64,000 nucleotides of DNA, taken from the NCBI GenBank assembly GCA_009777775.1, contig WRLE01000002.1:62001-126000 (forward strand). Direction: 5' to 3'. The notes below the pieces were generated by a model that did no database searches, was not told where the DNA came from, and saw only the letters and a program-made list of their open reading frames with translations. Made by a program: the position numbers and the translations under genes. Position 1 is the first letter of the stretch, and each line of letters opens with the position of its first letter. The DNA comes from Oscillospiraceae bacterium. Its GTDB lineage: Bacteria; Bacillota; Clostridia; Oscillospirales; Oscillospiraceae. Shown here piece after piece: positions 1 to 64,000 of the stretch.

Positions 1-8
1 TCTGTTAT

Positions 9-917
9 ATGGTTGATGTAATAATAATCGGTGGTGGAACGGCTGGACTGACTGCTGCGATTTTTCTACAAAGAAGCGCAATGGAATGCCTTGTTATCGA
101 AGCTGAAGAGTTTGGAGGTCGAATATTCCCCACTTTGGCAATCGATAATTATCCAGGAATGCCAGGCATTAGCGGATATGAGTTTTCCGAGGTACTCCGT
201 GGGCAAGCTTCATCCCTTGGAGCGAATCTAATAGCAGCGAGCGTAGAATCCATTAAACTCAACAAGGATACATGGGAAGTCACAGCCAAAGACTCCATAT
301 ACACAGCTAAGGCTCTCATATATGCAGCAGGTGAAAAGCAACGTCTCCTGGGTGTTTCTGGTGAAATCGAGCTGCTCGGACGTGGAGTAGCCACATGCGC
401 AGCTTGCGATGGCGCTTTTTTCCGCAAGCAAACTGTGGCTATTGTTGGCGGCGGAGACAAGGCTTTAGACGATGCTATAACCTTGTCTAGGCTCTGCACA
501 AGGGTTCACCTTATCCATAGGCGAGATGAATTTCGTGCAGCAGGCAGCACCGTTTTAAAGATGCAGCAAACACCCAATATACAGCAGCATTTAAATACCA
601 ATATAATTAGCATAAATGGGAGTAGCCGTGTTGAAAGCGTATCTTTGAGCAATACAAAGGGAGAAGAGACAACACTAGATGTGGCAGGTGTTTTCATTGC
701 AGTTGGCTCCATTCCCCAATCGACATTGTGTGCTGATTTTGCACAAATTGACAACGAAGGCTATGTCATAGCGGGAGAAGATTGCAAAACATCCACCCCA
801 GGATTCTTCGTAGCCGGCGATGTCAGGAAAAAACCCCTCCGTCAGCTAGTGACAGCAGCAGCTGATGGCGCAGTTGCTGCGACATCGGCAGTAGAATATA
901 TTATACATAATAAATAA
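9..917 (+). CDS. trxB: Thioredoxin reductase (NADPH, FAD)
   Basis: This 302-residue protein transfers electrons from NADPH through FAD and a redox disulfide to thioredoxin in the cytoplasm. An N-terminal FAD-binding GGGTAG motif is visible at about residues 8-13, the active-site CAACDG motif lies in the middle third, a second nucleotide-binding GGGDKA follows it, and the C-terminal FAD motif is GFFVAGDVR. The length is normal for the family. The thioredoxin gene starts 14 bp downstream, so the two probably form one operon. The start lies 9 bp from the window edge, so its ribosome binding site and promoter cannot be judged. Function is assigned with high confidence. Confidence 0.95.
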   Translation: MVDVIIIGGGTAGLTAAIFLQRSAMECLVIEAEEFGGRIFPTLAIDNYPGMPGISGYEFSEVLRGQASSLGANLIAASVESIKLNKDTWEVTAKDSIYTAKALIYAAGEKQRLLGVSGEIELLGRGVATCAACDGAFFRKQTVAIVGGGDKALDDAITLSRLCTRVHLIHRRDEFRAAGSTVLKMQQTPNIQQHLNTNIISINGSSRVESVSLSNTKGEETTLDVAGVFIAVGSIPQSTLCADFAQIDNEGYVIAGEDCKTSTPGFFVAGDVRKKPLRQLVTAAADGAVAATSAVEYIIHNK

Positions 918-931
918 CGAGGTAAAAAACA

Positions 932-1240
932 ATGATTAAAACACTTGATAGCAATAGTTTCGAAGACGCATTACGTAGCAATAAAACAATCGTAGTGGAT
1001 TTTATGACAGATTGGTGTCCTTATTGCAAGCTACTTTCACCAATTCTAGAGGAAGTTGCCCAAGAACACTCCAATGAAATAGAAGTATATTATCTAAACA
1101 CAGATGACCATCCCGACATCGCCGACAAATACGAAATAATGGCTGTACCCACTGTTTTTGTATTTTCTGAAGGCGATGTGATAGCAAACGCTGTCAATCC
1201 ACGGACAAAAGACGCATTATTAGACTTGGTACTGGCGTAA
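932..1240 (+). CDS. trxA: Thioredoxin
   Basis: This is a small cytoplasmic dithiol carrier of 102 residues, the expected size for thioredoxin. The active site is WCPYC (Trp-Cys-Pro-Tyr-Cys), a variant of the usual WCGPC, followed later by the cis-proline segment MAVPTVFVF. A ribosome binding site (cgaggt) precedes the ATG. It follows trxB directly and is the likely substrate of that reductase. The Pro-Tyr dipeptide between the cysteines may shift its redox potential towards that of glutaredoxin-like proteins; this is inference from the residues only. Confidence 0.93.
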   Translation: MIKTLDSNSFEDALRSNKTIVVDFMTDWCPYCKLLSPILEEVAQEHSNEIEVYYLNTDDHPDIADKYEIMAVPTVFVFSEGDVIANAVNPRTKDALLDLVLA

Positions 1241-1274
1241 ACAACATTAAAAAAACATAACATAGGGGAAATAT

Positions 1275-1826
1275 ATGAGCAAAAAAACAATAGGAATTAT
1301 GGTGGGAAGCCTCCGTCGTGATTCATATAGCAAAAAGGTTGCAAAGTTCATCGGTGAACAGTTAGAGGACAGATACACACTATTGTATTTGGATATTGCG
1401 CCCTTGGTCATGTACAATCAGGATCTGGACAATGAAGAGAATTTACCCCAGGAGTGGCGACGTTTCAGGGAAGAAGTCAAGTCAATTGATGCTATACTTT
1501 TCGTCACCCCGGAATACAACCGCTCGATTCCACCTGTTTTGAAAAACGCCCTGGACATTGCATCTCGTCCAACGACTGATAATGCATGGAACGAAAAGCC
1601 TGGTGCCATCGTCAGCGTTACTCCTGGAAGTATAGGAGGTTTCGGTGCCAGTAACCATTTACGACAGTCTGCTGCTTGTTTGAATATACATATGATGCAA
1701 GTGCCTGAAGCGTACATCGGCGGAATTACTGCTTCTGTGGACGATGATGGTGTTTCCAATCAAAGTCTAAAGGATTTTTTAAGTCGCTACGCAGATGCCT
1801 TTTCATCGTGGGTGGAAAGATTTTAG
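1275..1826 (+). CDS. NADPH-dependent FMN reductase family protein
   Basis: This 183-residue flavodoxin-fold protein belongs to the NADPH-dependent FMN reductase family. It has the N-terminal phosphate-binding loop GSLRRDSYSKK and the family signature PEYNRSIPPVLKNALD near the middle, where FMN-binding residues lie. Such proteins reduce FMN, quinones, azo compounds or chromate with NAD(P)H; which substrate applies here cannot be told. The ATG has an aggggaaat sequence just upstream. It lies 34 bp after trxA on the same strand, so it could be co-transcribed as part of a small thiol/flavin redox operon. Confidence 0.88.
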   Translation: MSKKTIGIMVGSLRRDSYSKKVAKFIGEQLEDRYTLLYLDIAPLVMYNQDLDNEENLPQEWRRFREEVKSIDAILFVTPEYNRSIPPVLKNALDIASRPTTDNAWNEKPGAIVSVTPGSIGGFGASNHLRQSAACLNIHMMQVPEAYIGGITASVDDDGVSNQSLKDFLSRYADAFSSWVERF

Positions 1827-1925
1827 TATATTATTGCCATTTTCTCTATTTTTATAGTATACTGTGAAAAATATGAACTTCAGTTTAGCGAGGGTTGTTT
1901 TTCCTGGTTTGTATACTCAAAAAAA

Positions 1926-2663
1926 GTGGTGAATTTCGTGGAAAATCCAAAAGAACGCATCCAGATAATCGATGCAGTGCGTGGAATAGCTATTATTTTA
2001 ATGGTTATCCACCACTTCTTTTACGATTTAGTCTATTATCTGGATGCTCCACCATGGTTATATGAAAACCCTGTTTTCAATGTCCTCCATTACATTTTTG
2101 CAGGGTTGTTTGTTTTTATATCAGGGATTTCTTCCCGATTTTCCCGGGGGAACATAAAGCGCGGTTTCATCACTCTCGCCTTTGCAATGGGAATAACAAT
2201 CGTGACATATTTCATGGGAACACCAGTCTGGTTCGGAATACTACATTTATTAGGTTTATCCATGTTGTTTTTCGGTCTAACGAAAAAAATATGGGACAAA
2301 ATCCCCCGCAAACTCACTCTGGCATTGCTCATCAAATTGCTGCTGACAGTACTAGTGGCTCTAAAAGCATATAAACCGCAGTTTGAGCAAATTGCACTCA
2401 TAAACATTATTTCCGTCCTTGGTTGGCCTCAGCCTGGCTTTATCAGTTATGATTACTTCCCGATATTTCCATGGGTAATCATATTTCTGTTTGGAACATG
2501 GGCGGGTATATACATCATCGAAAAAAAGCTGCCGTCTTGGTTCTACACCATGAGCTTACCCTTCTTTCCCAAAGTTGGTAGGAACTCATTGCTCATATAT
2601 ATATTACATCAACCGATACTTTACGTTTTTATACTGGTAATTGGACGTTTTTTACCCATCTAA
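1926..2663 (+). CDS. DUF1624-type membrane acetyltransferase (HGSNAT-like)
   Basis: This 245-residue integral membrane protein matches the heparan-alpha-glucosaminide N-acetyltransferase-like catalytic family (DUF1624). The hallmark is the N-terminal segment RIQIIDAVRGIAIILMVIHHF, where an Asp-Ala-Val-Arg-Gly motif is followed by a membrane helix with a His-His pair. Several further hydrophobic segments follow, ending in LLIYILHQPILYVFILV with another conserved His-Gln-Pro. These proteins are thought to move acetyl groups across the membrane. Candidate GTG starts lie at 1926, 1929 and 1938, and none has a strong ribosome binding site, so the start is uncertain. It may be monocistronic. Confidence 0.78.
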   Translation: MVNFVENPKERIQIIDAVRGIAIILMVIHHFFYDLVYYLDAPPWLYENPVFNVLHYIFAGLFVFISGISSRFSRGNIKRGFITLAFAMGITIVTYFMGTPVWFGILHLLGLSMLFFGLTKKIWDKIPRKLTLALLIKLLLTVLVALKAYKPQFEQIALINIISVLGWPQPGFISYDYFPIFPWVIIFLFGTWAGIYIIEKKLPSWFYTMSLPFFPKVGRNSLLIYILHQPILYVFILVIGRFLPI

Positions 2664-2820
2664 TCCAATTTCTTTTTACCAATAAATTAATATTTTGTTC
2701 TTATATCCCCCTATCCTGTGGCTAAAGATTTACATCAAAAATCACGATAAACTCTATGTGACAAGGTATATCTTTTCACGAAAGTAGATTTAGTCAGGGT
2801 GCTGCCAAGGGGGTTTTGTT

Positions 2821-4764
2821 GTGCAAAAAACTATATTTGTTGTCGATGACAGCATAACGAATCTTTCCGTGGCTGAACAGACATTGGAAAACTATTATAA
2901 TGTCATTACTATGACTTCAGCAATCAGGATGTTTGTCTTTTTGGAAAAAATCATCCCAGATTTAATCCTTATGGATGTGGCAATGCCGGAAATGAGCGGC
3001 TTTGATGCAATGATTAAGCTGAAGTCAAACACTCTTTTTTCTGATATTCCCGTTATCTTTCTAACTGCCCTTGCAGATTCGTACAATGAAGCATATGGCA
3101 TCGAATTAGGCGCCGTGGATTTCATCATGAAACCATTTTCGGAAGCTGTGCTGCTCCATAGAATTAGGCATCATTTAAGCATTGACGATTTAATAAAAGA
3201 ACGCACGGTAAAACTTGAAGAGGCAATCAGCGCAAGCAGCGCAAAAAGTGATTATCTATCAAACATGAGTCACGAAATGCGTACCCCCCTCAATGCCATT
3301 ATCGGCATGACCACAGTGGGAAAAAATGCGAATGATATAAATGAAAAAAACCGCGCGTTGGGCGTTATTGGAAATGCATCGACTCATTTGCTCGGTGTTA
3401 TCAATAATGTGCTTGATATGGCGAAAATCGAAGCAAAAAAATTCGAGCTCTCACCCATTGAGTTTAGTTTCGATTCCATGCTTCAAAAAGTCCTATCTAT
3501 TATCAACTATCGAATTGATGAAAAGAAACAAACACTTACCATTGTATCCGATAGCAAAATGCCCAACTTCATAATTGCCGATGAACAGCGTTTGATTCAA
3601 GTTCTCACTAACCTTTTATCAAATGCCACAAAGTTCACTCCGGAATACGGCAGCATCTCCCTTGAAGTAGCTTTGGAAAGCGAGACAGAGGAGGACTGCT
3701 TATTAAGAATTGATGTGGTGGATAATGGCATCGGCATATCAAAGGAACAGCAATCCAGTCTGTTCGAGTCTTTCGTTCAAGCTGAAAGCAAAATAAGCCG
3801 CGATTATGGAGGCTCCGGTCTCGGATTAACCATTTCCAAGTGCATAGTGGAGTTGATGGACGGAGGCATTCATATTGAATCGGAGTTGGGAAAGGGTACA
3901 AGAATAAGCATATTGGTAAAGGCGGGGCGCAGCGAGAAAAAATTGCTATCTTTGTTATCTACTCGTTTAAACCTGGATGCCTTGCGCATACTTGTGGTTG
4001 ACGACAGCGAAGAAACCCGAAGCCAATTTCACGATGTGCTAAGTCAGCTTAACATCAAATTCGATTTGGCTCCCAGTAGTTACGATGCTTTTCGCTACAT
4101 AGGTGAAAAGGGTGCCTATGATATGTACTTTATAGGATGGCGAGTATCGGAAATTGATGGGGTTGAGCTTGCAGACAGGCTCACCACGGGAAAGGAAACT
4201 CCTGCTCCTGTTGTGATTATGTACTCTGCTTCCCAGTGGGTAATGCGAGAGGACGAAGCCAGTGCGAACAAAATTGCAAAGGCATTGCAAAAGCCGTTTT
4301 TTTCAACAGAAATCGTTGAATGCATCAACGATTGTCTATGCAAAGCACAGGGTGTAGATGATACAAGGGAAGATACTTTAAACTTCGCAGGTAAAAAACT
4401 GCTACTGGTGGAAGATCAGGAAATAAACAGGGAGATTCTCATTGCGCTACTGGAAAGCACTTGTATCGACATCGACTGTGCTGAAGATGGTGAAGTAGCA
4501 CTAAATATGGTTAGCCAAACTCCCGATAAGTATGACATTATTTTCATGGATGTTAAAATGCCACGGATGGATGGTCTTGAAGCCACACGGCATATACGGG
4601 CGTTGCCGTCTGTTGCTTCCCTTTCTTTGCCAATCATAGCAATGACTGCAAATGTTTTTGCAGAGGATATTAGAGAATGTCTCAATGCGGGAATGGACGA
4701 TCACCTAGGCAAGCCCCTTGAAGTAGACAGAATTCACCAAATACTCAATAAATATCTGTCCTAA
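2821..4764 (+). CDS. Hybrid sensor histidine kinase, REC-HisKA-HATPase-REC-REC
   Basis: This 647-residue cytoplasmic protein starts with GTG after an AAGGGGG sequence. The first receiver domain (about 1-125) has Asp52 in LILMDVAMPEMSG. A HisKA domain follows with His151 in MSHEMRTPLNAI, then an HATPase domain with its N-box (NLLSNATKF) and G-boxes (DNGIGI, GGSGLGL). Two more receivers follow. In the second the phosphoacceptor position is Gly439 (YFIGW), so it is probably a pseudo-receiver. The third has a normal Asp577 in IIFMDVKMPRMDG. There is no membrane helix, so its input must come through the N-terminal receiver or a partner. The next kinase begins 17 bp downstream, which suggests a shared phosphorelay. 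Confidence 0.9.
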   Translation: MQKTIFVVDDSITNLSVAEQTLENYYNVITMTSAIRMFVFLEKIIPDLILMDVAMPEMSGFDAMIKLKSNTLFSDIPVIFLTALADSYNEAYGIELGAVDFIMKPFSEAVLLHRIRHHLSIDDLIKERTVKLEEAISASSAKSDYLSNMSHEMRTPLNAIIGMTTVGKNANDINEKNRALGVIGNASTHLLGVINNVLDMAKIEAKKFELSPIEFSFDSMLQKVLSIINYRIDEKKQTLTIVSDSKMPNFIIADEQRLIQVLTNLLSNATKFTPEYGSISLEVALESETEEDCLLRIDVVDNGIGISKEQQSSLFESFVQAESKISRDYGGSGLGLTISKCIVELMDGGIHIESELGKGTRISILVKAGRSEKKLLSLLSTRLNLDALRILVVDDSEETRSQFHDVLSQLNIKFDLAPSSYDAFRYIGEKGAYDMYFIGWRVSEIDGVELADRLTTGKETPAPVVIMYSASQWVMREDEASANKIAKALQKPFFSTEIVECINDCLCKAQGVDDTREDTLNFAGKKLLLVEDQEINREILIALLESTCIDIDCAEDGEVALNMVSQTPDKYDIIFMDVKMPRMDGLEATRHIRALPSVASLSLPIIAMTANVFAEDIRECLNAGMDDHLGKPLEVDRIHQILNKYLS

Positions 4765-4781
4765 GGCGGTGATTGTTTCCC

Positions 4782-7643
4782 ATGATAAGAGTTAGAGCCT
4801 TCCTAGTTATTTTCCTCATTACCCTTCTCATAGTTTCATTTAGCATATTTGTTGGTATTTATACTGTAAAAAACCAACTGGAGACCTCCCAAGAAACAGA
4901 GCTTATACTGCTTTCCGACATTGCTGACCATTATATCAGCAGCGAAATCAGCACAATCAAAGCAAAAGCCAATGGAATAGCCTCTTTGATGTCGGTTAGC
5001 GAAGAGGCGAGTTGGGAAAGCATACTGTCTCGTATAGAGAGCCAGCATCAGGAGTTTATCGGAGCTGCTGTTTTTGACGAGCAGCAAAAACTACTGGCAA
5101 CTGCTGGCACATTCCCTGGCAGCAATGACTTAATTGAAGATTCGTTTATGCATCAAAGTCTATCTGGAGATGGCGTGTTGTCCTCCATCATTCAGACGGA
5201 TTTTGGTGCTGTTTTTTATTTGGCAACAGCATTTAGTGGATTTTCAAACAATGAAAACCATATACTAGTTTTGACGCTTCCTGGTTCATATTTTTCGGAT
5301 TTGTTATCCAGTTTCGTCATTTGGGAAACTGGACATATTTTCCTTGATGACACAAAGGGCCACCTAGTTGCAAATCCCCGCTATGAATGGGTCGAAAATA
5401 AAGTTGATTTTACCCAGATGGCGCAAATTGATAAAGAAAACGATATTACCGTTTATGAGCTTAGGCAAAAACAAAACCAGGATGTAACAATAATAAACTA
5501 TTCAATCGCAAATGTACCAAGATTATGCGCCTACCGACCAGTTAGCGGTTCAGCGGAAGGCTGGTTGATGGGTGTCGTTGCCCCCTTACCCGAAAGCCCA
5601 TATAGATTCATAGATCGTGGTTTAATCAGCGTTGGGCTAGTCAGCATACTACTTGGCTTAATTGCAGCTATCATCGGTTCCGTATTTATCAAGAGACCAT
5701 TTATTGAAATCGAAGCATTGAAAGAAGAAGCGGAAGCTGCGAAAATAGAGGCACTTGCATCAAAAGAAGAAGCTGTCGAGGCTAAGGAAGAAGCTGTTGC
5801 TGCAAAGGAAGAAGCAGAAGCCGCATCGAAACATAAAAGCGACTTCTTGGCAAACATGAGCCATGAAATAAGGACTCCAATGAATTCCATATTGGGTATT
5901 GCAGAAATTTTAAGACGTGACGAGAAATTATCTGACAGCGCCAATGTGTGGATAGAAAAAATACAAAGCTCTGGGAACCTGCTACTTAATATAATAAATG
6001 ATATATTGGATTTATCAAAAATCGAAGCTGGAAAGGTGGAGCTATCACCGCTTATATACGAAACCGCAAGCCTAATAAACGACACATCCGCCTTTCATAT
6101 GATATCCATAGAAAGCAAACCAATAGAATTTAAGATTAATGTTGACGAAAAGCTGCCTCAATTGATGCTTGGCGATGAGCTTCATATAAAGAAAATTCTC
6201 AACAATCTATTGTCAAACGCTTTTAAATATACTGAAAACGGCGAGGTTATCTTATCTTTCACCGCTTTGACTGATATTTATGAAGTGGACGAAGAAATTG
6301 GCTTGGAAATACGCGTTTCTGATACAGGCCGTGGAATGACAAAGGAGCAGATCAATGAGCTCTTTAATCGATATACCCGCTTCAATACCGATAGTGGCAA
6401 GACAATCGAAGGTACTGGCATAGGAATGAGCATCACTCAGAGCCTCATCGATTTGATGAATGGACAAATAACTGTGGAAAGTGAGCCTGACGTTGGTTCG
6501 GTATTCACTGTAACCATTCCCCAAGGCATTGCTGGTTCAGAAATACTGGGAAGAGATCTGGCAAATAGTCTGCAAAACTTCAAACAAAGTGGTATACGGC
6601 AGTTGCAAAAGGCGCAAATAGTCTATGAACCCATGCCCTATGGCAGCATTTTAATTGTGGACGATGTGGAATCAAATCTACTTATTGCTACAGGTTTGAT
6701 GCTCCCATATGAGCTTACCATGGAAACTGCCACAAGTGGATTTCAAGCAATCGATCTCGTTTCCAATGGTAATGTTTACGACATTATTTTTATGGATCAT
6801 ATGATGCCTAAAATGGATGGTATCCAAGCCTTGGCAGAAATTCGCAAGCTGGGATATGAAGGTCCCGTTGTCGCATTAACTGCAAACGCTGTAAAAGGAC
6901 AAAAGGAAGTGTTCCTTACCCATGGTTTCGATGGTTTCGTATCAAAACCCATCGACGTAAGGGAGCTTAATACTGTTTTGAAAAAATTTATCAGAGATAA
7001 ACAACCTCCTGAAGTCATCGATGCCGCTCGGCGCGAGTCCTTAATTATTAAAAATAGCGATGAAGCTACAACACAAATATCAACTTCAATTCCCGATAGA
7101 TTGGCTGAAGCTTTCATGTTGGACGCTCAGAGGACAAAGGAGATACTCCAGGAGCTCATGGACAAGAGCGGAGCGCTTACACAAGAGGATTTGGAGGCAT
7201 ATACCACTGCCACCCATGGTATAAAGAGCGCATTGGCGAATATTGGGGAGTTGGAATTGTCTGAATTTGCCGCCAAACTTGAACAAGCAGGAAAAAGTGG
7301 TATGAAAACTATGATATTCACCGAAACTCCAACTTTTATTGACAAGCTAAATATGGTGATAGAAATGCAAATACCGCTCATGATTGATGATGGTTATGAT
7401 GACTTAGAAGATGGTAATTTAACCCTTTTGCATAGTTCAATGCTAACTATTAGAGATGCCTGTGAGTCCTTAGATAGAAAAACTGTTAAAGATATAGTTA
7501 ATCTGCTTCAGGAAACCAAATGGGAATCCCCAGTAAAAGAGCTTCTATCAGCCATATTAGACTATCTATTAGTCGGCGATTTCGACGAAGTCCTCTCCGC
7601 AGCAGAGACAATTATAGATTATTGCACAAATATATTGGCATAA
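4782..7643 (+). CDS. Membrane hybrid histidine kinase with REC and HPt domains
   Basis: The ATG at 4782 is chosen over the in-frame TTG at 4773 because AAGGCGGTG ends about 10 bp before it; this gives 953 residues. One N-terminal helix, an extracytoplasmic Cache-like sensor of about 250 residues, and a second helix around residues 285-305 precede a charged coiled coil built of EEAVEAK-like repeats. HisKA follows with His361 ([11 protein letters not shown]), then HATPase (NLLSNAFKY, GTGIGM), a receiver with Asp672 (IIFMDHMMPKMDG) and a C-terminal HPt domain with His812 (THGIKSALANIG). It can therefore carry a complete phosphorelay. It is probably co-transcribed with the preceding kinase. The ligand is unknown. 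Confidence 0.9.
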   Translation: MIRVRAFLVIFLITLLIVSFSIFVGIYTVKNQLETSQETELILLSDIADHYISSEISTIKAKANGIASLMSVSEEASWESILSRIESQHQEFIGAAVFDEQQKLLATAGTFPGSNDLIEDSFMHQSLSGDGVLSSIIQTDFGAVFYLATAFSGFSNNENHILVLTLPGSYFSDLLSSFVIWETGHIFLDDTKGHLVANPRYEWVENKVDFTQMAQIDKENDITVYELRQKQNQDVTIINYSIANVPRLCAYRPVSGSAEGWLMGVVAPLPESPYRFIDRGLISVGLVSILLGLIAAIIGSVFIKRPFIEIEALKEEAEAAKIEALASKEEAVEAKEEAVAAKEEAEAASKHKSDFLANMSHEIRTPMNSILGIAEILRRDEKLSDSANVWIEKIQSSGNLLLNIINDILDLSKIEAGKVELSPLIYETASLINDTSAFHMISIESKPIEFKINVDEKLPQLMLGDELHIKKILNNLLSNAFKYTENGEVILSFTALTDIYEVDEEIGLEIRVSDTGRGMTKEQINELFNRYTRFNTDSGKTIEGTGIGMSITQSLIDLMNGQITVESEPDVGSVFTVTIPQGIAGSEILGRDLANSLQNFKQSGIRQLQKAQIVYEPMPYGSILIVDDVESNLLIATGLMLPYELTMETATSGFQAIDLVSNGNVYDIIFMDHMMPKMDGIQALAEIRKLGYEGPVVALTANAVKGQKEVFLTHGFDGFVSKPIDVRELNTVLKKFIRDKQPPEVIDAARRESLIIKNSDEATTQISTSIPDRLAEAFMLDAQRTKEILQELMDKSGALTQEDLEAYTTATHGIKSALANIGELELSEFAAKLEQAGKSGMKTMIFTETPTFIDKLNMVIEMQIPLMIDDGYDDLEDGNLTLLHSSMLTIRDACESLDRKTVKDIVNLLQETKWESPVKELLSAILDYLLVGDFDEVLSAAETIIDYCTNILA

Positions 7644-7669
7644 ATTGGGCAAAATCGCAAAAAAAGTTG

Positions 7670-7698
7670 TTGACAGATATTTTACATTGTGATATTGT
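7670..7698 (+). promoter_or_regulatory. Sigma-70-type promoter for the arylamine N-acetyltransferase gene
   Basis: A consensus -35 TTGACA at 7670-7675 is followed after 17 bp by TATTGT at 7693-7698. Transcription would begin near 7705, leaving a leader of about 55 bases that contains the ribosome binding site TAGGAGGG in front of the ATG at 7761. The element lies directly after the stop codon of the kinase gene, so the acetyltransferase is likely transcribed separately. Confidence 0.6.
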
Positions 7699-7760
7699 TG
7701 CAGTCGGAGATTTAGTTTAGCACCAAGTCTCCAATATTTTTTTAGGAGGGCCATCTAAAT

Positions 7761-8648
7761 ATGGGCGGAAAACCTAGTTTTGCGGACAGAATGCGAAAGT
7801 ACTACAGTTTATTGCCAGACACAAATGCGGCACTGGAACGTGTCGGTCTCGGCGGCGTAGAGATTCCCCTCACAAAAGAAGGAATCGACACACTGCAGTG
7901 GTCAACCCTAACATCGGTACCCTTTGAAAACATCGACCTTTTCGATTATGACATCATGGTTGATTGGGGAGCCGATGACCTCTTCGACAAAATCGTAACT
8001 AGAAGAAGAGGTGGATATTGCTTCGAACTCAACGCTTTCTTCATGCTCCTTGCTAAAGGTGTCGGCTTTGATGCCCACGCCATCGCCGGGCGTATCATGC
8101 CTGCTGACCCCATCGTGGGTTTTGAAGACTACATCCCCGCTGTTGCCCATCGCATGACAATAGTAACCATAGGCGGACTGCGCTATGTCGCTGATGTCGG
8201 TTATGGCAAAACCACCGCATTCGCTGTTCCAATTTGCGTTGACACCACTGAAGAACAAGACATCAGAGGCGAAACTTTCTTCGTAAAAGATGCACCCTAC
8301 AACCACAAGATAGTGATGCAACAAACCGCAGATGGACCAAAACAACGCTTTATGTTTAACCCTGACCCCCATCCAGTCATGGATTTCGTGACATTCAACA
8401 GCAACATGGCAAGAACCGGTTTTCGCATCAAGCGCATAGCAAATCTTCGCACCAACGAAGGCTCTATTTCCGTAGATGGCAACATTTTCCGCGAAACCGT
8501 CAACGGCGAGCGCAAAGAGACTCCAATCCCCACAGCAGAAGATGCTTTCAAAATACTCACCGAAACTTACGGTATGGTACTCGACCCCAACGTGCCACTG
8601 AGTGCCGAAGGCGACAGAACCCCACCGCCTCCGCCTCCACAGGCATAA
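7761..8648 (+). CDS. nat: Arylamine N-acetyltransferase (NAT)
   Basis: This 295-residue cytoplasmic enzyme moves an acetyl (or other acyl) group from CoA to arylamines or hydrazines. The catalytic Cys is in RRRGGYCFELN, the His in AVAHRMTIVTI and the Asp in RYVADVGYGK, so the full Cys-His-Asp triad is present. The strong site TAGGAGGG precedes the ATG. The C-terminus ends in a run of prolines (PPPPPP), which is unusual. The gene stands alone between a kinase pair and the arginine cluster. Its physiological acceptor cannot be inferred. Confidence 0.93.
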   Translation: MGGKPSFADRMRKYYSLLPDTNAALERVGLGGVEIPLTKEGIDTLQWSTLTSVPFENIDLFDYDIMVDWGADDLFDKIVTRRRGGYCFELNAFFMLLAKGVGFDAHAIAGRIMPADPIVGFEDYIPAVAHRMTIVTIGGLRYVADVGYGKTTAFAVPICVDTTEEQDIRGETFFVKDAPYNHKIVMQQTADGPKQRFMFNPDPHPVMDFVTFNSNMARTGFRIKRIANLRTNEGSISVDGNIFRETVNGERKETPIPTAEDAFKILTETYGMVLDPNVPLSAEGDRTPPPPPPQA

Positions 8649-8674
8649 ATACTCAGCAAAGCTATTAGCACCCT

Positions 8675-8713
8675 ATAGCCCGTAAGTTTTGTAAAAGCGA
8701 AGCTACGGGCTAT
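8675..8713. terminator. Hairpin after nat, possible terminator
   Basis: The arms at 8675-8684 (atagcccgta) and 8704-8713 (tacgggctat) are a perfect 10-bp inverted repeat with a 19-base spacer. The downstream flank is AT-rich (tatttattag) but not a clean T run. It begins 27 bp after the nat stop codon and fits a transcription terminator. Confidence 0.5.
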
Positions 8714-8745
8714 TATTTATTAGATTTATACGATTTGAACAATTC

Positions 8746-8792
8746 AAATACTGCATTATTATTCATAAATAATGAATAATAATGCAGTATTT
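8746..8792. repeat. Perfect 21-bp inverted repeat upstream of argC
   Basis: The arms 8746-8766 and 8772-8792 are perfectly complementary with a five-base loop (aaata). The arms contain tactgcattattattcat. The structure lies in the 330-bp gap between nat and argC, about 190 bp before the argC start. It is not followed by a T tract on the plus strand. It may be a terminator, a protein-binding palindrome or an RNA stem. The rest of the gap (8793-8960) is very AT-rich, and I see no convincing gene or ARG box in it. Confidence 0.7.
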
Positions 8793-8980
8793 CGCTTATT
8801 TCAGACATTCTGTTTTTCTATCATAAGCTGCTCATTGTTTATAGTAATCCTGACAGCTCAATGTATTTACTTAAATATTATTTACATTTTTTCAAAATTT
8901 TACTTGCATAATAATTCGTTTTATGTTTTAATGGACTTCATTAACTTTTTCAAACTATTAAGATAGGAGTGTGCATCCAG

Positions 8981-9901
8981 TTGAAAGCAAAGATTTTCAT
9001 TGATGGGCAAGAAGGCACCACGGGGCTTCAGATATATGAACGCCTTGGTGGAAGAGAAGACATTGAGCTGCTTTTGATAGACAGCGAAAAACGCAAGGAC
9101 GTTTCAGAGCGACGAAGGCTTATCAATAGTGCTGATTTGGTGTTTTTATGCTTGCCGGACGAAGCTGCAATCGAATCTGCCTCTCTGGTGGAAAATAGCA
9201 ATACACGCATAATCGATGCCTCAACAGCACACCGTACAAATCCAGATTGGGTTTATGGCTTTCCAGAGTTTAACAAAGAGCAGCGGGGGAAAATAGCAAC
9301 CGCTCAAAAGGTAGCAAACCCTGGATGCCACGCAACAGGTGTTATCTCAGCAACATATCCCCTTATTCATTATGGACTACTCCCTATAGATTATCCCCTG
9401 ACTTGCGTTTCATTAACCGGCTACTCAGGCGGTGGGAAATCCATGATTAATGATTACGAAAATGAAAAAACACCACAAATGTTTGCGCCCAGAATGTATG
9501 GGCTCAATCTCAAACATAAGCATTTACCGGAAATTATTTATATGACAGGTCTGACTCGCCCACCCGTTTTTCTCCCTGTGGTTGATGATTACTACGCTGG
9601 CATTGCTGCTAGTATATCTCTCCACAACGATATGCTCATTGGTGCTCCAACTGCAAATGATATTTTGGAGAAACTACTGGAGTATTACGATGGAGAAGAA
9701 TATATCACAGTTAATCCAAAATTGGGTGACGGAATGTTGGAGAGCAATTGGGGAGAGGGTACAAACAACCTCGAACTAACAGTTAGCGGATACGATGATC
9801 TCACCCTTGTCACCGCACGCTTTGACAATCTGGGCAAAGGTGCTTCCGGTGCAGCGGTACAAAATATGGAAATAATGTTAAATTTGGAGGTTATAAAATG
9901 A
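8981..9901 (+). CDS. argC: N-acetyl-gamma-glutamyl-phosphate reductase
   Basis: This enzyme catalyses the NADPH-dependent reduction of N-acetylglutamyl-5-phosphate to the semialdehyde in arginine synthesis. A TTG start at 8981 is preferred because the family N-terminus begins at KAKIFIDGQEGTTGLQI and AGGAG at 8965-8969 lies 11 bp upstream. The in-frame GTG at 8969 overlaps that ribosome binding site. The nucleotide-binding GQEGTTG loop and the catalytic cysteine in VANPGCHATGV are visible. At about 306 residues it is the shorter ArgC subtype. Its stop overlaps the argJ start, so the two are translationally coupled. Confidence 0.93.
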   Translation: MKAKIFIDGQEGTTGLQIYERLGGREDIELLLIDSEKRKDVSERRRLINSADLVFLCLPDEAAIESASLVENSNTRIIDASTAHRTNPDWVYGFPEFNKEQRGKIATAQKVANPGCHATGVISATYPLIHYGLLPIDYPLTCVSLTGYSGGGKSMINDYENEKTPQMFAPRMYGLNLKHKHLPEIIYMTGLTRPPVFLPVVDDYYAGIAASISLHNDMLIGAPTANDILEKLLEYYDGEEYITVNPKLGDGMLESNWGEGTNNLELTVSGYDDLTLVTARFDNLGKGASGAAVQNMEIMLNLEVIK

Positions 9902-11115
9902 ATTTTATAGATGGTGGAGTCTGTGCCCCTAAGGGATTTCAGGCTGCAGGAATACATGTGGGAGTAAAAACCAACAGACTGGAAAAAAAGGATCTAGCGA
10001 TTATCCTATCAGATGTGCAGTGCTCCGCAGCAGCAGTATACACTAAAAACGTGGTGAAAGCAGCACCACTATATATAACAAAAGAAAACCTTGCCAATGG
10101 TCGCGCACGAGCTGTGCTGGCAAATAGCGGAAACGCCAACGCTTGCGCTCCCAATGGCGAGGAAGCCTCTCGCCGCTCCTGCCTTGCTGCAGCAGCAGCT
10201 CTCGGAATTGATGCGTCTGATATAATCGTCGCTTCAACAGGGGTGATAGGGCAGGAGTTTCCGGTGGAAGTCGTGGAAAATGGTATGGCAGAGCTTGTAT
10301 CAAAGCTGGCTTATGATAATTCCAAAGACGCAGCGGCTGCCATAATGACCACGGACTTGACTATGAAAGAACTGGCAATAGAGTTTGAACTTGATGGAAA
10401 AACAATCAGCATCGGTGGAATAACTAAAGGTAGCGGAATGATTCACCCAAATATGGGAACAATGCTTGCCTTTTTAACCACAGACTGTGCAATAAGCTCA
10501 GATATGATTAGCAAGGCTTTAATAGACGCTACAAAGGTCAGTTTTAACCGCATTTCTGTGGATGGCGATACTTCCACAAACGATATGATGTCCCTTATGG
10601 CAAATGGGATGGCAGGAAACGATGAAATAACTGCAGTTGGAGCCCACTACGATACTTTCACCCAAGCTTTGAATATGCTTTGTGTTGAATTGGCAAAAAT
10701 GATAGCTTCCGATGGCGAGGGTGCTACTCACCTAATAACTTGCTTTGTCCACGGTGCGGTCAGCGAGAGTGAAGCTGAAACAATGTCCATGTCGGTGATT
10801 TCTTCCAGTTTGACAAAAGCTGCCATATTCGGCGCAGATGCTAACTGGGGCCGCATACTTTGCGCCATGGGATATTCTGGCGTTGAATTTGACCCCGATA
10901 AAGTGGATGTCGCTTTTGAATCAAGCGTTGGGCGCATTTTGGTATGCGAAAAAGGTCGAGGGCTTGCCTTTGATGAAGATTTTGCAAAAAAGATTCTCAC
11001 CGAGAGAGATGTCATAATCGATATCGACATGAACAGCGGCGATGCCCACTGCACTTGCTGGGGTTGTGACTTAACCTATGATTATGTAAAAATCAACGGC
11101 GACTATCGCTCTTAA
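9898..11115 (+). CDS. argJ: Glutamate N-acetyltransferase / amino-acid acetyltransferase
   Basis: ArgJ moves the acetyl group from N-acetylornithine to glutamate, which recycles acetyl groups in arginine synthesis. The 405-residue precursor carries the self-cleavage motif KGSGMIHPNMGTMLAF, with Thr188 as the expected new N-terminal nucleophile of the beta chain. The downstream signature NWGRILCAMGYSG is also intact. The ATG overlaps the argC stop by four bases. No argA is seen, so ArgJ may also make N-acetylglutamate from acetyl-CoA, as bifunctional members do, but that cannot be read from the sequence. Confidence 0.94.
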   Translation: MNFIDGGVCAPKGFQAAGIHVGVKTNRLEKKDLAIILSDVQCSAAAVYTKNVVKAAPLYITKENLANGRARAVLANSGNANACAPNGEEASRRSCLAAAAALGIDASDIIVASTGVIGQEFPVEVVENGMAELVSKLAYDNSKDAAAAIMTTDLTMKELAIEFELDGKTISIGGITKGSGMIHPNMGTMLAFLTTDCAISSDMISKALIDATKVSFNRISVDGDTSTNDMMSLMANGMAGNDEITAVGAHYDTFTQALNMLCVELAKMIASDGEGATHLITCFVHGAVSESEAETMSMSVISSSLTKAAIFGADANWGRILCAMGYSGVEFDPDKVDVAFESSVGRILVCEKGRGLAFDEDFAKKILTERDVIIDIDMNSGDAHCTCWGCDLTYDYVKINGDYRS

Positions 11116-11176
11116 TCAAGGAGACAGAATAACTTCTGTACAAGCCTATTATAATTTGAACGTTGGTACTTGAAGT

Positions 11177-11203
11177 GTCATCCAGAACGAAGTGAAGGAT
11201 CTT
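11177..11203 (+). repeat. Degenerate dispersed 27-bp repeat, copy A
   Basis: The sequence gtcatccagaacgaagtg and its continuation to 11203 resembles, with five differences in 27 positions, the reverse complement of 28801-28827 (core gcgaagcgaagaatct). It lies in the 197-bp gap between argJ and argB, where no gene is visible. This looks like one of the short dispersed repeats common in bacterial intergenic DNA. Its function is unknown. Confidence 0.45.
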
Positions 11204-11312
11204 AATCCACCGAAGTATGAATTATTATGATACTACGGTCACTAACACTAAATGAATGACAAATTAGAGATACCTAATGTACAGTAACTAGTAACAGAAA
11301 TGGAGAATTACA

Positions 11313-12167
11313 ATGCTAAACAATTTTGAACGCGCTCAAACCCTTGTGGAAGCGTTACCATATATTCAAGCTTTTTCTGGAAAGGTCGTTGTCATAAAAT
11401 ACGGTGGCAACGCCATGATTAGCGAAGAATTATTCGATGCGGTAATCGATGATATTATTTTATTGCAGCACGTTGGCATTCATGTGGTGCTAGTCCACGG
11501 CGGAGGTCCCGAAATAAACGATATGCTGGACAGATTGGGTATGGAATCTCGCTTCGTCAATGGCTTGCGCTATACAGACAGAGATACAATGGACATTGTG
11601 CAAAGCGTCCTATGTGGTAAAGTGAATAAAGACCTTGTTGCAACAATTATGCGAAAAGGCGGTAGTGCCGTGGGCCTTTGTGGACTGGATGGAAGGCTCT
11701 TTGAAGCCATTAGAATGGGTGGCGAGGATTATGGCTATGTTGGTGATGTTAAAAATGTAAACCCGCAAGTCATACACCAAGCCATCGAAAATGGGCATAT
11801 ACCTGTTGTTGCAACTGTTGCGTTCGGCATAGACGAAGACACACCATATAACGTGAACGCCGACACAGCAGCCGCCCAGCTCGCCATTGCCATGAAAGCG
11901 GAGAAGCTGATACTTCTAACAAATACACGAGGTGTCCTACGTGACGAAAAAGACGAAGATTCGCTAATCGGTCAAATTAAAGCCAGCGAAATACCAGCAT
12001 TAATGGAGCAGGGTATCATAACAGGTGGTATGATACCAAAAATCGAATGTTGCGCCGATGCCATAGCTGGCGGAGTACGACGAACACACATCCTCGACGG
12101 GAGGATTCCCCACTCTATCCTCATCGAAATGCTTACAGATGAAGGCTCAGGTACTATGATTGATTAG
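11313..12167 (+). CDS. argB: Acetylglutamate kinase
   Basis: ArgB phosphorylates N-acetylglutamate with ATP, the second step of the acetylated arginine pathway. The 284-residue protein shows the kinase motifs KYGGNAM near residue 28, VLVHGGGPEIN for substrate and phosphate binding, and GGMIPKIECC near the C-terminus. An N-terminal helix of about 25 residues (NNFERAQTLVEALPYIQAF) is of the kind that mediates hexamer formation and arginine feedback in regulated ArgB enzymes; feedback here is inference. A GGAG site precedes the ATG. It is separated from argJ by a 197-bp gap, but gene order still suggests one cluster. Confidence 0.95.
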   Translation: MLNNFERAQTLVEALPYIQAFSGKVVVIKYGGNAMISEELFDAVIDDIILLQHVGIHVVLVHGGGPEINDMLDRLGMESRFVNGLRYTDRDTMDIVQSVLCGKVNKDLVATIMRKGGSAVGLCGLDGRLFEAIRMGGEDYGYVGDVKNVNPQVIHQAIENGHIPVVATVAFGIDEDTPYNVNADTAAAQLAIAMKAEKLILLTNTRGVLRDEKDEDSLIGQIKASEIPALMEQGIITGGMIPKIECCADAIAGGVRRTHILDGRIPHSILIEMLTDEGSGTMID

Positions 12168-12216
12168 TCAATGAACAATGAACAATTAATAATTACACTA
12201 ATAGAAAGGTATACTA

Positions 12217-13464
12217 ATGAATAGTTTAGATATTAAGGCGTTGGATGCTCAGAATGTTATGCAGACTTATGGGCGGTTTGACGCAGTTATTGAGCGGGGC
12301 GAAGGTGCCACGCTATATAGTCCGGAAGGTAAAGAATATGTTGATTTTACCAGTGGGATTGGAGTCAATTCCATTGGTTATGGAAATAAAAAATGGGCGG
12401 AAGCTATCTATGAACAGGCTTTGAAGCTCCAGCATATTTCCAACCTTTATTACACAGAACCCTATGTGAAACTGGGAAAAGAACTCACTTCCCGTAGCGG
12501 GATGAAAAATGTCTTTTTCGCCAATGCTGGTGGAGAAGCAAACGAAGGTATGATAAAGCTTGCCAGAAAATATTCCTTTGATAAGTATGGCATGGGTAGA
12601 AGCACCATTGTGTCTCTAGTACAAAGCTTCCACGGCAGAACGATTACCACCCTTGCTGCCACGGGGCAGGAGAGTTTCCACAATTACTTCTTCCCCTTTA
12701 CAGAAGGCTTTGTCCACGTACCTGCAAACGACATCAAAGCTCTGGAGACTTTGCTAGCTTCCCAAGCTATGGGAGCTGTATCTATAGACGGGACAGCCGC
12801 TCTGAAAGCAGATACAACCAATAGTGGAATATGCGCTGTAATGATTGAGCTTATACAGGGTGAGGGAGGCGTACTCCCCCTTGATAAAGACTATGTACTT
12901 GAATTATCAAAGCTTTGCGAAAGCCATGATATATTGCTGCTCATCGATGAGGTGCAAACCGGTATAGGCAGAACAGGTACACTTTTCGCTTATCAACAAT
13001 ATGGTATCATTCCTGATGTCATCAGCTTTGCTAAGGGTATCGCTGGTGGTTTACCCATGGGTGGCATTATGGCAAACGAAAAATGCTCACAAGTACTGAC
13101 CCCCGGCACCCACGCCACCACATTTGGCGGCAACCCCATTGCAGCAGCAGGAGCTCTGGAAGTATTAAGTCAGCTTAATGACTCCGCTTTGGAAGAAGTC
13201 GTAAAAAAAGGTGAATATATCACAAATACGGTCAATGGTTGGAATCTCCCAGTCGTGGCTGAAGTCAGAGGCAGAGGACTGATGATTGGCATTTCCCTAA
13301 ACAATGCTGTTCCCAGGGAGCTGGCGGTAAAATGTATTGAAAATGGTTTGCTAATACTCACAGCTGGTTCAGATGCCCTACGGATGCTACCCCCCTTGAC
13401 TATATCATACGAGGAAATTGATAAAGGCTTAAAAATCCTCAAAGGAATATTGGAGGATGCGTAG
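12217..13464 (+). CDS. argD: Acetylornithine aminotransferase
   Basis: This PLP-dependent class III aminotransferase of 415 residues converts N-acetylglutamate semialdehyde to N-acetylornithine using glutamate. The cofactor-binding lysine is in SFAKGIAGGLPMG, the Asp contacting the pyridine nitrogen is in LLLIDEVQTGIGRTG, and the phosphate-side GGEANEG motif is present. The ribosome binding site gaaagg precedes the ATG. The gene lies between argB and argF with short gaps. Succinyldiaminopimelate activity is also known for the family and cannot be excluded. Confidence 0.93.
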   Translation: MNSLDIKALDAQNVMQTYGRFDAVIERGEGATLYSPEGKEYVDFTSGIGVNSIGYGNKKWAEAIYEQALKLQHISNLYYTEPYVKLGKELTSRSGMKNVFFANAGGEANEGMIKLARKYSFDKYGMGRSTIVSLVQSFHGRTITTLAATGQESFHNYFFPFTEGFVHVPANDIKALETLLASQAMGAVSIDGTAALKADTTNSGICAVMIELIQGEGGVLPLDKDYVLELSKLCESHDILLLIDEVQTGIGRTGTLFAYQQYGIIPDVISFAKGIAGGLPMGGIMANEKCSQVLTPGTHATTFGGNPIAAAGALEVLSQLNDSALEEVVKKGEYITNTVNGWNLPVVAEVRGRGLMIGISLNNAVPRELAVKCIENGLLILTAGSDALRMLPPLTISYEEIDKGLKILKGILEDA

Positions 13465-13469
13465 AAATT

Positions 13470-14384
13470 ATGGATAAGGATCTTTTGAAACTACTAGATT
13501 TGTCCACCCAAGACATATTAAGCATACTCGACACAGCAGACAGACTCAAAGCAGAAACCAAAGCTGGAGAAAAACACGATTTTCCTTCCGGAAAAATCCT
13601 CGCTATGATTTTTGCGAAAAATTCCACTCGCACACGAGTCTCCTTTGAAGCGGGCATATATCAGCTTGGTGGACATGGGGTATTTTTGTCAAACAGCGAC
13701 AGCCAGCTCAGTCGTGGCGAACCCATATCTGATACCGCTCGCGTCCTGAGCCGTTACTGCGACTGTATAATGATACGCACCTATGAGCAAGAAGAAGTTG
13801 AGGAACTGGCAAAATATGCAACCGTTCCTGTTATAAACGGCTTGACGGATTTCGCCCACCCCTGCCAGATATTGGGGGACTTGATGACCATCAGGGAACA
13901 CAAGGGTAAACTTGAAGGTCTCAAAGCCACCTTCATAGGGGATGGCAACAATGTGGCAAACTCAATGATAGTAGGTTGCTTGAAAGTTGGAATGAAAGTC
14001 TCCATCGCCAGTCCGGAGGGTTATCACCCAGACCAAAAGGTGCTTGACTTCGCTGCAGCATACGGAGATGACATTTTTCAGCTGTTCGATGACCCTAAAC
14101 TAGCTGCAGCTGGTGCCGATGTGATATTTACCGATGTATGGGCATCAATGGGTCAAGAAAGCGAGGCAGAAAAGCGTAGAATTGCTTTTGAAGGCTACCA
14201 GGTAAACGATGAGTTAATGGCACTGGCAAATCCCAATTGCATGATACAGCATTGCCTCCCTGCACATAAAGGTGAAGAAATAACAGAAAAAGTCTTCGAA
14301 GACCACGCAGATGAAATTTTCGACGAAGCAGAAAACCGTCTCCATGTGCAAAAAGCAGTGATGTATATACTGATGAAAAGATGA
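13470..14384 (+). CDS. argF: Ornithine carbamoyltransferase
   Basis: ArgF condenses ornithine with carbamoyl phosphate to give citrulline. The 304-residue protein has the carbamoyl-phosphate motif STRTRVSFE, HPCQILGD, and the ornithine-type motif HCLPAHKGEEI, which separates it from aspartate carbamoyltransferase. It begins five bases after the argD stop, behind GGAGG within the end of argD. argG, argH and the carbamoyl phosphate synthetase genes are not in this window. A strong hairpin follows the gene. Confidence 0.95.
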   Translation: MDKDLLKLLDLSTQDILSILDTADRLKAETKAGEKHDFPSGKILAMIFAKNSTRTRVSFEAGIYQLGGHGVFLSNSDSQLSRGEPISDTARVLSRYCDCIMIRTYEQEEVEELAKYATVPVINGLTDFAHPCQILGDLMTIREHKGKLEGLKATFIGDGNNVANSMIVGCLKVGMKVSIASPEGYHPDQKVLDFAAAYGDDIFQLFDDPKLAAAGADVIFTDVWASMGQESEAEKRRIAFEGYQVNDELMALANPNCMIQHCLPAHKGEEITEKVFEDHADEIFDEAENRLHVQKAVMYILMKR

Positions 14385-14429
14385 ATAACACCCCGGCATA
14401 TTCGATGATAAATACATTGAAATAAAAAT

Positions 14430-14470
14430 AATGTCGCTTGGTCGCACTAAAAGGTGAGCCAAGCGACATT
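14430..14470. terminator. Hairpin terminator after argF
   Basis: A 12-bp perfect stem is formed by aatgtcgcttgg (14430-14441) and ccaagcgacatt (14459-14470). It lies 45 bp after argF and before the promoter of the next carbamoyltransferase, so it likely ends the arginine transcript. No clear T tract follows. Confidence 0.6.
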
Positions 14471-14534
14471 CCAATGCATAGTATTATTTTACAAACATAT
14501 TAACCGCTCTATAGTAGCATCTTGCGTTTTACTA

Positions 14535-14543
14535 TGGTATAAT
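14535..14543 (+). promoter_or_regulatory. Extended -10 promoter for the aspartate carbamoyltransferase gene
   Basis: The sequence TGGTATAAT is a perfect TATAAT hexamer (14538-14543) with the TGN extension. No good -35 hexamer lies 17 bp upstream, which fits an extended -10 promoter. Transcription would start near 14550, about 25 bases before the first ATG. The leader is too short for an attenuator. Confidence 0.55.
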
Positions 14544-14574
14544 TCCGATAATTTATACAAATGACAATCACCAT

Positions 14575-15654
14575 ATGGAAAGCGAGCAATCATTTATGCA
14601 AATACGAAATATCATCAGTCTGGCTGATATAACTATGGAGTGGTGGGAATCTCTTTATGCTCAATGTTGTGAAATCATTGAGCATCCAGCGGATTATACC
14701 GATGCTTGTAAAGGCAAGGTATTGGCAACGATGTTTTTTGAGCCTAGCACTCGAACAAGCTTCTCCTTCCAAGCAGCTGTACAAAGGCTCGGTGGTGGAA
14801 CAATTGGTTTTTCCGACCCATTGGGGACATCAGCATCAAAGGGAGAAACCTTGGCTGATACCACCAAAGTCATATCACAATATTCCGACACCATCGTCAT
14901 CAGAAGCCCATTGGAAGGATCTGCCACTGCTGCTGCCATGTATTCTGATGTGCCTGTCATCAACGCAGGAGATGGTGGTCACTTCCACCCAACACAAACC
15001 TTAGCAGACCTTGCCACAATAGCTCAAAAGAGAGGGAAAATCGAAAATCTCCGCATTGGTTTATGCGGAGATTTAAAATATGGGCGCACTGTCCATTCCA
15101 TCGTAGAAGCCATGTCCATTTTTCCAGGGATAAGTTTTCACTTGATATCACCTCAGGAACTTCGTATGCCCGATTATATCCTCTCGCAAATGCGCTCCCG
15201 AAACCAAGACTTCATCGAGTCTGAGGATTTTGTCCAAACCATACCAGAATTGGATATTCTTTATATGACCCGAATCCAAAGGGAGCGGTTTCATAGTTCA
15301 GCGGAGTATAGGCGTTTAAGGGGGATTTTCATTTTGACAAATGAGCTCTTGAAGCAGGCAAAACCCGATATGCTCATCATGCATCCCCTACCAAGATACG
15401 GAGAAATTGACCCCCAGGTGGACAGTGACCCTAGGGCAGCGTATTTTGACCAGGTACGAAATGGGATGTTTATTCGGATGGCATTGTTACTAAACCTGAT
15501 GCACTCACCTAGACAAGCTCCGCCACCCTTATTGGGCAACAATGAAATAAAGTGTGAAAACCCAGCTTGCGTAAGCCAAACAGAGACATATTTACTTCAG
15601 CTTGACTCTGAAACTTCCACAAAGTTTTGTAGATATTGTGATAGAGAATTGTAA
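14575..15654 (+). CDS. pyrB: Aspartate carbamoyltransferase with C-terminal PyrI-type zinc domain
   Basis: The enzyme joins carbamoyl phosphate and aspartate to give N-carbamoylaspartate in pyrimidine synthesis. Residues 1 to about 305 form the catalytic chain, with STRTSFSFQ, HPTQTLAD and HPLPRYGEI typical of PyrB. A tail follows that contains Cys327, Cys332, Cys352 and Cys355 in a C-x4-C-x19-C-x2-C arrangement ending CRYCDREL. This closely resembles the zinc-binding domain of the regulatory chain PyrI. The nucleotide-binding allosteric domain of PyrI is absent. The start is uncertain: ATG 14575 or ATG 14596, neither with a strong ribosome binding site. The tail may stabilise catalytic-chain contacts; UTP/CTP regulation is not expected from this chain alone. 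Confidence 0.88.
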   Translation: MESEQSFMQIRNIISLADITMEWWESLYAQCCEIIEHPADYTDACKGKVLATMFFEPSTRTSFSFQAAVQRLGGGTIGFSDPLGTSASKGETLADTTKVISQYSDTIVIRSPLEGSATAAAMYSDVPVINAGDGGHFHPTQTLADLATIAQKRGKIENLRIGLCGDLKYGRTVHSIVEAMSIFPGISFHLISPQELRMPDYILSQMRSRNQDFIESEDFVQTIPELDILYMTRIQRERFHSSAEYRRLRGIFILTNELLKQAKPDMLIMHPLPRYGEIDPQVDSDPRAAYFDQVRNGMFIRMALLLNLMHSPRQAPPPLLGNNEIKCENPACVSQTETYLLQLDSETSTKFCRYCDREL

Positions 15655-15692
15655 TTTCGCACTTTATTTTACAAAAATAGTATGATACTATA

Positions 15693-15722
15693 CCTTTGTA
15701 AATAACAATAATATTACAAAGG
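15693..15722 (+). promoter_or_regulatory. Inverted repeat overlapping a ribosome binding site
   Basis: The arms cctttgtaa (15693-15701) and ttacaaagg (15714-15722) are perfect complements with a 12-base loop. The right arm includes the first bases of the AAAGGAGG ribosome binding site (15718-15725) of the gene starting at 15733. Folding would partly mask that site. A -10-like tatgatact lies just upstream. Confidence 0.45.
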
Positions 15723-15732
15723 AGGACAAGCT

Positions 15733-16704
15733 ATGCTCAGTATGAAAGAAAATTTTATGAGAACCTTAAGTGGCGAAATACCTGAATATGTACCCACATA
15801 TAGCATATTTTGGGGCGTTCGGCCATCTATCCTTTCCGGCAACCGCACAGGTGGAGGAGGCACAGACATTTATGGAGTTGAATGGACAAGCGAGGGCAGT
15901 GCTGTCGCTGCAGCATTACCAAAGCCTGGCGTTTTCATTATGGACGATGTTCGTAAATGGCGCGATATTGTCAAATTCCCCGATTTTTCCGATGTGAATT
16001 GGGAAGCAATGGCAAAAGCTGATTTGGAAAACCGTGACCCGGAAATCCCAAGAGGTGGCGGAACAGCTTCTGGTGGCTTTTTCCAAGCTGTGATGAATTT
16101 CATGGGCTTCAACGAGGGGCTAATGGCTTGCTTTGAAGAGCCTGATGAAGTTAAAGCATTGGTGAACTATCTATGCGATAACTTTTTGGATCTGGGTGAT
16201 AATTTCCTTAAGTATTACAAGCCTGATTATGTTTCATTTGGAGATGATATCGCCCATGAATATCATCCCTTTATATCAACGGAAATGTTCCATGATATAT
16301 TTGAGCCCGTATGGCGACGCTATATCAAGTTTTTCAAAGACAGGGGTTATTTGGCTATGCATCACAACTGTGGTCGAGTGGAAGACTTCCTCGATGATGT
16401 TGTTGATATGGGCTTCAACGGTTGGGACCCAGCTCAGGTTTCAAATGACCTAGTGGGTATAAAAGAGAAATTCGGAAGAAAGTTTGTCATATGTGGCGGT
16501 TTTGATTCTAGACCTTTTCTCCCCTTTAATGAAGCCACAGAAGAGCAAATTCGCTCAGCTGTTAAAAAAGTCTTAGATGAATTGGCTCCAGGCGGAGGCT
16601 TTGCATACTTTGGCGGTGTTGGTGGCGATGATCCCATCTCCAGGCAACGCAACGAATGGGTGCAAGACGAGTTCAATAAGCTCAGATACACCTATTATCA
16701 ATAA
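15733..16704 (+). CDS. URO-D-fold methyltransferase (MtaA/CmuA-like), paralogue 1
   Basis: This 323-residue TIM-barrel protein belongs to the uroporphyrinogen decarboxylase superfamily. It carries a His-Asn-Cys-Gly motif (MHHNCGRVEDF), matching the His-x-Cys zinc ligands of corrinoid methyltransferases, which suggests methyl transfer instead of haem synthesis. The strong site AAAGGAGG precedes ATG 15733. The N-terminal text (KENFMRTLSGEIPEYVPTYS) closely resembles that of the protein encoded at 24091-25095, so they are paralogues. No corrinoid-protein gene is adjacent; it may use the one encoded at 42141-42800 or act on another cofactor. The substrate is unknown. The gene ends at a strong terminator. 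Confidence 0.82.
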   Translation: MLSMKENFMRTLSGEIPEYVPTYSIFWGVRPSILSGNRTGGGGTDIYGVEWTSEGSAVAAALPKPGVFIMDDVRKWRDIVKFPDFSDVNWEAMAKADLENRDPEIPRGGGTASGGFFQAVMNFMGFNEGLMACFEEPDEVKALVNYLCDNFLDLGDNFLKYYKPDYVSFGDDIAHEYHPFISTEMFHDIFEPVWRRYIKFFKDRGYLAMHHNCGRVEDFLDDVVDMGFNGWDPAQVSNDLVGIKEKFGRKFVICGGFDSRPFLPFNEATEEQIRSAVKKVLDELAPGGGFAYFGGVGGDDPISRQRNEWVQDEFNKLRYTYYQ

Positions 16705-16738
16705 AATCTCAAGTATAGCGTTTCATTCTCAAAATGAT

Positions 16739-16780
16739 ATAAAGAACCAAGACTTATATTCTTGGTTCTTTATTTTTTAA
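16739..16780. terminator. Rho-independent terminator between convergent genes
   Basis: A perfect 13-bp stem ataaagaaccaag (16739-16751) / cttggttctttat (16761-16773) with a 9-base loop is followed by TTTTTT. It ends the rightward methyltransferase gene at 16704. It may also serve the leftward tatD gene, which ends at 16790. Confidence 0.88.
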
Positions 16781-16789
16781 CTCTACCAA

Positions 16790-17551
16790 TCACTTAATCC
16801 CGAAAAACCTTTTACCGTTTTCCATTGTCAGCTTTGCAACTTCATCTATACCAATGCCTCGAATTTCAGCTATTTTTGCAGCAATATGTGGAAGATTCAT
16901 GGATGTATTTTGCTTTCCCCTTACAGGTTCTGGAGATAAATAAGGGCTGTCTGTCTCTATCATGATTCTATCAGCTGGTATCTTTTCCACAGCATCCAAT
17001 GCCTTTCGAGCATTTTTATATGTTATAACACCTGTGAAGGACAAGTACCAACCACAATCTAGTATAATTTTCGCCGTTTCCCAGCTACCAGAAAAACAAT
17101 GAACAACACCAACAAGGTCCCGAAACTCCCTAATCATATCCAGCGTATCCACCAATGCTTCCCTTTCGTGGACTATGACAGGTTTATTTATTTCACGAGC
17201 TAGCTCCAGCTGCTCACGAAACCTGTTTTTTTGTATGTCTCTAGGCGAATAATCATAATGATAGTCAAGGCCAATCTCACCCACTGCCATCGCTTTAGGG
17301 TGCTTTAACATTTCATTGAGATTCGTGATTGAATCATCATTCATGGTTTTTGCATCATGGGGATGAACTCCTATGGAAGCGTATATAAATTCATATTTAT
17401 CAGCTAGTTCAATGCATATTTCCGCTGATTCTTCGCTGCTCGCTGCATTGAGAATGAGCGATATTCCAGCACTTTCCATTATATCGAGTACTTCCATACG
17501 ATTATCATTAAATTGTTTATCATCATAATGGGCATGGGTATCAAAATACAT
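16790..17551 (-). CDS. tatD: TatD family metal-dependent hydrolase / DNase
   Basis: This 253-residue TIM-barrel metallohydrolase has 3'-5' exonuclease activity in characterised relatives. Metal ligands are visible: the N-terminal DTHAHYDD, Glu in AVGEIGLDYH, His in PVIVHEREA, VHCFSGSWE, and Asp in METDSPYLSPEP. The start has an AGGAGG site six bases upstream. It is divergent from secG, which begins 173 bp away. Confidence 0.94.
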   Translation of the reverse strand: MYFDTHAHYDDKQFNDNRMEVLDIMESAGISLILNAASSEESAEICIELADKYEFIYASIGVHPHDAKTMNDDSITNLNEMLKHPKAMAVGEIGLDYHYDYSPRDIQKNRFREQLELAREINKPVIVHEREALVDTLDMIREFRDLVGVVHCFSGSWETAKIILDCGWYLSFTGVITYKNARKALDAVEKIPADRIMIETDSPYLSPEPVRGKQNTSMNLPHIAAKIAEIRGIGIDEVAKLTMENGKRFFGIK

Positions 17552-17724
17552 CTTGCACCTCCTGCTGGAAAAATTGCAAAACTGGGTAAATTTTGCTTGC
17601 TTCTGCTATATGAATGTGTTATTATTTTTGATACACCTTAGTGAGCGATATTCACATTTATTGATATATGTTTAAATACTATATTGTTATTTTCGTAACT
17701 CACCTATGAAAGGATAATACTTTT

Positions 17725-17958
17725 ATGTTTATAAAAACAGCACTCGTGGTTATTCATCTCATTCTATGTTTAGCAATCGTTGCAATTGTCATTCTCCAGT
17801 CTGGTAAAGCCTCTGGACTTACTGGTGCCCTTAGCGGCAGCACGGAAACCTTTTTATCAAAAAACAAATCAAAAACCTTAGACGCTCGATTGGCACGCGC
17901 CACCAAATGGTTTGCTGGAGCATTCGTTATTTTGACAATTGTGTTGAATCTGATATAG
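17725..17958 (+). CDS. secG: Preprotein translocase subunit SecG
   Basis: This is a 77-residue two-helix membrane protein of the SecYEG channel. The first helix begins near residue 4, the loop has the typical LQSGKASGLTGALSGSTETFLSKNK sequence (GL-GA-GG-like, followed by a Lys-rich stretch), and the second helix is at the C-terminus (WFAGAFVILTIVLNLI). AAAGGA precedes the ATG. It stands alone on the plus strand between tatD and pduL. Confidence 0.94.
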   Translation: MFIKTALVVIHLILCLAIVAIVILQSGKASGLTGALSGSTETFLSKNKSKTLDARLARATKWFAGAFVILTIVLNLI

Positions 17959-18053
17959 GCGATAGTTGAAGCGCTTGTGTGGTGTTATTTCGGAAATACT
18001 ATACTTGTCGCCACAATGCAAAAACTGAAAAACTAGATTGATGTATACAAAGC

Positions 18054-18082
18054 AGACGAGGGGAGTTATCTCACCCTCGTCT
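18054..18082. terminator. Bidirectional hairpin between secG and pduL
   Basis: A perfect 9-bp stem agacgaggg (18054-18062) / ccctcgtct (18074-18082) is followed by ttactttatta. It lies between the convergent secG and pduL genes and probably terminates secG, and possibly pduL. Confidence 0.65.
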
Positions 18083-18099
18083 TTACTTTATTAATTATC

Positions 18100-18675
18100 C
18101 TAGATGATTATTTCGCCCATGACATTGGCAGCGGTGATTGCTGCTGCATTGATTTCATCATAATCAATGTGCATATATGTGGCATGATCCGGTCCTGTGC
18201 GAGCAAGGACTTCATCGAATATGAGTGCTCTTTCACCAACTACCTTTACCTTAACAATTTGCTTGTCTTTGATGCCAAATCTTTCTGCATCTGCGGGAGC
18301 AAGGTGCACATGGCGTTTCATAACGATGACACCTTCTTTTATTTCCACTTCCCCTTCTGGTCCAATAAGCTTGCAACCAGGGCTTCCTGCAACATCACCA
18401 CTTTCCCGAATTGGGAGGTCAAAGCCCAGGGAGCGAGCATCTGTGAAAGAAAGCTCAACTTGGTCGGCTTTCCTGCATGGTCCCACGATGGAAAGCTCCG
18501 TACTTCCGCGAGGGCCTTCCATGGTAAGCCTTTGCTCTGCAACAAATTGTCCCGGTTGAGTCAGCATCCTACGGATGTCTAGCTCAAAGTCTTTACCGAA
18601 AAGAATGTCCTGGGTTTCCCTCGTCAAATGGCAATGCTTGCCTGAGCCTTCAATTTCTATCATCATTTCTGACAT
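18100..18675 (-). CDS. pduL: Phosphate propanoyltransferase / phosphotransacylase PduL
   Basis: PduL-type enzymes interconvert acyl-CoA and acyl phosphate and substitute for Pta in many anaerobes. The start is placed at MSEMMIEIEGSG because GAAAGGA lies just upstream; an in-frame codon 24 bp earlier lacks a site. This gives 191 residues. The two PduL repeats are visible, with the metal-binding motifs GKHCHLTRE near the N-terminus and MKRHVHLAPADAERFG near residue 125. No encapsulation-type extension and no microcompartment genes are nearby, so it likely acts in the cytoplasm in acetate or propionate formation. No acetate kinase gene is in the window. Confidence 0.9.
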   Translation of the reverse strand: MSEMMIEIEGSGKHCHLTRETQDILFGKDFELDIRRMLTQPGQFVAEQRLTMEGPRGSTELSIVGPCRKADQVELSFTDARSLGFDLPIRESGDVAGSPGCKLIGPEGEVEIKEGVIVMKRHVHLAPADAERFGIKDKQIVKVKVVGERALIFDEVLARTGPDHATYMHIDYDEINAAAITAANVMGEIII

Positions 18676-18829
18676 AATAATATTCCTTTCATAATACATT
18701 TTGGTATCTTTATGTGATTAACACATAAAAAACATAAAAACCTAGCTTTAACATTGATCTCTACAATTACTTTGTGTTATCTTCATTGCTTTTATATATA
18801 CCTCTTTACAACATAGTGTTAGAAGAATG

Positions 18830-18861
18830 CGGTCGATTCGAGCTTTGGCTCGTATCGACCG
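18830..18861. terminator. Hairpin between yajC and pduL
   Basis: The arms 18830-18843 and 18848-18861 pair over 13 of 14 positions (cggtcgat, mismatch, cgagc, loop tttg). The structure is more G+C-rich than its surroundings and lies 55 bp after the yajC stop on the minus strand. It probably ends the yajC transcript before pduL. No strong T tract follows. Confidence 0.55.
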
Positions 18862-18916
18862 TATTTACGCCGATTGTATATATTATTAGATGAAAGTAGC
18901 TGGGATTGGTGTCAGT

Positions 18917-19189
18917 TCAATTGTCGTCAGAAGGTCTTCCAACAGAAGATACTGCTGACCTTACAATTTGAATGCGAACCCTATCTTCGCTTGTCTCAAA
19001 TGTGAGTTTTTCACTGTCTATCCTGACAATTTTCCCTATCATTCCACCCACAGTGGTTATTGTATCTCCCACAGAAAGGGCATCATGCATCTTGGCTTGT
19101 TCCTTTTTCTTTTTGTTATCTGGACGAACTGTGGTAAAATAAGTCATCGCTGCCAAAGCAACAAACATAAATATAAGCGATGGGTTCAT
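18917..19189 (-). CDS. yajC: Preprotein translocase accessory subunit YajC
   Basis: This 90-residue single-span membrane protein associates with SecDF. It has an N-terminal hydrophobic helix (LIFMFVALAAMTYF), followed by the conserved VRPDNKKKKEQ segment and the core LSVGDTITTVGGMIGKIV. The ATG has GGAGAG upstream. secD and secF, its usual neighbours, are not present here. Confidence 0.92.
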   Translation of the reverse strand: MNPSLIFMFVALAAMTYFTTVRPDNKKKKEQAKMHDALSVGDTITTVGGMIGKIVRIDSEKLTFETSEDRVRIQIVRSAVSSVGRPSDDN

Positions 19190-19314
19190 AACAATCTCTC
19201 CATAATCGTAATCATCTTCCTGTCATTTAAACAGGACTAGCTTTATTATACTTGCGCAACCAACAAAATGCAAGAATAAATTTGCAAATGGAGCTCATTA
19301 CACCAAGCTGCTGA

Positions 19315-20355
19315 CTATTGAGACATAGATACCAAGTCAGCTAGAAATTCATCTACTATGCTCTCGGGAGTTGCCCAGGAGGTGACGATTCGGACAGCAG
19401 TCGTTTCACCAAAGGATTCCCAATCATAAAAGCCATACAATTGTTGGAGTTTTTCTGCAATATATTTCGGAAATATGGGAATAATAAGATTCGTTTGGGG
19501 CGGGTACAAAAAATTGTATCCGCATTTTATTATTCCCTCTGCCATTTTAAGTGCCATGTTATTGGATTTTTGTGCTAGTTCATCATATAAGCCATTTTCA
19601 AACAAGCTTGAAAACTGTATACCAAGGGCAGCTCCCTTTGCCAACAAAGCTCCCCTTTGTTTCATATAACTACGAAATTCTACCTTTAAGTTTTCATTGA
19701 CTATAACAACTGCTTCTCCAAAAAGCGCGCCGTTTTTCGTTCCACCTATATAAAAGACATCGGCGAGTTTTGGTATATCAGTATAAGTTAAATCGTTATA
19801 AGGACTATTGAGTGCAGCTCCCAATCTAGCTCCGTCCAAAAAGAGATAAAGCTTATTCTCTTTGCAATAGTTAGAAATTTCAGTCAATTCAGCTTTGCTA
19901 TATATCGTACCACATTCTGTAGTATGGGAAATATAAACCAAGCGAGGATTTACCATATGCTCATCATCATGGGCAGCGACAATATCTTCTATATCGGAAA
20001 CGCTGATTTTACCATTTTCCCCTTTTACAGTGATGATTTTATGTCCGGTAGCTTCGATGGCACCTGTTTCGTGAACGAAAATATGCCCAGTCTCTACGGC
20101 AATAACAGCTTCATGGGGTCGCAAGGCAGCCGATATCACCACTAGATTTGCATGTGTGCCACCAGCGATAAAATGGACATCCGCAGTGGGTTCATTTATT
20201 TTTGCCTTAATTAAGTCAGCCGCTTTTAGACAATACTCATCCAACCCATATCCTTCAAATTGCCGTGTTCCTTGCGCCAAAATCGCTTCCATTATACGCG
20301 GATGAGCAAACTCGCTGTAATCGTTTTTGAAACTATATTTAATCATAGTTTCCAT
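19315..20355 (-). CDS. ltaE: Low-specificity L-threonine aldolase-type PLP enzyme
   Basis: This PLP-dependent fold-type I aldolase cleaves L-threonine or allo-threonine to glycine and acetaldehyde. The likely start is the ATG at 20355, nine bases inside the longest frame, because AGGAGTGG lies immediately upstream; the protein is then 346 residues. The Schiff-base lysine is in FYIGGTKNGALFG, the cofactor-binding Asp-Gly-Ala-Arg is in LFLDGARLG, and AGGTHANL binds phosphate. It is the third of a leftward run after the MBOAT and DHHW genes, 15 bp downstream of the latter. Related beta-eliminating lyases are possible, but the motifs favour threonine aldolase. Confidence 0.88.
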   Translation of the reverse strand: METMIKYSFKNDYSEFAHPRIMEAILAQGTRQFEGYGLDEYCLKAADLIKAKINEPTADVHFIAGGTHANLVVISAALRPHEAVIAVETGHIFVHETGAIEATGHKIITVKGENGKISVSDIEDIVAAHDDEHMVNPRLVYISHTTECGTIYSKAELTEISNYCKENKLYLFLDGARLGAALNSPYNDLTYTDIPKLADVFYIGGTKNGALFGEAVVIVNENLKVEFRSYMKQRGALLAKGAALGIQFSSLFENGLYDELAQKSNNMALKMAEGIIKCGYNFLYPPQTNLIIPIFPKYIAEKLQQLYGFYDWESFGETTAVRIVTSWATPESIVDEFLADLVSMSQ

Positions 20356-20369
20356 ATTTACCACTCCTA

Positions 20370-21521
20370 TTATGAAATTTGCAATACGCTGGGGTTGTTT
20401 AATATTTGCGAGCCATATAGAAAGAGTACATCGGAATTCTGGGTGAAATTTATGAACATATCCAGAAGCTGAAAGTTCATGTAACGAAGGTCGATAACAT
20501 AGATTTTTGCATAATACGGCGTTAAGAGAGGGGCAAAGCTGCTGCCGAAGGAATCGCGAAATAGATAAAGCTCCTTGTTTGGTGCTGATTCATTTTCCAG
20601 TATTATAAGCGGTTGTGGTCCTCTGAGGAAAAAGTCATATGGGTCGATACTCTTGAGTCGCTCTAAATCATACATTGGGCCAGGTTCAAATTCAAGTGTT
20701 TTTTCATTTAAATAGCTTACTTTGATTGTAGATAAATCTAAAATCATCTGTGTGTCTCCACTATTTAAATTAATATCAGTAACAAAGGACATATTATCAA
20801 AGCTCACAGGAAGCGCAAGTTGTCCAGCATATAATCCGTGAAACTCACCAGCGAGACTGTCGATGTATACATTGCGCTGCTGGGGCATACCCATTGATTT
20901 GGCTATATGCTCGGCGATGGGTGCAATTTTGCTTTGATCCCAGTGCAAATCCGTCATATAATAATCAGCTCCACTCAGTAAAGGCGATATGGGTATATAC
21001 ACCAATTCATCCAAAACCTCAGCGAGGATTTTTTCCGCCAATTCCAAGTCAAAACCAGGCATATAATATTCCGCATATATGCTTTTGTCAGGTATAAGTG
21101 AAAAATACACATTCATATTATAGCTCTGAAGCTGCTCCGCAACTGTGCTTATCTTCTCTACTGAAGCACGAAAAGATGAAGCTTCTGTCTTGCGAAACTC
21201 TCCTAAGCCGATAGTCTTGTTTCGATACAAGCCAGATATGTCTCCTTGCATGAGTAGATCAAACACCATAAAAGAATTGATGCCACGGAAAACATCCCGA
21301 AAAACGAAGTTGTCAGCGGCATACTCATCGAACTTGCCCATGAAGCTACCTGATAAAATAGTGTTCGTATTAAGCTCTGGAAACTTCGCTGGAATACGCC
21401 GCTCTGCAACAAGCACAGTCGGATTTGGTATAATTAGATTGAGGATAAACAAGCCTCCAACAAATAGTGCAAACACAGTAATATTCGCTTTTTCTTTATA
21501 GCTTATTCTATTTTTAAACAT
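20370..21521 (-). CDS. DHHW-family exported protein, partner of MBOAT
   Basis: This protein has one N-terminal membrane helix (ANITVFALFVGGLFILNLI) and a large extracytoplasmic domain, resembling the AlgJ/AlgX-like DHHW family that transfers acyl groups to extracellular polymers. The catalytic-type motif YYMTDLHWDQSK (Asp-x-His) and a later RDSFGSS serine-bearing block, expected to form an SGNH-like triad, are visible. The start at 21521 is preferred because TAGGAA precedes it; a longer frame begins at 21548. It follows the MBOAT gene by about 67 bp, and the two should work together in O-acylation of a cell-wall or exopolysaccharide polymer. Confidence 0.8.
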   Translation of the reverse strand: MFKNRISYKEKANITVFALFVGGLFILNLIIPNPTVLVAERRIPAKFPELNTNTILSGSFMGKFDEYAADNFVFRDVFRGINSFMVFDLLMQGDISGLYRNKTIGLGEFRKTEASSFRASVEKISTVAEQLQSYNMNVYFSLIPDKSIYAEYYMPGFDLELAEKILAEVLDELVYIPISPLLSGADYYMTDLHWDQSKIAPIAEHIAKSMGMPQQRNVYIDSLAGEFHGLYAGQLALPVSFDNMSFVTDINLNSGDTQMILDLSTIKVSYLNEKTLEFEPGPMYDLERLKSIDPYDFFLRGPQPLIILENESAPNKELYLFRDSFGSSFAPLLTPYYAKIYVIDLRYMNFQLLDMFINFTQNSDVLFLYGSQILNNPSVLQIS

Positions 21522-21588
21522 ATTGGTATTCCTAAGCTTATCATTCACGATTTAATGTACGCAAACTGATAATGTATGCAAACTGATA

Positions 21589-22998
21589 TTAAAATCTAAA
21601 ATAGATAAATGGGTTAAATGAACCATCTACCATTTTTGCAGTTGAAGCAATGAGCAAGAGCAATATCACAATTGGTTCGAGTACTGTTATGACTCCTTGC
21701 CTATCTTCGAGTCGACTAGCTATTTTTTTCATCAAAGGAGTAGCTCCGATGACACCAAAGACAATGGAAACTGCATAGCTTCGAAAATAATAAAACGATT
21801 CCAAGCCAAAAACAGCATTTGCTCCGATACCGAACATCATGCCTATTGTTTGAAAAGCATTTCGCCAGCTTGACGCATCGAAAAATACCCAGCTAATAAG
21901 CACAATGAGTAAAACATAAATATGTCGAAGCAGCTTTGGCATTTTTTCTAACACTTTGCTGACAAAAAACCTTTCAATGAGCAAAATTATGCCAAAAAAT
22001 CCACCCCAGAGGATAAAATTCCAATCAGCTCCATGCCAAAAGCCGGTTAGCATCCATACTGTCAAAATATTAAAAATATATCGTCTGGTACTGACCCGAT
22101 TTCCACCCAATGGGATATAGACATAATCGCGAAACCAGCTAGATAGGGACATATGCCATCTGCGCCAAAAGTTTGTGATGCTGTCTGCAATATAGGGATA
22201 ATCGAAGTTTTCCAGAAACTTGAAGCCCAGCATATCACCAAGACCAATCGCCATATCGCTGTATGCTGAAAAATCAAAATATATCTGCAAGGCATATGCT
22301 ATGACATAAAGCCAGGTGAATAATATGGTATTTTCGCCACTTTTTTTATACATTGAAACTAATTCCCCAAAAACATTCGCCAAAAGCATCTTTTTTGCTA
22401 AACCGAAAACAAACCTACGAGAACCCTTTGCGAAATTTGCCAATGTATGTTCGCGGTTTTCGATTTCCCTTGCAACATCCACATATCTGACAATCGGACC
22501 AGCAATCAATTGTGGAAACAATATTACATACATGGAAAAATACATCGGATTTTTTTGGACTTCCGTGTTACCTCTATACAAGTCAAATGTATAACTGAGT
22601 ATTTGGAATGTGTAAAAACTGATACCGATGGGCATGACAATTTTAATTTGTGAAATACCAGCGTCTGTAAAACTATTGATATTTTCAATGAAAAAGTTTG
22701 TGTACTTAAAAAAGAGCAAGCCTGATAAAGTAACAATCGTTGATGCTATCATCAAAACTTTTGATGAAGCATTCCCTCGCTGTTTGTCGATAAGCAGCCC
22801 AAATGCCCAGGCACTCAGGCACTGGGCAATCATTAAAATGACATATTTCGGCTCGCCCCATGCATAGAAAATGAAGCTCATCACAAAGAGCGTAAGGTTT
22901 CTGTATCGGGGTGACTTATTCGGCATTGGGGTAAGATAATATAAAATTAAGGTAATGGGTAAAAAATAGAAAAGAAACGATGGGTTGGAAAAAACCAT
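21589..22998 (-). CDS. MBOAT O-acyltransferase (AlgI/DltB-like)
   Basis: This polytopic membrane protein of about 469 residues moves acyl groups across the membrane for O-acetylation of polysaccharide. The N-terminus VFSNPSFLFYFLPITLILYY is typical. The family blocks WRRWHMSLSSWFRDYVYIPLGGNR and GFWHGADWNFILWG are intact; the His in the second is the presumed catalytic residue. The start is set at the ATG at 22998, which has GGGGAA upstream and matches the family N-terminus; a GTG frame extends to 23037. It is upstream of the DHHW partner gene and downstream of a DUF4358 lipoprotein gene. Confidence 0.92.
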   Translation of the reverse strand: MVFSNPSFLFYFLPITLILYYLTPMPNKSPRYRNLTLFVMSFIFYAWGEPKYVILMIAQCLSAWAFGLLIDKQRGNASSKVLMIASTIVTLSGLLFFKYTNFFIENINSFTDAGISQIKIVMPIGISFYTFQILSYTFDLYRGNTEVQKNPMYFSMYVILFPQLIAGPIVRYVDVAREIENREHTLANFAKGSRRFVFGLAKKMLLANVFGELVSMYKKSGENTILFTWLYVIAYALQIYFDFSAYSDMAIGLGDMLGFKFLENFDYPYIADSITNFWRRWHMSLSSWFRDYVYIPLGGNRVSTRRYIFNILTVWMLTGFWHGADWNFILWGGFFGIILLIERFFVSKVLEKMPKLLRHIYVLLIVLISWVFFDASSWRNAFQTIGMMFGIGANAVFGLESFYYFRSYAVSIVFGVIGATPLMKKIASRLEDRQGVITVLEPIVILLLLIASTAKMVDGSFNPFIYFRF

Positions 22999-23123
22999 AT
23001 AAGTTCCCCACAGTAGCGCACCTAACTTCTCAGGCACATTTGTTTGTGTTTCGCATATTATAAAACAATGATATTCAGACTCATCATTACGAAGAGCGAA
23101 AAGCTAAATTAAAAATGTCATTT

Positions 23124-23903
23124 TCAACCAGCAGCATGCTCCCAGAAAACAACGGCATCTCCAGCATCGCTCAATAACTCACAAAATATTTCCACAGCAA
23201 GCTCAGCAACATCGACATATGAAGCTACAAGCAACACATAAACACCAGCTTCAATGGCAACGACCTTTTCCGGATAAACACATATCCATTTTTCAGGGTC
23301 ATATCCGCCACTTGAAGATACCAGCGTTTTCACTTGTGTTGCTGCAGCTGCATCCACACATTGAAATACGATGATTTGGTGAGCTTGGGTGGTGATACCC
23401 GCCATTGAGTGAGCATCTGTAATGACATATTGCTCATAGTCGGCATCGCTTAATCCGATGGCATTGTGACGCTCGCTCAGAGGAGCTGAAGATATGGGCA
23501 TAGACATGGGCATCCAAACTTCCGCAGCTTTAATTTCATCGATTATATATGCAAGCATATCAGCAGCTGTCTCGATTTCCTCATTACCGTTCTCTGTAGA
23601 ATTGGTATTATCGCCAGGTTCGGTAGAGACTTCATTTTCGTCTTCGTCTGTTGATGGACTCTCATTGGGTATCGATTCTTGACTTGACGATTCATCATCA
23701 TCAGCACCCTCATCTATCGTGCTACTTTCCCCTGGTGTGTTATTAACTGAATCGTCACCATCAAGATTACCATTTTCGCTTATTTCAGGACTCTCGCTGT
23801 TTGGTGTTCCGCTTTCGCTCCCATTATTGCTTGAAGCGCAAGCGCACAAAGTGCAAACTATTACAATTATCGTTACTATACTAATTAATTTTAAGTTTCT
23901 CAT
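23124..23903 (-). CDS. DUF4358 lipoprotein
   Basis: This secreted protein of about 259 residues begins with a lipoprotein signal peptide ending in the lipobox-like CTLCAC, followed by a long acidic Ser/Asn/Glu/Asp-rich linker (about residues 28-110). The C-terminal half (from AADMLAYIIDEI) resembles DUF4358 proteins, with its YVITDAHSMAGITTQAHQIIVFQC block. Proteins of this type often sit beside MBOAT and DHHW genes, as here, so a role in the same envelope-acylation locus is likely but unproven. The start at 23903 follows AGGTGG; the GTG at 23912 overlaps that site. Confidence 0.75.
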   Translation of the reverse strand: MRNLKLISIVTIIVIVCTLCACASSNNGSESGTPNSESPEISENGNLDGDDSVNNTPGESSTIDEGADDDESSSQESIPNESPSTDEDENEVSTEPGDNTNSTENGNEEIETAADMLAYIIDEIKAAEVWMPMSMPISSAPLSERHNAIGLSDADYEQYVITDAHSMAGITTQAHQIIVFQCVDAAAATQVKTLVSSSGGYDPEKWICVYPEKVVAIEAGVYVLLVASYVDVAELAVEIFCELLSDAGDAVVFWEHAAG

Positions 23904-24028
23904 AAATTCCACCTAATAAAAAAGTAAGGGACTCCTGCAACAACAATAGCCCCTGTCGATATATATTATATGTAGATATATAGCAATAGTCAATATGAAC
24001 AGTAGAAACAAACTGTGAATAATAAGGA

Positions 24029-24075
24029 AAAACTCCTTATAAACACGATTACTTTTCATGTTTACAAGGAGTTTT
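24029..24075. terminator. Hairpin terminator for the second URO-D-type methyltransferase gene
   Basis: The arms aaaactccttataaac (24029-24044) and gtttacaaggagtttt (24060-24075) pair with one mismatch over 16 bp. On the minus strand the hairpin is followed by a T-rich stretch, and it begins 15 bp after the stop of the leftward gene ending at 24091. Confidence 0.7.
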
Positions 24076-24090
24076 GATTTTTATAGCGGT

Positions 24091-25095
24091 TTAGTTATAA
24101 TATGAAAACTTCAGCTTTTCGAATTCGTCTCTGACCCAGGCACCGTATTTTGCCATGGGTGTTTGTGGGATTTCAACACCTGGAGGTGGAGCTGGTGGAA
24201 TAGACATTAACAGTCCGCCACCGGGGGCAAGCCTGTCTAAAGTATATTTGACATGAGCTCGAACTTCCTCCTCTGAAGCTTCATTGCCATACCATTCTTG
24301 GGGGTACCGCATACCAGTGCATAAACCGAGCTTGCTGCCAAATTTTTCTTTTATTGCAAATACATCATTTGAATTTTGTATAGGATCCCATGCATTGATA
24401 CCAACTGCCACAAAATCATCTAACAAAGGCTCGCAAAAACCACAGTCGTGGTGTTCCACGGGAAGTCCCGCTTCTTGGAATACGTCAATATAGCGTTTCC
24501 AGGTTGGTGCAAAGAGATCTCTGAACATTTCCGCAGAAACAAAGGGCATACGCTCATGGGCTATGTCGTCGGGGTATGAGCCAAAATCTGGTTCGTAATA
24601 TTTTATGAAAAGTTTTGCATTGGTAACCGCCCAATCGCACATGTATTCCATTAGAGCCTTCACTTCATCAGGTTCGGTATGGCAGGCAGTCAAACCTTCT
24701 GTGAAGCCCATAAAAGATATCATCGCTTGGAAAAAGCCTTGGGCACAAGACGCTGTTCCGCCGCCAAAAGGTCTAGAAGGGTCCCAGTTTTCCTTGTCTT
24801 TTTTCGCCATGGCTTCCCAGTCAAGACCAGTGAAGTCTGGAGTGACTATGACATCCCGCCATTTTCTTATATCATCAAGGATAAAAATATCTGACCTTGG
24901 TATGGCACCTTGGATTGCGCTGCCTTCATTAATCCATTCCACCCCAAATAGGTCTATACCTGAATTGTCAGGTCCTCTACCCTCGATATAACAAGATGGC
25001 TTGAAAAATGTGCCGTACATAATGCTATATATAGGTATATACTCAGGAACTTCACCACGCATCGTGCGAACTAGGTTTTCTCTCTCTGATAACAT
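24091..25095 (-). CDS. URO-D-fold methyltransferase (MtaA/CmuA-like), paralogue 2
   Basis: This 334-residue protein of the uroporphyrinogen decarboxylase superfamily has a His-Asp-Cys-Gly motif (EHHDCGFCEPLLDD), the zinc-ligand arrangement of corrinoid methyltransferases. The N-terminus (SERENLVRTMRGEVPEYIPIYS) is clearly paralogous to the product of 15733-16704. AAAGGAGAGG precedes the ATG. The C-terminal loop is Pro-rich (IPPAPPPG), unlike paralogue 1. No corrinoid protein is adjacent. The methyl donor is unknown; HemE activity is unlikely because of the zinc motif and the lack of other haem genes. Confidence 0.82.
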   Translation of the reverse strand: MLSERENLVRTMRGEVPEYIPIYSIMYGTFFKPSCYIEGRGPDNSGIDLFGVEWINEGSAIQGAIPRSDIFILDDIRKWRDVIVTPDFTGLDWEAMAKKDKENWDPSRPFGGGTASCAQGFFQAMISFMGFTEGLTACHTEPDEVKALMEYMCDWAVTNAKLFIKYYEPDFGSYPDDIAHERMPFVSAEMFRDLFAPTWKRYIDVFQEAGLPVEHHDCGFCEPLLDDFVAVGINAWDPIQNSNDVFAIKEKFGSKLGLCTGMRYPQEWYGNEASEEEVRAHVKYTLDRLAPGGGLLMSIPPAPPPGVEIPQTPMAKYGAWVRDEFEKLKFSYYN

Positions 25096-25161
25096 TTTAT
25101 TCCTCTCCTTTAATAATTTATGCGATATTTACCAATAACATACTTTAATATAGGAGCAAAG

Positions 25162-25436
25162 TCAACCAAATAAATCTGAATGTGTACCAGTTCTAGTTAA
25201 ATAGAGCAGAAGCTCATCATTATCAACTCTATAAATCAGAAGCCAATCAGGAGCAATGTGACATTCCCTATATCCCAACCAGTTTCCTGTTAATGCATGG
25301 TCTTGTTTTTCTGCAGGTAGAGGCTCTTGGTCTACTAAAAGCTTAATAATATCATCAATTAGCGTCATATTATATCCACGTTTTAACATTAATTGATAGT
25401 TTTTTTAAATCGCGTCGTTACTATCGGTTTCAGCAA
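25162..25436 (-). pseudogene. YafQ-family mRNA interferase toxin, frameshifted at an A7 tract
   Basis: The downstream frame (from ATG 25389) encodes 75 residues matching the body of YafQ toxins, including ALTGNWLGYRECHIAPDWLL and the C-terminal TRTGTHSDLFG. The expected first residues are found in another frame: a TTG at 25436, preceded seven bases upstream by AAGGAG (25449-25444), encodes LLKPIVTTRFKK. It then runs into A7 (plus-strand T7 at 25400-25406). With eight A residues the two parts join as a 91-residue YafQ. As written the toxin is broken, unless slippage at the A tract restores it. The catalytic-type His residues lie in the intact downstream part. The start overlaps the antitoxin gene. 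Confidence 0.8.
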
Positions 25437-25719
25437 GTAACCACTCCTTTGCTTCTGACCAATTATCGAATTTTATTCCAACTGCATCTTCGTCATCCGG
25501 TTTCATATTAGTCCAGTCGTGAGAATATTCATGGGTGCATACATACTTACTGCTTACCAACTCAAATGGAATCCTTTGCTGGATAGCTACTTGATTAAGT
25601 AGCATATTAAAGAGTTCTGAAGCTGATATCCCCATTTCATTCAATACTACCATTGCTTTTTCTTTCACATCAGGGTTAACTCTAATGTGCATATTAGCTG
25701 ACTTGGTGTTTTTTTCCAT
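25405..25719 (-). CDS. RelB/DinJ-family antitoxin
   Basis: This protein of about 104 residues has the N-terminal ribbon-helix-helix region of DinJ/RelB antitoxins (NMHIRVNPDVKEKAMVVLNEMGISASELFNMLLNQVA), used for DNA binding and dimerisation. The C-terminal part should wrap around the toxin. The ATG at 25719 is favoured because AGGCGGTG precedes it; the GTG at 25728 lies in that site. The gene overlaps the start of the downstream yafQ-like toxin gene by about 30 bp. It probably represses its own promoter. Confidence 0.86.
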   Translation of the reverse strand: MEKNTKSANMHIRVNPDVKEKAMVVLNEMGISASELFNMLLNQVAIQQRIPFELVSSKYVCTHEYSHDWTNMKPDDEDAVGIKFDNWSEAKEWLLAETDSNDAI

Positions 25720-25843
25720 CTCTATCACCGCCTTTTGTTTATTGTAGACAATTCGTACACATTTGTCAAGTTATTACTTAGATTCATTGCATTGAGTACG
25801 GTGATAAAATTAACGACATATCAAAGTAACTACATTTGTTATT

Positions 25844-26236
25844 CTATTCCCTATAGATGACAAGTTTGTATAATAAAAAGTTCCAGCAGCAAGCGGCACC
25901 TGTGACTAGTATTTTTCCGATGACAGGATCGATGCCAAAATGGTCTCCGAGAGCATATAGCATTAGATTAGTTATCAGAAGGTTGATAAAATACAAAATT
26001 GTATATCGAGCGAGCTGTCTTTTGAAATTCCCTCTGCTTTGAAAATTAATAAATTTATTTGCCAAAAAAACCAGCCAATACATGAGGGTATAAATAATGA
26101 TATTTGCAATAATATAATGGATTCGTTTTCGTAACAAACGAAACAATGTAATTTCTATGACAAAGGAAGTCCCGCCAATAATGAGGTACTTGATAAAATT
26201 CCAAAGTGTCTCTTTGTTAAGTTTTAATTTTTCCAT
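25844..26236 (-). CDS. GtrA-like family membrane protein
   Basis: This protein of about 130 residues has four predicted membrane helices, typical of the GtrA family that helps move lipid-linked sugars across the membrane. The opening FIKYLIIGGTSFVIEITLFRLL and the closing TGAACCWNFLLYKLVIYR match the family pattern. The ATG at 26236 is used; a GTG lies nine bases upstream and the ribosome binding site is weak. No glycosyltransferase gene is adjacent, so its partner is not known. Confidence 0.8.
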   Translation of the reverse strand: MEKLKLNKETLWNFIKYLIIGGTSFVIEITLFRLLRKRIHYIIANIIIYTLMYWLVFLANKFINFQSRGNFKRQLARYTILYFINLLITNLMLYALGDHFGIDPVIGKILVTGAACCWNFLLYKLVIYRE

Positions 26237-26376
26237 AAACACCACACATTAGTATTGAAGTTGCCTGTGTTCGTTTGCGATATTATAAGCACTCTAACAT
26301 ACTGTGTGATATATATCAAATATTTATTCCCCATCCTGGCATTATTAAAAGATAAATACTCTACAATAAAAGGCTA

Positions 26377-26404
26377 TTGCATTTTTTGTCATTTGCTGTA
26401 AAAT
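26377..26404 (+). promoter_or_regulatory. Promoter of the branched-chain-type ABC importer operon
   Basis: TTGCAT (26377-26382) and TAAAAT (26399-26404) are separated by 16 bp. Transcription would start near 26411, about 50 bases before the ATG of the substrate-binding protein gene, which carries AGGAGG. Confidence 0.5.
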
Positions 26405-26462
26405 AGGCGGTGAGTTTGCAATGGCTTTGCTTTTGCATACAAAAAATTAGGAGGAAAATTTA

Positions 26463-27641
26463 ATGAAAAAGACCCTTGCACTATTGTTAGCGGCTATGAT
26501 GCTTCTTGCTTTATTAGCAGGCTGCTCAAGCTCTAACCAACCAGATGGCGAAGAAGAACTGGAAACAATCTTAATCGGCGTATTTGAACCCGCTTCCGGT
26601 GACAACGGAGCAGGAGGAAAACAGGAGACTTTAGGAATCCAATTTGCCAACTTTGAGACTCCAACGGTGGAAATTGCTGGAGTAAAGTACAAAGTGGAGC
26701 TATCCATCGTTGACAACCAATCTTCAACAACAGTGGCTACATCAGCGGCGCAACAATTGGTCTCTGACGGCGTTTCCCTCGTCCTTGGCTCTTATGGTTC
26801 CGCAGTCTGCATAGCCGCTTCCGATGTCTTTGGAGATGCTGGAATGGCAGCAATCGGCGTGACCTGCACCAACCCTGCAGTTACCCTAGGTAATGACCAT
26901 TATTTCCGCATTTGCTTCCTTGACCCCTTCCAGGGTACGGTTTTGGCAAACTTTGCAAAGGATGAATTCGATGCTGGCTCTGCTTATGTCCTTGCTAAAT
27001 TGGGAGATGATTACTCCGTGGGTCTGGCAAACTACTTCATGGAAGCCTTCGGTCCTGAAAACTGCATCTATGAGACATTCCCAGACGGCACATCCGACTT
27101 CACCACCTATGTGACAAACGCTAAACTCAGCGGAGCTGATGTGTTCTTTTCCCCTGTTTCCACAGAGGCTGCTGCGTTAATCATCGACCAAGCAGCGACC
27201 CAGGATTTAGGTATTCCCATCCTCGCTGGCGATACATGGGATTCCAATGTCATTCTCAATGCAGCAATGGGAACTGATGTGCAAGTATTTGTCACCACAT
27301 TCTACCAAGAGGGCGGAGCTCCCACCTTCGACAGCGGCATCAAAGCATGGATTAACAGCGATGCCGATGCGATGACCAACAACGGTGGTGACGACAAAAT
27401 CGCCGCTGTTACAGCCATGGGCTACGATGCCTATTATATGGCATTGGAAGCTTTAAAGACTGCCGAATCAACTGAACCTGCTGATGTCTTGGCGATTCTA
27501 TCCGATGTTACTTACACAGGTGTTTCCGGGCTCATCGCTTTTGATGAAAATGGCGATGCAATCCGTAATACCGCCTTTGTGAAAGTCTGCGACAATGAAA
27601 CAGGCGAATGGGTATTTGTTGCCCAACAAGGCATAGACTAA
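26463..27641 (+). CDS. Branched-chain amino-acid-type ABC substrate-binding lipoprotein
   Basis: This 392-residue periplasmic-binding-protein-fold lipoprotein has a signal peptide ending LLALLAGCSSS, with lipobox Cys. The mature part matches the LivK/type I receptor family: IGVFEPASGDNGAGGKQETLGIQFA near the N-terminus, then the SYGSAVCIAASDVFGDAGMAAIG block. It is the first gene of a five-gene importer operon (27817-31690). The family binds leucine, isoleucine, valine, but also amides, urea and aromatic compounds; the ligand cannot be named from the sequence. Confidence 0.9.
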   Translation: MKKTLALLLAAMMLLALLAGCSSSNQPDGEEELETILIGVFEPASGDNGAGGKQETLGIQFANFETPTVEIAGVKYKVELSIVDNQSSTTVATSAAQQLVSDGVSLVLGSYGSAVCIAASDVFGDAGMAAIGVTCTNPAVTLGNDHYFRICFLDPFQGTVLANFAKDEFDAGSAYVLAKLGDDYSVGLANYFMEAFGPENCIYETFPDGTSDFTTYVTNAKLSGADVFFSPVSTEAAALIIDQAATQDLGIPILAGDTWDSNVILNAAMGTDVQVFVTTFYQEGGAPTFDSGIKAWINSDADAMTNNGGDDKIAAVTAMGYDAYYMALEALKTAESTEPADVLAILSDVTYTGVSGLIAFDENGDAIRNTAFVKVCDNETGEWVFVAQQGID

Positions 27642-27816
27642 AATCTGGTGTCTTGTACAGATACGAACAGGACTTTTTACCATTAAAACGTATGCGGTTG
27701 TTGCGGTAGGGGTAAAGCTCATATAATTTGACTCCTACTGCAGCTCCGCAGTTTATGAACTAGCAGAAGCTTAGATTCATCAGCTTTCATAGAAGCATCA
27801 AAACAAGGAGCAGCCA

Positions 27817-28749
27817 GTGAGTATATTAGATATTATAATGCCATATGCTCTCTCGGGCATTTCCGTGGGAGGTCAGTATGCACTCATCGCCATCGGGTAT
27901 ACCATGGTATATGGTGTCCTTCGGCTTATAAACTTCGCCCATGGGGATGTCTTTATGGTGGCTGGATTAATAATGGTTCACATAGCCGCCATTGTTCCAT
28001 TGTATTTAGCTATTCCCCTTGTAATTTTATTCACCGTATTACTTAACTATTTCATAGAAAAAGTCGCATATAAGCCTTTACGAACTGCTCCCAGGATGTC
28101 CTCGATGATATCCGCCATCGGTGTGAGCTATCTTTTACAAAATCTCGCTCTTTACATCACTGGTGGTCTCAACAAAAATTATCCCAGCATACCATGGATA
28201 TCTGATTCCATAAGTGTAATGGGGGTCACCACTAAGAGAGTAACTGTTGTTACTCCATTTTTAGTTGTGGCGATTGTTTGTGCTTTAGTTTGGCTTATCC
28301 ACCATACAAAAACCGGAATCGCCATGCGTGCTGTGGCAAGGGATTTTGAAACTAGCCAATTGATGGGTATAAAAATCAACACAGTTATATCATTAACCTT
28401 TATAATCGGTTCATTTTTAGCAGCCATCGGTTCAATATTGTATTTTTCCAATTACCCTGGTGTTGTACCCACTTCTGGGTCAATGCCTGGGTTAAAAGCT
28501 TTTGTGGCGGCGGTTTTTGGTGGAATTGGTTCTATCCCCGGTGCCATGCTGGGTGGGTTTCTAATTGGTATTTGCGAAAGCTTAATAAAAGGCTTTGATA
28601 CCATCTTGGGGCAATCTGGCATTGGCTTGCTCCGAAAGCCTTTGGAGCTGGCTACTTTTTCCGATGCTTTCACATTTGTATTATTGATAATTATCCTTGT
28701 CTTTAGACCGACTGGTCTATTTGGTGAAAAGACCACCGAAAAAGTTTGA
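27817..28749 (+). CDS. livH: Branched-chain amino-acid ABC permease LivH-type
   Basis: This 310-residue membrane permease shows the LivH signature GVLRLINFAHGDVFMVAG near residue 35 and the later GLKAFVAAVFGGIGSIPGAMLGG loop that contacts the ATPase. It starts at GTG with AAGGAG six bases upstream. It pairs with the LivM-type permease encoded at 28981 to form the channel. Confidence 0.93.
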   Translation: MSILDIIMPYALSGISVGGQYALIAIGYTMVYGVLRLINFAHGDVFMVAGLIMVHIAAIVPLYLAIPLVILFTVLLNYFIEKVAYKPLRTAPRMSSMISAIGVSYLLQNLALYITGGLNKNYPSIPWISDSISVMGVTTKRVTVVTPFLVVAIVCALVWLIHHTKTGIAMRAVARDFETSQLMGIKINTVISLTFIIGSFLAAIGSILYFSNYPGVVPTSGSMPGLKAFVAAVFGGIGSIPGAMLGGFLIGICESLIKGFDTILGQSGIGLLRKPLELATFSDAFTFVLLIIILVFRPTGLFGEKTTEKV

Positions 28750-28800
28750 CTTGCTAAAAGTATGAGCGAATTGTTTATTTAACGGCAGTTTCGGTGAAAT

Positions 28801-28827
28801 AAGATTCTTCGCTTCGCTCAGAATGAC
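28801..28827 (-). repeat. Dispersed 27-bp repeat, copy B
   Basis: The minus-strand sequence with core gcgaagcgaagaatct lies in the 231-bp gap between livH and livM. A degenerate relative occurs at 11177-11203. Its plus-strand form (gattcttcgcttcgctcag) has a short self-complementary centre (cgaagcg). The rest of the gap has no visible gene. Confidence 0.45.
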
Positions 28828-28980
28828 ACGGTTAGTGCCTACGATGGTATGTTTTATATATATATGTCATGTTTATACTTAATACCAGGTTTTTATGTAT
28901 GTATCAGTTATTACATACTGTATTGTTTAGACATATATGAGTAACATGAACAATAAACTTAGAAATGGGGGCAGCGTACA

Positions 28981-30159
28981 TTGAGCAAAGATGATACTAG
29001 CAACAGCCGTAAATTCATAATAACCGCTATCATTCTAGTATGCTTTTTTGCGCTGCTTGTTTATTTAGAGTGGTCAATAAAACCCACCAGTCGTATGTCC
29101 ATGCTCCTTACAGTGTTGAAAAAAAGCTCCATATACGCATTGGTGGCAGTATCCATGAACCTTCTCAACGGCTTTACTGGATTATTCTCCTTGGGGCAAG
29201 CCGGATTTATGCTCATTGGCGCATATGTTTATGCCATATTTACTATACCACAAGCAGAAAGAGCTTCCGTATACAGGTATTACGATAGCGTGATAAATAT
29301 CTCTTTTCCTGAAATTCTCGAAAAATCCATGGGAAGCTTTGGAATGATTCTTGGTGTCCTCATTGCTATTATCTTATCAGGAATAATAGTCGCCTGCATA
29401 GCATATCTCATCGGGCTTCCCGTTTTACGCCTTAAAAGCGACTATTTGGCAATAGCAACCCTTGGTTTTGCAGAGATCATCCGTGCTGTCTTTCAATGGG
29501 GTAAACTGGGACCCATCACCAATGGCTCTAACCCCCTGAGAAACTATGTGAGGCAAAACGCCTTTGTAATAAATATTGGCAATTTTTCCATTGGTCTTAG
29601 TTCATTCTTTCTCGTGCTTATCACAACAATATGCATTGGAATCATTGTACTTCTCATAAATTCCTCATATGGTAGAGTATTCAAAGCAATAAGAGAAGAT
29701 GAAATAGCCGCTGAAGCAATGGGGTTAAACCTATATAAAAACAAGCAACTGTCCTTTTGTATCAGCTCTTTTTTCACTGGCATAGGCGGTGCTTTGCTGG
29801 CAATATTCATGGGGACGGTGACAGCCAGTAATTTCAGAGCAGCTATGACATATGAGCTTTTACTCATTGTAGTATTGGGCGGCATCGGTTCGATTTCAGG
29901 AAGCGTAATCGGTGCTGTTCTTTTCGTGTTTTCATCGGAATGGTGGCTGAGGGGTTTAGATTCCGGTACCTTTTTGGGAATAAGCAGCCCGCTGTTTCGC
30001 AATGGTTTTCGCCTTGTAGTTTTCTCCATTATCATAATGTTGGTTGTTTTGTTTTTTAGAAGGGGTATCATGGGTGACAAGGAACTACCTTATGTTCTGG
30101 GACAAATAAAAGATAAATTGTCTTCAAAGGAAAATAAAGATCAAAAGCAGGTGAAGTAA
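28981..30159 (+). CDS. livM: Branched-chain amino-acid ABC permease LivM-type
   Basis: This 392-residue membrane permease carries the LivM blocks NLLNGFTGLFSLGQAGFMLIGAY near residue 60, LKSDYLAIATLGFAEIIR, and the C-terminal ELLLIVVLGGIGSISGSVIG coupling loop. It begins at TTG preceded by a purine-rich GGGGGC. The stop is immediately followed by the ATG of livG, so translation is coupled. Confidence 0.92.
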   Translation: MSKDDTSNSRKFIITAIILVCFFALLVYLEWSIKPTSRMSMLLTVLKKSSIYALVAVSMNLLNGFTGLFSLGQAGFMLIGAYVYAIFTIPQAERASVYRYYDSVINISFPEILEKSMGSFGMILGVLIAIILSGIIVACIAYLIGLPVLRLKSDYLAIATLGFAEIIRAVFQWGKLGPITNGSNPLRNYVRQNAFVINIGNFSIGLSSFFLVLITTICIGIIVLLINSSYGRVFKAIREDEIAAEAMGLNLYKNKQLSFCISSFFTGIGGALLAIFMGTVTASNFRAAMTYELLLIVVLGGIGSISGSVIGAVLFVFSSEWWLRGLDSGTFLGISSPLFRNGFRLVVFSIIIMLVVLFFRRGIMGDKELPYVLGQIKDKLSSKENKDQKQVK

Positions 30160-31011
30160 ATGACCGAGACTGTTCTTCGTCTCGAGGATATAACAATGCA
30201 GTTTCAAGGCGTTGTTGCGGTGGACAATGTTTCATTGGAAGTGAACAAGGGTGAAATCGTAGCTCTTATTGGACCCAATGGAGCTGGCAAAACCACTGCA
30301 TTTAATTGTATAACAGGCATTTACGAACCCACTAATGGTCGAATAACACTTAACAATGAAATAATTGTTGAAAACTTTCCCCAAGGGAAAATGAAGAATC
30401 AATATAAAGGTGAAAATCAGGGTAAATATACCAAATCGGTGGTATATTCCCCAGATAAAATCACATTGCGGGGTATTGCTCGTACTTTCCAAAATATCCG
30501 TTTATTTAAGGCTCTCACAGTCTTTGATAATGTGATGATTGCAAAACATATGAGAGCAAAACAAAATGTGTTTTCAGCTGTGTTCCGCTTAAACTCCAAG
30601 GAAGAGCGGCGTATGAGGGAAGAAACCATGGCTCTTTTGAAAGAGCAAAACCTTGACCAATACAAAGACCATATCGCCTCCAGTTTACCCTATGGTCTTC
30701 AAAGACGCTTGGAAATAGCCAGGGCTCTTGCAACACAACCTAGCCTTTTGCTTCTTGACGAGCCAGCAGCTGGTATGAATCCACAAGAGTCGCAGGAATT
30801 GGCTGATTTCATCAGAGACATACGTCAGCGTTACAATTTAACCATATTATTAATTGAGCATCACATGGATCTTGTAATGGAAATTTCTGACAGGATATAT
30901 GTGCTGGATTTCGGCAAGATGATTTCCCAGGGTGTTCCCGATGAAATAAAAAATGACCAAAAGGTCATCGATGCATATTTAGGGGTAGTGGAAGATGCTG
31001 AGTATTCGTGA
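30160..31011 (+). CDS. livG: Branched-chain amino-acid ABC ATPase LivG-type
   Basis: This 283-residue ATPase has Walker A GPNGAGKTT, a signature-like SSLPYGLQRRLEIARAL, Walker B LLLLDEPAAGMN and the switch His in LIEHHMD. An insertion between Walker A and the Q-loop (about residues 75-105, FPQGKMKNQ onward) is characteristic of LivG-type subunits. It starts directly after livM and overlaps the next ATPase gene by 17 bp. Confidence 0.93.
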   Translation: MTETVLRLEDITMQFQGVVAVDNVSLEVNKGEIVALIGPNGAGKTTAFNCITGIYEPTNGRITLNNEIIVENFPQGKMKNQYKGENQGKYTKSVVYSPDKITLRGIARTFQNIRLFKALTVFDNVMIAKHMRAKQNVFSAVFRLNSKEERRMREETMALLKEQNLDQYKDHIASSLPYGLQRRLEIARALATQPSLLLLDEPAAGMNPQESQELADFIRDIRQRYNLTILLIEHHMDLVMEISDRIYVLDFGKMISQGVPDEIKNDQKVIDAYLGVVEDAEYS

Positions 31012-31690
31012 TTTGTATGTAAATTACGGCGGAATTGAAGCTGTGAAAGGTGTCAGCATTGATGTTCCCCAGGGAGAGATTGTCACCTTGATTGGCGCAA
31101 ACGGTGCTGGAAAATCTACGATATTGCGCACTGTGGCAGGACTTATCAAACCAGCTTCTGGAAGCGTATCATTGGGAGAAGAAGACATCACCAATATTTC
31201 GCCAGACCGGATTGTATCCAAGGGTATTACCATGGTACCAGAAGGTCGTAAGGTGTTTTCCGATTTGACAGTTTTGGAAAATCTGAAAATCGGTGCTTTT
31301 TTGCGAAAAGACAAAATAGATGACGACATATCATGGGTATATGAGCTTTTTCCCCGATTGAAGGAACGTGCGTGGCAAAGTGCAGGTACTTTATCCGGCG
31401 GTGAGCAACAAATGCTAGCTGTGGGTAGAGCATTGATGAGCAGACCAAAGCTCATGATGATGGATGAACCCTCCCTCGGGTTGGCTCCGATTATTGTAAA
31501 AGGAATTTTTGAGATAATAAAAGAAATAAATCGTCAAGGAGTGACGATTTTACTAGTGGAACAAAATGCTAATATGGCGCTAATGACCGCCGATACCGCT
31601 TATGTGCTTGAAACTGGGCGTATGACCATATCGGGTACTGGCAAGGAGTTACAAAAAAACGAAGCGGTGAAGAAAGCATATTTGGGTTAA
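30995..31690 (+). CDS. livF: Branched-chain amino-acid ABC ATPase LivF-type
   Basis: This 231-residue ATPase partners LivG. It has Walker A GANGAGKST, the signature TLSGGEQQMLAVGRALM, Walker B LMMMDEPSLGLAP and a C-terminal LIVEQNANMAL switch region. The start overlaps the end of livG. It closes the importer operon; the convergent diguanylate cyclase gene ends 109 bp downstream. Confidence 0.93.
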   Translation: MLSIRDLYVNYGGIEAVKGVSIDVPQGEIVTLIGANGAGKSTILRTVAGLIKPASGSVSLGEEDITNISPDRIVSKGITMVPEGRKVFSDLTVLENLKIGAFLRKDKIDDDISWVYELFPRLKERAWQSAGTLSGGEQQMLAVGRALMSRPKLMMMDEPSLGLAPIIVKGIFEIIKEINRQGVTILLVEQNANMALMTADTAYVLETGRMTISGTGKELQKNEAVKKAYLG

Positions 31691-31766
31691 ATCGAATATA
31701 TAGCAGCATCATATTATCTGTATGTTATATGACTAGCTTGCTGCGCTTTATGGTCATATAGCATTT

Positions 31767-31782
31767 AATGTTATATAACATT
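31767..31782. repeat. 16-bp perfect palindrome between convergent genes
   Basis: The sequence aatgttatataacatt reads the same on both strands. It lies between livF and the leftward diguanylate cyclase gene, within an AT-rich stretch that also contains gttatatgac and gtcatatagc arms. It could serve as a weak bidirectional terminator; no T tract is evident. Confidence 0.4.
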
Positions 31783-31798
31783 ATATTGTTGTATGACA

Positions 31799-33115
31799 TT
31801 AATCCATTTTGGAATATGTAATGCGGTTTCTTCCTTCTTGTTTTGATTTATACAGCATTTCATCTGCTCGCAAAATAAGTGCATCGCTACTGACGGGATG
31901 GGAAATACGTCCTGTTGCAGCACCAATGGAGACTGTGATGTGGTCTGCCACTTCGCTTTTTTTATGGGGGATTTTCAAGTCTTGCACATATAAAAGCAAC
32001 CTTTCGGCAACAACCTTAGCTCCTGGAGCATCGGTATAGGGTAAAACAGCCACAAATTCTTCTCCGCCATACCTTGCTACAAAGTCCTCTTGTCTAGATA
32101 TTCCCTTTGTAAGTGCTTCTGCAACAGCCTTTAGGCAATTGTCCCCTGCCTTGTGTCCATACGCATCGTTATAGTATTTAAAATAATCGATATCAATCAT
32201 TAAAAGGCTGAGTTCACCATCACCCCGCGACATGGTTCGCAACACCCGCTCAAAATTTTCATCGAAAAATCTTCGATTATATATGCCAGTCAAAGCATCA
32301 TAATAAATCTTCGCCACTTCCACTTCAAGCCTTCTCACTTGAGTCACATCGTGGGCGATGGCACCAATGTCGTTTGTATCGGTAACAAAACCTGTGAAAG
32401 ATAATATCCTCACATCCTGGTCCTTTTGCACCATATGCACCTCGCAGGCTGAAGTTCCATATTCCAATGTGTTCGGAATAAGTATATCTTTAATATCACT
32501 CACAGTTTGATTGTCGAAAATCAATTCCAAGCCTTTTTCTCTGATTTCTCCTTCGCTGTAACCTGTCATTTTTATGGCTGCGGGATTTAGGTAGCTTACA
32601 TTACCCTCTGTGGTTAGATAAAAAATAAAGAAAGGCGAGTGTTCAACAATTGATGATTGTTTTACCATATTTATTTGTTGTAATATTTTTATTTGATTTT
32701 GCACTCGTAATTTGACAATTGCAGGATTAAAGGGCTTCGCTATATAATCAACAGCACCCAATGCAAGCCCTTTTTCTTCGTCTTCCGCATCGATTAGCGC
32801 AGTTATGATAATAATGGGAATGTCCTTCGTTCTATCCATACTTTTAAGCGCAGTGATAACAGCATACCCATCCAGCTCTGGCATGATAATGTCTAGGAGT
32901 ATCACATCAGGTCTCGTTTCCTCTGCCATTTCTATTGCTTTGCGTCCATTTTCCGCTACGCTGATATTGTATTGGTCGCTTAAAATGTTTGTTAGGACAT
33001 GAATATTTAAAAGAGAGTCGTCCACAATCAATACGCTATATTCAAAAGCATCGATTTTCTCACCATCGTTGCTTTTTTCATTGTCCGGTAAATTCTTTAT
33101 AGTATTTTCCGACAT
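31799..33115 (-). CDS. Diguanylate cyclase response regulator, REC-PAS-GGDEF
   Basis: This 438-residue cytoplasmic regulator makes cyclic di-GMP. The receiver domain (about 25-145) has its Asp in VILLDIIMPELDG and the Lys in YIAKPF. A PAS domain follows (about 155-265, SIVEHSPFFIFYLTTEGNVS), then a GGDEF domain with an active GGEEF signature (ARYGGEEFVAVLP) and an RQED inhibitory site just before it. It is one of two adjacent REC-GGDEF genes downstream of a hybrid kinase, and all three probably form one signalling path. Confidence 0.92.
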   Translation of the reverse strand: MSENTIKNLPDNEKSNDGEKIDAFEYSVLIVDDSLLNIHVLTNILSDQYNISVAENGRKAIEMAEETRPDVILLDIIMPELDGYAVITALKSMDRTKDIPIIIITALIDAEDEEKGLALGAVDYIAKPFNPAIVKLRVQNQIKILQQINMVKQSSIVEHSPFFIFYLTTEGNVSYLNPAAIKMTGYSEGEIREKGLELIFDNQTVSDIKDILIPNTLEYGTSACEVHMVQKDQDVRILSFTGFVTDTNDIGAIAHDVTQVRRLEVEVAKIYYDALTGIYNRRFFDENFERVLRTMSRGDGELSLLMIDIDYFKYYNDAYGHKAGDNCLKAVAEALTKGISRQEDFVARYGGEEFVAVLPYTDAPGAKVVAERLLLYVQDLKIPHKKSEVADHITVSIGAATGRISHPVSSDALILRADEMLYKSKQEGRNRITYSKMD

Positions 33116-33261
33116 AAGTCCTGCCCCATAGGAAATCTAAATAGTTTTAGCTTCGCATTAATATATTCGGAGTATTAGTCTACTCTACATCAATAACAAA
33201 GATTCATCGTATATATCATCGTTATAATTCACATTCCAATTGATAGTTAAACTACATTCTT

Positions 33262-34197
33262 TTATTGTTTTCCATCCTCATTTGCACTGCAAACCTTGTT
33301 ACGCCCTGTTTGTTTTGCCAAATATAGAGCCTTGTCAGCACCATTTACAAAGATGTCGCTAGGTTCGTTCCTTTGCGGCACAACAGTATTTGTACCTACG
33401 CTGACTGTTATTTGCGTTGGTGTTCCGTCGGCGCAAAGGATGGTTTCACCTTCCACATTTTTTCTAATGATTTCCGCAATATGCAACGCTCCAGCATGGT
33501 TCGTGCTGGGTAGAAGCACAGCAAATTCTTCTCCACCCCAACGTGCGGCAAAGTCACCTGGTCGGTTCAATGACTGGGAAATGGTTTTGGCTATGATTTG
33601 CAAAACAACATCCCCTTGTTGATGTCCATATGTATCATTATATAGTTTAAACATATCCACATCAATCATTAAAATACTGATAAATGTCCCCTCCCTGATG
33701 GCGCGTATCCATTCCAAACTGAATCGATTATCAAATCCACGCCTATTGGGAATGGAAGTCAATTGATCCACTAGGGACAACAATTCGATTGTACGCAATT
33801 GGTTAATAATTTTGATTTGATTTGCAATACGAAGCTTCACGATTCCAGGGATAAAAGGTTTGCTAATATAGTCAGCAGCACCCAGTGCCAACCCTTTTTC
33901 CTCGTCTTCGAAATTACTGAGTCCTGAAATAAAAATAACAGGTATATCTTGAGTAATGCTGGAACTCTTCAAGCTGGCTATCAATGCATATCCATCCATT
34001 TCCGGCATAATGATATCGAGCAATATAACATCGGGTTTGTGTTTTTCTGCGGCTTCCAACGCTTTTTCCCCTGTCTTTGCTGCATAAATCATATACTCTG
34101 AGCCAAGTATGTGCGTCAGTGCCATAATGTTGGAATTCTCATCATCCACAATTAATATGCTGTTCTTTTTTAGATCTTCCAATTGCTCACATCCCAT
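33262..34197 (-). CDS. Diguanylate cyclase response regulator, REC-GGDEF
   Basis: This 311-residue protein has a receiver (about 12-130, Asp in VILLDIIMPEMDG) joined directly to a GGDEF domain with active signature ARWGGEEFAVLLP and an RPGD inhibitory site. Its first codon overlaps the end of the upstream hybrid kinase gene by 11 bp, so it is probably phosphorylated by that kinase. The receiver closely resembles that of the product of 31799-33115, which suggests a local duplication with gain or loss of the PAS domain. Confidence 0.92.
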   Translation of the reverse strand: MGCEQLEDLKKNSILIVDDENSNIMALTHILGSEYMIYAAKTGEKALEAAEKHKPDVILLDIIMPEMDGYALIASLKSSSITQDIPVIFISGLSNFEDEEKGLALGAADYISKPFIPGIVKLRIANQIKIINQLRTIELLSLVDQLTSIPNRRGFDNRFSLEWIRAIREGTFISILMIDVDMFKLYNDTYGHQQGDVVLQIIAKTISQSLNRPGDFAARWGGEEFAVLLPSTNHAGALHIAEIIRKNVEGETILCADGTPTQITVSVGTNTVVPQRNEPSDIFVNGADKALYLAKQTGRNKVCSANEDGKQ

Positions 34198-36907
34198 TTC
34201 TTTTTAGTTTCATCAAGACCTTTAATGCCCCATCAAAATCATAGTCTTCCATCAACGAACAAAGCTCCTCTGTTCCTTCAATGCTTTTGATTTCATCGAG
34301 CATATCTACGCATTGGGGGTTGATGTTTTCTAGCATAATGCGTAGGCGCTCAAAAATTATTTCCTTTTCTTGGGCATTCATATCAAAATGCCCAAGAAGA
34401 GCAACAGCTTCTTCGTACTGTGGTTTTAGTTCAGAAAGAATATGATTAAGTTCAGCTTCCAACATACTCCATTGTGGCATTGTGGGCGCGACTTCATTAA
34501 TAAGTGCAGCCTCAATGGTGGCAGCCGTATTGCGCAATTTTGTTTTTCCAATCATTCCTGCATTCGTTTTGAGTGTATGGGCAAGCCTATGAGCTAAAGT
34601 GTAATCCTTTGCATTAATTGCGGAGATTATTTCGTTGAATTTAAATTGATTGTCTCTAAAGAAAGTTATTTTCAGCTTGTTCATCAAATCATCTTGATCA
34701 TCGGTACTATCCACTGATAGATTCACTGGATTCATATGTTTTAGTAGTATTTGCCATAATTCCTGTGAGGTAAATGGCTTGCTTAAATAGTCGGACATGC
34801 CATGGGCTAGATAATTGTCTATTTCCCCTGACATAATATTTGCAGTGACCACAACGATAGGAGTTCCTGTGTCAAGTTCGGATATTTTTAAAGCAGCTTC
34901 CATCCCATCCATAACCGGCATAAAAACATCCATAAAAATCATGTCAAATGGTACAAATCCGTTTTCCATGCGTTCTTTCACAATATCTAAGCCGATTTTC
35001 CCATTTTCAGCAATGGTTGTATTGAGCCCAACACGCACCAAGTGCTCGCGCATAACCTGCTGATTCATAATATTGTCTTCGCATATCAAAACATTGCCAT
35101 CGAAATGAGGTCTTTCGATGGTCTCGGAGATAATCTGTTCTGAGTAGTCTTCGGCTGCATCTATCGTTTCAAATGTTAGCTCAAAACTAAATGTGCTGCC
35201 AACGCCTTGGACGCTGTCAACGGTTAATACACCACCCATTAATTCCACAAGGTTTTTAGTGATTGTCAAGCCAAGGCCTGTTCCACCATAGGTCCTGGTT
35301 GTGCTTGAATCAGCTTGGGTAAAGGGTTCGATGGCTTTTTCGATTTGTTCCTCGGACATCCCGATGCCACTGTCTTTCACCTCAAAATATACAGTTGCAC
35401 GATCATTTTCCACTTTTTTTATTGAAGATTGCATCCGCACGGAGCCCCTGTTGGTAAACTTGACAGCATTGGAGAGCAGATTCATTAGAGCTTGATATAA
35501 TTTTACTGAATCTCCAAGGAGCTTCTTACCAGTGGAAGGCTCAGAATATACATACAATTCCAACCCCTTTTCCTGTGCATCAGGCAATATAACAGATCGG
35601 CAACGCATAAAAACGCTATTTAGGTCAAATGGTACTTTTTCCAAGTCCATCCTACCAGATTCAATTTTCGAGATGTCAAGTATGTCGTTGACAATTTCCA
35701 AAAGCCATTTTGTGCTATCTATTATTCTGGTCAAGTAGTCCCTGAGCTGGGGAGACAATTCATTGTCCAAGGATAGTTCAGCAAAACCCATTATGCTATT
35801 CATGGGGGTGCGTATTTCATGGCTCATATTCGCCAAAAATACTGATTTTGCTAGATTTGCTGCTCTAGCTTCTTCCATAGCTACCCAGAGAAGCTCATCT
35901 CGCCTCACCAATTCCCTTTCCCTTTCCCGGGCATTGGTCAAGTCCATCAAATAACCAACTATGGCAAAACTGTCTCCATATGGAATACGCCGCAATTCTG
36001 TATCCACAATCCTAATGCGTCCGTTCATATTAAGCTCTGTTTCATACTTTACATATCCATCCCTTACTGCCATATCTAACCATTGTGATATGGGTACAGT
36101 TGGATTCCCATCGGATTGATATTTGAGAACGCTCATTTCCATGGAGCTGTAATAATTTTCCAGTAAATCTTGCTTTGTTTCAAAGCCCATAAAGATATGT
36201 GCTGCGGGATTACAATCAATTACTTTGAAATTACTGTCAAACATTATGTTCATATGGGGATTACTCATAAATATCGCCGTTACAGTTTGCTGTGCAGATT
36301 CTATTGCCACAATTGAGGCTTCGGCTTTTTTGTTTTCACTAACATATATTTTCGTTTGAAAAACAACAATAGACCCCATAAAAATTCCAACAATAAAAAT
36401 AGACTGTATTTGGTCTATAAACATCTCATATGTACTGAGTCCTCCTGGCGGAAATGTCTCCCAATGGAAAAAAAGGGTAGTAGAATAGCATAAAATAATT
36501 ACAAAGGATGTTAAAACAAGGGCAATAATGCGTGTTCTTCCTTTTAGTAAGACAAAGTTGAGTATGACTGCCAGAGCAAAATATGCAACCATGCCAGAAC
36601 CGAACCCACCAATTGTGAAATAAAATGTGGGCCAAAACACAAGGCTGAGGGCAAAAACTAGAATTGTGGTCAATGTGGTTGCATGCCTGGCTCCTTTTAC
36701 AGAGGAAATAAACAAACTTGTTATTCCAACGATTAGCAAAAGAATCGGTGCTATGGAAACGAAAGGCATTCCAGCCACCAAGCGAGCAAGCAACGCAGCA
36801 AGAGCAGCAAGAATCCCACAAATACAAACAAAATTAAGGGTTCGCAATTCAAAGGTCATTTCATCGTTATCGAATAGTTTATATGCTATAGCTTTTATCC
36901 AGTTCAT
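34187..36907 (-). CDS. Membrane hybrid histidine kinase with PAS, REC and HPt
   Basis: AAGGAG just before the ATG at 36907 sets the start ([13 protein letters not shown]), giving 906 residues; the open frame extends 33 bp further. About six membrane helices occupy residues 25-190. A PAS domain follows, then HisKA ([15 protein letters not shown]), HATPase ([16 protein letters not shown]), a receiver ([13 protein letters not shown]) and a C-terminal HPt domain ([13 protein letters not shown]). The output likely passes to the two REC-GGDEF proteins encoded just downstream, linking a membrane signal to cyclic di-GMP. The ligand is unknown. Confidence 0.9.
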
Positions 36908-37162
36908 TTCACTCCTTGCTTTGTGGTTTTGCCGAAACAATTAACTCTATACTTCAGGCTTTTCCATCACCACAGTTTAAATATTTTCTTTTTGATTATT
37001 TTAATCACTTTAACATCAATTGTCAAGATGCTCCTTGCTGACCAGAGACTTCATATCAACTTTTTTTACCCATTGCCGTTATCGGATTTTCGTGTTACAC
37101 TAGTTATATACCATAAGACGAAGAAGATTGTAAAAAGCTACAAATTTCAAGGAGGCTATGTC

Positions 37163-37915
37163 ATGAAAAAAATTGCGATTTACGGCAAGGGTGGCATTGG
37201 CAAATCCACTGTTGTGGCAAACATATCCGTCGCTCTTGCACAAATGGGTCTGACGGTCATGCAAATTGGCTGCGACCCGAAATCAGATTCAACACGAAAC
37301 CTGACAGGAGGAACAAGAATCCTCACAGTACTAGATTGTATGAGAGAACAAGGAGACGTTGAGCTGGAAGACATCGTCATTAAAGGCGATTCCGGAGTTC
37401 TATGTGTGGAATCAGGTGGTCCAATTCCAGGAGTGGGCTGCGCCGGCAGAGGCATTATAACTGCCTTTGAAAAATTAGAAGAACTGGACGCATACGAAGC
37501 ATATAAGCCCGATTTCATTTTTTATGATGTATTGGGAGACGTGGTATGCGGAGGCTTCGCCATGCCCATTCGGGGAGGATATGCAGACGAGGTTTGCATC
37601 GTTACATCTGGAGAAATGATGTCCCTTTATGCAGCATCTAATATCTCCCATGCTGTTAAAAGCTTTGGGAAGCGTGGCTACGCATCGCTGAAAGGGCTTA
37701 TATTCAATGCAAAAAATATCGATGGCGAAGAGGAATTAGTGGACAAAGCAGCCGTAGAAATCGGCACCGATGTTATATACAGACTCCCCAGGGACGGGCA
37801 AATCCAAGTTGCAGAAGCAATGGGTAAAACAGTTGTGGAAGCCTTTCCAGATTGCGAAATGTCCAAGCATTTTCGTGAATTAGCAAAGGTGGTTATGGAG
37901 GATAATGCAATATGA
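37163..37915 (+). CDS. Nitrogenase-like iron protein (NifH homologue)
   Basis: The start is the ATG at 37163 with AAGGAGG upstream; 80 further open codons before it are not expected to be translated. The 250-residue protein is a NifH/BchL/CfbC-type ATPase that passes electrons from a [4Fe-4S] cluster bridging two subunits. It has the P-loop [10 protein letters not shown], the DPKSDST switch block, Cys93 (GVGCAGRG) and Cys129 ([10 protein letters not shown]) as cluster ligands, and Arg96 at the site ADP-ribosylated in some nitrogenases. It is shorter than NifH of diazotrophs (about 290). It overlaps the next gene by four bases and should be the specific reductase of the D/K-like pair. Confidence 0.92.
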
Positions 37916-39219
37916 CAGTTGAGCTTCGCCATCTAAAGAAGCTTTCGACGATTCGTTCTGGTAAAAATATCAAGTTCCTCACCCCTGCTGTATATTCTGG
38001 TGGATACTGCCCCATGCGTATTGCTTGCAATATCGTTGAGAACACAGAAGGTTTGTCATACCTTTTGGTGGGAATGCCCGAATGTGCAACCCATTCCAGA
38101 GGAATGAACTCATCTCCTGATGGTCTCCAAGGAGAGCTGCGCTGGCTATATACCTTGGACGAAAACGAAGTGATTTTCGGTTGTCGCGAAGGGGTCATCG
38201 ACGCTTTGCGACAAATGAACGATGAAGGCGCAAAGGCAATCATGATCATCGCCACCTGCGTCACAGATCTCATAGGAGAGGATCTTGATGGAATAATTGA
38301 AGAGCTTCAGCCTCAAATAAACGCTAGATTATCCTTTGTCACCCTTGGGCAATTTAAAAACTTCGGCACCCCCATTGGAACCTGGAAAACAGCCGAAGCC
38401 CTCGGTACATTGATGATGCCGAAGGAGCGTATCGACAATAAAGCAAATGCATTGTTCATCGAACCCTGGCGTTATAATAACGACCCTGTGAACTTCCCCC
38501 TTGTCATTAGTGCCATGGAAGATCGAGGTGTGGATATCCGTCGCTTATCTCGTGGAGCTACCCTGGAAGACTACTTCGATGCTCCCGATGCCTCGATGAA
38601 TCTTGTGCTATCCTCATATACCCAACCCCTAGCGCAAAAAATGCAAGAGCGTTTCGATTTGCCCTATGCGCCGCTCCACAACGCATTCTCCGTTTCTCAA
38701 GTGGATGAGGTTTATGCCGATATAGCAAAGGCTTTCCAAATAGATTTTTCCAATTGCTTTGATAAATGGAGAGATAAGGCACTGGAGCTAGAAGAGCGAG
38801 CGCACAAAGATTTACCTGGTCTGAAATATGCTTTTCTAACAGGGGTTGATATGCCTGTTGCATTGGCTAGGTATTTATCGGCTTTTCAAATGGAACCTTT
38901 GCTAATGCATATCCAAGATTTCCATAACGAAGACATCGGATATGCAAAGGAAATGAAAACATTGGGTTATGACCCTCCAGCGTGCCGCATAATGCATAGG
39001 GATAAAGATTTGGAAATTATCAAGGCAATGAAGCCCGATATAAGTTTTGGCTCAATTCCCAGAGATTTCGAAGGTTTACGGGTGGCTGAGGAAATGGGAG
39101 ACTACTTCGGCATGACTGGCTACGAGCGGACTGTTAGCCTACTGACACGTATATTCAATGTACTGGAAACCGGAAAAACCGGAGAAAGGATGGATGTTTA
39201 TGGGTCTGTACCGTTTTAA
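37912..39219 (+). CDS. Nitrogenase component 1-like protein, D-type
   Basis: This 435-residue protein belongs to the nitrogenase component 1 family (NifD/NifK/BchN/BchB). Conserved landmarks are YCPMRIACN (Cys33, Cys39), [12 protein letters not shown] (Cys58) and [16 protein letters not shown] (Cys116), which match by position the three cysteines that hold the P-cluster side in NifD. At the place of the FeMo-cofactor cysteine the text is [12 protein letters not shown], with no Cys, and no His matches the NifD cofactor His. It therefore probably does not bind FeMo-co. The ATG overlaps the stop of the iron-protein gene. Substrate unknown; a reductase distinct from nitrogenase is inferred. Confidence 0.88.
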
Positions 39220-40438
39220 ACCCATGCCCTCTGGTCGCATGGGTATTTTTTGGACATTATCAGGCATAAAAGAATCAGCCATAATCGAGTTTGGCTGCAT
39301 GGGCCATAATCTATACAGCGGTGCTGATCTTCGTCGAGCTGGTATATATGAAGGTTTTGGAGCTCCTTTGTACACCACCTACATTGATGAAACAGACATC
39401 TCACTAGGCGATACTTCACGCCTAGATGCCACAATCAAGCAGGTTATTATAAATGATGCTCCAAAAGTCATTTTTCTCCAACCTTCAGCTGTGCCGGAAG
39501 TCATTGGCACCGATTTGTTTGCAGTTGCCAATGAACTACAGTTTGATTTTCCCGAAACGCGCCTCATTCCAATTGGACACGGCAGCTTTGCGATTACCCA
39601 GCATAAAGGTGTCGAGGAGGCTCTTCTTGCACTTTCCAAAACTCTACCCTTAGACATCGCCTTATCAGATGCTCCCACATACAACATCATCGGTTCTTGT
39701 CCCGATCTTTTCCGCTACAAAGCCGATGCCGTTGAAATAACTAGGCTCATGGAAGGTGCGTTCGGCATGGATCCTTGCTGTATATTATCATCGGATACCA
39801 GCATAAGCGCAATCGAAAAAATGGGTAGTGCCCATGTGAACCTTGTTATTCGCAGGGAAGGCATACCCGCCGCACAGCTTCTGGAAAAGCGTTTTGGAAC
39901 TCCCTATGTCGTAGGCCGACCATATGGCATTAAGGGTACAAACCAGTGGCTGGAGGATGTGGGAAACACCCTCAATCGTTCACAAAATAAAGCTTTTACC
40001 AATTTCGAGACTGAGCTTGTTCTGGAACAAATTGACCAAGCATATAATACCCTTGAAGGCAATGCCTGGTCATATCCTCAGGAAGCTGCCATTTCCATAG
40101 GTGGTCATGCTGACGTGGTGAAGGGTGTTTTAGATTTTGCCACTAAGGAAATGCCCTTAAAAGTCGGCTCTTGCTGGTGCGACTGCCCAGAAATGGGAAC
40201 TGATGAGATACCCTATTTTTCCGAAAAGCAGTGGATACCCATAGTGAAAAACCACGACAAGGGCTATCTAATGTTCAGCGGTGAAGCTTTGAAATGGGCT
40301 GGTAAGAATACTTCGCTCCAGATTTCCAACCCAGACATCGGCTGGCGTATTCACCCATACGAACCACCCTTTGTAGGCTATAGAGGAGCAGTCAACCTGG
40401 TTAATCTCTGGGTCAACGAATACGCACTAACACATTAA
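39200..40438 (+). CDS. Nitrogenase component 1-like protein, K-type
   Basis: This second component 1 protein of 412 residues begins at ATG 39200 (alternative ATG 39194) behind GGAGAAAGGA and overlaps the D-type gene by about 20 bp. The segment EFGCMGHN (Cys33) matches the middle P-cluster cysteine of NifK, while the first is missing and the third is replaced (QPSAVPEVIGTDL). Thus one ligand comes from this chain and three from the D-type chain. A Cys-Trp-Cys-Asp-Cys motif (Cys325, 327, 329) near the C-terminus is unusual and may bind a metal. The C-terminal GWRIHPYEPPFVGYRGA block resembles NifK. Probable D2K2-like reductase subunit. Confidence 0.85.
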   Translation: MGLYRFKPMPSGRMGIFWTLSGIKESAIIEFGCMGHNLYSGADLRRAGIYEGFGAPLYTTYIDETDISLGDTSRLDATIKQVIINDAPKVIFLQPSAVPEVIGTDLFAVANELQFDFPETRLIPIGHGSFAITQHKGVEEALLALSKTLPLDIALSDAPTYNIIGSCPDLFRYKADAVEITRLMEGAFGMDPCCILSSDTSISAIEKMGSAHVNLVIRREGIPAAQLLEKRFGTPYVVGRPYGIKGTNQWLEDVGNTLNRSQNKAFTNFETELVLEQIDQAYNTLEGNAWSYPQEAAISIGGHADVVKGVLDFATKEMPLKVGSCWCDCPEMGTDEIPYFSEKQWIPIVKNHDKGYLMFSGEALKWAGKNTSLQISNPDIGWRIHPYEPPFVGYRGAVNLVNLWVNEYALTH

Positions 40439-40544
40439 AGCTTAAATATGAGCAATGGGGGTTTCCGATTCTCCTCATTGCTCATTTTCATCTTACTTAA
40501 TCTTGCTTTAGTTGATTATTTTAATATGACGTGTTATTATGTAA

Positions 40545-42125
40545 TTGTTCAACAAATTCACAGACAAATACATCATAAACGAAAGTTTTATAATTATACT
40601 AATGACAAATCTGTTGGTTGTCGTAATCTATACAGTTCTAATTGTAATAGTTGCGCTTACTATATTTTTCGCATATATCAGAGACAGAAGTAAGTTAATA
40701 ACAATATATCTGATTCGCTTGTGCCTCATAACAATAGGTTGGCAAGTCTTTGCTGCTTTACATTTTCTTGTAAAAAGTGAAAAATTTGCTTTATGGATTT
40801 TTGATGCGAAACTCGTTTTCGTTGCTTTTGCACCCGTGCAACTGCTCTTGCTCAGCTACCAATTCTACAGCGTTAAATTTTCACGAAAAATAACGCTGCT
40901 TTTTTGTTTTTTATCAATTATTCCAACCATCACAGCAATCTTGGCGATATTTTCACCAATGCACAACTTAATACGTGCTGAGATATACTTCTTGCAATTC
41001 GAACCATTGCGAATCCTTCACAATGTTAGAGGAACTTGGTTTTGGATTCATTCTGGATATTCATATGTAATGATGATTTCTGCCATTATAACTGTCATTT
41101 ATTATCACACAAAACTACCCAGAGGATTTCGTGCACCCTCTTGGCTTCTTGCAGTTGGAAGTGCGATTGCGCTCTTGAGCAATGCAATCGTTTTATTTTC
41201 ACCATTTTCACAAAATGTGGACTTAACCTTGGTAGGTCTTAGCATTGCCTTGGTATTCACCTATGCAGGTATTACAAAATCAGATGAAAGCAATTTGTTG
41301 ATACAAGCCCTCGACAATATTTTCACCTATCTTGAAGACTACATTTTCATACTTAACAACAGCCGAATGATTGTTGAAATGAACCCATCCGCTCGCAAAT
41401 GGATATCTGTGCTGGAGCTTCGAGACCCATACATTTCATTTGATGAATTTCTACTAAACTTGGAAAAAAATACAACAGATGTTTCAAGGGTAGTGGGAAC
41501 AGGCGACCAGGATTTTCACTTAATGATTGACCAGCAAGTATCCCATTACAACTTAAATGAACGACCCATAACCGACGAAATTGGTAGAAACATAGGCACT
41601 TTTGCAATTTTTTCAGACATTACCAGATACCGCCTACTCATTGACCGAATCGAGGAATCAGCAGGAATCGACCCCCTCACCAACCTGGGTAATAGGCGCA
41701 GCTATGAACAGGCGTTAAGAAACTTAGATGAACCGTCATCTCTACCCTTTTCTGTTATTTTAGGCGATGTAAATGGTCTAAAAGTTGTAAACGATAGCAT
41801 AGGACATTCTGCTGGAGATAGCTTGCTTATTATTATCGCACAAATACTCAGAGATGCCTGTCCAGTAGGTATGCACGCTTATCGAATCGGCGGTGACGAG
41901 TTTGTCATACTCATGCCAAACACTTCATCAGCTGATGCGGCTGTCCATGTGGCAGCTATCAGAGAAGTCGTAGCAAAGAAAAATACCGATGGCACACCAT
42001 TTAATGTGTCCATCGCCCTTGGAATAGCAACAAAAGAAGAAGAAGAACAAAATTTGATAGAATGTATAACAATAGCAGACCAGAATATGTATCTGGATAA
42101 GGCAAACGACCGACGTAGCAGATGA
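40545..42125 (+). CDS. Membrane diguanylate cyclase, 7TM-PAS-GGDEF
   Basis: This 526-residue protein starts at TTG 40545 (an ATG at about 40602 is an alternative). Seven to eight membrane helices (about residues 18-240) resemble the 7TM N-terminal sensor region of many clostridial kinases. A PAS-like segment (about 255-365) and a GGDEF domain follow, with the signature YRIGGDEFVILMP and the LILGDVNGLKVVNDSIGH metal-binding block. The RxxD inhibitory site is absent. It lies between the nitrogenase-like genes and the corrinoid genes on the same strand, and ends 15 bp before the corrinoid-protein gene, so it may sense a signal for this pathway. Confidence 0.87.
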   Translation: MFNKFTDKYIINESFIIILMTNLLVVVIYTVLIVIVALTIFFAYIRDRSKLITIYLIRLCLITIGWQVFAALHFLVKSEKFALWIFDAKLVFVAFAPVQLLLLSYQFYSVKFSRKITLLFCFLSIIPTITAILAIFSPMHNLIRAEIYFLQFEPLRILHNVRGTWFWIHSGYSYVMMISAIITVIYYHTKLPRGFRAPSWLLAVGSAIALLSNAIVLFSPFSQNVDLTLVGLSIALVFTYAGITKSDESNLLIQALDNIFTYLEDYIFILNNSRMIVEMNPSARKWISVLELRDPYISFDEFLLNLEKNTTDVSRVVGTGDQDFHLMIDQQVSHYNLNERPITDEIGRNIGTFAIFSDITRYRLLIDRIEESAGIDPLTNLGNRRSYEQALRNLDEPSSLPFSVILGDVNGLKVVNDSIGHSAGDSLLIIIAQILRDACPVGMHAYRIGGDEFVILMPNTSSADAAVHVAAIREVVAKKNTDGTPFNVSIALGIATKEEEEQNLIECITIADQNMYLDKANDRRSR

Positions 42126-42140
42126 AAGGATTGATATATT

Positions 42141-42800
42141 ATGACACGAGAGCAAGAATTACACCAAGCATTATCTGACGCAGTGCTCGATATGGATGAG
42201 GACTTGACAGAAGAACTAGCTAAAAAAGTCATCGAAGAAGGCTTCGATGCATATGCTGCCATAGACGCAGGACTCGCCGATGGAATGGAGCGAGCAGGCG
42301 TATTATTTGAAGATGGCGAATACTTTGTCCCCGAACTAATACTATGTGCCGATGCCATGTACAGGGCGCTCGATGTCTTGAAACCCCACATAAAAGTCGA
42401 AGAACAAGCTGTGAAACCACGGGCGATAATCGGCGTTGTGGAGGGCGATACCCACGACATCGGAAAGAACCTAGTTAGAATAATGACCGAAGCAGGTGGC
42501 TTTGAAATAATCGACATTGGGCGCGATGTTCCTCCCAATGTCTTTATAGACCGTGCCATTGAGGAAAACGCAGAAATAATCATGATTTCCACATTAATGA
42601 CAACAACGATGACAAATATGGCGAAGGTTATCGAATTGCTAAATGAGCGGGGATTACGTGATAAATTCAAGGTCATGGTTGGCGGAGGACCTATTTCCCA
42701 AGCATATGCAGACAGAATCGGTGCAGATGGGTATTCTAAAAATGCCGCTGAAGCCGTAAGGCTTGCAAAGTCATTGCTGGGAATGGAGGTTGCAAAATGA
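42141..42800 (+). CDS. Corrinoid protein of methyltransferase system (MtaC/MtbC-like)
   Basis: This 219-residue protein carries a B12 cofactor that shuttles a methyl group. The N-terminal helical cap (about 1-90, with MERAGVLFEDGEYFVPELILCADAM) is followed by a Rossmann-type cobalamin domain with the ligand motif EGDTHDIGKN (His105 as the lower cobalt ligand), and the later TLMTTTM and GGGPISQAYADRIGADGY blocks. It overlaps the following methyltransferase gene by four bases (ATGA), so the two are translationally coupled. It should accept a methyl group from an unknown donor. Confidence 0.94.
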   Translation: MTREQELHQALSDAVLDMDEDLTEELAKKVIEEGFDAYAAIDAGLADGMERAGVLFEDGEYFVPELILCADAMYRALDVLKPHIKVEEQAVKPRAIIGVVEGDTHDIGKNLVRIMTEAGGFEIIDIGRDVPPNVFIDRAIEENAEIIMISTLMTTTMTNMAKVIELLNERGLRDKFKVMVGGGPISQAYADRIGADGYSKNAAEAVRLAKSLLGMEVAK

Positions 42801-43834
42801 GTGCCACAGCACGTGAAGTAATGGACTCGGTGATTAATCGGATTCCACCTGAACGCTTTCCCACTACAGCCAGTGTCTTCTCTGTGAGTTCTCGAGCAGC
42901 AGGCTACACTTATGAACAATTTGCAAATCTCGACCCCCTGGAGCAGGCTCAATTTGAATACAATGTGGTGAGCAAAAACGGCACCGACCATCTCAGTGGC
43001 TCTATGAGCGGAACCCTCCTACCGGAAGCCCTGGGCGGTAAAATAAAGTTTCGAGAGCACGGTTCTCCAGATGTGGATGAACCCATGATAGAAAACATAT
43101 CGGATATTGATAAAATCGATCTAAGCCGTATACGCAACTATCACCATTATCAAAAATCTTTGGAATCGGCTCGATATTTATTCGACATGGGTAATGGTGT
43201 ATATAACAACTATGTTCACACTTGGGGTGTGTTTACCCAAGCTGGCTTGTTTTATGGTGAAGAAAAGCTCATGCGAGCCTGTCTTCGAGATAAACCAGCT
43301 GTGAACGCTCTGTTGGAATTCACATTTGAAGTATTCAAATATACACAAGATGAATTCATCGACATAGGTGCCACCATCGGCAGCTGTGCAGACCCAACAG
43401 CGTCAGGTGACATGATTTCTAAACGTGTCTTCGAAGAGTTCGCTGCGCCCTATTTGAAAAAAGTATATGATTGGTACAAATCAAGAGGGCTTCACACTTC
43501 ACTACACATATGTGGAAACATCGATGACCGTATTGACTTGATTGCAAATACCAATGTGGATATTCTTTCCGTTGACCACAAAGTTGACATAGTAAAAGCT
43601 GCCCAAGTGTTAAATGGTAGAGCAGTTATAGGCGGAAATGCCGACCCAGTAAGCGTGATACTCGACCAGACACCCGCTGATGTTCGGGCATTTTACGAGG
43701 ATCTCGTTGTAAAGCTGGATGGATACCCATATGCAATAATGCCAGGTTGCAGCGTTCCCACCAGCACTCCCATAGCAAATGTTTTGGCAATGGTGGAAGT
43801 GGCACACGCTCACAAACCTGGGAAGTACAATTAG
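42797..43834 (+). CDS. URO-D-fold corrinoid methyltransferase, paralogue 3
   Basis: This 345-residue MtaA/CmuA-like protein has the zinc-site motif LHICGNIDDR and the closing MPGCSVPTSTPIANV, where the second cysteine occupies the third zinc-ligand position seen in MtaA-type enzymes. It is coupled to the corrinoid-protein gene by a four-base overlap and should exchange a methyl group with that protein. It could act as the substrate-side or the acceptor-side transferase; a second transferase is encoded next. The N-terminal part is longer and more divergent than in MtaA, so a substrate-specific role is plausible. Confidence 0.87.
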   Translation: MSATAREVMDSVINRIPPERFPTTASVFSVSSRAAGYTYEQFANLDPLEQAQFEYNVVSKNGTDHLSGSMSGTLLPEALGGKIKFREHGSPDVDEPMIENISDIDKIDLSRIRNYHHYQKSLESARYLFDMGNGVYNNYVHTWGVFTQAGLFYGEEKLMRACLRDKPAVNALLEFTFEVFKYTQDEFIDIGATIGSCADPTASGDMISKRVFEEFAAPYLKKVYDWYKSRGLHTSLHICGNIDDRIDLIANTNVDILSVDHKVDIVKAAQVLNGRAVIGGNADPVSVILDQTPADVRAFYEDLVVKLDGYPYAIMPGCSVPTSTPIANVLAMVEVAHAHKPGKYN

Positions 43835-43892
43835 GAGTGAGGAATTAGGAGTTAGAAATTAAGACTCAGCAATAGGAATTAAGACTCAGCAA
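43834..43892 (+). repeat. 7-bp tandem repeat and 16-bp direct repeat
   Basis: The stretch starts just at the stop of the preceding gene and contains units ggagtga, ggaatta, ggagtta, gaaatta (43834-43861). Two copies of aattaagactcagcaa follow at 43857-43872 and 43877-43892. The next gene begins at 43912. The 7-bp unit recurs at 44936-44984. Confidence 0.75.
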
Positions 43893-43911
43893 ATCGAAAG
43901 GAAAAATATCA

Positions 43912-44943
43912 ATGACAAATGATTTATATACACCAAAAGAGCGCTTGCTCCGTAAGCTTCGGGGAGAAAGTGCCGATAGAGCTCCCGTCATATGTCCTGG
44001 GGGTATGCTCAATTCAGCCATCGTTGAAGTGATGGAACATACAGGTCATGTATTGCCCGATGGACATACCGATGCCGAGTTGATGGCTCTCCTCGCAAAA
44101 GACATAGCAGAGCTAACGGGATTTGAAAATTACGGTGTCCCCTTTTGCATGACAGTGGAAGCGGAAGCTCTAGGTAGCATCATCGATTTAGGCTCCCTTG
44201 TTTGCGAGCCAAAAATAAACAAGGAACGCTTCGCCTCTGTTTCTGAAGCACTCATTGAATTACCAGAAACAGCAGGAGACAACCCTCGAGTTGCAGTAAC
44301 TGCATCAGCGATACATATGCTCTCCGGCGGCGATATGCCAGTTATAGGCAGTATCACCGGTCCCATATCAACAGCTGCTTCCCTTGTAGACCCCATGACT
44401 TTTTTAAAGGAATTGCGAAAAGACAAGGATAACGCCCACAAAGTTCTCACAGCCATCACAGATTGGCTCATCAGTTATGCCCTCGTACTCAGGGAGAGCG
44501 GTGCTGACATAATATGCATCGCAGACCCCACGGCAACTGGAGAGATACTAGGTCCTCGCTTTTTCGAGGAATATGCCGTTACTTATATAAACAAGCTCGC
44601 AGATGGTATAAGAGCAACTGGCACACCAGTCATCGTCCATATCTGTGGACAGCTGTCCAGCGTATCCCAACACGTTTCCGAAATAAAAAGCGATGCCATC
44701 AGCACCGATGCAATGGTTAATCTTCGTAACTTAAAAAGCAAATACCCCGAACTTACCACCATGGGCAACCTGAGTACCATTAGATTGGAACAAGGCAACC
44801 CCGAAGGTGTAATACGCAACACAGACATCCTGCTTCGCTACGGTATCGACATCTTAGCCCCAGCTTGCGGCTTAGGTACTGCAACACCTCTAAAGAACAT
44901 AGCCGCTTTCACCCAACGTGCTAAACTAGGTATTGGGAGTTAG
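43912..44943 (+). CDS. URO-D-fold methyltransferase (MtaA-like), paralogue 4
   Basis: This 343-residue protein is the closest in the window to MtaA/CmuA-type methylcobamide:CoM methyltransferases: LYTPKERLLRKLRGESADRAPVICPGGMLN at the N-terminus, the zinc motif VIVHICGQLSS, and a C-terminal APACGLGTATPLKNI with the third zinc ligand Cys. AAAGGA lies upstream of the ATG. It probably passes the corrinoid-bound methyl group to a thiol acceptor. Such thiol acceptors include coenzyme M in methanogens; in a bacterium the acceptor is unknown and may be tetrahydrofolate through another protein. Confidence 0.88.
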   Translation: MTNDLYTPKERLLRKLRGESADRAPVICPGGMLNSAIVEVMEHTGHVLPDGHTDAELMALLAKDIAELTGFENYGVPFCMTVEAEALGSIIDLGSLVCEPKINKERFASVSEALIELPETAGDNPRVAVTASAIHMLSGGDMPVIGSITGPISTAASLVDPMTFLKELRKDKDNAHKVLTAITDWLISYALVLRESGADIICIADPTATGEILGPRFFEEYAVTYINKLADGIRATGTPVIVHICGQLSSVSQHVSEIKSDAISTDAMVNLRNLKSKYPELTTMGNLSTIRLEQGNPEGVIRNTDILLRYGIDILAPACGLGTATPLKNIAAFTQRAKLGIGS

Positions 44944-44984
44944 GGCTTGGGAATTAGGAATTAGGAGTTAGGAGTTAGGAATTG
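44936..44984 (+). repeat. Tandem array of seven 7-bp units spanning a stop and a start codon
   Basis: Seven consecutive 7-bp units read ggagtta, gggcttg, ggaatta, ggaatta, ggagtta, ggagtta, ggaattg. The stop codon (44941-44943) of the upstream methyltransferase lies in unit one and the TTG start (44982) of the next gene lies in unit seven. The AGGAG-like units supply the ribosome binding site of that gene. Confidence 0.85.
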
Positions 44985-46445
44985 GTAAAGGCTATTTTTG
45001 TTAACGAAGGCATCGAAATAGAAGTACCTCTGGGAACAACGATAATGGAGGCTGCGAGGCTTTGTGAAGTATATCTTGAATCTCCCTGCAATGGTACTGG
45101 CACTTGTGGGAAGTGCGAAGTTAGTGTGAATGATGAAATAGTATTAGCTTGCGAAACGGAGCTTTTGATTGATACAGAGATTCACACCTTGATGAACCAA
45201 GCTCAGAATCGAAGCTTGCAAATTCTTTCATCGGGACGAAGCTTCCAATATGATTTGAAACCCATGTTTGACAGCGGTTACGGTCTCGTAGTGGACATCG
45301 GTACCACTACATTGGTTGTTTCTTTGGTAAACCTAACAACAGGTGAAGAAGAAGCAAGCGAAAGCCTACTGAACCCGCAAGCGCAATATGCCCAGGATGT
45401 ATTATCTCGCATTCAATTAGCAGGAGAAGGCGATTCCCTTGACACCCTTTATTTTGCATTGACAGATGCTCTAAACGATGTGCTTATGCGGTTGTCAGCG
45501 GAAATAGGTATTTCCAACGACGACATCAAAGATGCCGTCTACAGCGGAAACACCACCATGCTCCATTTAGCAGTCCGCAAAGACCCCACCTCGCTGGGTA
45601 AATACCCCTATACACCAGCTCTAACAGGTGGCAGATACCAAGAAGCGGACAGCCTACGCATCGGTGGCGACATTTATCTGCCCCCATTTATTTCTGCCTT
45701 TGTGGGAGCAGACATCACTTCGGGCATACTGGCATCAGGGCTTTCCCATACAGCAGAAACAACGCTTTTCATAGACATCGGAACAAATGGCGAAATGGTC
45801 CTTGCCATGAATGGAGAGCTGGTTGCCACAAGCACAGCAGCGGGTCCCGCTTTCGAGGGAATGAATATTTCCCAAGGAATGCGAGCATCAAAGGGTGCCA
45901 TCGACCGTTTTCAATTCAATGATGACGGCACATTTATATACTCCACCATAAACAACGCTCCCGCTGTGGGAATATGTGGCAGTGGGCTTTTAGATGCCAT
46001 AGGCGAGCTTGTGCGAGTGGGTATCATTGGTAAGACAGGTCGTTTCAGCGATAAATCTAAAGAGTTCCATATCACAGAAAATGTGGCAATCACACAAAAT
46101 GACATTCGCCAATTGCAACTGGCAAAGGGAGCCGTTCGCACCGGTATCGATGCCATGTTGATGGCACGGAATATAAGCCCAGATGATATAGAGCGGGTGG
46201 AAATAGCAGGTTCTTTTGGCTATCATCTAAAAGAGAGCAGCCTGCTGGATTTGAAAATGCTCCCAGAGTCTTTTCGTGGAAAAGTCAGTTTTGTGGGCAA
46301 CACCTCCCATTCCGGCGGTGCTGCATTGCTCCTTAACACAGACCTACGTGCCCAAATGGAAAAAGTAGTAAAATCCGTCCAAGCCATCGAACTAGCAGAC
46401 GACGACGACTTCCAAAAAATGTTTATAAATTCCCTGGGTTTTTAA
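44982..46445 (+). CDS. Corrinoid activation protein (ferredoxin plus ASKHA domain, RACE type)
   Basis: Proteins of this type use ATP to re-reduce inactive cob(II)amide to cob(I)amide on corrinoid proteins. The 487-residue sequence begins with a plant-type [2Fe-2S] domain having Cys36, Cys42, Cys45 and Cys57 (SPCNGTGTCGKC...LAC). The rest is the DUF4445/ASKHA region with phosphate-binding DIGTTTLVVSL, DIGTNGEMVLAM and a C-terminal EIAGSFGYHL. It starts at TTG inside the 7-bp repeat array. Its place at the end of the cluster supports a role in maintaining the corrinoid protein encoded at 42141-42800. Confidence 0.92.
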   Translation: MVKAIFVNEGIEIEVPLGTTIMEAARLCEVYLESPCNGTGTCGKCEVSVNDEIVLACETELLIDTEIHTLMNQAQNRSLQILSSGRSFQYDLKPMFDSGYGLVVDIGTTTLVVSLVNLTTGEEEASESLLNPQAQYAQDVLSRIQLAGEGDSLDTLYFALTDALNDVLMRLSAEIGISNDDIKDAVYSGNTTMLHLAVRKDPTSLGKYPYTPALTGGRYQEADSLRIGGDIYLPPFISAFVGADITSGILASGLSHTAETTLFIDIGTNGEMVLAMNGELVATSTAAGPAFEGMNISQGMRASKGAIDRFQFNDDGTFIYSTINNAPAVGICGSGLLDAIGELVRVGIIGKTGRFSDKSKEFHITENVAITQNDIRQLQLAKGAVRTGIDAMLMARNISPDDIERVEIAGSFGYHLKESSLLDLKMLPESFRGKVSFVGNTSHSGGAALLLNTDLRAQMEKVVKSVQAIELADDDDFQKMFINSLGF

Positions 46446-46447
46446 TA

Positions 46448-46514
46448 CCCCAGTACCACCAAATTCTACGCACACAGCTGCTATTTCTACGACACGGCAA
46501 ACGCAGCGAAATAA
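46448..46514 (+). pseudogene. Remnant of the 3' end of a URO-D-type methyltransferase gene
   Basis: In frame, 46458-46514 reads TKFYAHSCYFYDTANAAK followed by stop. This matches the last residues of the methyltransferase encoded at 48635-49753 (TEFYAYSREFYDKENATI). As at that locus, a long hairpin repeat follows a few bases later. The upstream part of the gene is missing, so this is a truncated duplicate end. Confidence 0.75.
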
Positions 46515-46531
46515 GAAGGAAAAATTTATAT

Positions 46532-46570
46532 AATGCTGAAACTAAGGTTTTTACCCCCTGTTTCAGCATT
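46532..46570. repeat. Hairpin repeat, copy 1
   Basis: The arms aatgctgaaac (46532-46542) and gtttcagcatt (46560-46570) flank taaggtttttaccccct. AT-rich sequence extends the pairing imperfectly. It is one of four related elements (see 48108, 48214 and 49767). It is followed by tttccacagaatata, as copy 4 is. Confidence 0.85.
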
Positions 46571-46592
46571 TTATATTTCCACAGAATATACA

Positions 46593-46638
46593 CGGGGACG
46601 GTACTTTTGTTCAAAAATGAACAAAAGCACCGTCCCCG
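46593..46638. repeat. GGGGACGGT hairpin element
   Basis: The arms cggggacggtacttttgt... (46593-46613) and its complement (46618-46638) pair over 20 of 21 positions with a four-base loop. The G+C-rich arms stand out from the AT-rich surroundings. Similar GGGGACGG-type repeats are known from other Firmicutes genomes; I see no open frame or transposase with it. Confidence 0.8.
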
Positions 46639-46644
46639 CGTTCA

Positions 46645-46674
46645 TGAAACTCTGTTTGAAATTAGTCTTGCTGT
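46645..46674 (-). pseudogene. 30-bp remnant of the solute-binding lipoprotein gene end
   Basis: The segment matches 50009-50038, the 3' end of the lipoprotein gene at 49985-52174, at 29 of 30 positions (core tgaaactctgtttgaaatta). It abuts the stop codon of the AAA ATPase gene (46676). No more of that gene is present here. Confidence 0.75.
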
Positions 46675-46675
46675 C

Positions 46676-48094
46676 TCATCCATCGATTAGGTCGTGCATA
46701 TTTACTTCTGCTTGCGCTGTGCTGGCATATTTACCTGGTTTCACTCCGTATGTGGTCACCATGGTAAGGTGCAGAGCTTTTTTTGTTTTTGTTGCACTAC
46801 GAAACGCCTCGACTTTGTTCCTTAGCTCAAGGTCATATGAGCTTGTTATTTCATACTGCCCCACTGCAAACTTCATTTCGCATAGGTTTATAACTCTATC
46901 GTTTCGATCTATGACTAAATCAATCTGCGCTCCTTTTCCGTTTCCTCGACTTACCCATGATGACACATCAGTATGAACACCAGTAATCCCCAGTGCCTTC
47001 TTAATTTGATTTATATGAGCAAGGCATACCTGCTCAAAGGCATATCCACTCCACGCTCGATGTCTCGCATTATCGATAAACGAACTCCAAAATTTTTCGC
47101 TATTTGTACTACGCATAAACGTCAGGTGAAAAGAAGTAAAAAAGTCGACCAAATGGTATATTGCATCTTTCTTTCCAGTACCAAATGGTTTGTATTTGCG
47201 TATGAACCCACTCTCTTCCAATTCTAACAAGATTCTAGTCAAGTTCCCACCATTTCCGAAATTTATGGAGTTAGAAATGGCTTCACGAGTTAAACCTTGC
47301 TTTTTCGCGAATAAAGCTTCAAGTATTTCAATATGCTTACCTGGAGTGGAAAATAATGTGTCCATCAACCGTTCAAACTCGTACCGCAGGGGAGCATCTT
47401 CGGAAAAGCAAATATTATCAACATTCAATGCCAAACTGTAACGTCTTTCTAACAACCTTAGATAATAGGGTATACCTCCAAATATCATATAGCTTTCAAT
47501 AATATCCTGGGTATTCATCGAAATGCCCCTGCTTTCATAGTATTCACGACATTCGGCTAATGTAAATGGCTTTAACGAAATCTGCCGTGTCGTCCTATTA
47601 TATAGTCCACCTTTGTTTCTGAATATTTTTTTGGTAATCCATGATGCAGCCGACCCACATATTATCAACATTATATGTTTATGCCCCGATGCCCAACCAT
47701 TCCAAAAGTTTTCCAGTGCTGGAACAAAATCTGACTTTTTATTATCCATCCAGGGCAGTTCATCAATGAAAATCAAAATCCGTTCTTTAATACTGGCAGC
47801 TGATATAAAATCCCGCAGAGCATCAAATGCGTTAAACCAATTTTTTGATGCATCGAAACCATCATCTTTTGAGACCCACCCATGTTCTTTAAGTGCTTTA
47901 ACAAATTCGCTCCTTTGCTGATGCGCTTTTATATTAGCAATGCCGGTGTAACTGAAAAAAAACTCGTTGTTAAATGTTTCACGAACAAGGTAAGTCTTCC
48001 CCACTCGTCTGCGTCCATATACAACAACAAACTCCGATTCTCCGCTCATCGCCAACTCATTTAAAACACTCTGCTCTTCAACTCTGCCAATCAT
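46676..48094 (-). CDS. AAA ATPase with DUF234-type C-terminal domain
   Basis: This 472-residue protein belongs to the archaeal-type AAA ATPase family common in anaerobes. Walker A is VYGRRRVGKTYLV near residue 30, Walker B-like ILIFIDELPWMD follows, and the C-terminal part has a nuclease-like block (AQIDLVIDRNDRVINLCEMKFA; Asp-x-Val followed by Glu-x-Lys) typical of the PD-(D/E)XK-like DUF234 region. The ATG at 48094 follows GTGAGG. The gene is flanked by remnants and hairpin repeats, which suggests a mobile or recently inserted module. Its function is unknown; these proteins are often strain-specific. Confidence 0.85.
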   Translation of the reverse strand: MIGRVEEQSVLNELAMSGESEFVVVYGRRRVGKTYLVRETFNNEFFFSYTGIANIKAHQQRSEFVKALKEHGWVSKDDGFDASKNWFNAFDALRDFISAASIKERILIFIDELPWMDNKKSDFVPALENFWNGWASGHKHIMLIICGSAASWITKKIFRNKGGLYNRTTRQISLKPFTLAECREYYESRGISMNTQDIIESYMIFGGIPYYLRLLERRYSLALNVDNICFSEDAPLRYEFERLMDTLFSTPGKHIEILEALFAKKQGLTREAISNSINFGNGGNLTRILLELEESGFIRKYKPFGTGKKDAIYHLVDFFTSFHLTFMRSTNSEKFWSSFIDNARHRAWSGYAFEQVCLAHINQIKKALGITGVHTDVSSWVSRGNGKGAQIDLVIDRNDRVINLCEMKFAVGQYEITSSYDLELRNKVEAFRSATKTKKALHLTMVTTYGVKPGKYASTAQAEVNMHDLIDG

Positions 48095-48107
48095 GTTATA
48101 CCTCACA

Positions 48108-48164
48108 TATTATATAATGCTGAAACTAGTGTTTTTAACCCATGTTTCAGCATTATATAATATT
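48108..48164. repeat. Hairpin repeat, copy 2 (20-bp perfect arms)
   Basis: The arms 48108-48127 and 48145-48164 are perfectly complementary over 20 bp and contain ataatgctgaaac/gtttcagcattat. The 17-base loop is tagtgtttttaacccat. It lies 13 bp upstream of the ATPase start codon, so it may affect expression of that gene. Confidence 0.9.
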
Positions 48165-48213
48165 TCAATTAATGTGTCAAGCATTGCAGTTACTAGTTTA
48201 TTACTATTCTACG

Positions 48214-48272
48214 ATAATTATATAATGCTGGAACTAAGGTTCTTACCCCCTGTTTCAGCATTTTATAATTAT
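48214..48272. repeat. Hairpin repeat, copy 3
   Basis: The arms 48214-48234 (ending gctggaac) and 48252-48272 pair over 21 positions with one mismatch and one G-T pair. The loop taaggttcttaccccct resembles that of copy 1. It sits in the 540-bp gap between the ATPase and the next methyltransferase gene. Besides copies 2 and 3, I see no gene in that gap. Confidence 0.88.
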
Positions 48273-48634
48273 ATTAGTAATGCTAATAAAGCAAAAAAAA
48301 GCATCGCTGACTTTCTGGTCTGCATTGCTGTTTGCTGTTATTCGGTTGTTTGCTATGTTATTCGCTTGCTAACCTATTATGCTGCCATAGAAAGGTATTG
48401 CAATAATTGCATTTGCATTGGATGCTGCTCCCATTTCAATGGCTCTGTAGTAATCCATTGCTATTTCATAAACATATGCGCTGCGCTTTTCGTTGTTGCC
48501 TTTAGCCAGCCTTCATAGGTATGCGCCAATACCTATGCCCATTTCTTGTTTATATCTACTCCTCCCTTGCATTATATCAAAATATAACATATACTCTATT
48601 CAGATTTCGCATAAATTATTTGGAGGTACGATGT

Positions 48635-49753
48635 ATGGAATACAAACGTTATGATTATGGAGACCCTGACGCTCCGAAATATACTGTAACAAGCCCTTTC
48701 GGTGAAACAACTTATCCCAAGTTTGATTACCCCATATCTATCATCGAAAACTATAAACGCTCTGCACAGCTCAATAAACCAATGTGGGTTCCATTGCGCG
48801 CCATGGAGGTTCAATCCATCAGCCCCAACGATATGATACGACCAACAGACGCAGTAAAAGGACAAAGCGTAGCAATGGACTTCACCAGTCCAAAAACCGG
48901 TGACTACACATTCACAGATTGGTTCGAAACAGAGTGGACATATGTGCATTCCGCAGGAGGACCGATGCTCACTCCAGGTTTTGTCCAATGTGAGGATGTA
49001 ACCGATTGGGAAAAATGTGTAAAATTTCCAAATTTCGATGATTGGGATTGGACAACATTTCACGAAGATTACATGAAAAATAGATATGACCCCAACAAGG
49101 TGTTAGCTGTTGACATAGGCTTAGGATGCACAGAACGCTTCGTCTCTATAATGGGTGGCTATACAGAAGCTATGATAGCTTTCGCTACAGAGCCAGAAGC
49201 TTGTAAAGCCTTTTTCGAAGCATTCATTGACCACGAAATTGAACAATTCGACAGGCTAATGGCACTGTATCCCATAAATCATCTAACTTATCACGATGAT
49301 TGGAGTAATGAAAAAGATACATTTTTCTCTCCAGCTATGTTGGAAGATATGCTAATGGAGCCAACCAAAAGGTTCATCGACCATGTGAAGTCAAAGGATG
49401 TGGTTTTCGATTTTCATATTTGCGGAAACATGATGCGCTTTGCTCCATACTTTGCACAGCTGGGTGTAAATCTGATGCAACTTCAACGTAGAGCAATTGA
49501 TGCTGTGGCATTGAAAAAGGAATATGGCAATTACTTCGGTTTCGGTGGTGGTATCGAAGGTCTCACCATGGGTACCACACCCACGAAGGAGGAGCTTGTT
49601 AAGCTGGTGAGAGCCACCGTTGACCTGTTCGCTCCCAAAGGCGGTTTTTACGCATCTGTAAACGCTCGCGACCCCGAAGTCTTCTGGAATGGTATCACCG
49701 AATTCTACGCATACAGCCGCGAATTCTACGACAAAGAAAACGCAACCATATAA
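48635..49753 (+). CDS. URO-D-fold methyltransferase, paralogue 5
   Basis: The start is ATG 48635 behind GGAGG (48622-48626), giving 372 residues; upstream open codons are not used. The protein is a divergent uroporphyrinogen-decarboxylase-fold member with the zinc-type motif FDFHICGNMMRF and a C-terminal FAPKGGFYASVNARDPE block. It lacks haem-pathway neighbours. The same strand carries the corrinoid cluster about 2 kb upstream, and a 3' remnant of a related gene directly follows that cluster, so this gene may once have been its last member. Substrate unknown. Confidence 0.82.
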   Translation: MEYKRYDYGDPDAPKYTVTSPFGETTYPKFDYPISIIENYKRSAQLNKPMWVPLRAMEVQSISPNDMIRPTDAVKGQSVAMDFTSPKTGDYTFTDWFETEWTYVHSAGGPMLTPGFVQCEDVTDWEKCVKFPNFDDWDWTTFHEDYMKNRYDPNKVLAVDIGLGCTERFVSIMGGYTEAMIAFATEPEACKAFFEAFIDHEIEQFDRLMALYPINHLTYHDDWSNEKDTFFSPAMLEDMLMEPTKRFIDHVKSKDVVFDFHICGNMMRFAPYFAQLGVNLMQLQRRAIDAVALKKEYGNYFGFGGGIEGLTMGTTPTKEELVKLVRATVDLFAPKGGFYASVNARDPEVFWNGITEFYAYSREFYDKENATI

Positions 49754-49766
49754 GAAATAGACAATT

Positions 49767-49813
49767 ATAAAATGCTGAAACTAGGGTTTTTATCCCTTGT
49801 TTCAGCATTTTAT
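49767..49813. repeat. Hairpin repeat, copy 4
   Basis: Perfect 15-bp arms ataaaatgctgaaac (49767-49781) and gtttcagcattttat (49799-49813) enclose tagggtttttatccctt, whose aggg/ccct ends can pair further. It lies 13 bp after the methyltransferase stop and may also act as its terminator. Confidence 0.9.
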
Positions 49814-49928
49814 TTTTCCACAGAGTATATGTTTAATCATAAGTAAATGCTATAAAGCCCCATTTTGCAGTTGACATATCGTATGAATCGGGAGAATCGA
49901 AAACCGCTACTGCTGCTACATTGCCGAA
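49813..49928 (-). pseudogene. 116-bp duplicate of the WG-repeat gene 3' end
   Basis: Positions 49813-49928 match 52655-52770 at 114 of 116 positions. The source is the last part of the WG-repeat lipoprotein gene plus its downstream flank. The copy breaks off abruptly after ttgccgaa. It lies between hairpin copy 4 and the end of the solute-binding lipoprotein gene, and encodes nothing useful on its own. Confidence 0.9.
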
Positions 49929-49984
49929 TCTCTGCCATTAATGAAGTCTCCTACGTTTTCTAAAATCAAGTGACCCTATATCTA

Positions 49985-52174
49985 TCAGCTCTGTTCGCTC
50001 AAGAAGATTGAAACTCTGTTTGAAATTAGCCTTGCTGTTTCTTCAGCACTCCGCTCGTCGCAGAAATACAGAGCTGCTATGTCCATGATAATTTCCAACA
50101 AATAGTTGTTGTGCCTCGATACCCTATCCAGCGAGTATACCAGATCCCTTACTTGAATTGTTTCCTCCAGCGTTGCATCGGTGTATATAACCTCAAAATA
50201 GTCGTTGCCAGTGCTGTACCGCACTCCCGAACCGCTTTCGTAGTAGTCTGCTGAGTTTTCAAGCTTGTCCTCCAAGGCTGACAAGTTTGATGGGAAGTAG
50301 GAGGTCTGGCTCTTCTGGTAGCTTTCCTCGTAGAACCCTCGCAAGAGCTCCCAGCAAACATCCTTGTGTTCCGAGTACTCCGATATCGATGTACTCCTTT
50401 GGATGAGAAACGAGTTTCCGCGTCCATAAGAGGTCGGGTATCCAATGAAAGTAACCTCCCCCAGAAAGTTGGCTTTGAATTTCTGGATATCGGACACTTT
50501 CGCAATGGTATTGCGGTATAGGTACTGCCTGCCATCGGCTATCAAATCAACGGACAATCCATAATCAGCGTTCTCTTCCAGTACCTGCGTCTTGCAGAAT
50601 TTCAGCAGCTCCACAAAACCCTCAGTCTCGAAATTGCAGCTTCCTGCGGCCCAGTCTATGTATTCGTCCGAATTGTTCACCAGAAACATATACAGCAAGG
50701 ATTCCGCGCCCGCTCCGAAAGCGATATCGGCATCGGAGCGTTTCTCGTGCTCTTGGAAAAACTCCTCCAAGGTCCAGCTGTCCAGCCCGATTTCGTCTCT
50801 CCCGCACGCCAGCACTCGCGCTATAAACTCAATAGGCAGCTCATATAGAGCACCCTCGGATGTTTCCACCGCTTCCAGCAGGTTCGGCAAAAACGATTCC
50901 CTCGCGAGGTCTGCATCTCCATCGAGATATTCGTAAATATCAGCGAACACGCCCTTGCTCATGTACACAGAGGGGTTGAAGCCAGTCATGTTTGCAGTCT
51001 GACCCCATATGAATATATCAGGTGTGTTCCCTGTAATAATGTCCAAGTTCAGCCTGAATATGGCTCCGTATATGTTGTTTGCATTATCGTACTTGCTGTA
51101 GTCCACAATCTCAAGCTTGTATTCTCCATTACTCTGGTTATAATCGCTCGCCCATTGGGCGAACGCCGGCTCTGTCGCATATGTCGCCACTGTGATAACT
51201 GTTCGATTGGCTTCGTCATCACCACCGTTTCCTTCGTTTAAGCTCAGCTTCACCACCCTGCTCTGTAGGAGGGCATATAGTTCGCCGTCAGGAGTGTATA
51301 CAAGATCACTATAATTATATGAGGGCGCCTCGTCAGTACAGTCTGCTATAACTATTTTTTCACCCGTAACGAGGTCAAGCATATGGATGCGCTGGTTTTC
51401 CGTGAGGTAAATAGTGTTCTCAGAGCCTGCTAATATTTCGTTAAAAGAGGTTTCTCCAAAATCGAACAGCAGCTCCAGCTCTCCATTGTAAAGCCTATAT
51501 ATTTTCGCATCATTAAGTATAAGCACGGTTCCGTCAACAAGGCTCGCCACACGCAATACAAACGAGAATTCATAATCTACTGCGACTGACATTTCTGCCT
51601 CTTTATTAATAACATAAAGGATTGTAGGTTCTGTTTGGGCACGCGATTTATACGGATTGGTTAAGTATGCATTCCCCTCGTTATCTATACCAATAAGCCT
51701 AAAATTGTCTCCAAATGATTCTAGCATATTTATCGTAAAGACTTCAGCACCATTACCATCGAAGTACCTGAGGTATTCAGGGTCTCCGTGCCCATCATAG
51801 GATCTTTCCGTCAACCAAAAACCTCCATCTGACGTGAGATATACCTGGAGAAACCCCAATTTATTGCCCTCGAGGTATAGCTCATAATCTATATTTTTAA
51901 CAAATTCCAAATTATGATCAAATATTTCGAAGCATCTTTTTTCCCTGTTTGTCACATCATCATCAACATCAAATTGTATTAGCATAATTATATCGTTATT
52001 TCCTGCCATTTTGTATATGTTGTTTATACCCATTTGTTCCATAGAGTACCCCACAGCAACAATTTCTGATCGAGGTCTAGTGGAATTATCGATTAATTCG
52101 ATTAGGTTATTACATCCTGTCGCTATTATAGTCATGCTTAACAACATAGCTATGTACATATGTTTCAATTTCAC
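49985..52174 (-). CDS. Large lipoprotein with C-terminal solute-binding-protein domain
   Basis: This 729-residue secreted protein begins at GTG 52174 behind AGGGGTGA. A lipoprotein signal (MLLSMTIIATGCNN) is followed by about 290 residues of beta-propeller-like repeats (DGGFWLTERSYDG, DNEGNAYLTNP, TPDGELYALLQ). A family 1 extracellular solute-binding domain starts near TVITVATYATEPAFAQWASDYN and includes IITGNTPDIFIWG. Such double proteins occur in gut Firmicutes and probably bind a sugar or peptide at the surface; no transporter genes are adjacent. Its last 30 bp are duplicated at 46645-46674. Confidence 0.78.
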   Translation of the reverse strand: MKLKHMYIAMLLSMTIIATGCNNLIELIDNSTRPRSEIVAVGYSMEQMGINNIYKMAGNNDIIMLIQFDVDDDVTNREKRCFEIFDHNLEFVKNIDYELYLEGNKLGFLQVYLTSDGGFWLTERSYDGHGDPEYLRYFDGNGAEVFTINMLESFGDNFRLIGIDNEGNAYLTNPYKSRAQTEPTILYVINKEAEMSVAVDYEFSFVLRVASLVDGTVLILNDAKIYRLYNGELELLFDFGETSFNEILAGSENTIYLTENQRIHMLDLVTGEKIVIADCTDEAPSYNYSDLVYTPDGELYALLQSRVVKLSLNEGNGGDDEANRTVITVATYATEPAFAQWASDYNQSNGEYKLEIVDYSKYDNANNIYGAIFRLNLDIITGNTPDIFIWGQTANMTGFNPSVYMSKGVFADIYEYLDGDADLARESFLPNLLEAVETSEGALYELPIEFIARVLACGRDEIGLDSWTLEEFFQEHEKRSDADIAFGAGAESLLYMFLVNNSDEYIDWAAGSCNFETEGFVELLKFCKTQVLEENADYGLSVDLIADGRQYLYRNTIAKVSDIQKFKANFLGEVTFIGYPTSYGRGNSFLIQRSTSISEYSEHKDVCWELLRGFYEESYQKSQTSYFPSNLSALEDKLENSADYYESGSGVRYSTGNDYFEVIYTDATLEETIQVRDLVYSLDRVSRHNNYLLEIIMDIAALYFCDERSAEETARLISNRVSIFLSEQS

Positions 52175-52329
52175 AATGATTCACCCCTTTAATTCGTATA
52201 CAATGTTATTTATACTATCGTTTTAGATCAACCGTTCCAGTAATAGAGTGATATGCGCACCCCATTAAAATCGTACTCGAGATGCGCACATCATTTCAGA
52301 GCTATAGCCTTTACTTAGCATCACATACA

Positions 52330-52650
52330 CTAGGAAACATAAATGCTGCCTTTGGCTGATATTGGAAAAAGTCCGGTTGACAATAATGCTGCTGTGTTTT
52401 TCGTCCGCATTACTGAAACCATTGTATACCCAGGACTCAATAAAAGATCAGCATCATCAAACTCACCTTCAAACGCTATAAATATGTAAGTAACTGGGTA
52501 TCCAACTTTATTTTCTGAAAAAGCAAAATAACCTTCCCTATTTCCAGACCACGATCCTTCAAAATTAGCTATAAGTGCTCTAGCCGAAGCTGTTATCATC
52601 ACGCTTGTTGCAAGTGCAACAACAACAATTATGAATGTTAAGATTCTCAT
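52330..52650 (-). CDS. Small secreted protein, function unknown
   Basis: This 106-residue open frame has a clear N-terminal signal or anchor helix (LTFIIVVVALATSVMITAS) ending in an AxA-like site (ASARA). The rest looks like a small beta-rich domain (GSWSGNREGYFAFSENKVGYPVTYIF). The ribosome binding site is weak. It lies between the WG-repeat gene and the solute-binding lipoprotein gene on the same strand. I do not recognise a family. The signal peptide makes a real gene likely. Confidence 0.55.
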   Translation of the reverse strand: MRILTFIIVVVALATSVMITASARALIANFEGSWSGNREGYFAFSENKVGYPVTYIFIAFEGEFDDADLLLSPGYTMVSVMRTKNTAALLSTGLFPISAKGSIYVS

Positions 52651-52674
52651 TTTCTTTTTCCACAGAGTATATAT

Positions 52675-53907
52675 TTAATCATAAGTAAATGCTATAAAGC
52701 CCCATTTTGCAGTTGACATATCGTATGAATCGGGAGAATCGAAAACCGCTACTGCTGCAACATTGCCGAAGCTTCTATATACTACTATATCATATGGTAG
52801 CTCTGCTATTACATTGCCAGATGCATCTATTAGCATGAAATCACCTAGTACACCATAAGCTCCTTTGCCATTAACCACTACAATTGCTGCACCATTGTAA
52901 AAAGAGCTAGCATTGTCATATACGAATGGTAACACTTCATTTCCATCAAAGTCTATATATCCGTATTTTCCTTCAACGTTAACCACAGCAACACCATTAT
53001 CAAAACTATATGCATCGTCATATATGAATGGCAGAATCTCTTCACCGTTTTTGTCAATATACCCCCATTTACCATTTGACACTATAGGAAGTCTACTGCT
53101 AGAAGGATCATGAGCAAGCCAGGTTGCTGTTATCCCATCATCCGTAAAATCTGTAACCCAATCATATATTGGTGCAATAACTTCATTGCCTTCTTTATCG
53201 ATAAAACCCCATTTTTTATCAAGGGAAACCGAAGCTCTGCCATTAACAAAGTCACCTGCGTTTTCATAATCTAATGACAATATCACATTTCCCGAAGCAT
53301 CAATATAGCTGATTTTGCCCAATCCTTCCCTTTCTTGGAAAGCTACTCGAGCCAATCCTTCTGAAAATGATCCAAGTGGCAACACATCGTTAATCGCATA
53401 TTCAAAAGCGATTACCACATCACCATTTATATCGATGTAGCTCCACTCTCCATTGAGCAAAACAGCAGCCAGCCCTTCAGAAAAAGGATGTGCCCAGTCA
53501 TATGTTAATGGTATAATCACATCACCTTTCTTATCAATGAAGCCCCATTTACCATCAAGTTGCACAGCAGCATAACCTTCTGAAAAATTATGCGCCCAAT
53601 CATAAATAGTTGGAATAACTAATGTTCCACTTTCGTCAACGAATCCAAATGTAGATTCTGACAAATCATTCGGGTTACCCACTATGACAGCACACATACC
53701 ATCGGAAAAAGCCATTGTTTGGTTGTACGTCAGCGCAACCAGCTCAACATATCCTGTCACCTGTCTATCAAAACCTGATGAACCAACACTAGTGCTTTCT
53801 TGCGAGTTATCTGGCGAACTATTTGATACTGCAGGTGAGCTATTACATGCAGACAGTACACCAATCATCAACGATAACATAAGAAATAGTATAATTAGTT
53901 TTTTCAT
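52675..53907 (-). CDS. WG-repeat (KWG leptospira-type) lipoprotein
   Basis: This protein of about 410 residues has a lipoprotein signal ending IGVLSACNSS, a Ser-rich linker and about eight WG-type repeats such as DGKWGFIDKKGDVIIPLTYDW and NGKWGYIDKNGEEILPFIYD. These repeats form beta structures and occur in surface proteins. The ATG at 53907 has GGAGG upstream. A promoter with two quorum-operator-like sites lies about 260 bp upstream on the same strand (54170-54237), so the gene may belong to the agr-like regulon. The 3' end has been copied to 49813-49928. Confidence 0.85.
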   Translation of the reverse strand: MKKLIILFLMLSLMIGVLSACNSSPAVSNSSPDNSQESTSVGSSGFDRQVTGYVELVALTYNQTMAFSDGMCAVIVGNPNDLSESTFGFVDESGTLVIPTIYDWAHNFSEGYAAVQLDGKWGFIDKKGDVIIPLTYDWAHPFSEGLAAVLLNGEWSYIDINGDVVIAFEYAINDVLPLGSFSEGLARVAFQEREGLGKISYIDASGNVILSLDYENAGDFVNGRASVSLDKKWGFIDKEGNEVIAPIYDWVTDFTDDGITATWLAHDPSSSRLPIVSNGKWGYIDKNGEEILPFIYDDAYSFDNGVAVVNVEGKYGYIDFDGNEVLPFVYDNASSFYNGAAIVVVNGKGAYGVLGDFMLIDASGNVIAELPYDIVVYRSFGNVAAVAVFDSPDSYDMSTAKWGFIAFTYD

Positions 53908-53978
53908 TATTACCTCCATATCTTATATCACATTTACCATAGTGAACGAAACTGATAACTAGACTGCTAGCCATTGTA

Positions 53979-54062
53979 TCAGTTATCGTCCACTTTGGCA
54001 AATGATGCCATTTTATATGCAATGATAGTTAAATAACTATCACATCTCCCCATAAGAACCAT
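53979..54062 (-). CDS. Putative 27-residue peptide downstream of the leftward quorum promoter
   Basis: A short frame MVLMGRCDSYLTIIAYKMAS followed by FAKVDDN is preceded by AAAGGAGTG with a spacing of about 12 bases; a GTG immediately before the ATG would give 28 residues. It lies about 100 bp downstream of the leftward promoter at 54170-54237 and upstream of the WG-repeat gene. The frame stays open for a further 49 codons upstream, but that part would start before the predicted transcription start. I recognise no family. The strong ribosome binding site is the main support. Confidence 0.4.
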   Translation of the reverse strand: MVLMGRCDSYLTIIAYKMASFAKVDDN

Positions 54063-54169
54063 CACTTTTTCACACTCCTTTCTAAGATATATGTAAGTTA
54101 TGCTATATAGAAAAATAATACTTACCCAATGTACATCTCTTACATATGCTTCCCTCTTCGTATGGCATG

Positions 54170-54237
54170 ATGATAGCACGTTAAATAATTTCAATGTGAA
54201 TTTCGGCACGAATTAGATGAAAAATGTCGCGAACGGT
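54170..54237 (-). promoter_or_regulatory. Leftward LytTR-type operator and extended -10 promoter
   Basis: On the minus strand, ACCGTTCGCG begins at 54237 and a weaker site CTAATTCGTGCC begins 21 bp later at 54216. An extended -10, TGC-TATCAT, has its hexamer starting at 54175, 41 bp after the second site. The same geometry is found at 54246-54314 and 58716-58783. It would drive the small peptide frame and the WG-repeat gene. Confidence 0.7.
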
Positions 54238-54245
54238 AAAACAAT

Positions 54246-54314
54246 TACCATTCGCGCTATAATAGCTACCATTCGCACCATAATTAACATATTGCTAGCA
54301 CTTTTTGCTATATT
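54246..54314 (+). promoter_or_regulatory. Rightward LytTR-type operator and promoter of the agrD-like gene
   Basis: Direct repeats ACCATTCGCGC (from 54247) and ACCATTCGCAC (from 54268) are 21 bp apart with ataatag between them. The extended -10 TGC-TATATT starts its hexamer at 54309, 41 bp after the start of the second repeat. The -35 region is poor, as expected for an activator-dependent promoter. The likely activator is the LytTR regulator encoded at 56105-56809, giving positive feedback on the peptide gene. Confidence 0.8.
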
Positions 54315-54359
54315 GACACTGTCAAGTAAAAGCATTATAAATATGAAAGGAATATATCC

Positions 54360-54482
54360 ATGAAAAAGAAAATCAACAAATTAGTAGCAAAACTTATTCT
54401 CAATACAGCAACACTAGGCGCAGGGTTAGCAAGTATGTATGGATGGTATCAACCGCTGATACCTCACAAACTAACAAAATGA
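54360..54482 (+). CDS. agrD: AgrD-like cyclic autoinducer prepeptide
   Basis: This 40-residue peptide has the three-part layout of AgrD propeptides. It has a Lys-rich amphipathic leader (KKKINKLVAKLILNTATLGA), a core ASMYGWYQ, and a short charged tail PLIPHKLTK with the typical xPxxL pattern. At the ring-forming position there is Ser25 and no Cys anywhere, so a lactone ring would be expected in place of a thiolactone. AAAGGA lies eight bases before the ATG. The gene follows a quorum-type promoter and precedes AgrC- and AgrA-like genes. No agrB protease gene is visible in the window. Confidence 0.85.
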   Translation: MKKKINKLVAKLILNTATLGAGLASMYGWYQPLIPHKLTK

Positions 54483-54514
54483 TACTTTATCCGCAACTCT
54501 GCACCACAGTACAT

Positions 54515-54553
54515 CAACATATAGAAACTACTGACAGTGGTTTCTATATGTTG
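54515..54553. terminator. Hairpin between agrD-like and agrC-like genes
   Basis: A perfect 14-bp stem caacatatagaaac (54515-54528) / gtttctatatgttg (54540-54553) encloses an 11-base loop. It lies 32 bp after the prepeptide stop. It may reduce read-through into the kinase gene so that peptide mRNA is in excess; no long T tract follows. Confidence 0.6.
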
Positions 54554-54731
54554 CGTTCTATAATATGACCAATATCTGTATAATAATTTTATCCTATCAC
54601 TCTTAGATAACTCTGTGTTGCGAGGTGCTGTGCTTTTCGAAGCCAAACGCTGTATTTTTTAATCGACAAACAAATCAAAAGTGCTTATTTATAGTATGAA
54701 TAGGTTTCATACATAATTCTGGAGTTATATT

Positions 54732-56066
54732 ATGAATCTAAAATGGATACTCATTGAATCTCTAGCTGTCATGATCGAATCAAGTGCCCATATATATTTT
54801 ATCGACCATCGTTTTACAAAAAAGACAGCTAATTCAAAATCAGCTTTTCCTGCTCTGGTCTGTTTTATTATATGGGGGTTATTAGCTACTTTTTTGTATC
54901 TCCCATTTTATGATATTATACTGTTCTCGATTATGTTTATATACATTTTTACTATAATGAAAGAACCATTTTGGCAAAAATTATTTGGTATTGTACTCAT
55001 TTGGGGAGTATCCTTGGGTACCTCACTAGCTGGAGCGGGATTAGCTTCCATTGCTATTGGAACAAGCATAGAATACACTATAATATATCAAGAGGACGCA
55101 CGGTTTTTAGCTATCATTTTAATAAAAGCATTGCAAGTTGTAATATTTTATATCCTTTCAAAAAAACACTTTAGCTTTCGAAATATAAAAACATTACCAA
55201 CCTTGATATTAATTGTGGCTGCAGTCATTACATGGATATGCCTTATATTTCTCTACAGTAATATACCTCTTTTAGGAGTTGAAGGAAACAGCATTGCAAC
55301 TTGGCTAGCTCTTGGTCTTTTGTTGCTAATCATCGTTGTTTTCACTATATACGAGCTCTTTGTGAAAGAAGAATCAAGAAACATAGAGCTTAATACTCGA
55401 CTCCAACGGCTGGAGCTTGAATCTAGATTTTTTGCAGAAATTGATACTGTATATTCCGATATACGCCAATGGCGTCACGACTATTTTAATAATATGACTG
55501 CTCTTCGAAGTTTGGTAGAAAATGGACTAATAGAGCAATCTCTAAATTATATTGACAATATAGCCGATGTTCCAATTCGAGCAGAAGCTACTTTGCAAAC
55601 AGGTAACCTCGTACTTGACTCTGTTGTAAGTTCAAAACTTTGGCTTGCTCAGTCTCTTGATATTCAAATCAGCATCCATGCTGTATATCCAGAAGGAAAC
55701 CTAATCGATGCCAATGACTTATGCGCCATTGCTGGGAATCTGCTCGATAATGCAATTGAAGCTTGCCAGCGAATGACAGAATCTGATCAACCTATGTTCA
55801 TACATTTTTCTCTCCTTGTAAAAGGAAAAAACCTAGTACTTTCCATAAAAAATAGTTTTAACGGAGAGCTTAAAAGAGATGGAGATAAATTTTTGACAGT
55901 GAAACAGAGCGGTCGCCACGGTATGGGACTTTCATATGTGGAATCCATAGTGGCAAAATATCATGGCATAATAAAAAGCGATGGAAGAAACGGAGTTTTT
56001 GAAACTCATGTTATACTTCCATTCGTATCAGCAAACGAACTTAGCAACAGCTCCACCAACAATTGA
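54732..56066 (+). CDS. agrC: AgrC-like sensor histidine kinase (GHKL type)
   Basis: This 444-residue kinase has six to seven membrane helices in residues 1-215, which form the peptide-sensing region of AgrC/ComD-type receptors. A dimerisation segment with His249 in QWRHDYFNNMTALRS follows, then a GHKL ATPase domain with GNLLDNAIEAC and GRHGMGLSYVESIVAKYHG. It lies between the prepeptide gene and the LytTR regulator gene and should phosphorylate the latter on binding the mature peptide. A TATAAT at 54579-54584 might give it its own promoter. Confidence 0.9.
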   Translation: MNLKWILIESLAVMIESSAHIYFIDHRFTKKTANSKSAFPALVCFIIWGLLATFLYLPFYDIILFSIMFIYIFTIMKEPFWQKLFGIVLIWGVSLGTSLAGAGLASIAIGTSIEYTIIYQEDARFLAIILIKALQVVIFYILSKKHFSFRNIKTLPTLILIVAAVITWICLIFLYSNIPLLGVEGNSIATWLALGLLLLIIVVFTIYELFVKEESRNIELNTRLQRLELESRFFAEIDTVYSDIRQWRHDYFNNMTALRSLVENGLIEQSLNYIDNIADVPIRAEATLQTGNLVLDSVVSSKLWLAQSLDIQISIHAVYPEGNLIDANDLCAIAGNLLDNAIEACQRMTESDQPMFIHFSLLVKGKNLVLSIKNSFNGELKRDGDKFLTVKQSGRHGMGLSYVESIVAKYHGIIKSDGRNGVFETHVILPFVSANELSNSSTNN

Positions 56067-56104
56067 TATTGTAGTCACTAGCCTACTGTTTAGGAGGTAT
56101 AATA

Positions 56105-56809
56105 ATGCGCATAGTTATCTGCGAGGATGAAGAACCCATCCAAACTCAAATATCTGATGCTATACATGACTGGGCAAAAGAACGAAGTGTTCATGTGGAA
56201 ATATCTTGCTTCGCTAGTGCTGAAGCTTTTCTCATGGTTTGGGAAAATGGTATTTACGATCTCGCTATACTAGACATCGAGTTAAAGGAGCTTACTGGTA
56301 TTGACCTAGCAACAATTATCCGAAAAACCGATAAATCAATTCAACTTCTCTTTTTAACATCGCATAAACAGTATTCTTTAAGTGGCTATGATGTTGATGC
56401 CTTACATTATCTGATTAAGCCTCTATCTGTGACTGCTTTCATTCCGATTCTGGAAAAAGCATTATCATTAATGGGTACAAGATTCACCCCTGGCTTATTC
56501 ATCAGTAACGATTCTATAACTACAACAATTCCGTACATACATATCCATTACATAGAAAAGCAGTCTCATTTCGCTTACATACATACAGAATATGAAACCA
56601 TTAGTATCCGCAAGACTATTACCGAGCTACTTGATGAGCTACCAGCTGATAGCTTCATTCTATGTCATCGGTCTTATATCGTTAATTTATTAAAAATCGA
56701 TTGCATATATAGCGACCATTTGCTCTTGTCAAGTGGAATTAAGATCCCTCTCAGTCGTAACAATGTAAAACCAGTAAAAAATGCATATGTACGGTTATAC
56801 ACAAGCTGA
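56105..56809 (+). CDS. agrA: AgrA-like response regulator, REC-LytTR
   Basis: This 234-residue regulator has a receiver domain with Asp57 (DLAILDIELKELTG) and Lys in YLIKPLS, and a C-terminal LytTR DNA-binding domain (about 135-230, with YIEKQSHFAYIHTEYETISIRKT and FILCHRSYIVNLLKIDCI). LytTR proteins bind pairs of about 9-bp direct repeats 21-22 bp apart, which matches the ACCATTCGC-type pairs at 54246, 54170 and 58716. AGGAGG precedes the ATG. It is the probable transcription activator of this locus. Confidence 0.9.
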   Translation: MRIVICEDEEPIQTQISDAIHDWAKERSVHVEISCFASAEAFLMVWENGIYDLAILDIELKELTGIDLATIIRKTDKSIQLLFLTSHKQYSLSGYDVDALHYLIKPLSVTAFIPILEKALSLMGTRFTPGLFISNDSITTTIPYIHIHYIEKQSHFAYIHTEYETISIRKTITELLDELPADSFILCHRSYIVNLLKIDCIYSDHLLLSSGIKIPLSRNNVKPVKNAYVRLYTS

Positions 56810-56837
56810 TAGCATATTTAAAAGGGGTTGTATAGAA

Positions 56838-57329
56838 ATGCAAAAAGTAATAGACAAAGCCGTTGACAATTGGTGCGAAGCTGGAATAATTGATACTAGC
56901 GTTCAGGATGACACTTTTTGTTTTGAAACGCATCCTGTCATCAGATTAGACATGAGCAGGGTATCTAACAAATCGCCTGAAGTGCTGGAAAGCTCCATTT
57001 TGGAGCATTTGAGTACAATGTATAGCGAAGAAGGCTTTGACATGGATATGGAGGTATCGGTATCCAGAGGTAGAGTTGACGCTGTGCTGGAGCTTGAAGA
57101 TAAAGTCTATGTAATGTAGTTTAAGTACAAGAGTCCGCCCACTGCTGAGATAAATACAAATGAGATACAAGCATTGTTTGATGCTACCTTAGACGAAGCA
57201 ATGACACAAATCGTCGAGAGGGGCTACAGTGATAGCTACATCGGTCGTGGCAAAACAATATATCATACAGCATTCGCTTTTCTCGGTAGAGATAGCATCG
57301 AAATGCGAGTGGAGGTAGTCAAACATTAG
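56838..57329 (+). pseudogene. Truncated PD-(D/E)XK nuclease-family gene with in-frame stop
   Basis: The frame encodes the C-terminal part of an AAA-ATPase-like/PD-(D/E)XK family protein: RGRVDAVLELEDKVYVM, a TAG stop at 57117-57119, then FKYKSPPTAEINTNEIQALF continuing to RDSIEMRVEVVKH at 57329. In intact relatives the stop position is the Glu of the EFK motif, so one base change (GAG to TAG) hits the catalytic residue. The N-terminal ATPase portion is absent. The piece lies directly behind the response regulator gene and is likely non-functional. Confidence 0.78.
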
Positions 57330-57356
57330 AATCTAGCTGAACACAGTTTGAAATAT

Positions 57357-57389
57357 AGCGCGAACGGTAGTTATGCTACCATTCGCGCT
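57357..57389. terminator. Hairpin with operator-like arms between convergent units
   Basis: The arms agcgcgaacggtag (57357-57370) and ctaccattcgcgct (57376-57389) pair over 14 bp with one G-T type mismatch and a 5-base loop. The arms contain the ACCATTCGCGC motif of the quorum operators, but no second site 21 bp away. It lies between the nuclease remnant and the end of the leftward gene at 57405, so it could terminate both. Confidence 0.6.
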
Positions 57390-57404
57390 TGATATATTTC
57401 GACC

Positions 57405-57854
57405 TTATTCACTATCTCTTCCTGGAAGCAAATGCACATACTCTTCTATATTAATGAAAGTTGGAATAAGTGCAATTCTAATAAACATTGTTACAGTTCC
57501 ATCATGATTAAGCAAATAAATCGTATCCTCATTTTGTTGATAAATATGTTTACTATACTCTTCTCCATCAGATACCAATAAACCGATAATCCTCTCTTGT
57601 ATTGAAAAAGTACCTATTTCAATTAATTCAAACTGCCTATACAAGACATAATAGTTATCTGTTGTTTCGATTACTAGATAGATCGCATTAGGTGAGAGCT
57701 GGTCTCCCGCAATATATGTACCACGAGATAATGATACGTCTTCTACTCTCAATATAAATTTATTTGTCAGTAGCCCAAGACCTATTCCAATTATCAAAGT
57801 AATCAGCAATGCTACATACAGCAGTTTTCGAGTGATATTATACTTTTTTTGCAT
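57405..57854 (-). CDS. Single-span membrane protein of unknown function
   Basis: This 149-residue protein has one N-terminal membrane helix (LLYVALLITLIIGIGLGLL) and an outside domain rich in short beta-like segments (YIAGDQLSPNAIYLVIETTDNYYVLY). I recognise no family. Its ATG overlaps the end of the upstream gene (58485-57838), so the two are translationally coupled. Both should be under the quorum-type promoter at 58716-58783. An extracytoplasmic role with its partner is inferred from location only. Confidence 0.65.
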   Translation of the reverse strand: MQKKYNITRKLLYVALLITLIIGIGLGLLTNKFILRVEDVSLSRGTYIAGDQLSPNAIYLVIETTDNYYVLYRQFELIEIGTFSIQERIIGLLVSDGEEYSKHIYQQNEDTIYLLNHDGTVTMFIRIALIPTFINIEEYVHLLPGRDSE

Positions 57855-58485
57855 AACCTGAGCAACTTATTTCAACTGTTGTTGAACCAGAAGACCATAC
57901 CTGCCATGCATCATTTGTATCTAACAATCTGTACCAAACTACATATGGTTGTACTTGAACTGTTTTATCAATCCATAGCTTAAAATAGTTTGTGTTGTCA
58001 GGCACATTGTAAAACTGACCAGATGCTCCGTTAACGCCTAGATTGATACTAAAAGATATTGATATAAAATTCCATGGAAAGGGAAGCGGTACAGAAATAC
58101 TACCAGTCGGTTTTGGTCCCCCAGAATTCGTGTGAAAGAAACCACCACCTGTAGGAAATTGATATCCTCCTGAGAGTTGATTCCCAGCTTCACCTGATAA
58201 TGTCTTTAATACTGATGAAAAGTATTCATAATAATACTCATATTCAACACCTCTTCCGTTTAATTCATTTTCAAGTTCTGCAATATGTTTGACTTTAATA
58301 TCAGCAAAATCTTGGTCAATTTCATTTTGTGATCTAGTTGTGGTAAAAAGGTGCGTATATTCGCTAGTTTCTATCGCATTGTCCGTATCTAGATTGTCTG
58401 GTATTGTAGTGTTTGCTGATGTAATTGAACCAGAAGCTCCGACAATAATTGTAATAACAAGACATAAAGTAACGATTTTTTTCAT
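57838..58485 (-). CDS. Secreted protein under quorum-type promoter, function unknown
   Basis: This 215-residue protein starts with a signal peptide (KIVTLCLVITIIVGASGSITSA) with a likely cleavage near residue 24. The mature part has an acidic helical region, a Gly/Pro-rich stretch (GGYQFPTGGGFFHTNSGGP) and a beta-rich C-terminus ending ISCSGYAKKV. I recognise no family. It is the first gene of a two-gene unit behind an operator identical in spacing to that of agrD, so it is a candidate quorum-controlled secreted effector. AGGAG-like sequence (aggagaaacaca) precedes the ATG. Confidence 0.68.
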   Translation of the reverse strand: MKKIVTLCLVITIIVGASGSITSANTTIPDNLDTDNAIETSEYTHLFTTTRSQNEIDQDFADIKVKHIAELENELNGRGVEYEYYYEYFSSVLKTLSGEAGNQLSGGYQFPTGGGFFHTNSGGPKPTGSISVPLPFPWNFISISFSINLGVNGASGQFYNVPDNTNYFKLWIDKTVQVQPYVVWYRLLDTNDAWQVWSSGSTTVEISCSGYAKKV

Positions 58486-58715
58486 TGTGTTTCTCCTAAA
58501 TACTTTAAATTGAATGTATATTAATTAAAACTATATTAATACATCATTTATCTGCTGATTGCTTTATCAATTTTCAAACTAATATTTGACAAATTAACTC
58601 CATACTACTCATTCCATAGGCATCACTCATCTATGCTCCTTTCTTGGTTAGTTAGTTTAGCTCAATTTTAATAAAATTCGCTTAATCTCCGAATGCTTTT
58701 TTTCCTTGCATACTG

Positions 58716-58822
58716 ATGATAGCATAGTTATATCGTACTGTGTACGTTTCAACGCAAATGGTTGCTATTATGGCACGAATTGTGGCAGTATTACCATTCG
58801 CGCCATAATAGCAACCATTTGC
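58716..58822 (-). promoter_or_regulatory. LytTR-type operator within a 27-bp inverted repeat, leftward promoter
   Basis: On the minus strand ACAATTCGTGCC (from 58783) and ACCATTTGCG (from 58762) are 21 bp apart, and the extended -10 TGC-TATCAT starts its hexamer at 58721, 41 bp after the second site. A second, rightward pair (ACCATTCGC from 58793, ACCATTTGC from 58814) makes the whole a 27-bp inverted repeat (58754-58780 / 58796-58822) with one mismatch. It drives the secreted-protein operon 58485-57405. The remaining gap (58486-58715 and 58823-58883) shows no gene. Confidence 0.8.
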
Positions 58823-58883
58823 ATCATCATAGCGATTGTTTTATAAATAAGCTATATGCTCTGATTTTATCGTTTATTCTTTG

Positions 58884-60473
58884 CTACCCAACACTAAATT
58901 TCGCTGCTATTAGTAAAAAGGCGAAAAATGCGCCGATTGATACGCAGATTGCTCGAAAGCCTAGGTCGATTTCTTTTATGCGTTTTAGTAGGGAGCTTTT
59001 TAGTACAAAATATTTGTATATAAAGTATCCTACAACAACGCTAGCTACAAAGTAGGCAACCTTTTGTAAGTAGCCAGCGGCATCTACGCTCACCTGCACA
59101 TTGAACAAAAACTCGATAAATTCCTCGCCCAGTATGCCGCCAACAAAGCATAACAAGCCGAGTATGAATATTGACAGTTGCTTATTTATGCTGATTTTCA
59201 CAGCCTCTCCTGCAAAATCCGATTTACCGTATAGCATCGTTGAGTATTTAATAAAAGACACAATTGTACCTAAATTGATGAATGTCAGCGCAAAACTGGT
59301 GATACGATTCGTGCCAGACATTATGAAGTATTTTGATATACTTCCATTGAACAGGGGTGCTCCGGTTATTCCTAATATAGCCATTGCAGTTGCCATTCCA
59401 ACCAGAGGAAATCGCTTGAATACCCCCCTTATTTCATATACATTCCGAGTGCCATACGCTTCATATATAACCCCTGCGCTGAGAAACAACGCTGCTTTGA
59501 ATAAGGCATGGTTGATGGCGTGATACAAACCACCCATATACGAGTAGCTGTCTCCTATGCTAAGACTGGCGACTATCATTCCGATTTGGGATATTGTATG
59601 ATAAGCAAGAACCAGTTTAATATCCGATTGGGACATGGCAAATATAAAACCCACAATTCCCGTTAGTATACCAGCCCATAGGAAAAACCATGAAGCATCA
59701 ATATTTTGGAATATCGGTATAATCCGCATAAAAAGATAAACACCGGATTTGATATGCACTCCAGATAGAAGCGCAGATATGGCAGACGGCGCTCCTGCTG
59801 TACCATGGGCTTTGGGAAGCCAGCTATATAAAGGAACCAGAGCGCATTTGAGTCCAACAGCTGTCATAATCAAGGCAAATGGCAATATCAACGATGATTT
59901 ATCTATTTCGGAAAGAACCAGAGCAGCAGCTTCCATATCAAGGACACCGGTTAGTTTATATACATAACCCACTCCAAAGAGATAAAATTGCATGACAACA
60001 ATGTTTACCATGAGGAAAAACATCCCATCATACATGGAGCGGTTGTCGCGGTTAAACATGATTAGTATAGAAACAACAACCATGGCTACTTCCATCAAAA
60101 CAAAAACATTGAACAGGTCTCGCGTGAGAAAAATTCCTATTAGCAAGCCTTCCCATATGAAGAGAAGTAACCAAAAGAGCTTGTTTTGTTGTTCGTTTAG
60201 ACTATATAGAGCTGCTATAAAAAAAGCGAATGTCACCAGCACTACGAAAACAGATGATAATGTGTCCGCTCTCAAAGTGATACCCAGTACACTTTCGTAG
60301 TTGCCGATTGTTGTTATTATATCTCCTTTTTTACACAGAAAAAAGAGCTGCGTCGCAAAACTAGCTAAAATAGCTTGGGCTATAATGGCTATTATTCTTA
60401 CAATTTTTGCAGATGAAAACACATATAAAAATACCGCAGTCAATAAGGGTACGATGACAAAATAAGTCAGCAA
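58884..60473 (-). CDS. mrpD: Mrp/Mbh-type antiporter subunit D (MrpD/MbhH-like)
   Basis: This 529-residue membrane protein of about 14 helices is the ion-translocating subunit homologous to NADH dehydrogenase ND2/ND4/ND5. The conserved Glu in FVLMEVAMVVVS and the Lys/His-rich helix LKCALVPLYSWLPKAHGTAGAPSA, with later HTISQIGMI, are present. It begins at TTG behind AGGAG. It is the last gene of the leftward six-gene antiporter unit and the only large antiporter-like subunit in it. Confidence 0.92.
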   Translation of the reverse strand: MLTYFVIVPLLTAVFLYVFSSAKIVRIIAIIAQAILASFATQLFFLCKKGDIITTIGNYESVLGITLRADTLSSVFVVLVTFAFFIAALYSLNEQQNKLFWLLLFIWEGLLIGIFLTRDLFNVFVLMEVAMVVVSILIMFNRDNRSMYDGMFFLMVNIVVMQFYLFGVGYVYKLTGVLDMEAAALVLSEIDKSSLILPFALIMTAVGLKCALVPLYSWLPKAHGTAGAPSAISALLSGVHIKSGVYLFMRIIPIFQNIDASWFFLWAGILTGIVGFIFAMSQSDIKLVLAYHTISQIGMIVASLSIGDSYSYMGGLYHAINHALFKAALFLSAGVIYEAYGTRNVYEIRGVFKRFPLVGMATAMAILGITGAPLFNGSISKYFIMSGTNRITSFALTFINLGTIVSFIKYSTMLYGKSDFAGEAVKISINKQLSIFILGLLCFVGGILGEEFIEFLFNVQVSVDAAGYLQKVAYFVASVVVGYFIYKYFVLKSSLLKRIKEIDLGFRAICVSIGAFFAFLLIAAKFSVG

Positions 60474-60483
60474 GCTTCTTCTC

Positions 60484-60843
60484 CTATATATTTTTATTAA
60501 ATTCAGGATGAGTACGGTCTTTCAATATATCCCATTCCGTTGCATTGAATTCCCGCTTTAAAGATATGAGCATAGTCAGGTTCACCGCTGTTAGAGCTAC
60601 GCCGATTATAATGGCAGTGATGACCAGAGCTTGGGGTAATGGGTCTGCTGCGTTCACTATTTCTTGCCCGATTGGCGGTTTTATTCCCTTTTCATAACCG
60701 AAGCTTAAGAAAAATACGACAATTGACACTTCCATAATTCCGATGGATATGATGGATTTTATAACTCCCCTGCTGGTGATGAGTCCATAAAAGCTTATAA
60801 AAAACACAGTAATGGCAGTTAGTTCAATAATATTTCCCAGCAT
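60484..60843 (-). CDS. mrpC: Mrp antiporter subunit C (NuoK-like)
   Basis: This 119-residue protein with three membrane helices is homologous to NuoK. ATG 60843 is chosen because AAAGGAGATAA precedes it and it lies one base after the stop of the upstream gene. Family features are YGLITSRGVIKSIISIGIMEVS with a membrane-embedded Glu, and the DPLPQALVITAIIIGVALTAV helix. The C-terminal tail is charged and cytoplasmic. Confidence 0.9.
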   Translation of the reverse strand: MLGNIIELTAITVFFISFYGLITSRGVIKSIISIGIMEVSIVVFFLSFGYEKGIKPPIGQEIVNAADPLPQALVITAIIIGVALTAVNLTMLISLKREFNATEWDILKDRTHPEFNKNI

Positions 60844-60844
60844 T

Positions 60845-61783
60845 TTATCTCCTTTCAAAGGCTATGTACCTGTAAAATATCACCATGAATCCGCAGGCAA
60901 CTTTCATTCCAATTAAGGAATTCATCAATATGAGGTAAAGCTGCTTCATTTGTGGGAAGTGTATGTGAATACCCATTAGTATAAAGCTGGTAGCAAGTAA
61001 AATTATTGCAGCGAAAATGAGCTTTTCCACTATCATCAGAGTCTTGTATTGCATATCATCTATATTATGTATAAGATATTTGCATACAAAGAAGCTTGCC
61101 ACAGCGACACCTCCTTGAAATCCACCCCCTGGAGAAATATGTCCATTGAAAATGAGATAAATTCCAAATAATAAAATCCCGGAGCAAACTATTCGAACAG
61201 TGTAAATGGCTATTTTGTCAGACTTGCTTACACCACGAAGCTGGCTTGCATTGTCAGGGAGTGATTCATTAAACATGGACATATGGGTGACGGCGACCAC
61301 GCTCACCAAGAGCATGAGGGCTTCAAAGAGAGTATCATACATTCTATAGCCGAGATATATTGCGGTGACTGAGTTTTCGCCTCCAACATCATTCATGAAA
61401 GATGCGATATATTTGTCCTTGACGAATGTATTTGCAGGTGAGTTGGGTATAAAGAATATGAATAATGCACAGATAACAAGGGTAAAAGCCACTGCAACAC
61501 CACGTTTCTTAAGCTTGGCTATGATTGGGTTTTCCTGTGGTGGTTCATAGTTTACAGTTGTCACCAGGCTGAAGTATTTTTCAAAGCATATGATAAGGAA
61601 TACCGTTGAAAAGGTACTGACCGCAGCTTCTGCCATTGCCACATCCGGTGCTCCAAGCAGTAGAAAGCAAACAGCTGAAATCATCGAAAAAACTCCGAGA
61701 TATACTATCATCCCGAGGATTTTTTTCTCATTTATTGCTAGTATTGCACTTATTACCCAAAAGGCTAGTAGTACGTAAATCAT
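60845..61783 (-). CDS. mrpB: Fused Mrp subunit: MbhD/MbhE (MrpA C-terminal) plus MrpB
   Basis: This 312-residue membrane protein joins three parts. Residues 1-75 match the DUF4040/MbhD domain (LLGAPDVAMAEAAVSTFSTVFL), about 120-170 match MbhE (TAIYLGYRMYDTLFEALMLL), and about 185-312 are MrpB (GHISPGGGFQGGVAVASFF). In classical Mrp the first two belong to the C-terminus of the large MrpA; here the ND5-like N-terminal MrpA is missing. This matches the D-E-F set of membrane-bound hydrogenase (Mbh) antiporter modules fused into one gene. Confidence 0.85.
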   Translation of the reverse strand: MIYVLLAFWVISAILAINEKKILGMIVYLGVFSMISAVCFLLLGAPDVAMAEAAVSTFSTVFLIICFEKYFSLVTTVNYEPPQENPIIAKLKKRGVAVAFTLVICALFIFFIPNSPANTFVKDKYIASFMNDVGGENSVTAIYLGYRMYDTLFEALMLLVSVVAVTHMSMFNESLPDNASQLRGVSKSDKIAIYTVRIVCSGILLFGIYLIFNGHISPGGGFQGGVAVASFFVCKYLIHNIDDMQYKTLMIVEKLIFAAIILLATSFILMGIHIHFPQMKQLYLILMNSLIGMKVACGFMVIFYRYIAFERR

Positions 61784-61789
61784 TATTTT

Positions 61790-62104
61790 CTATACTCCGC
61801 CATATCCGTCATCGTACTCGTCTGACATTTTGCTATCGCTGGCATATGCCGAACGAGCGATAATGTGTCCGCTCAGTGGGTTGAGCACGAGGAGCAGTAC
61901 CATTATAACTAGTAGTTTTAAGGTAAAAAAGCTCCAGCCATGTTTTATCATCAATCCAATAATCAGCGTTATTGCTCCCACTGTGTCGATTTTTGCTGAC
62001 ACAAGAATCCTGGGATAAAATTCTTTGAAACGAAACAATCCAACAACACCGAAGAGCATAAATACAAGCCCTGCTATTATTATGATATTCGCCACTATCA
62101 TCAT
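61790..62104 (-). CDS. mrpG: Mrp antiporter subunit G
   Basis: This protein of about 104 residues has three membrane helices, with the family sequence GLVFMLFGVVGLFRFKEFYPRILVSAKIDTVG near the N-terminus. ATG 62104 is preferred because AGGAG lies nine bases upstream; the open frame extends to a TTG at 62113. It is encoded between mrpF and the fused mrpB, in the usual E-F-G order. The tail is Asp/Gly-rich (DEYDDGYGG). Confidence 0.88.
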   Translation of the reverse strand: MMIVANIIIIAGLVFMLFGVVGLFRFKEFYPRILVSAKIDTVGAITLIIGLMIKHGWSFFTLKLLVIMVLLLVLNPLSGHIIARSAYASDSKMSDEYDDGYGGV

Positions 62105-62141
62105 TTTTATCAACTCCTATCTATATATAGGTTTATTATTG

Positions 62142-62408
62142 TCATTCCTCGGCTTGCTTATTGTCTTTTACTCTGTTTAAGATAAATGCTGTTATGAAAT
62201 ATGTGCTGATGAAGCCAAAAAGGATATAAATTATTGCAAAATCTAGAATATATGCTGTGTTTACCATTGAGGCAAATACAATGATGATAATGATAAGTTT
62301 TGTGGAAATAAGCGTTAATCCAAGTATTCGGTCCCATACTGAGGGTCCTATAATTGTACGAATCAATATCATAAATAAAAATGCAAACAATACCCAAATT
62401 ACATACAT
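62142..62408 (-). CDS. mrpF: Mrp antiporter subunit F
   Basis: This protein of about 88 residues has three membrane helices and the MrpF signature IRTIIGPSVWDRILGLTLISTKLI. GAGG precedes the ATG at 62408; another ATG six bases upstream is too close to that site. It is encoded 10 bp after mrpE. Confidence 0.88.
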   Translation of the reverse strand: MYVIWVLFAFLFMILIRTIIGPSVWDRILGLTLISTKLIIIIIVFASMVNTAYILDFAIIYILFGFISTYFITAFILNRVKDNKQAEE

Positions 62409-62418
62409 ATTCATTCCC

Positions 62419-62901
62419 TCACAATTGTGCTTTTTGCAGCTGTTTTTCCAGCTTGCCTTTGATTAGTTCATCTGCATTTTCCAAATCCGCTGGGTCATCA
62501 TCTTTTCCTCTAAGCCAAAGTACATGAATTTCTTGTTCATTAAGCTCCAGTGACAATGTCCCTGGAGTTAGTGTTATGGAATTAGCTAGCATGACATTGA
62601 AAAAATCATTGTCGCTGTTGGTCTTGACTTTTACAATATCCACATTAGCTCCTTTTATAGTTAGTTTCATTGCAGCGAAACCAGCCATATATATTTGTCC
62701 GATGAGATAAAAAAAATAGAGAAACAACCGCCATATTTTGATGCCGGTAATGCTCTCTATTGGAAATAGTTTATTAAAACAAGCCACACAGGCTGTGCTA
62801 ACGGTTAATCCAACTATAGCTTGGGTAAGACTAAGATTTTCTGTGAGTATAATCCATATGATAGTCAGAAGGAGTACTGAAAATATGTAGTTTTTCTTCA
62901 A
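62419..62901 (-). CDS. mrpE: Mrp antiporter subunit E
   Basis: This 160-residue protein has two or three N-terminal helices and a cytoplasmic C-terminal half, as in MrpE/MbhA. The block ANSITLTPGTLSLELNEQEIHVLWLRG is diagnostic. It starts at TTG 62901 behind AAAGGTGG. It is the first gene of the leftward antiporter operon, and its promoter should lie in 62902-63036; I cannot identify it with confidence. Confidence 0.9.
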   Translation of the reverse strand: MKKNYIFSVLLLTIIWIILTENLSLTQAIVGLTVSTACVACFNKLFPIESITGIKIWRLFLYFFYLIGQIYMAGFAAMKLTIKGANVDIVKVKTNSDNDFFNVMLANSITLTPGTLSLELNEQEIHVLWLRGKDDDPADLENADELIKGKLEKQLQKAQL

Positions 62902-63036
62902 TCGATTCCACCTTTATTTGGACAAATGGTTGCATTAAGCATATCTTTTGAAAATCTGCATTGCCGATGCATTTTCCGTTACTTCGCATTTTCCGTTAGT
63001 ATCTTTTATAGTATGGGTTACGAATTTATACCCTCA

Positions 63037-63609
63037 CTATATTTTATCGCGCAATTCGCTGCGCAGCATAATATATTTTGCATCATCCATGACTTTATTT
63101 AATTGTCTTGCGTTATATGTGCCTTCCTTCACAAAGGTAAAACCGCATTTTTCAATGACTCGCTGGGATTGATGATTATCAAGAAAATGGCATACAGTAA
63201 GAGCATCGATATCCACATTGGTAAAAGTCCAGTCAATCAATGCTTTTGCAGCTTCAGGAGTCAAGCCTTGTCCCCAATAGTCCTTTGATAGTGTGTATCC
63301 AATGTCCTTGACCTTTAGGTGCTGGTAATCGGGGTCTTCGTTTGCCCAGGATGTATGAAATCCTATGGAACCTATTACTTTGTTGTTTTCAATAAGTTCC
63401 ATGGCAAATACATTTTTTCCTTCGATGAATAATTGCAATACTTGCCTTGTTGTCCTCTTGAATCTATGGTGAGGCCAGCCTGCCATTTCACCCACACCGG
63501 GAACGGAGGCATATTCATAAAAATCATCAAGGTCGCTTGTTAGCCAAGGGCGTAGTATCAAGCGTTCTGTGATAATATATACTTTGGAAACATCAATAAA
63601 AATATCCAT
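63037..63609 (-). CDS. GNAT family N-acetyltransferase (RimJ/RimL type)
   Basis: This protein of about 190 residues has the GNAT fold of the ribosomal-protein alanine acetyltransferase-like subgroup. Visible blocks are ITERLILRPWLTSDLDDFYEY, IGSIGFHTSW, the acetyl-CoA loop DYWGQGLTPEAAKALI (a Q-x-x-G-like loop) and VIEKCGFTFVKEGTYN. ATG 63609 is chosen because AAGG lies suitably upstream; the frame remains open 51 bp further. The substrate is unknown. Confidence 0.85.
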   Translation of the reverse strand: MDIFIDVSKVYIITERLILRPWLTSDLDDFYEYASVPGVGEMAGWPHHRFKRTTRQVLQLFIEGKNVFAMELIENNKVIGSIGFHTSWANEDPDYQHLKVKDIGYTLSKDYWGQGLTPEAAKALIDWTFTNVDIDALTVCHFLDNHQSQRVIEKCGFTFVKEGTYNARQLNKVMDDAKYIMLRSELRDKI

Positions 63610-63745
63610 ATTCATAACCTTATCTAATGGTATAATAGAAACTGTATGTGCAGATGACATAAAATGAACAGTAACATATTATTCAAATTTTTCAGTATTA
63701 TACCAGACCAGCTAAAATGGGTCAAATTTATGTATAGAATTAAGC

Positions 63746-63776
63746 GAGAAACCCGCCAAATACTGACGGGTTTCTC
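63746..63776. terminator. Hairpin terminator downstream of the SLH gene
   Basis: A 10-bp perfect stem gagaaacccg (63746-63755) / cgggtttctc (63767-63776) with an 11-base loop is followed on the plus strand by CTTTT. It lies 66 bp beyond the stop of the leftward SLH gene and may serve it. Confidence 0.65.
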
Positions 63777-63841
63777 CTTTTAGAGGAATGCTGAGATTCG
63801 CGTGTTACAATTGCACTTGCTTCACTCGATTGTATTGTAAC

Positions 63842-64000
63842 TTATTTTAATCTCCATGTTTCGTATCCATCGGCGCCTCTGATAAAGTCGTGGTCATTTG
63901 ATGCTTCAACTATTGCGGTATAGGCCCAATGGGTAGTATTTATGTCATTGAATACTTTTATTCCTGTTGGGATGTCTTCTAATCTGACTTTTCTATCGAG
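63842..64000 (-). CDS. C-terminal end of an S-layer homology (SLH) domain protein, partial
   Basis: The minus strand from the window edge reads RKVRLEDIPTGIKVFNDI then NTTHWAYTAIVEASNDHDFI and RGADGYETWRLK before the stop at 63842-63844. The pattern F-x-D-I-x-x-x-H-W-A-Y-x-A-I-x-E-A is that of an SLH domain, which anchors proteins to secondary cell-wall polymers. Only about 52 residues are inside the window, so the rest of the protein is unknown. Confidence 0.75.
   Translation of the reverse strand, partial: LDRKVRLEDIPTGIKVFNDINTTHWAYTAIVEASNDHDFIRGADGYETWRLK

Follow-up and report, generated by a model that had tools for sequence, protein, structure and literature searches.

Within the window, the whole 64,000-nucleotide stretch of an Oscillospiraceae bacterium contig analysed here, eight intact genes lie in series on the forward strand: nitrogenase-like H, D and K genes, a GGDEF gene, and genes for a corrinoid protein, two methyltransferases (MT1 and MT2) and a RACE-type activator (Table 1). 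A first-pass annotation had recognized this complement, including the DTHDIG motif of the corrinoid protein and the HxCG motifs of both methyltransferases, and Pfam matches together with motif inspection, which also shows the GGDEF motif, confirm it. The close packing it described is also present: H and D overlap by 4 bp and D and K by 20 bp, followed by a K–GGDEF gap of 106 bp, a 15-bp gap before the corrinoid gene, a 4-bp overlap of the corrinoid and MT1 genes, and gaps of 77 bp (MT1–MT2) and 38 bp (MT2–RACE). The D/K overlap assumes that K starts at 39200 (MGLYRF, as in orthologues), the most likely start, rather than at the mechanical start at 39158. For the GGDEF gene, an alternative ATG start at 40602 is possible.

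Table 1. Genes and features of the locus, in window coordinates
Feature	Coordinates	Strand	Length, domain matches and motifs
H, NifH-like ATP-dependent Fe protein	37163..37915	+	250 aa; Pfam Fer4_NifH 4.5e-94
D, NifD/NifE-like subunit	37912..39219	+	435 aa; Pfam Oxidored_nitro 3.7e-52; cluster cysteines 33, 58, 116; without FeMoco cysteine
K, NifK/NifN-like subunit	39200..40438	+	~412 aa; Pfam Oxidored_nitro 1.6e-45; single cluster cysteine in GCMGH
Hairpin with short U-run, likely terminator of the HDK unit	40448..40485	+	RNA fold
Membrane GGDEF protein	40545..42125	+	526 aa from TTG; Pfam GGDEF 5.7e-30, HisKA_7TM 5.4e-23
Corrinoid protein with DTHDIG	42141..42800	+	219 aa; Pfam B12-binding 1.2e-26 and B12-binding_2
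MT1, URO-D-family methyltransferase (Mlp-like), His-Cys-Cys	42797..43834	+	Pfam URO-D 7.3e-43; HxCG 237, Cys 318
MT2, URO-D-family methyltransferase (Mlp-like), His-Cys-Cys	43912..44943	+	Pfam URO-D 2.5e-69; HxCG 243, Cys 319
RACE-type reductive activator of corrinoid protein	44982..46445	+	487 aa from TTG; Pfam RACo_C_ter 4e-66, Raco_middle 2.5e-45, Fer2 6.6e-06

These short gaps do not make H to RACE a single operon, because a hairpin lies inside the K–GGDEF gap. Its 14-bp stem has a predicted folding energy of -19.5 kcal/mol (z -4.8), which none of 200 shuffled sequences equalled, and it is followed by UUUUCAUCUU, with a short U-run; a simple terminator scan did not list it. The hairpin suggests two transcription units, with the corrinoid genes perhaps transcribed together with the GGDEF gene.

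Phylogeny and cluster ligands of the HDK proteins

The H protein carries a P-loop (GKGGIGKST at residue 8) and cysteines within GVGCAGRG (from 90) and DVVCGGF (from 126). It scores below every NCBIfam cutoff, the best model being nifH (330.9 bits against 394.35), and all three HDK proteins of the window stay under the cutoffs of the NCBIfam models for nif, vnf, anf and bch. Among the models for dark-operative protochlorophyllide reductase (DPOR), BchL reached 196.4 of the required 345.15 bits, BchN 28.6 of 419.95 and BchB 88.3 of 490.35. Nor does the locus resemble CfbCD: a separate K gene is present, and the CfbD model TIGR03282 scored 28.5 bits against 268.4.

Phylogeny, which the first-pass annotation had proposed as a check, placed D and K outside both the Nif and the Mar clade. 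In a tree of 64 chosen rows, the inner D and K clades, which hold the window proteins, each received support of 100/100 outside Nif and MarD. A MarD fragment (267 aa) clustered at 100/97 with the D proteins of two loci considered below, L169 and L170, and the window protein was placed elsewhere. HDK belongs to a family of its own, separate from Nif and Mar. The tree has long branches (CfbD, BchN, BchB, Treponema and others), drew warnings of long branches meeting and has an unsettled bootstrap, and we make no claim on its deep order; MarK and BchYZ were left out, and in the D tree the inner and sister families were joined to the exclusion of a Treponema protein only weakly (86/45). Structure predictions (alignments of 39 and 37 sequences) gave mean pLDDT values of 88.4 for D and 86.6 for K. 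The top PDB folds for the K model are BchB of DPOR (TM 0.73–0.83), with NifN close behind, and the best PDB match of the D profile is a NifEN. Members of the HDK family come from Clostridia, Negativicutes, Paenibacillus, Seleniivibrio and a Methanoplasma, and some are plasmid-borne. Inheritance throughout the genus was rejected: in 18 genomes of the same genus, D identity peaks at 23–24%, in two genomes (one, G018, carrying the sister family), and MT1 matches reach no more than 29%.

The ligand pattern was assessed in 50 distinct D sequences and 49 K sequences, each set including the window and omitting one and two short sequences, respectively. The three D cluster cysteines are kept in 48/48, 48/48 and 50/50 sequences. 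The column of FeMoco Cys275 instead holds Ser in 43 (the window among them), Thr in five and Cys in two, and the column of FeMoco His442 is empty in all 50; the latter absence is weak evidence by itself, as methylthio-alkane reductase (MAR) uses a histidine of another loop. The K cysteine is conserved in 49/49, a figure partly built in because the loci were collected with two K motifs, one of which includes this residue; it also occurs in all five independent finds (four loci retrieved via D and a Sporomusa plasmid via tblastn). In K, the first 34 positions are free of cysteine and the third P-cluster position is a Ser. Of the P-cluster cysteines, D supplies three of three and K one, against the six of Mo, V and Fe nitrogenases. 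The host genome (97% complete) yielded no match to the NifB model TIGR01290 at E 0.001. NifB was found above cutoff in 18 of 50 orthologue genomes, not above cutoff in 32, and in none of the 12 nearest the window; four further orthologue genomes hold NifB-like matches below 1e-60 yet under the cutoff.

Two known enzymes frame these results. In MAR, six cysteines serve the P-cluster, Cys270 and His429 act as ligands and the cluster is of the [Fe8S9C] type (PMC12552129); the window shares the nitrogenase-like H, D and K organization, but its cluster cysteines number four, and it lacks both an equivalent of Cys270 and a NifB match. DPOR (BchLNB) has in common with the window an Fe protein, a two-part D/K component, a [4Fe-4S]-type ligand number, no FeMoco ligand and the top fold for K. 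The window proteins differ from it in their scores far under the Bch cutoffs, in their separate tree position and in a K cysteine that probably corresponds in position to an Asp of BchB (Asp as given in the available part of PMC11423573). These data make it probable that the HDK chemistry is DPOR-like and proceeds without FeMoco.

Genomic contexts of the HDK and corrinoid genes

The corrinoid part of the locus is, by family, a methyl-transfer system. A putative zinc site can be recognized by motif in both methyltransferases (H237-C239-C318 in MT1, H243-C245-C319 in MT2), and MT2 scores 360.7 bits with NCBIfam PRK06252 (cutoff 244). A corrinoid protein, RACE and at least two Mlp-like proteins, both with His-Cys-Cys, occur together, the composition by which we infer a type 1 mlp gene cluster (MGC). 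Among 391 genomes of the class, relatives of MT2 are 57–61% and, in part, 67% identical, and the best relative of MT1 is 59% identical; a corrinoid protein in locus L165 is 74% identical. Of 20 further genomes of the class in which MT2 is found at E 1e-60, 18 have the corrinoid protein, an MT1-like protein, MT2 and RACE together. Genes of cysK, metY or metA type adjoin the related loci L166, L167, L169 and L170, but not the cluster of the window. The first-pass annotation had surmised that neighbourhood surveys may already hold related clusters, and the available part of Kountz and Balskus 2023 (PMC10418091) indeed describes the corrinoid protein, two His-Cys-Cys URO-D methyltransferases and RACE with nitrogenase-like genes near them. 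Those genes are, as described there, MarHDK-like, whereas those of the window belong to another family; a GGDEF gene heading the cluster is a further difference.

Linkage of HDK to the corrinoid genes was surveyed in 50 distinct HDK loci (L029–L032, on the same contigs as L049, L052, L050 and L082, being counted once). Profile searches found a corrinoid-protein or RACE gene in none of the 50 within flanks of up to 10 kb per side, which extend at least 6 kb downstream of K in 36 and at least 6 kb upstream in 40, such that corrinoid or importer genes farther away may escape in the rest; a distant URO-D gene is present in three. Conversely, a BLAST search (1e-6) of 20 other loci that carry this corrinoid gene set found nitrogenase-like genes in two, L169 and L170, where they are Mar-like. 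In L169 the genes ahead of the MGC include cysK, H and D/K-type genes, one with a NifX-like domain and one whose NifB-like product scores 269.3 against 343.65 bits. A conserved HDK–corrinoid cluster is rejected by this survey, and the single pathway proposed in the first-pass annotation fails by the refuting criterion named there, a lack of conserved linkage in relatives. An MT2 relative (37–61% identical, all E <1e-60) does occur outside the fetched locus in 12 of 50 HDK genomes, compared with 21 of 391 class genomes at the same threshold, although the 50 are not a random sample; this enrichment could reflect a physiological link. No MT2 relative was found in the 12 genomes nearest the window, and among the 391, the HDK family (E 1e-25) and MT2 (E 1e-60) co-occur only in the host (G000) and in G227, where they lie on different contigs.

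The recurrent neighbors of HDK are importers. FecCD-type importer genes are found in 29 of 50 HDK loci, 7 of 7 sister-family loci and both plasmid loci; in the comparison sets, none of 20 type 1 MGC loci has FecCD permease genes, and among seven other nif-type loci one does. On a Sporomusa termitida plasmid, a TonB siderophore receptor and an AraC gene on the opposite strand are followed, in annotated order, by genes for a binding protein, two iron permeases, an ATPase, NifH, D, K and a hydrolase-fold protein (Pfam Esterase). The closest matches of a Pelosinus receptor are FemA and BauA, and those of the Pelosinus binding protein are the ferrienterobactin-binding protein and SirA; the one inner-clade receptor and two binding proteins compared all appear siderophore-type. 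One sister-family locus encodes a binding protein of IsdE type (4.4e-45) together with sortase, NEAT and Shr-like domains, recalling Isd/Hmu-type anaerobic iron-chelate uptake, and NEAT genes adjoin HDK in only two of the seven sister loci. Heme as the inner-clade substrate is weakened by these siderophore-type proteins and by the lack of any NEAT domain in the five inner-clade genomes searched (that of the window and four others). A riboswitch near HDK was also rejected, as none reached Rfam gathering scores in the 12 sources scanned, which yielded one tRNA. No FecCD importer was found in the window, and only 2 of the 12 closest loci have one; its HDK subclade may therefore have changed role. 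Elsewhere in the host genome, a second nitrogenase-like system adjoins a CobN-family chelatase and a FecCD importer.

Dos Santos et al. 2012 (PMC3464626) reported NifHEN-like proteins linked to ABC transporters in Firmicutes. These resemble HDK in combining NifH, NifE-like and NifN-like proteins, with three NifE-like cysteines and no FeMoco ligands; the adjoining transporter is matched by the FecCD importers of 29 of the 50 HDK loci, but not in the window. Compared by description only, their light-blue clade has no conserved NifN-like cysteine, like the outer family (7/7), whereas the clade of the window has one. A literature search below full-text level returned no paper placing a nitrogenase-like enzyme in Isd/Hmu-type anaerobic iron-chelate uptake.

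Candidate functions of the two gene sets

The most likely explanation, to which we assign a probability of roughly 0.5, is that HDK is an ATP-driven, DPOR-like enzyme which reduces an imported metal chelate and stands beside an independent methyl-sulfur module. H would hydrolyse ATP and deliver electrons singly to a [4Fe-4S] cluster whose ligands would be three D cysteines and one K cysteine, and the substrate would be reduced in a D/K cavity holding neither FeMoco nor an L-cluster. That this substrate is an imported chelate (a siderophore or tetrapyrrole), with metal release or ligand reduction as the result, is a slightly more tentative element of the model. In the second module, the methyltransferases would take the methyl group from a methyl-sulfur (or methyl-selenium) compound and pass it to the corrinoid protein, and RACE would re-activate Co(II). 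The separateness of the two modules, with different jobs, appears likely.

The first-pass annotation had instead combined the reductase and methyl-transfer proteins in one pathway, for instance for reductive cleavage of a methylated C-S, C-O or C-N compound; in this reading both would process a single methylated S, O or N compound, and HDK would take the place of MarHDK. The shared strand and the short gaps flanking the GGDEF gene would fit such a pathway, as would the enrichment of MT2 relatives and the MarHDK-like genes in or near published type 1 MGCs (available part of PMC10418091), of which L169 is a case. Yet the D proteins linked to MGCs in L169 and L170 group with MarD and not with the window, corrinoid-protein and RACE genes are missing from all 50 HDK loci, MT2 co-occurs with HDK in just two of 391 genomes, the host lacks a NifB match and a hairpin follows K. 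We thus consider a single pathway unlikely; the placement outside the Nif and Mar clades and the methyl-transfer assignment of that annotation are supported, and its unifying step is not. About equally unlikely is a NifEN-like scaffold assembling a metal cluster from imported metal. The 3+1 cysteine pattern of HDK, which we take to resemble that of NifEN, counts for such a scaffold, as do the NifEN match of the D profile and the closeness of the NifN fold to K. Coupling of metal transport to cofactor assembly has been proposed, and co-location with ABC transporters reported (PMC3464626), but the locus has no partner D/K to receive a cluster, and NifB is unmatched in the host and not above cutoff in most orthologue genomes.

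Somewhat less probable again is reduction of a corrinoid or other tetrapyrrole by HDK on behalf of the methyl-transfer module, as a second activator or in corrinoid salvage. DPOR, COR and CfbCD act in tetrapyrrole synthesis (available part of PMC11423573), cobalamin reduction was proposed for NflD genes adjoining cobyrinate synthase (Dos Santos 2012, PMC3464626), and the chelatase and importer beside the second nitrogenase-like system of the host also fit. Activation is, however, already served by RACE, the surroundings of the surveyed orthologues lack both corrinoid-protein genes and, in the 12 sources scanned, riboswitches at Rfam gathering scores, and the compared receptor and binding proteins are siderophore-type. 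Least probable by far is a true nitrogenase or methylthio-alkane reductase, a disfavoured identity that we reject on tree, ligands and NifB. H is strongly NifH-like and D and K share the fold, but nitrogenase or MAR activity is unlikely because the FeMoco cysteine is replaced (in 48/50 D sequences) and the host has no NifB match; the sub-cutoff model scores and the K positions noted above argue the same way.

Extending the chelate-reductase reading to the whole family is more speculative. HDK might constitute a new functional class of ATP-driven reductases of imported metal chelates, siderophores in this clade and heme in the sister clade, with which strict anaerobes would strip metal from complexes too hard for ferredoxin alone, by way of a [4Fe-4S] relay on the 3+1 cysteines and of His256 and Cys358, two D residues specific to the clade.

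The adjacency of HDK and corrinoid genes in the window is striking, yet it does not recur in the relatives examined. HDK is a member of a little-studied family of nitrogenase-like enzymes and the corrinoid genes are a separately known set, and the two probably have different jobs. If true, the chelate reading would assign a role to what is so far an orphan branch of the nitrogenase superfamily, and would bear on how some anaerobes free iron from siderophores or heme without O2.

Sequence and phylogeny of the nitrogenase-like genes

The eight genes of the cluster are real and intact, and belong to the families described in the first-pass annotation: NifH-, NifD/E- and NifK/N-like genes (H, D and K; together HDK), followed by a GGDEF gene and then a module of a corrinoid protein, two URO-D methyltransferases (MT1 and MT2) and RACE. 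By its motifs, H resembles a canonical Fe protein. Family profiles place D and K in the nitrogenase component 1 family, yet in none of its curated subfamilies.

To survey relatives, a motif scan with the K alignment was run on a collection of one genome per species (84,980 species), yielding 50 HDK loci spanning, among others, Clostridia, Negativicutes, Paenibacillus, Seleniivibrio, Coriobacteriia and a Methanoplasma. Across 50 distinct D proteins, including that of the window, cluster cysteines 33, 58 and 116 are kept (48/48, 48/48 and 50/50), the FeMoco cysteine position holds Ser/Thr in 48 and Cys in two, and the His442 column is empty in all 50. D His256 (48/50) and Cys358 (49/50) are also conserved; neither was seen at the corresponding columns of seven sister-family proteins. 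The K cluster cysteine is kept in 49/49 proteins, these loci having themselves been found with two K motifs, one of which includes this cysteine, whereas the sister family features proline there (7/7). NifB had no match in the host genome (2.8 Mb, 97% complete, 35 contigs), and exceeded the cutoff in 18 of 50 orthologue genomes, including none of the 12 nearest the window.

In predicted structures, K best matches BchB chains of DPOR in the PDB (TM 0.73–0.83), with NifN nearly as close (0.73–0.79), while D is about equally like the whole superfamily (0.53–0.65). In a 64-row tree, the window D and K each fall in a 100/100 clade. The join to the sister family has a support of 98/90 in K and of 100/98 in D, where it includes a Treponema plasmid protein. 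Nif and a MarD fragment lie elsewhere in the tree.

Features of the window and of related loci
Feature	Position	Strand	Details
URO-D-family gene	15733-16704	+	
URO-D-family gene	24091-25095	-	
Hybrid histidine kinase, two GGDEF response regulators	31799-36940	-	divergent to HDK
H, D, K	37163-40438	+	K start most likely 39200
Hairpin between K and GGDEF gene	40448-40485		14-bp stem, -19.5 kcal/mol, z -4.8, then UUUUCAUCUU
RACE	44982-46445		487 aa; end of cluster
Palindrome	46590-46645		24 pairs, CGGGGACGGTGCTTTTGTTC..., -44.3 kcal/mol
URO-D-family gene	48521-49753	+	
L047, second nitrogenase-like system	host contig C4, 1022-12167		FecCD permease, ABC ATPase, Peripla_BP_2 binding protein, chelatase, H-D fusion (766 aa), K
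L033 (sister family)	4580-7771		NEAT, sortase
L034 (sister family)	11493-19851		IsdE-type binding protein, sortase, NEAT and Shr-like domains
L219 (Treponema saccharophilum plasmid)	5535-13191		divergent nitrogenase-like H, D, K, two binding proteins, iron permease, ATPase

Importers beside HDK

FecCD permeases occur in 29 of the 50 HDK loci (27 of the 38 farther from the window, two of the 12 nearest), in 7/7 sister-family and 2/2 plasmid loci, and in 0/20 loci of the mlp gene cluster (MGC) and 1/7 other nif-type loci used for comparison. By Pfam, the Pelosinus locus carries AraC, a TonB receptor, Peripla_BP_2, FecCD and an ABC ATPase, and that of Seleniivibrio a TonB receptor and AraC. On a Sporomusa termitida plasmid, the annotated genes for a TonB siderophore receptor and AraC share a strand; the opposite one encodes a binding protein, two permeases, an ATPase, H, D, K and a protein of the esterase family. 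In Pelosinus, both the receptor and the binding protein are closest to siderophore proteins.

In the sister family, importer genes flank H, D and K or are interspersed with them. NEAT adjoins HDK in two of 12 genomes examined from the window's clade and the sister family together. A flavodoxin lies near K in three sister-family loci (L033, L035, L038), that of L038 resembling BilS (67.7 of 155 bits). The chelatase of the host's second system is a CobN-family protein (1244 aa, PF02514; TIGR02257 929.4 of 822.05 bits), with best PDB match CobN (6e-208) and a further match to the heme dechelatase HmuS (2.6e-105). The gene content of this locus points to a metal tetrapyrrole that is imported and processed. 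H-D fusions as such, and ABC-transporter-linked NifHEN-like genes without FeMoco ligands, are already noted by Dos Santos et al. 2012 (PMC3464626). Among the matches listed, we found no published proposal that ties the function of a nitrogenase-like enzyme to siderophores or heme.

The corrinoid module and its meeting with HDK

The first-pass annotation had placed HDK and the corrinoid genes on one pathway, for which conserved linkage did not emerge: corrinoid-protein and RACE profiles match none of the 50 HDK loci, which cover up to 10 kb on each side, and the URO-D profile matches three (L048, L051, L057). Corrinoid protein, MT1-like, MT2 and RACE genes are grouped in 18 of 20 further genomes of the class that carry MT2 (E 1e-60). 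Related MGC loci carry cysK-type genes (L166, L167, L169, L170) and, in L166, metA- and metY-type genes, several of these matches falling under curated cutoffs. MarHDK-like genes have been described in or near type 1 MGCs (PMC10418091). In L169, for example, genes for a NifB-like protein (269.3 of 343.65 bits) and a NifX-type domain, as well as H, D and K, come before cysK and the MGC; its D grouped with MarD in the 64-row tree. L170 also has Mar-like D/K, with no NifB-like gene within the stretch examined. Because these genes are Mar-like, the published MGC linkage concerns another nitrogenase-like family than the window's.

Among 391 genomes of the class, HDK occurs in 11 (E 1e-25) and MT2 in 21 (E 1e-60), and the two coincide in just two genomes, the window's own and G227, in the latter on separate contigs. 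MT2 (E 1e-60) was also detected outside the HDK locus in 12 of 50 orthologue genomes, none among the 12 nearest the window; this enrichment over 21/391 speaks against full independence of the modules, although the two samples are not alike. Neither D nor MT1 has a close relative among 18 same-genus genomes, so both patchy modules were probably gained.

The hairpin after K looks terminator-like; it was absent from the list of a simple terminator scan. RACE is shorter than the three MGC RACE proteins compared (L167, 555 aa; L170, 557; L166, 563), and an MT1 search of the host genome gave 34 first-look candidates, two at 1e-10. The cluster interior holds one more GGDEF protein besides those divergent to HDK. 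By eye, letters similar to the palindrome seem repeated near 48.1 kb and in L047.

Very stable ferric chelates would need electrons of lower potential than ferredoxin supplies. From the importer linkage we infer a chelate substrate, and HDK would most likely reduce an imported metal chelate in an ATP-driven, DPOR-like reaction. The corrinoid module would most likely be a methyl-sulfur demethylation system, transcribed separately from HDK, and the meeting of the two in the window may be a single event.
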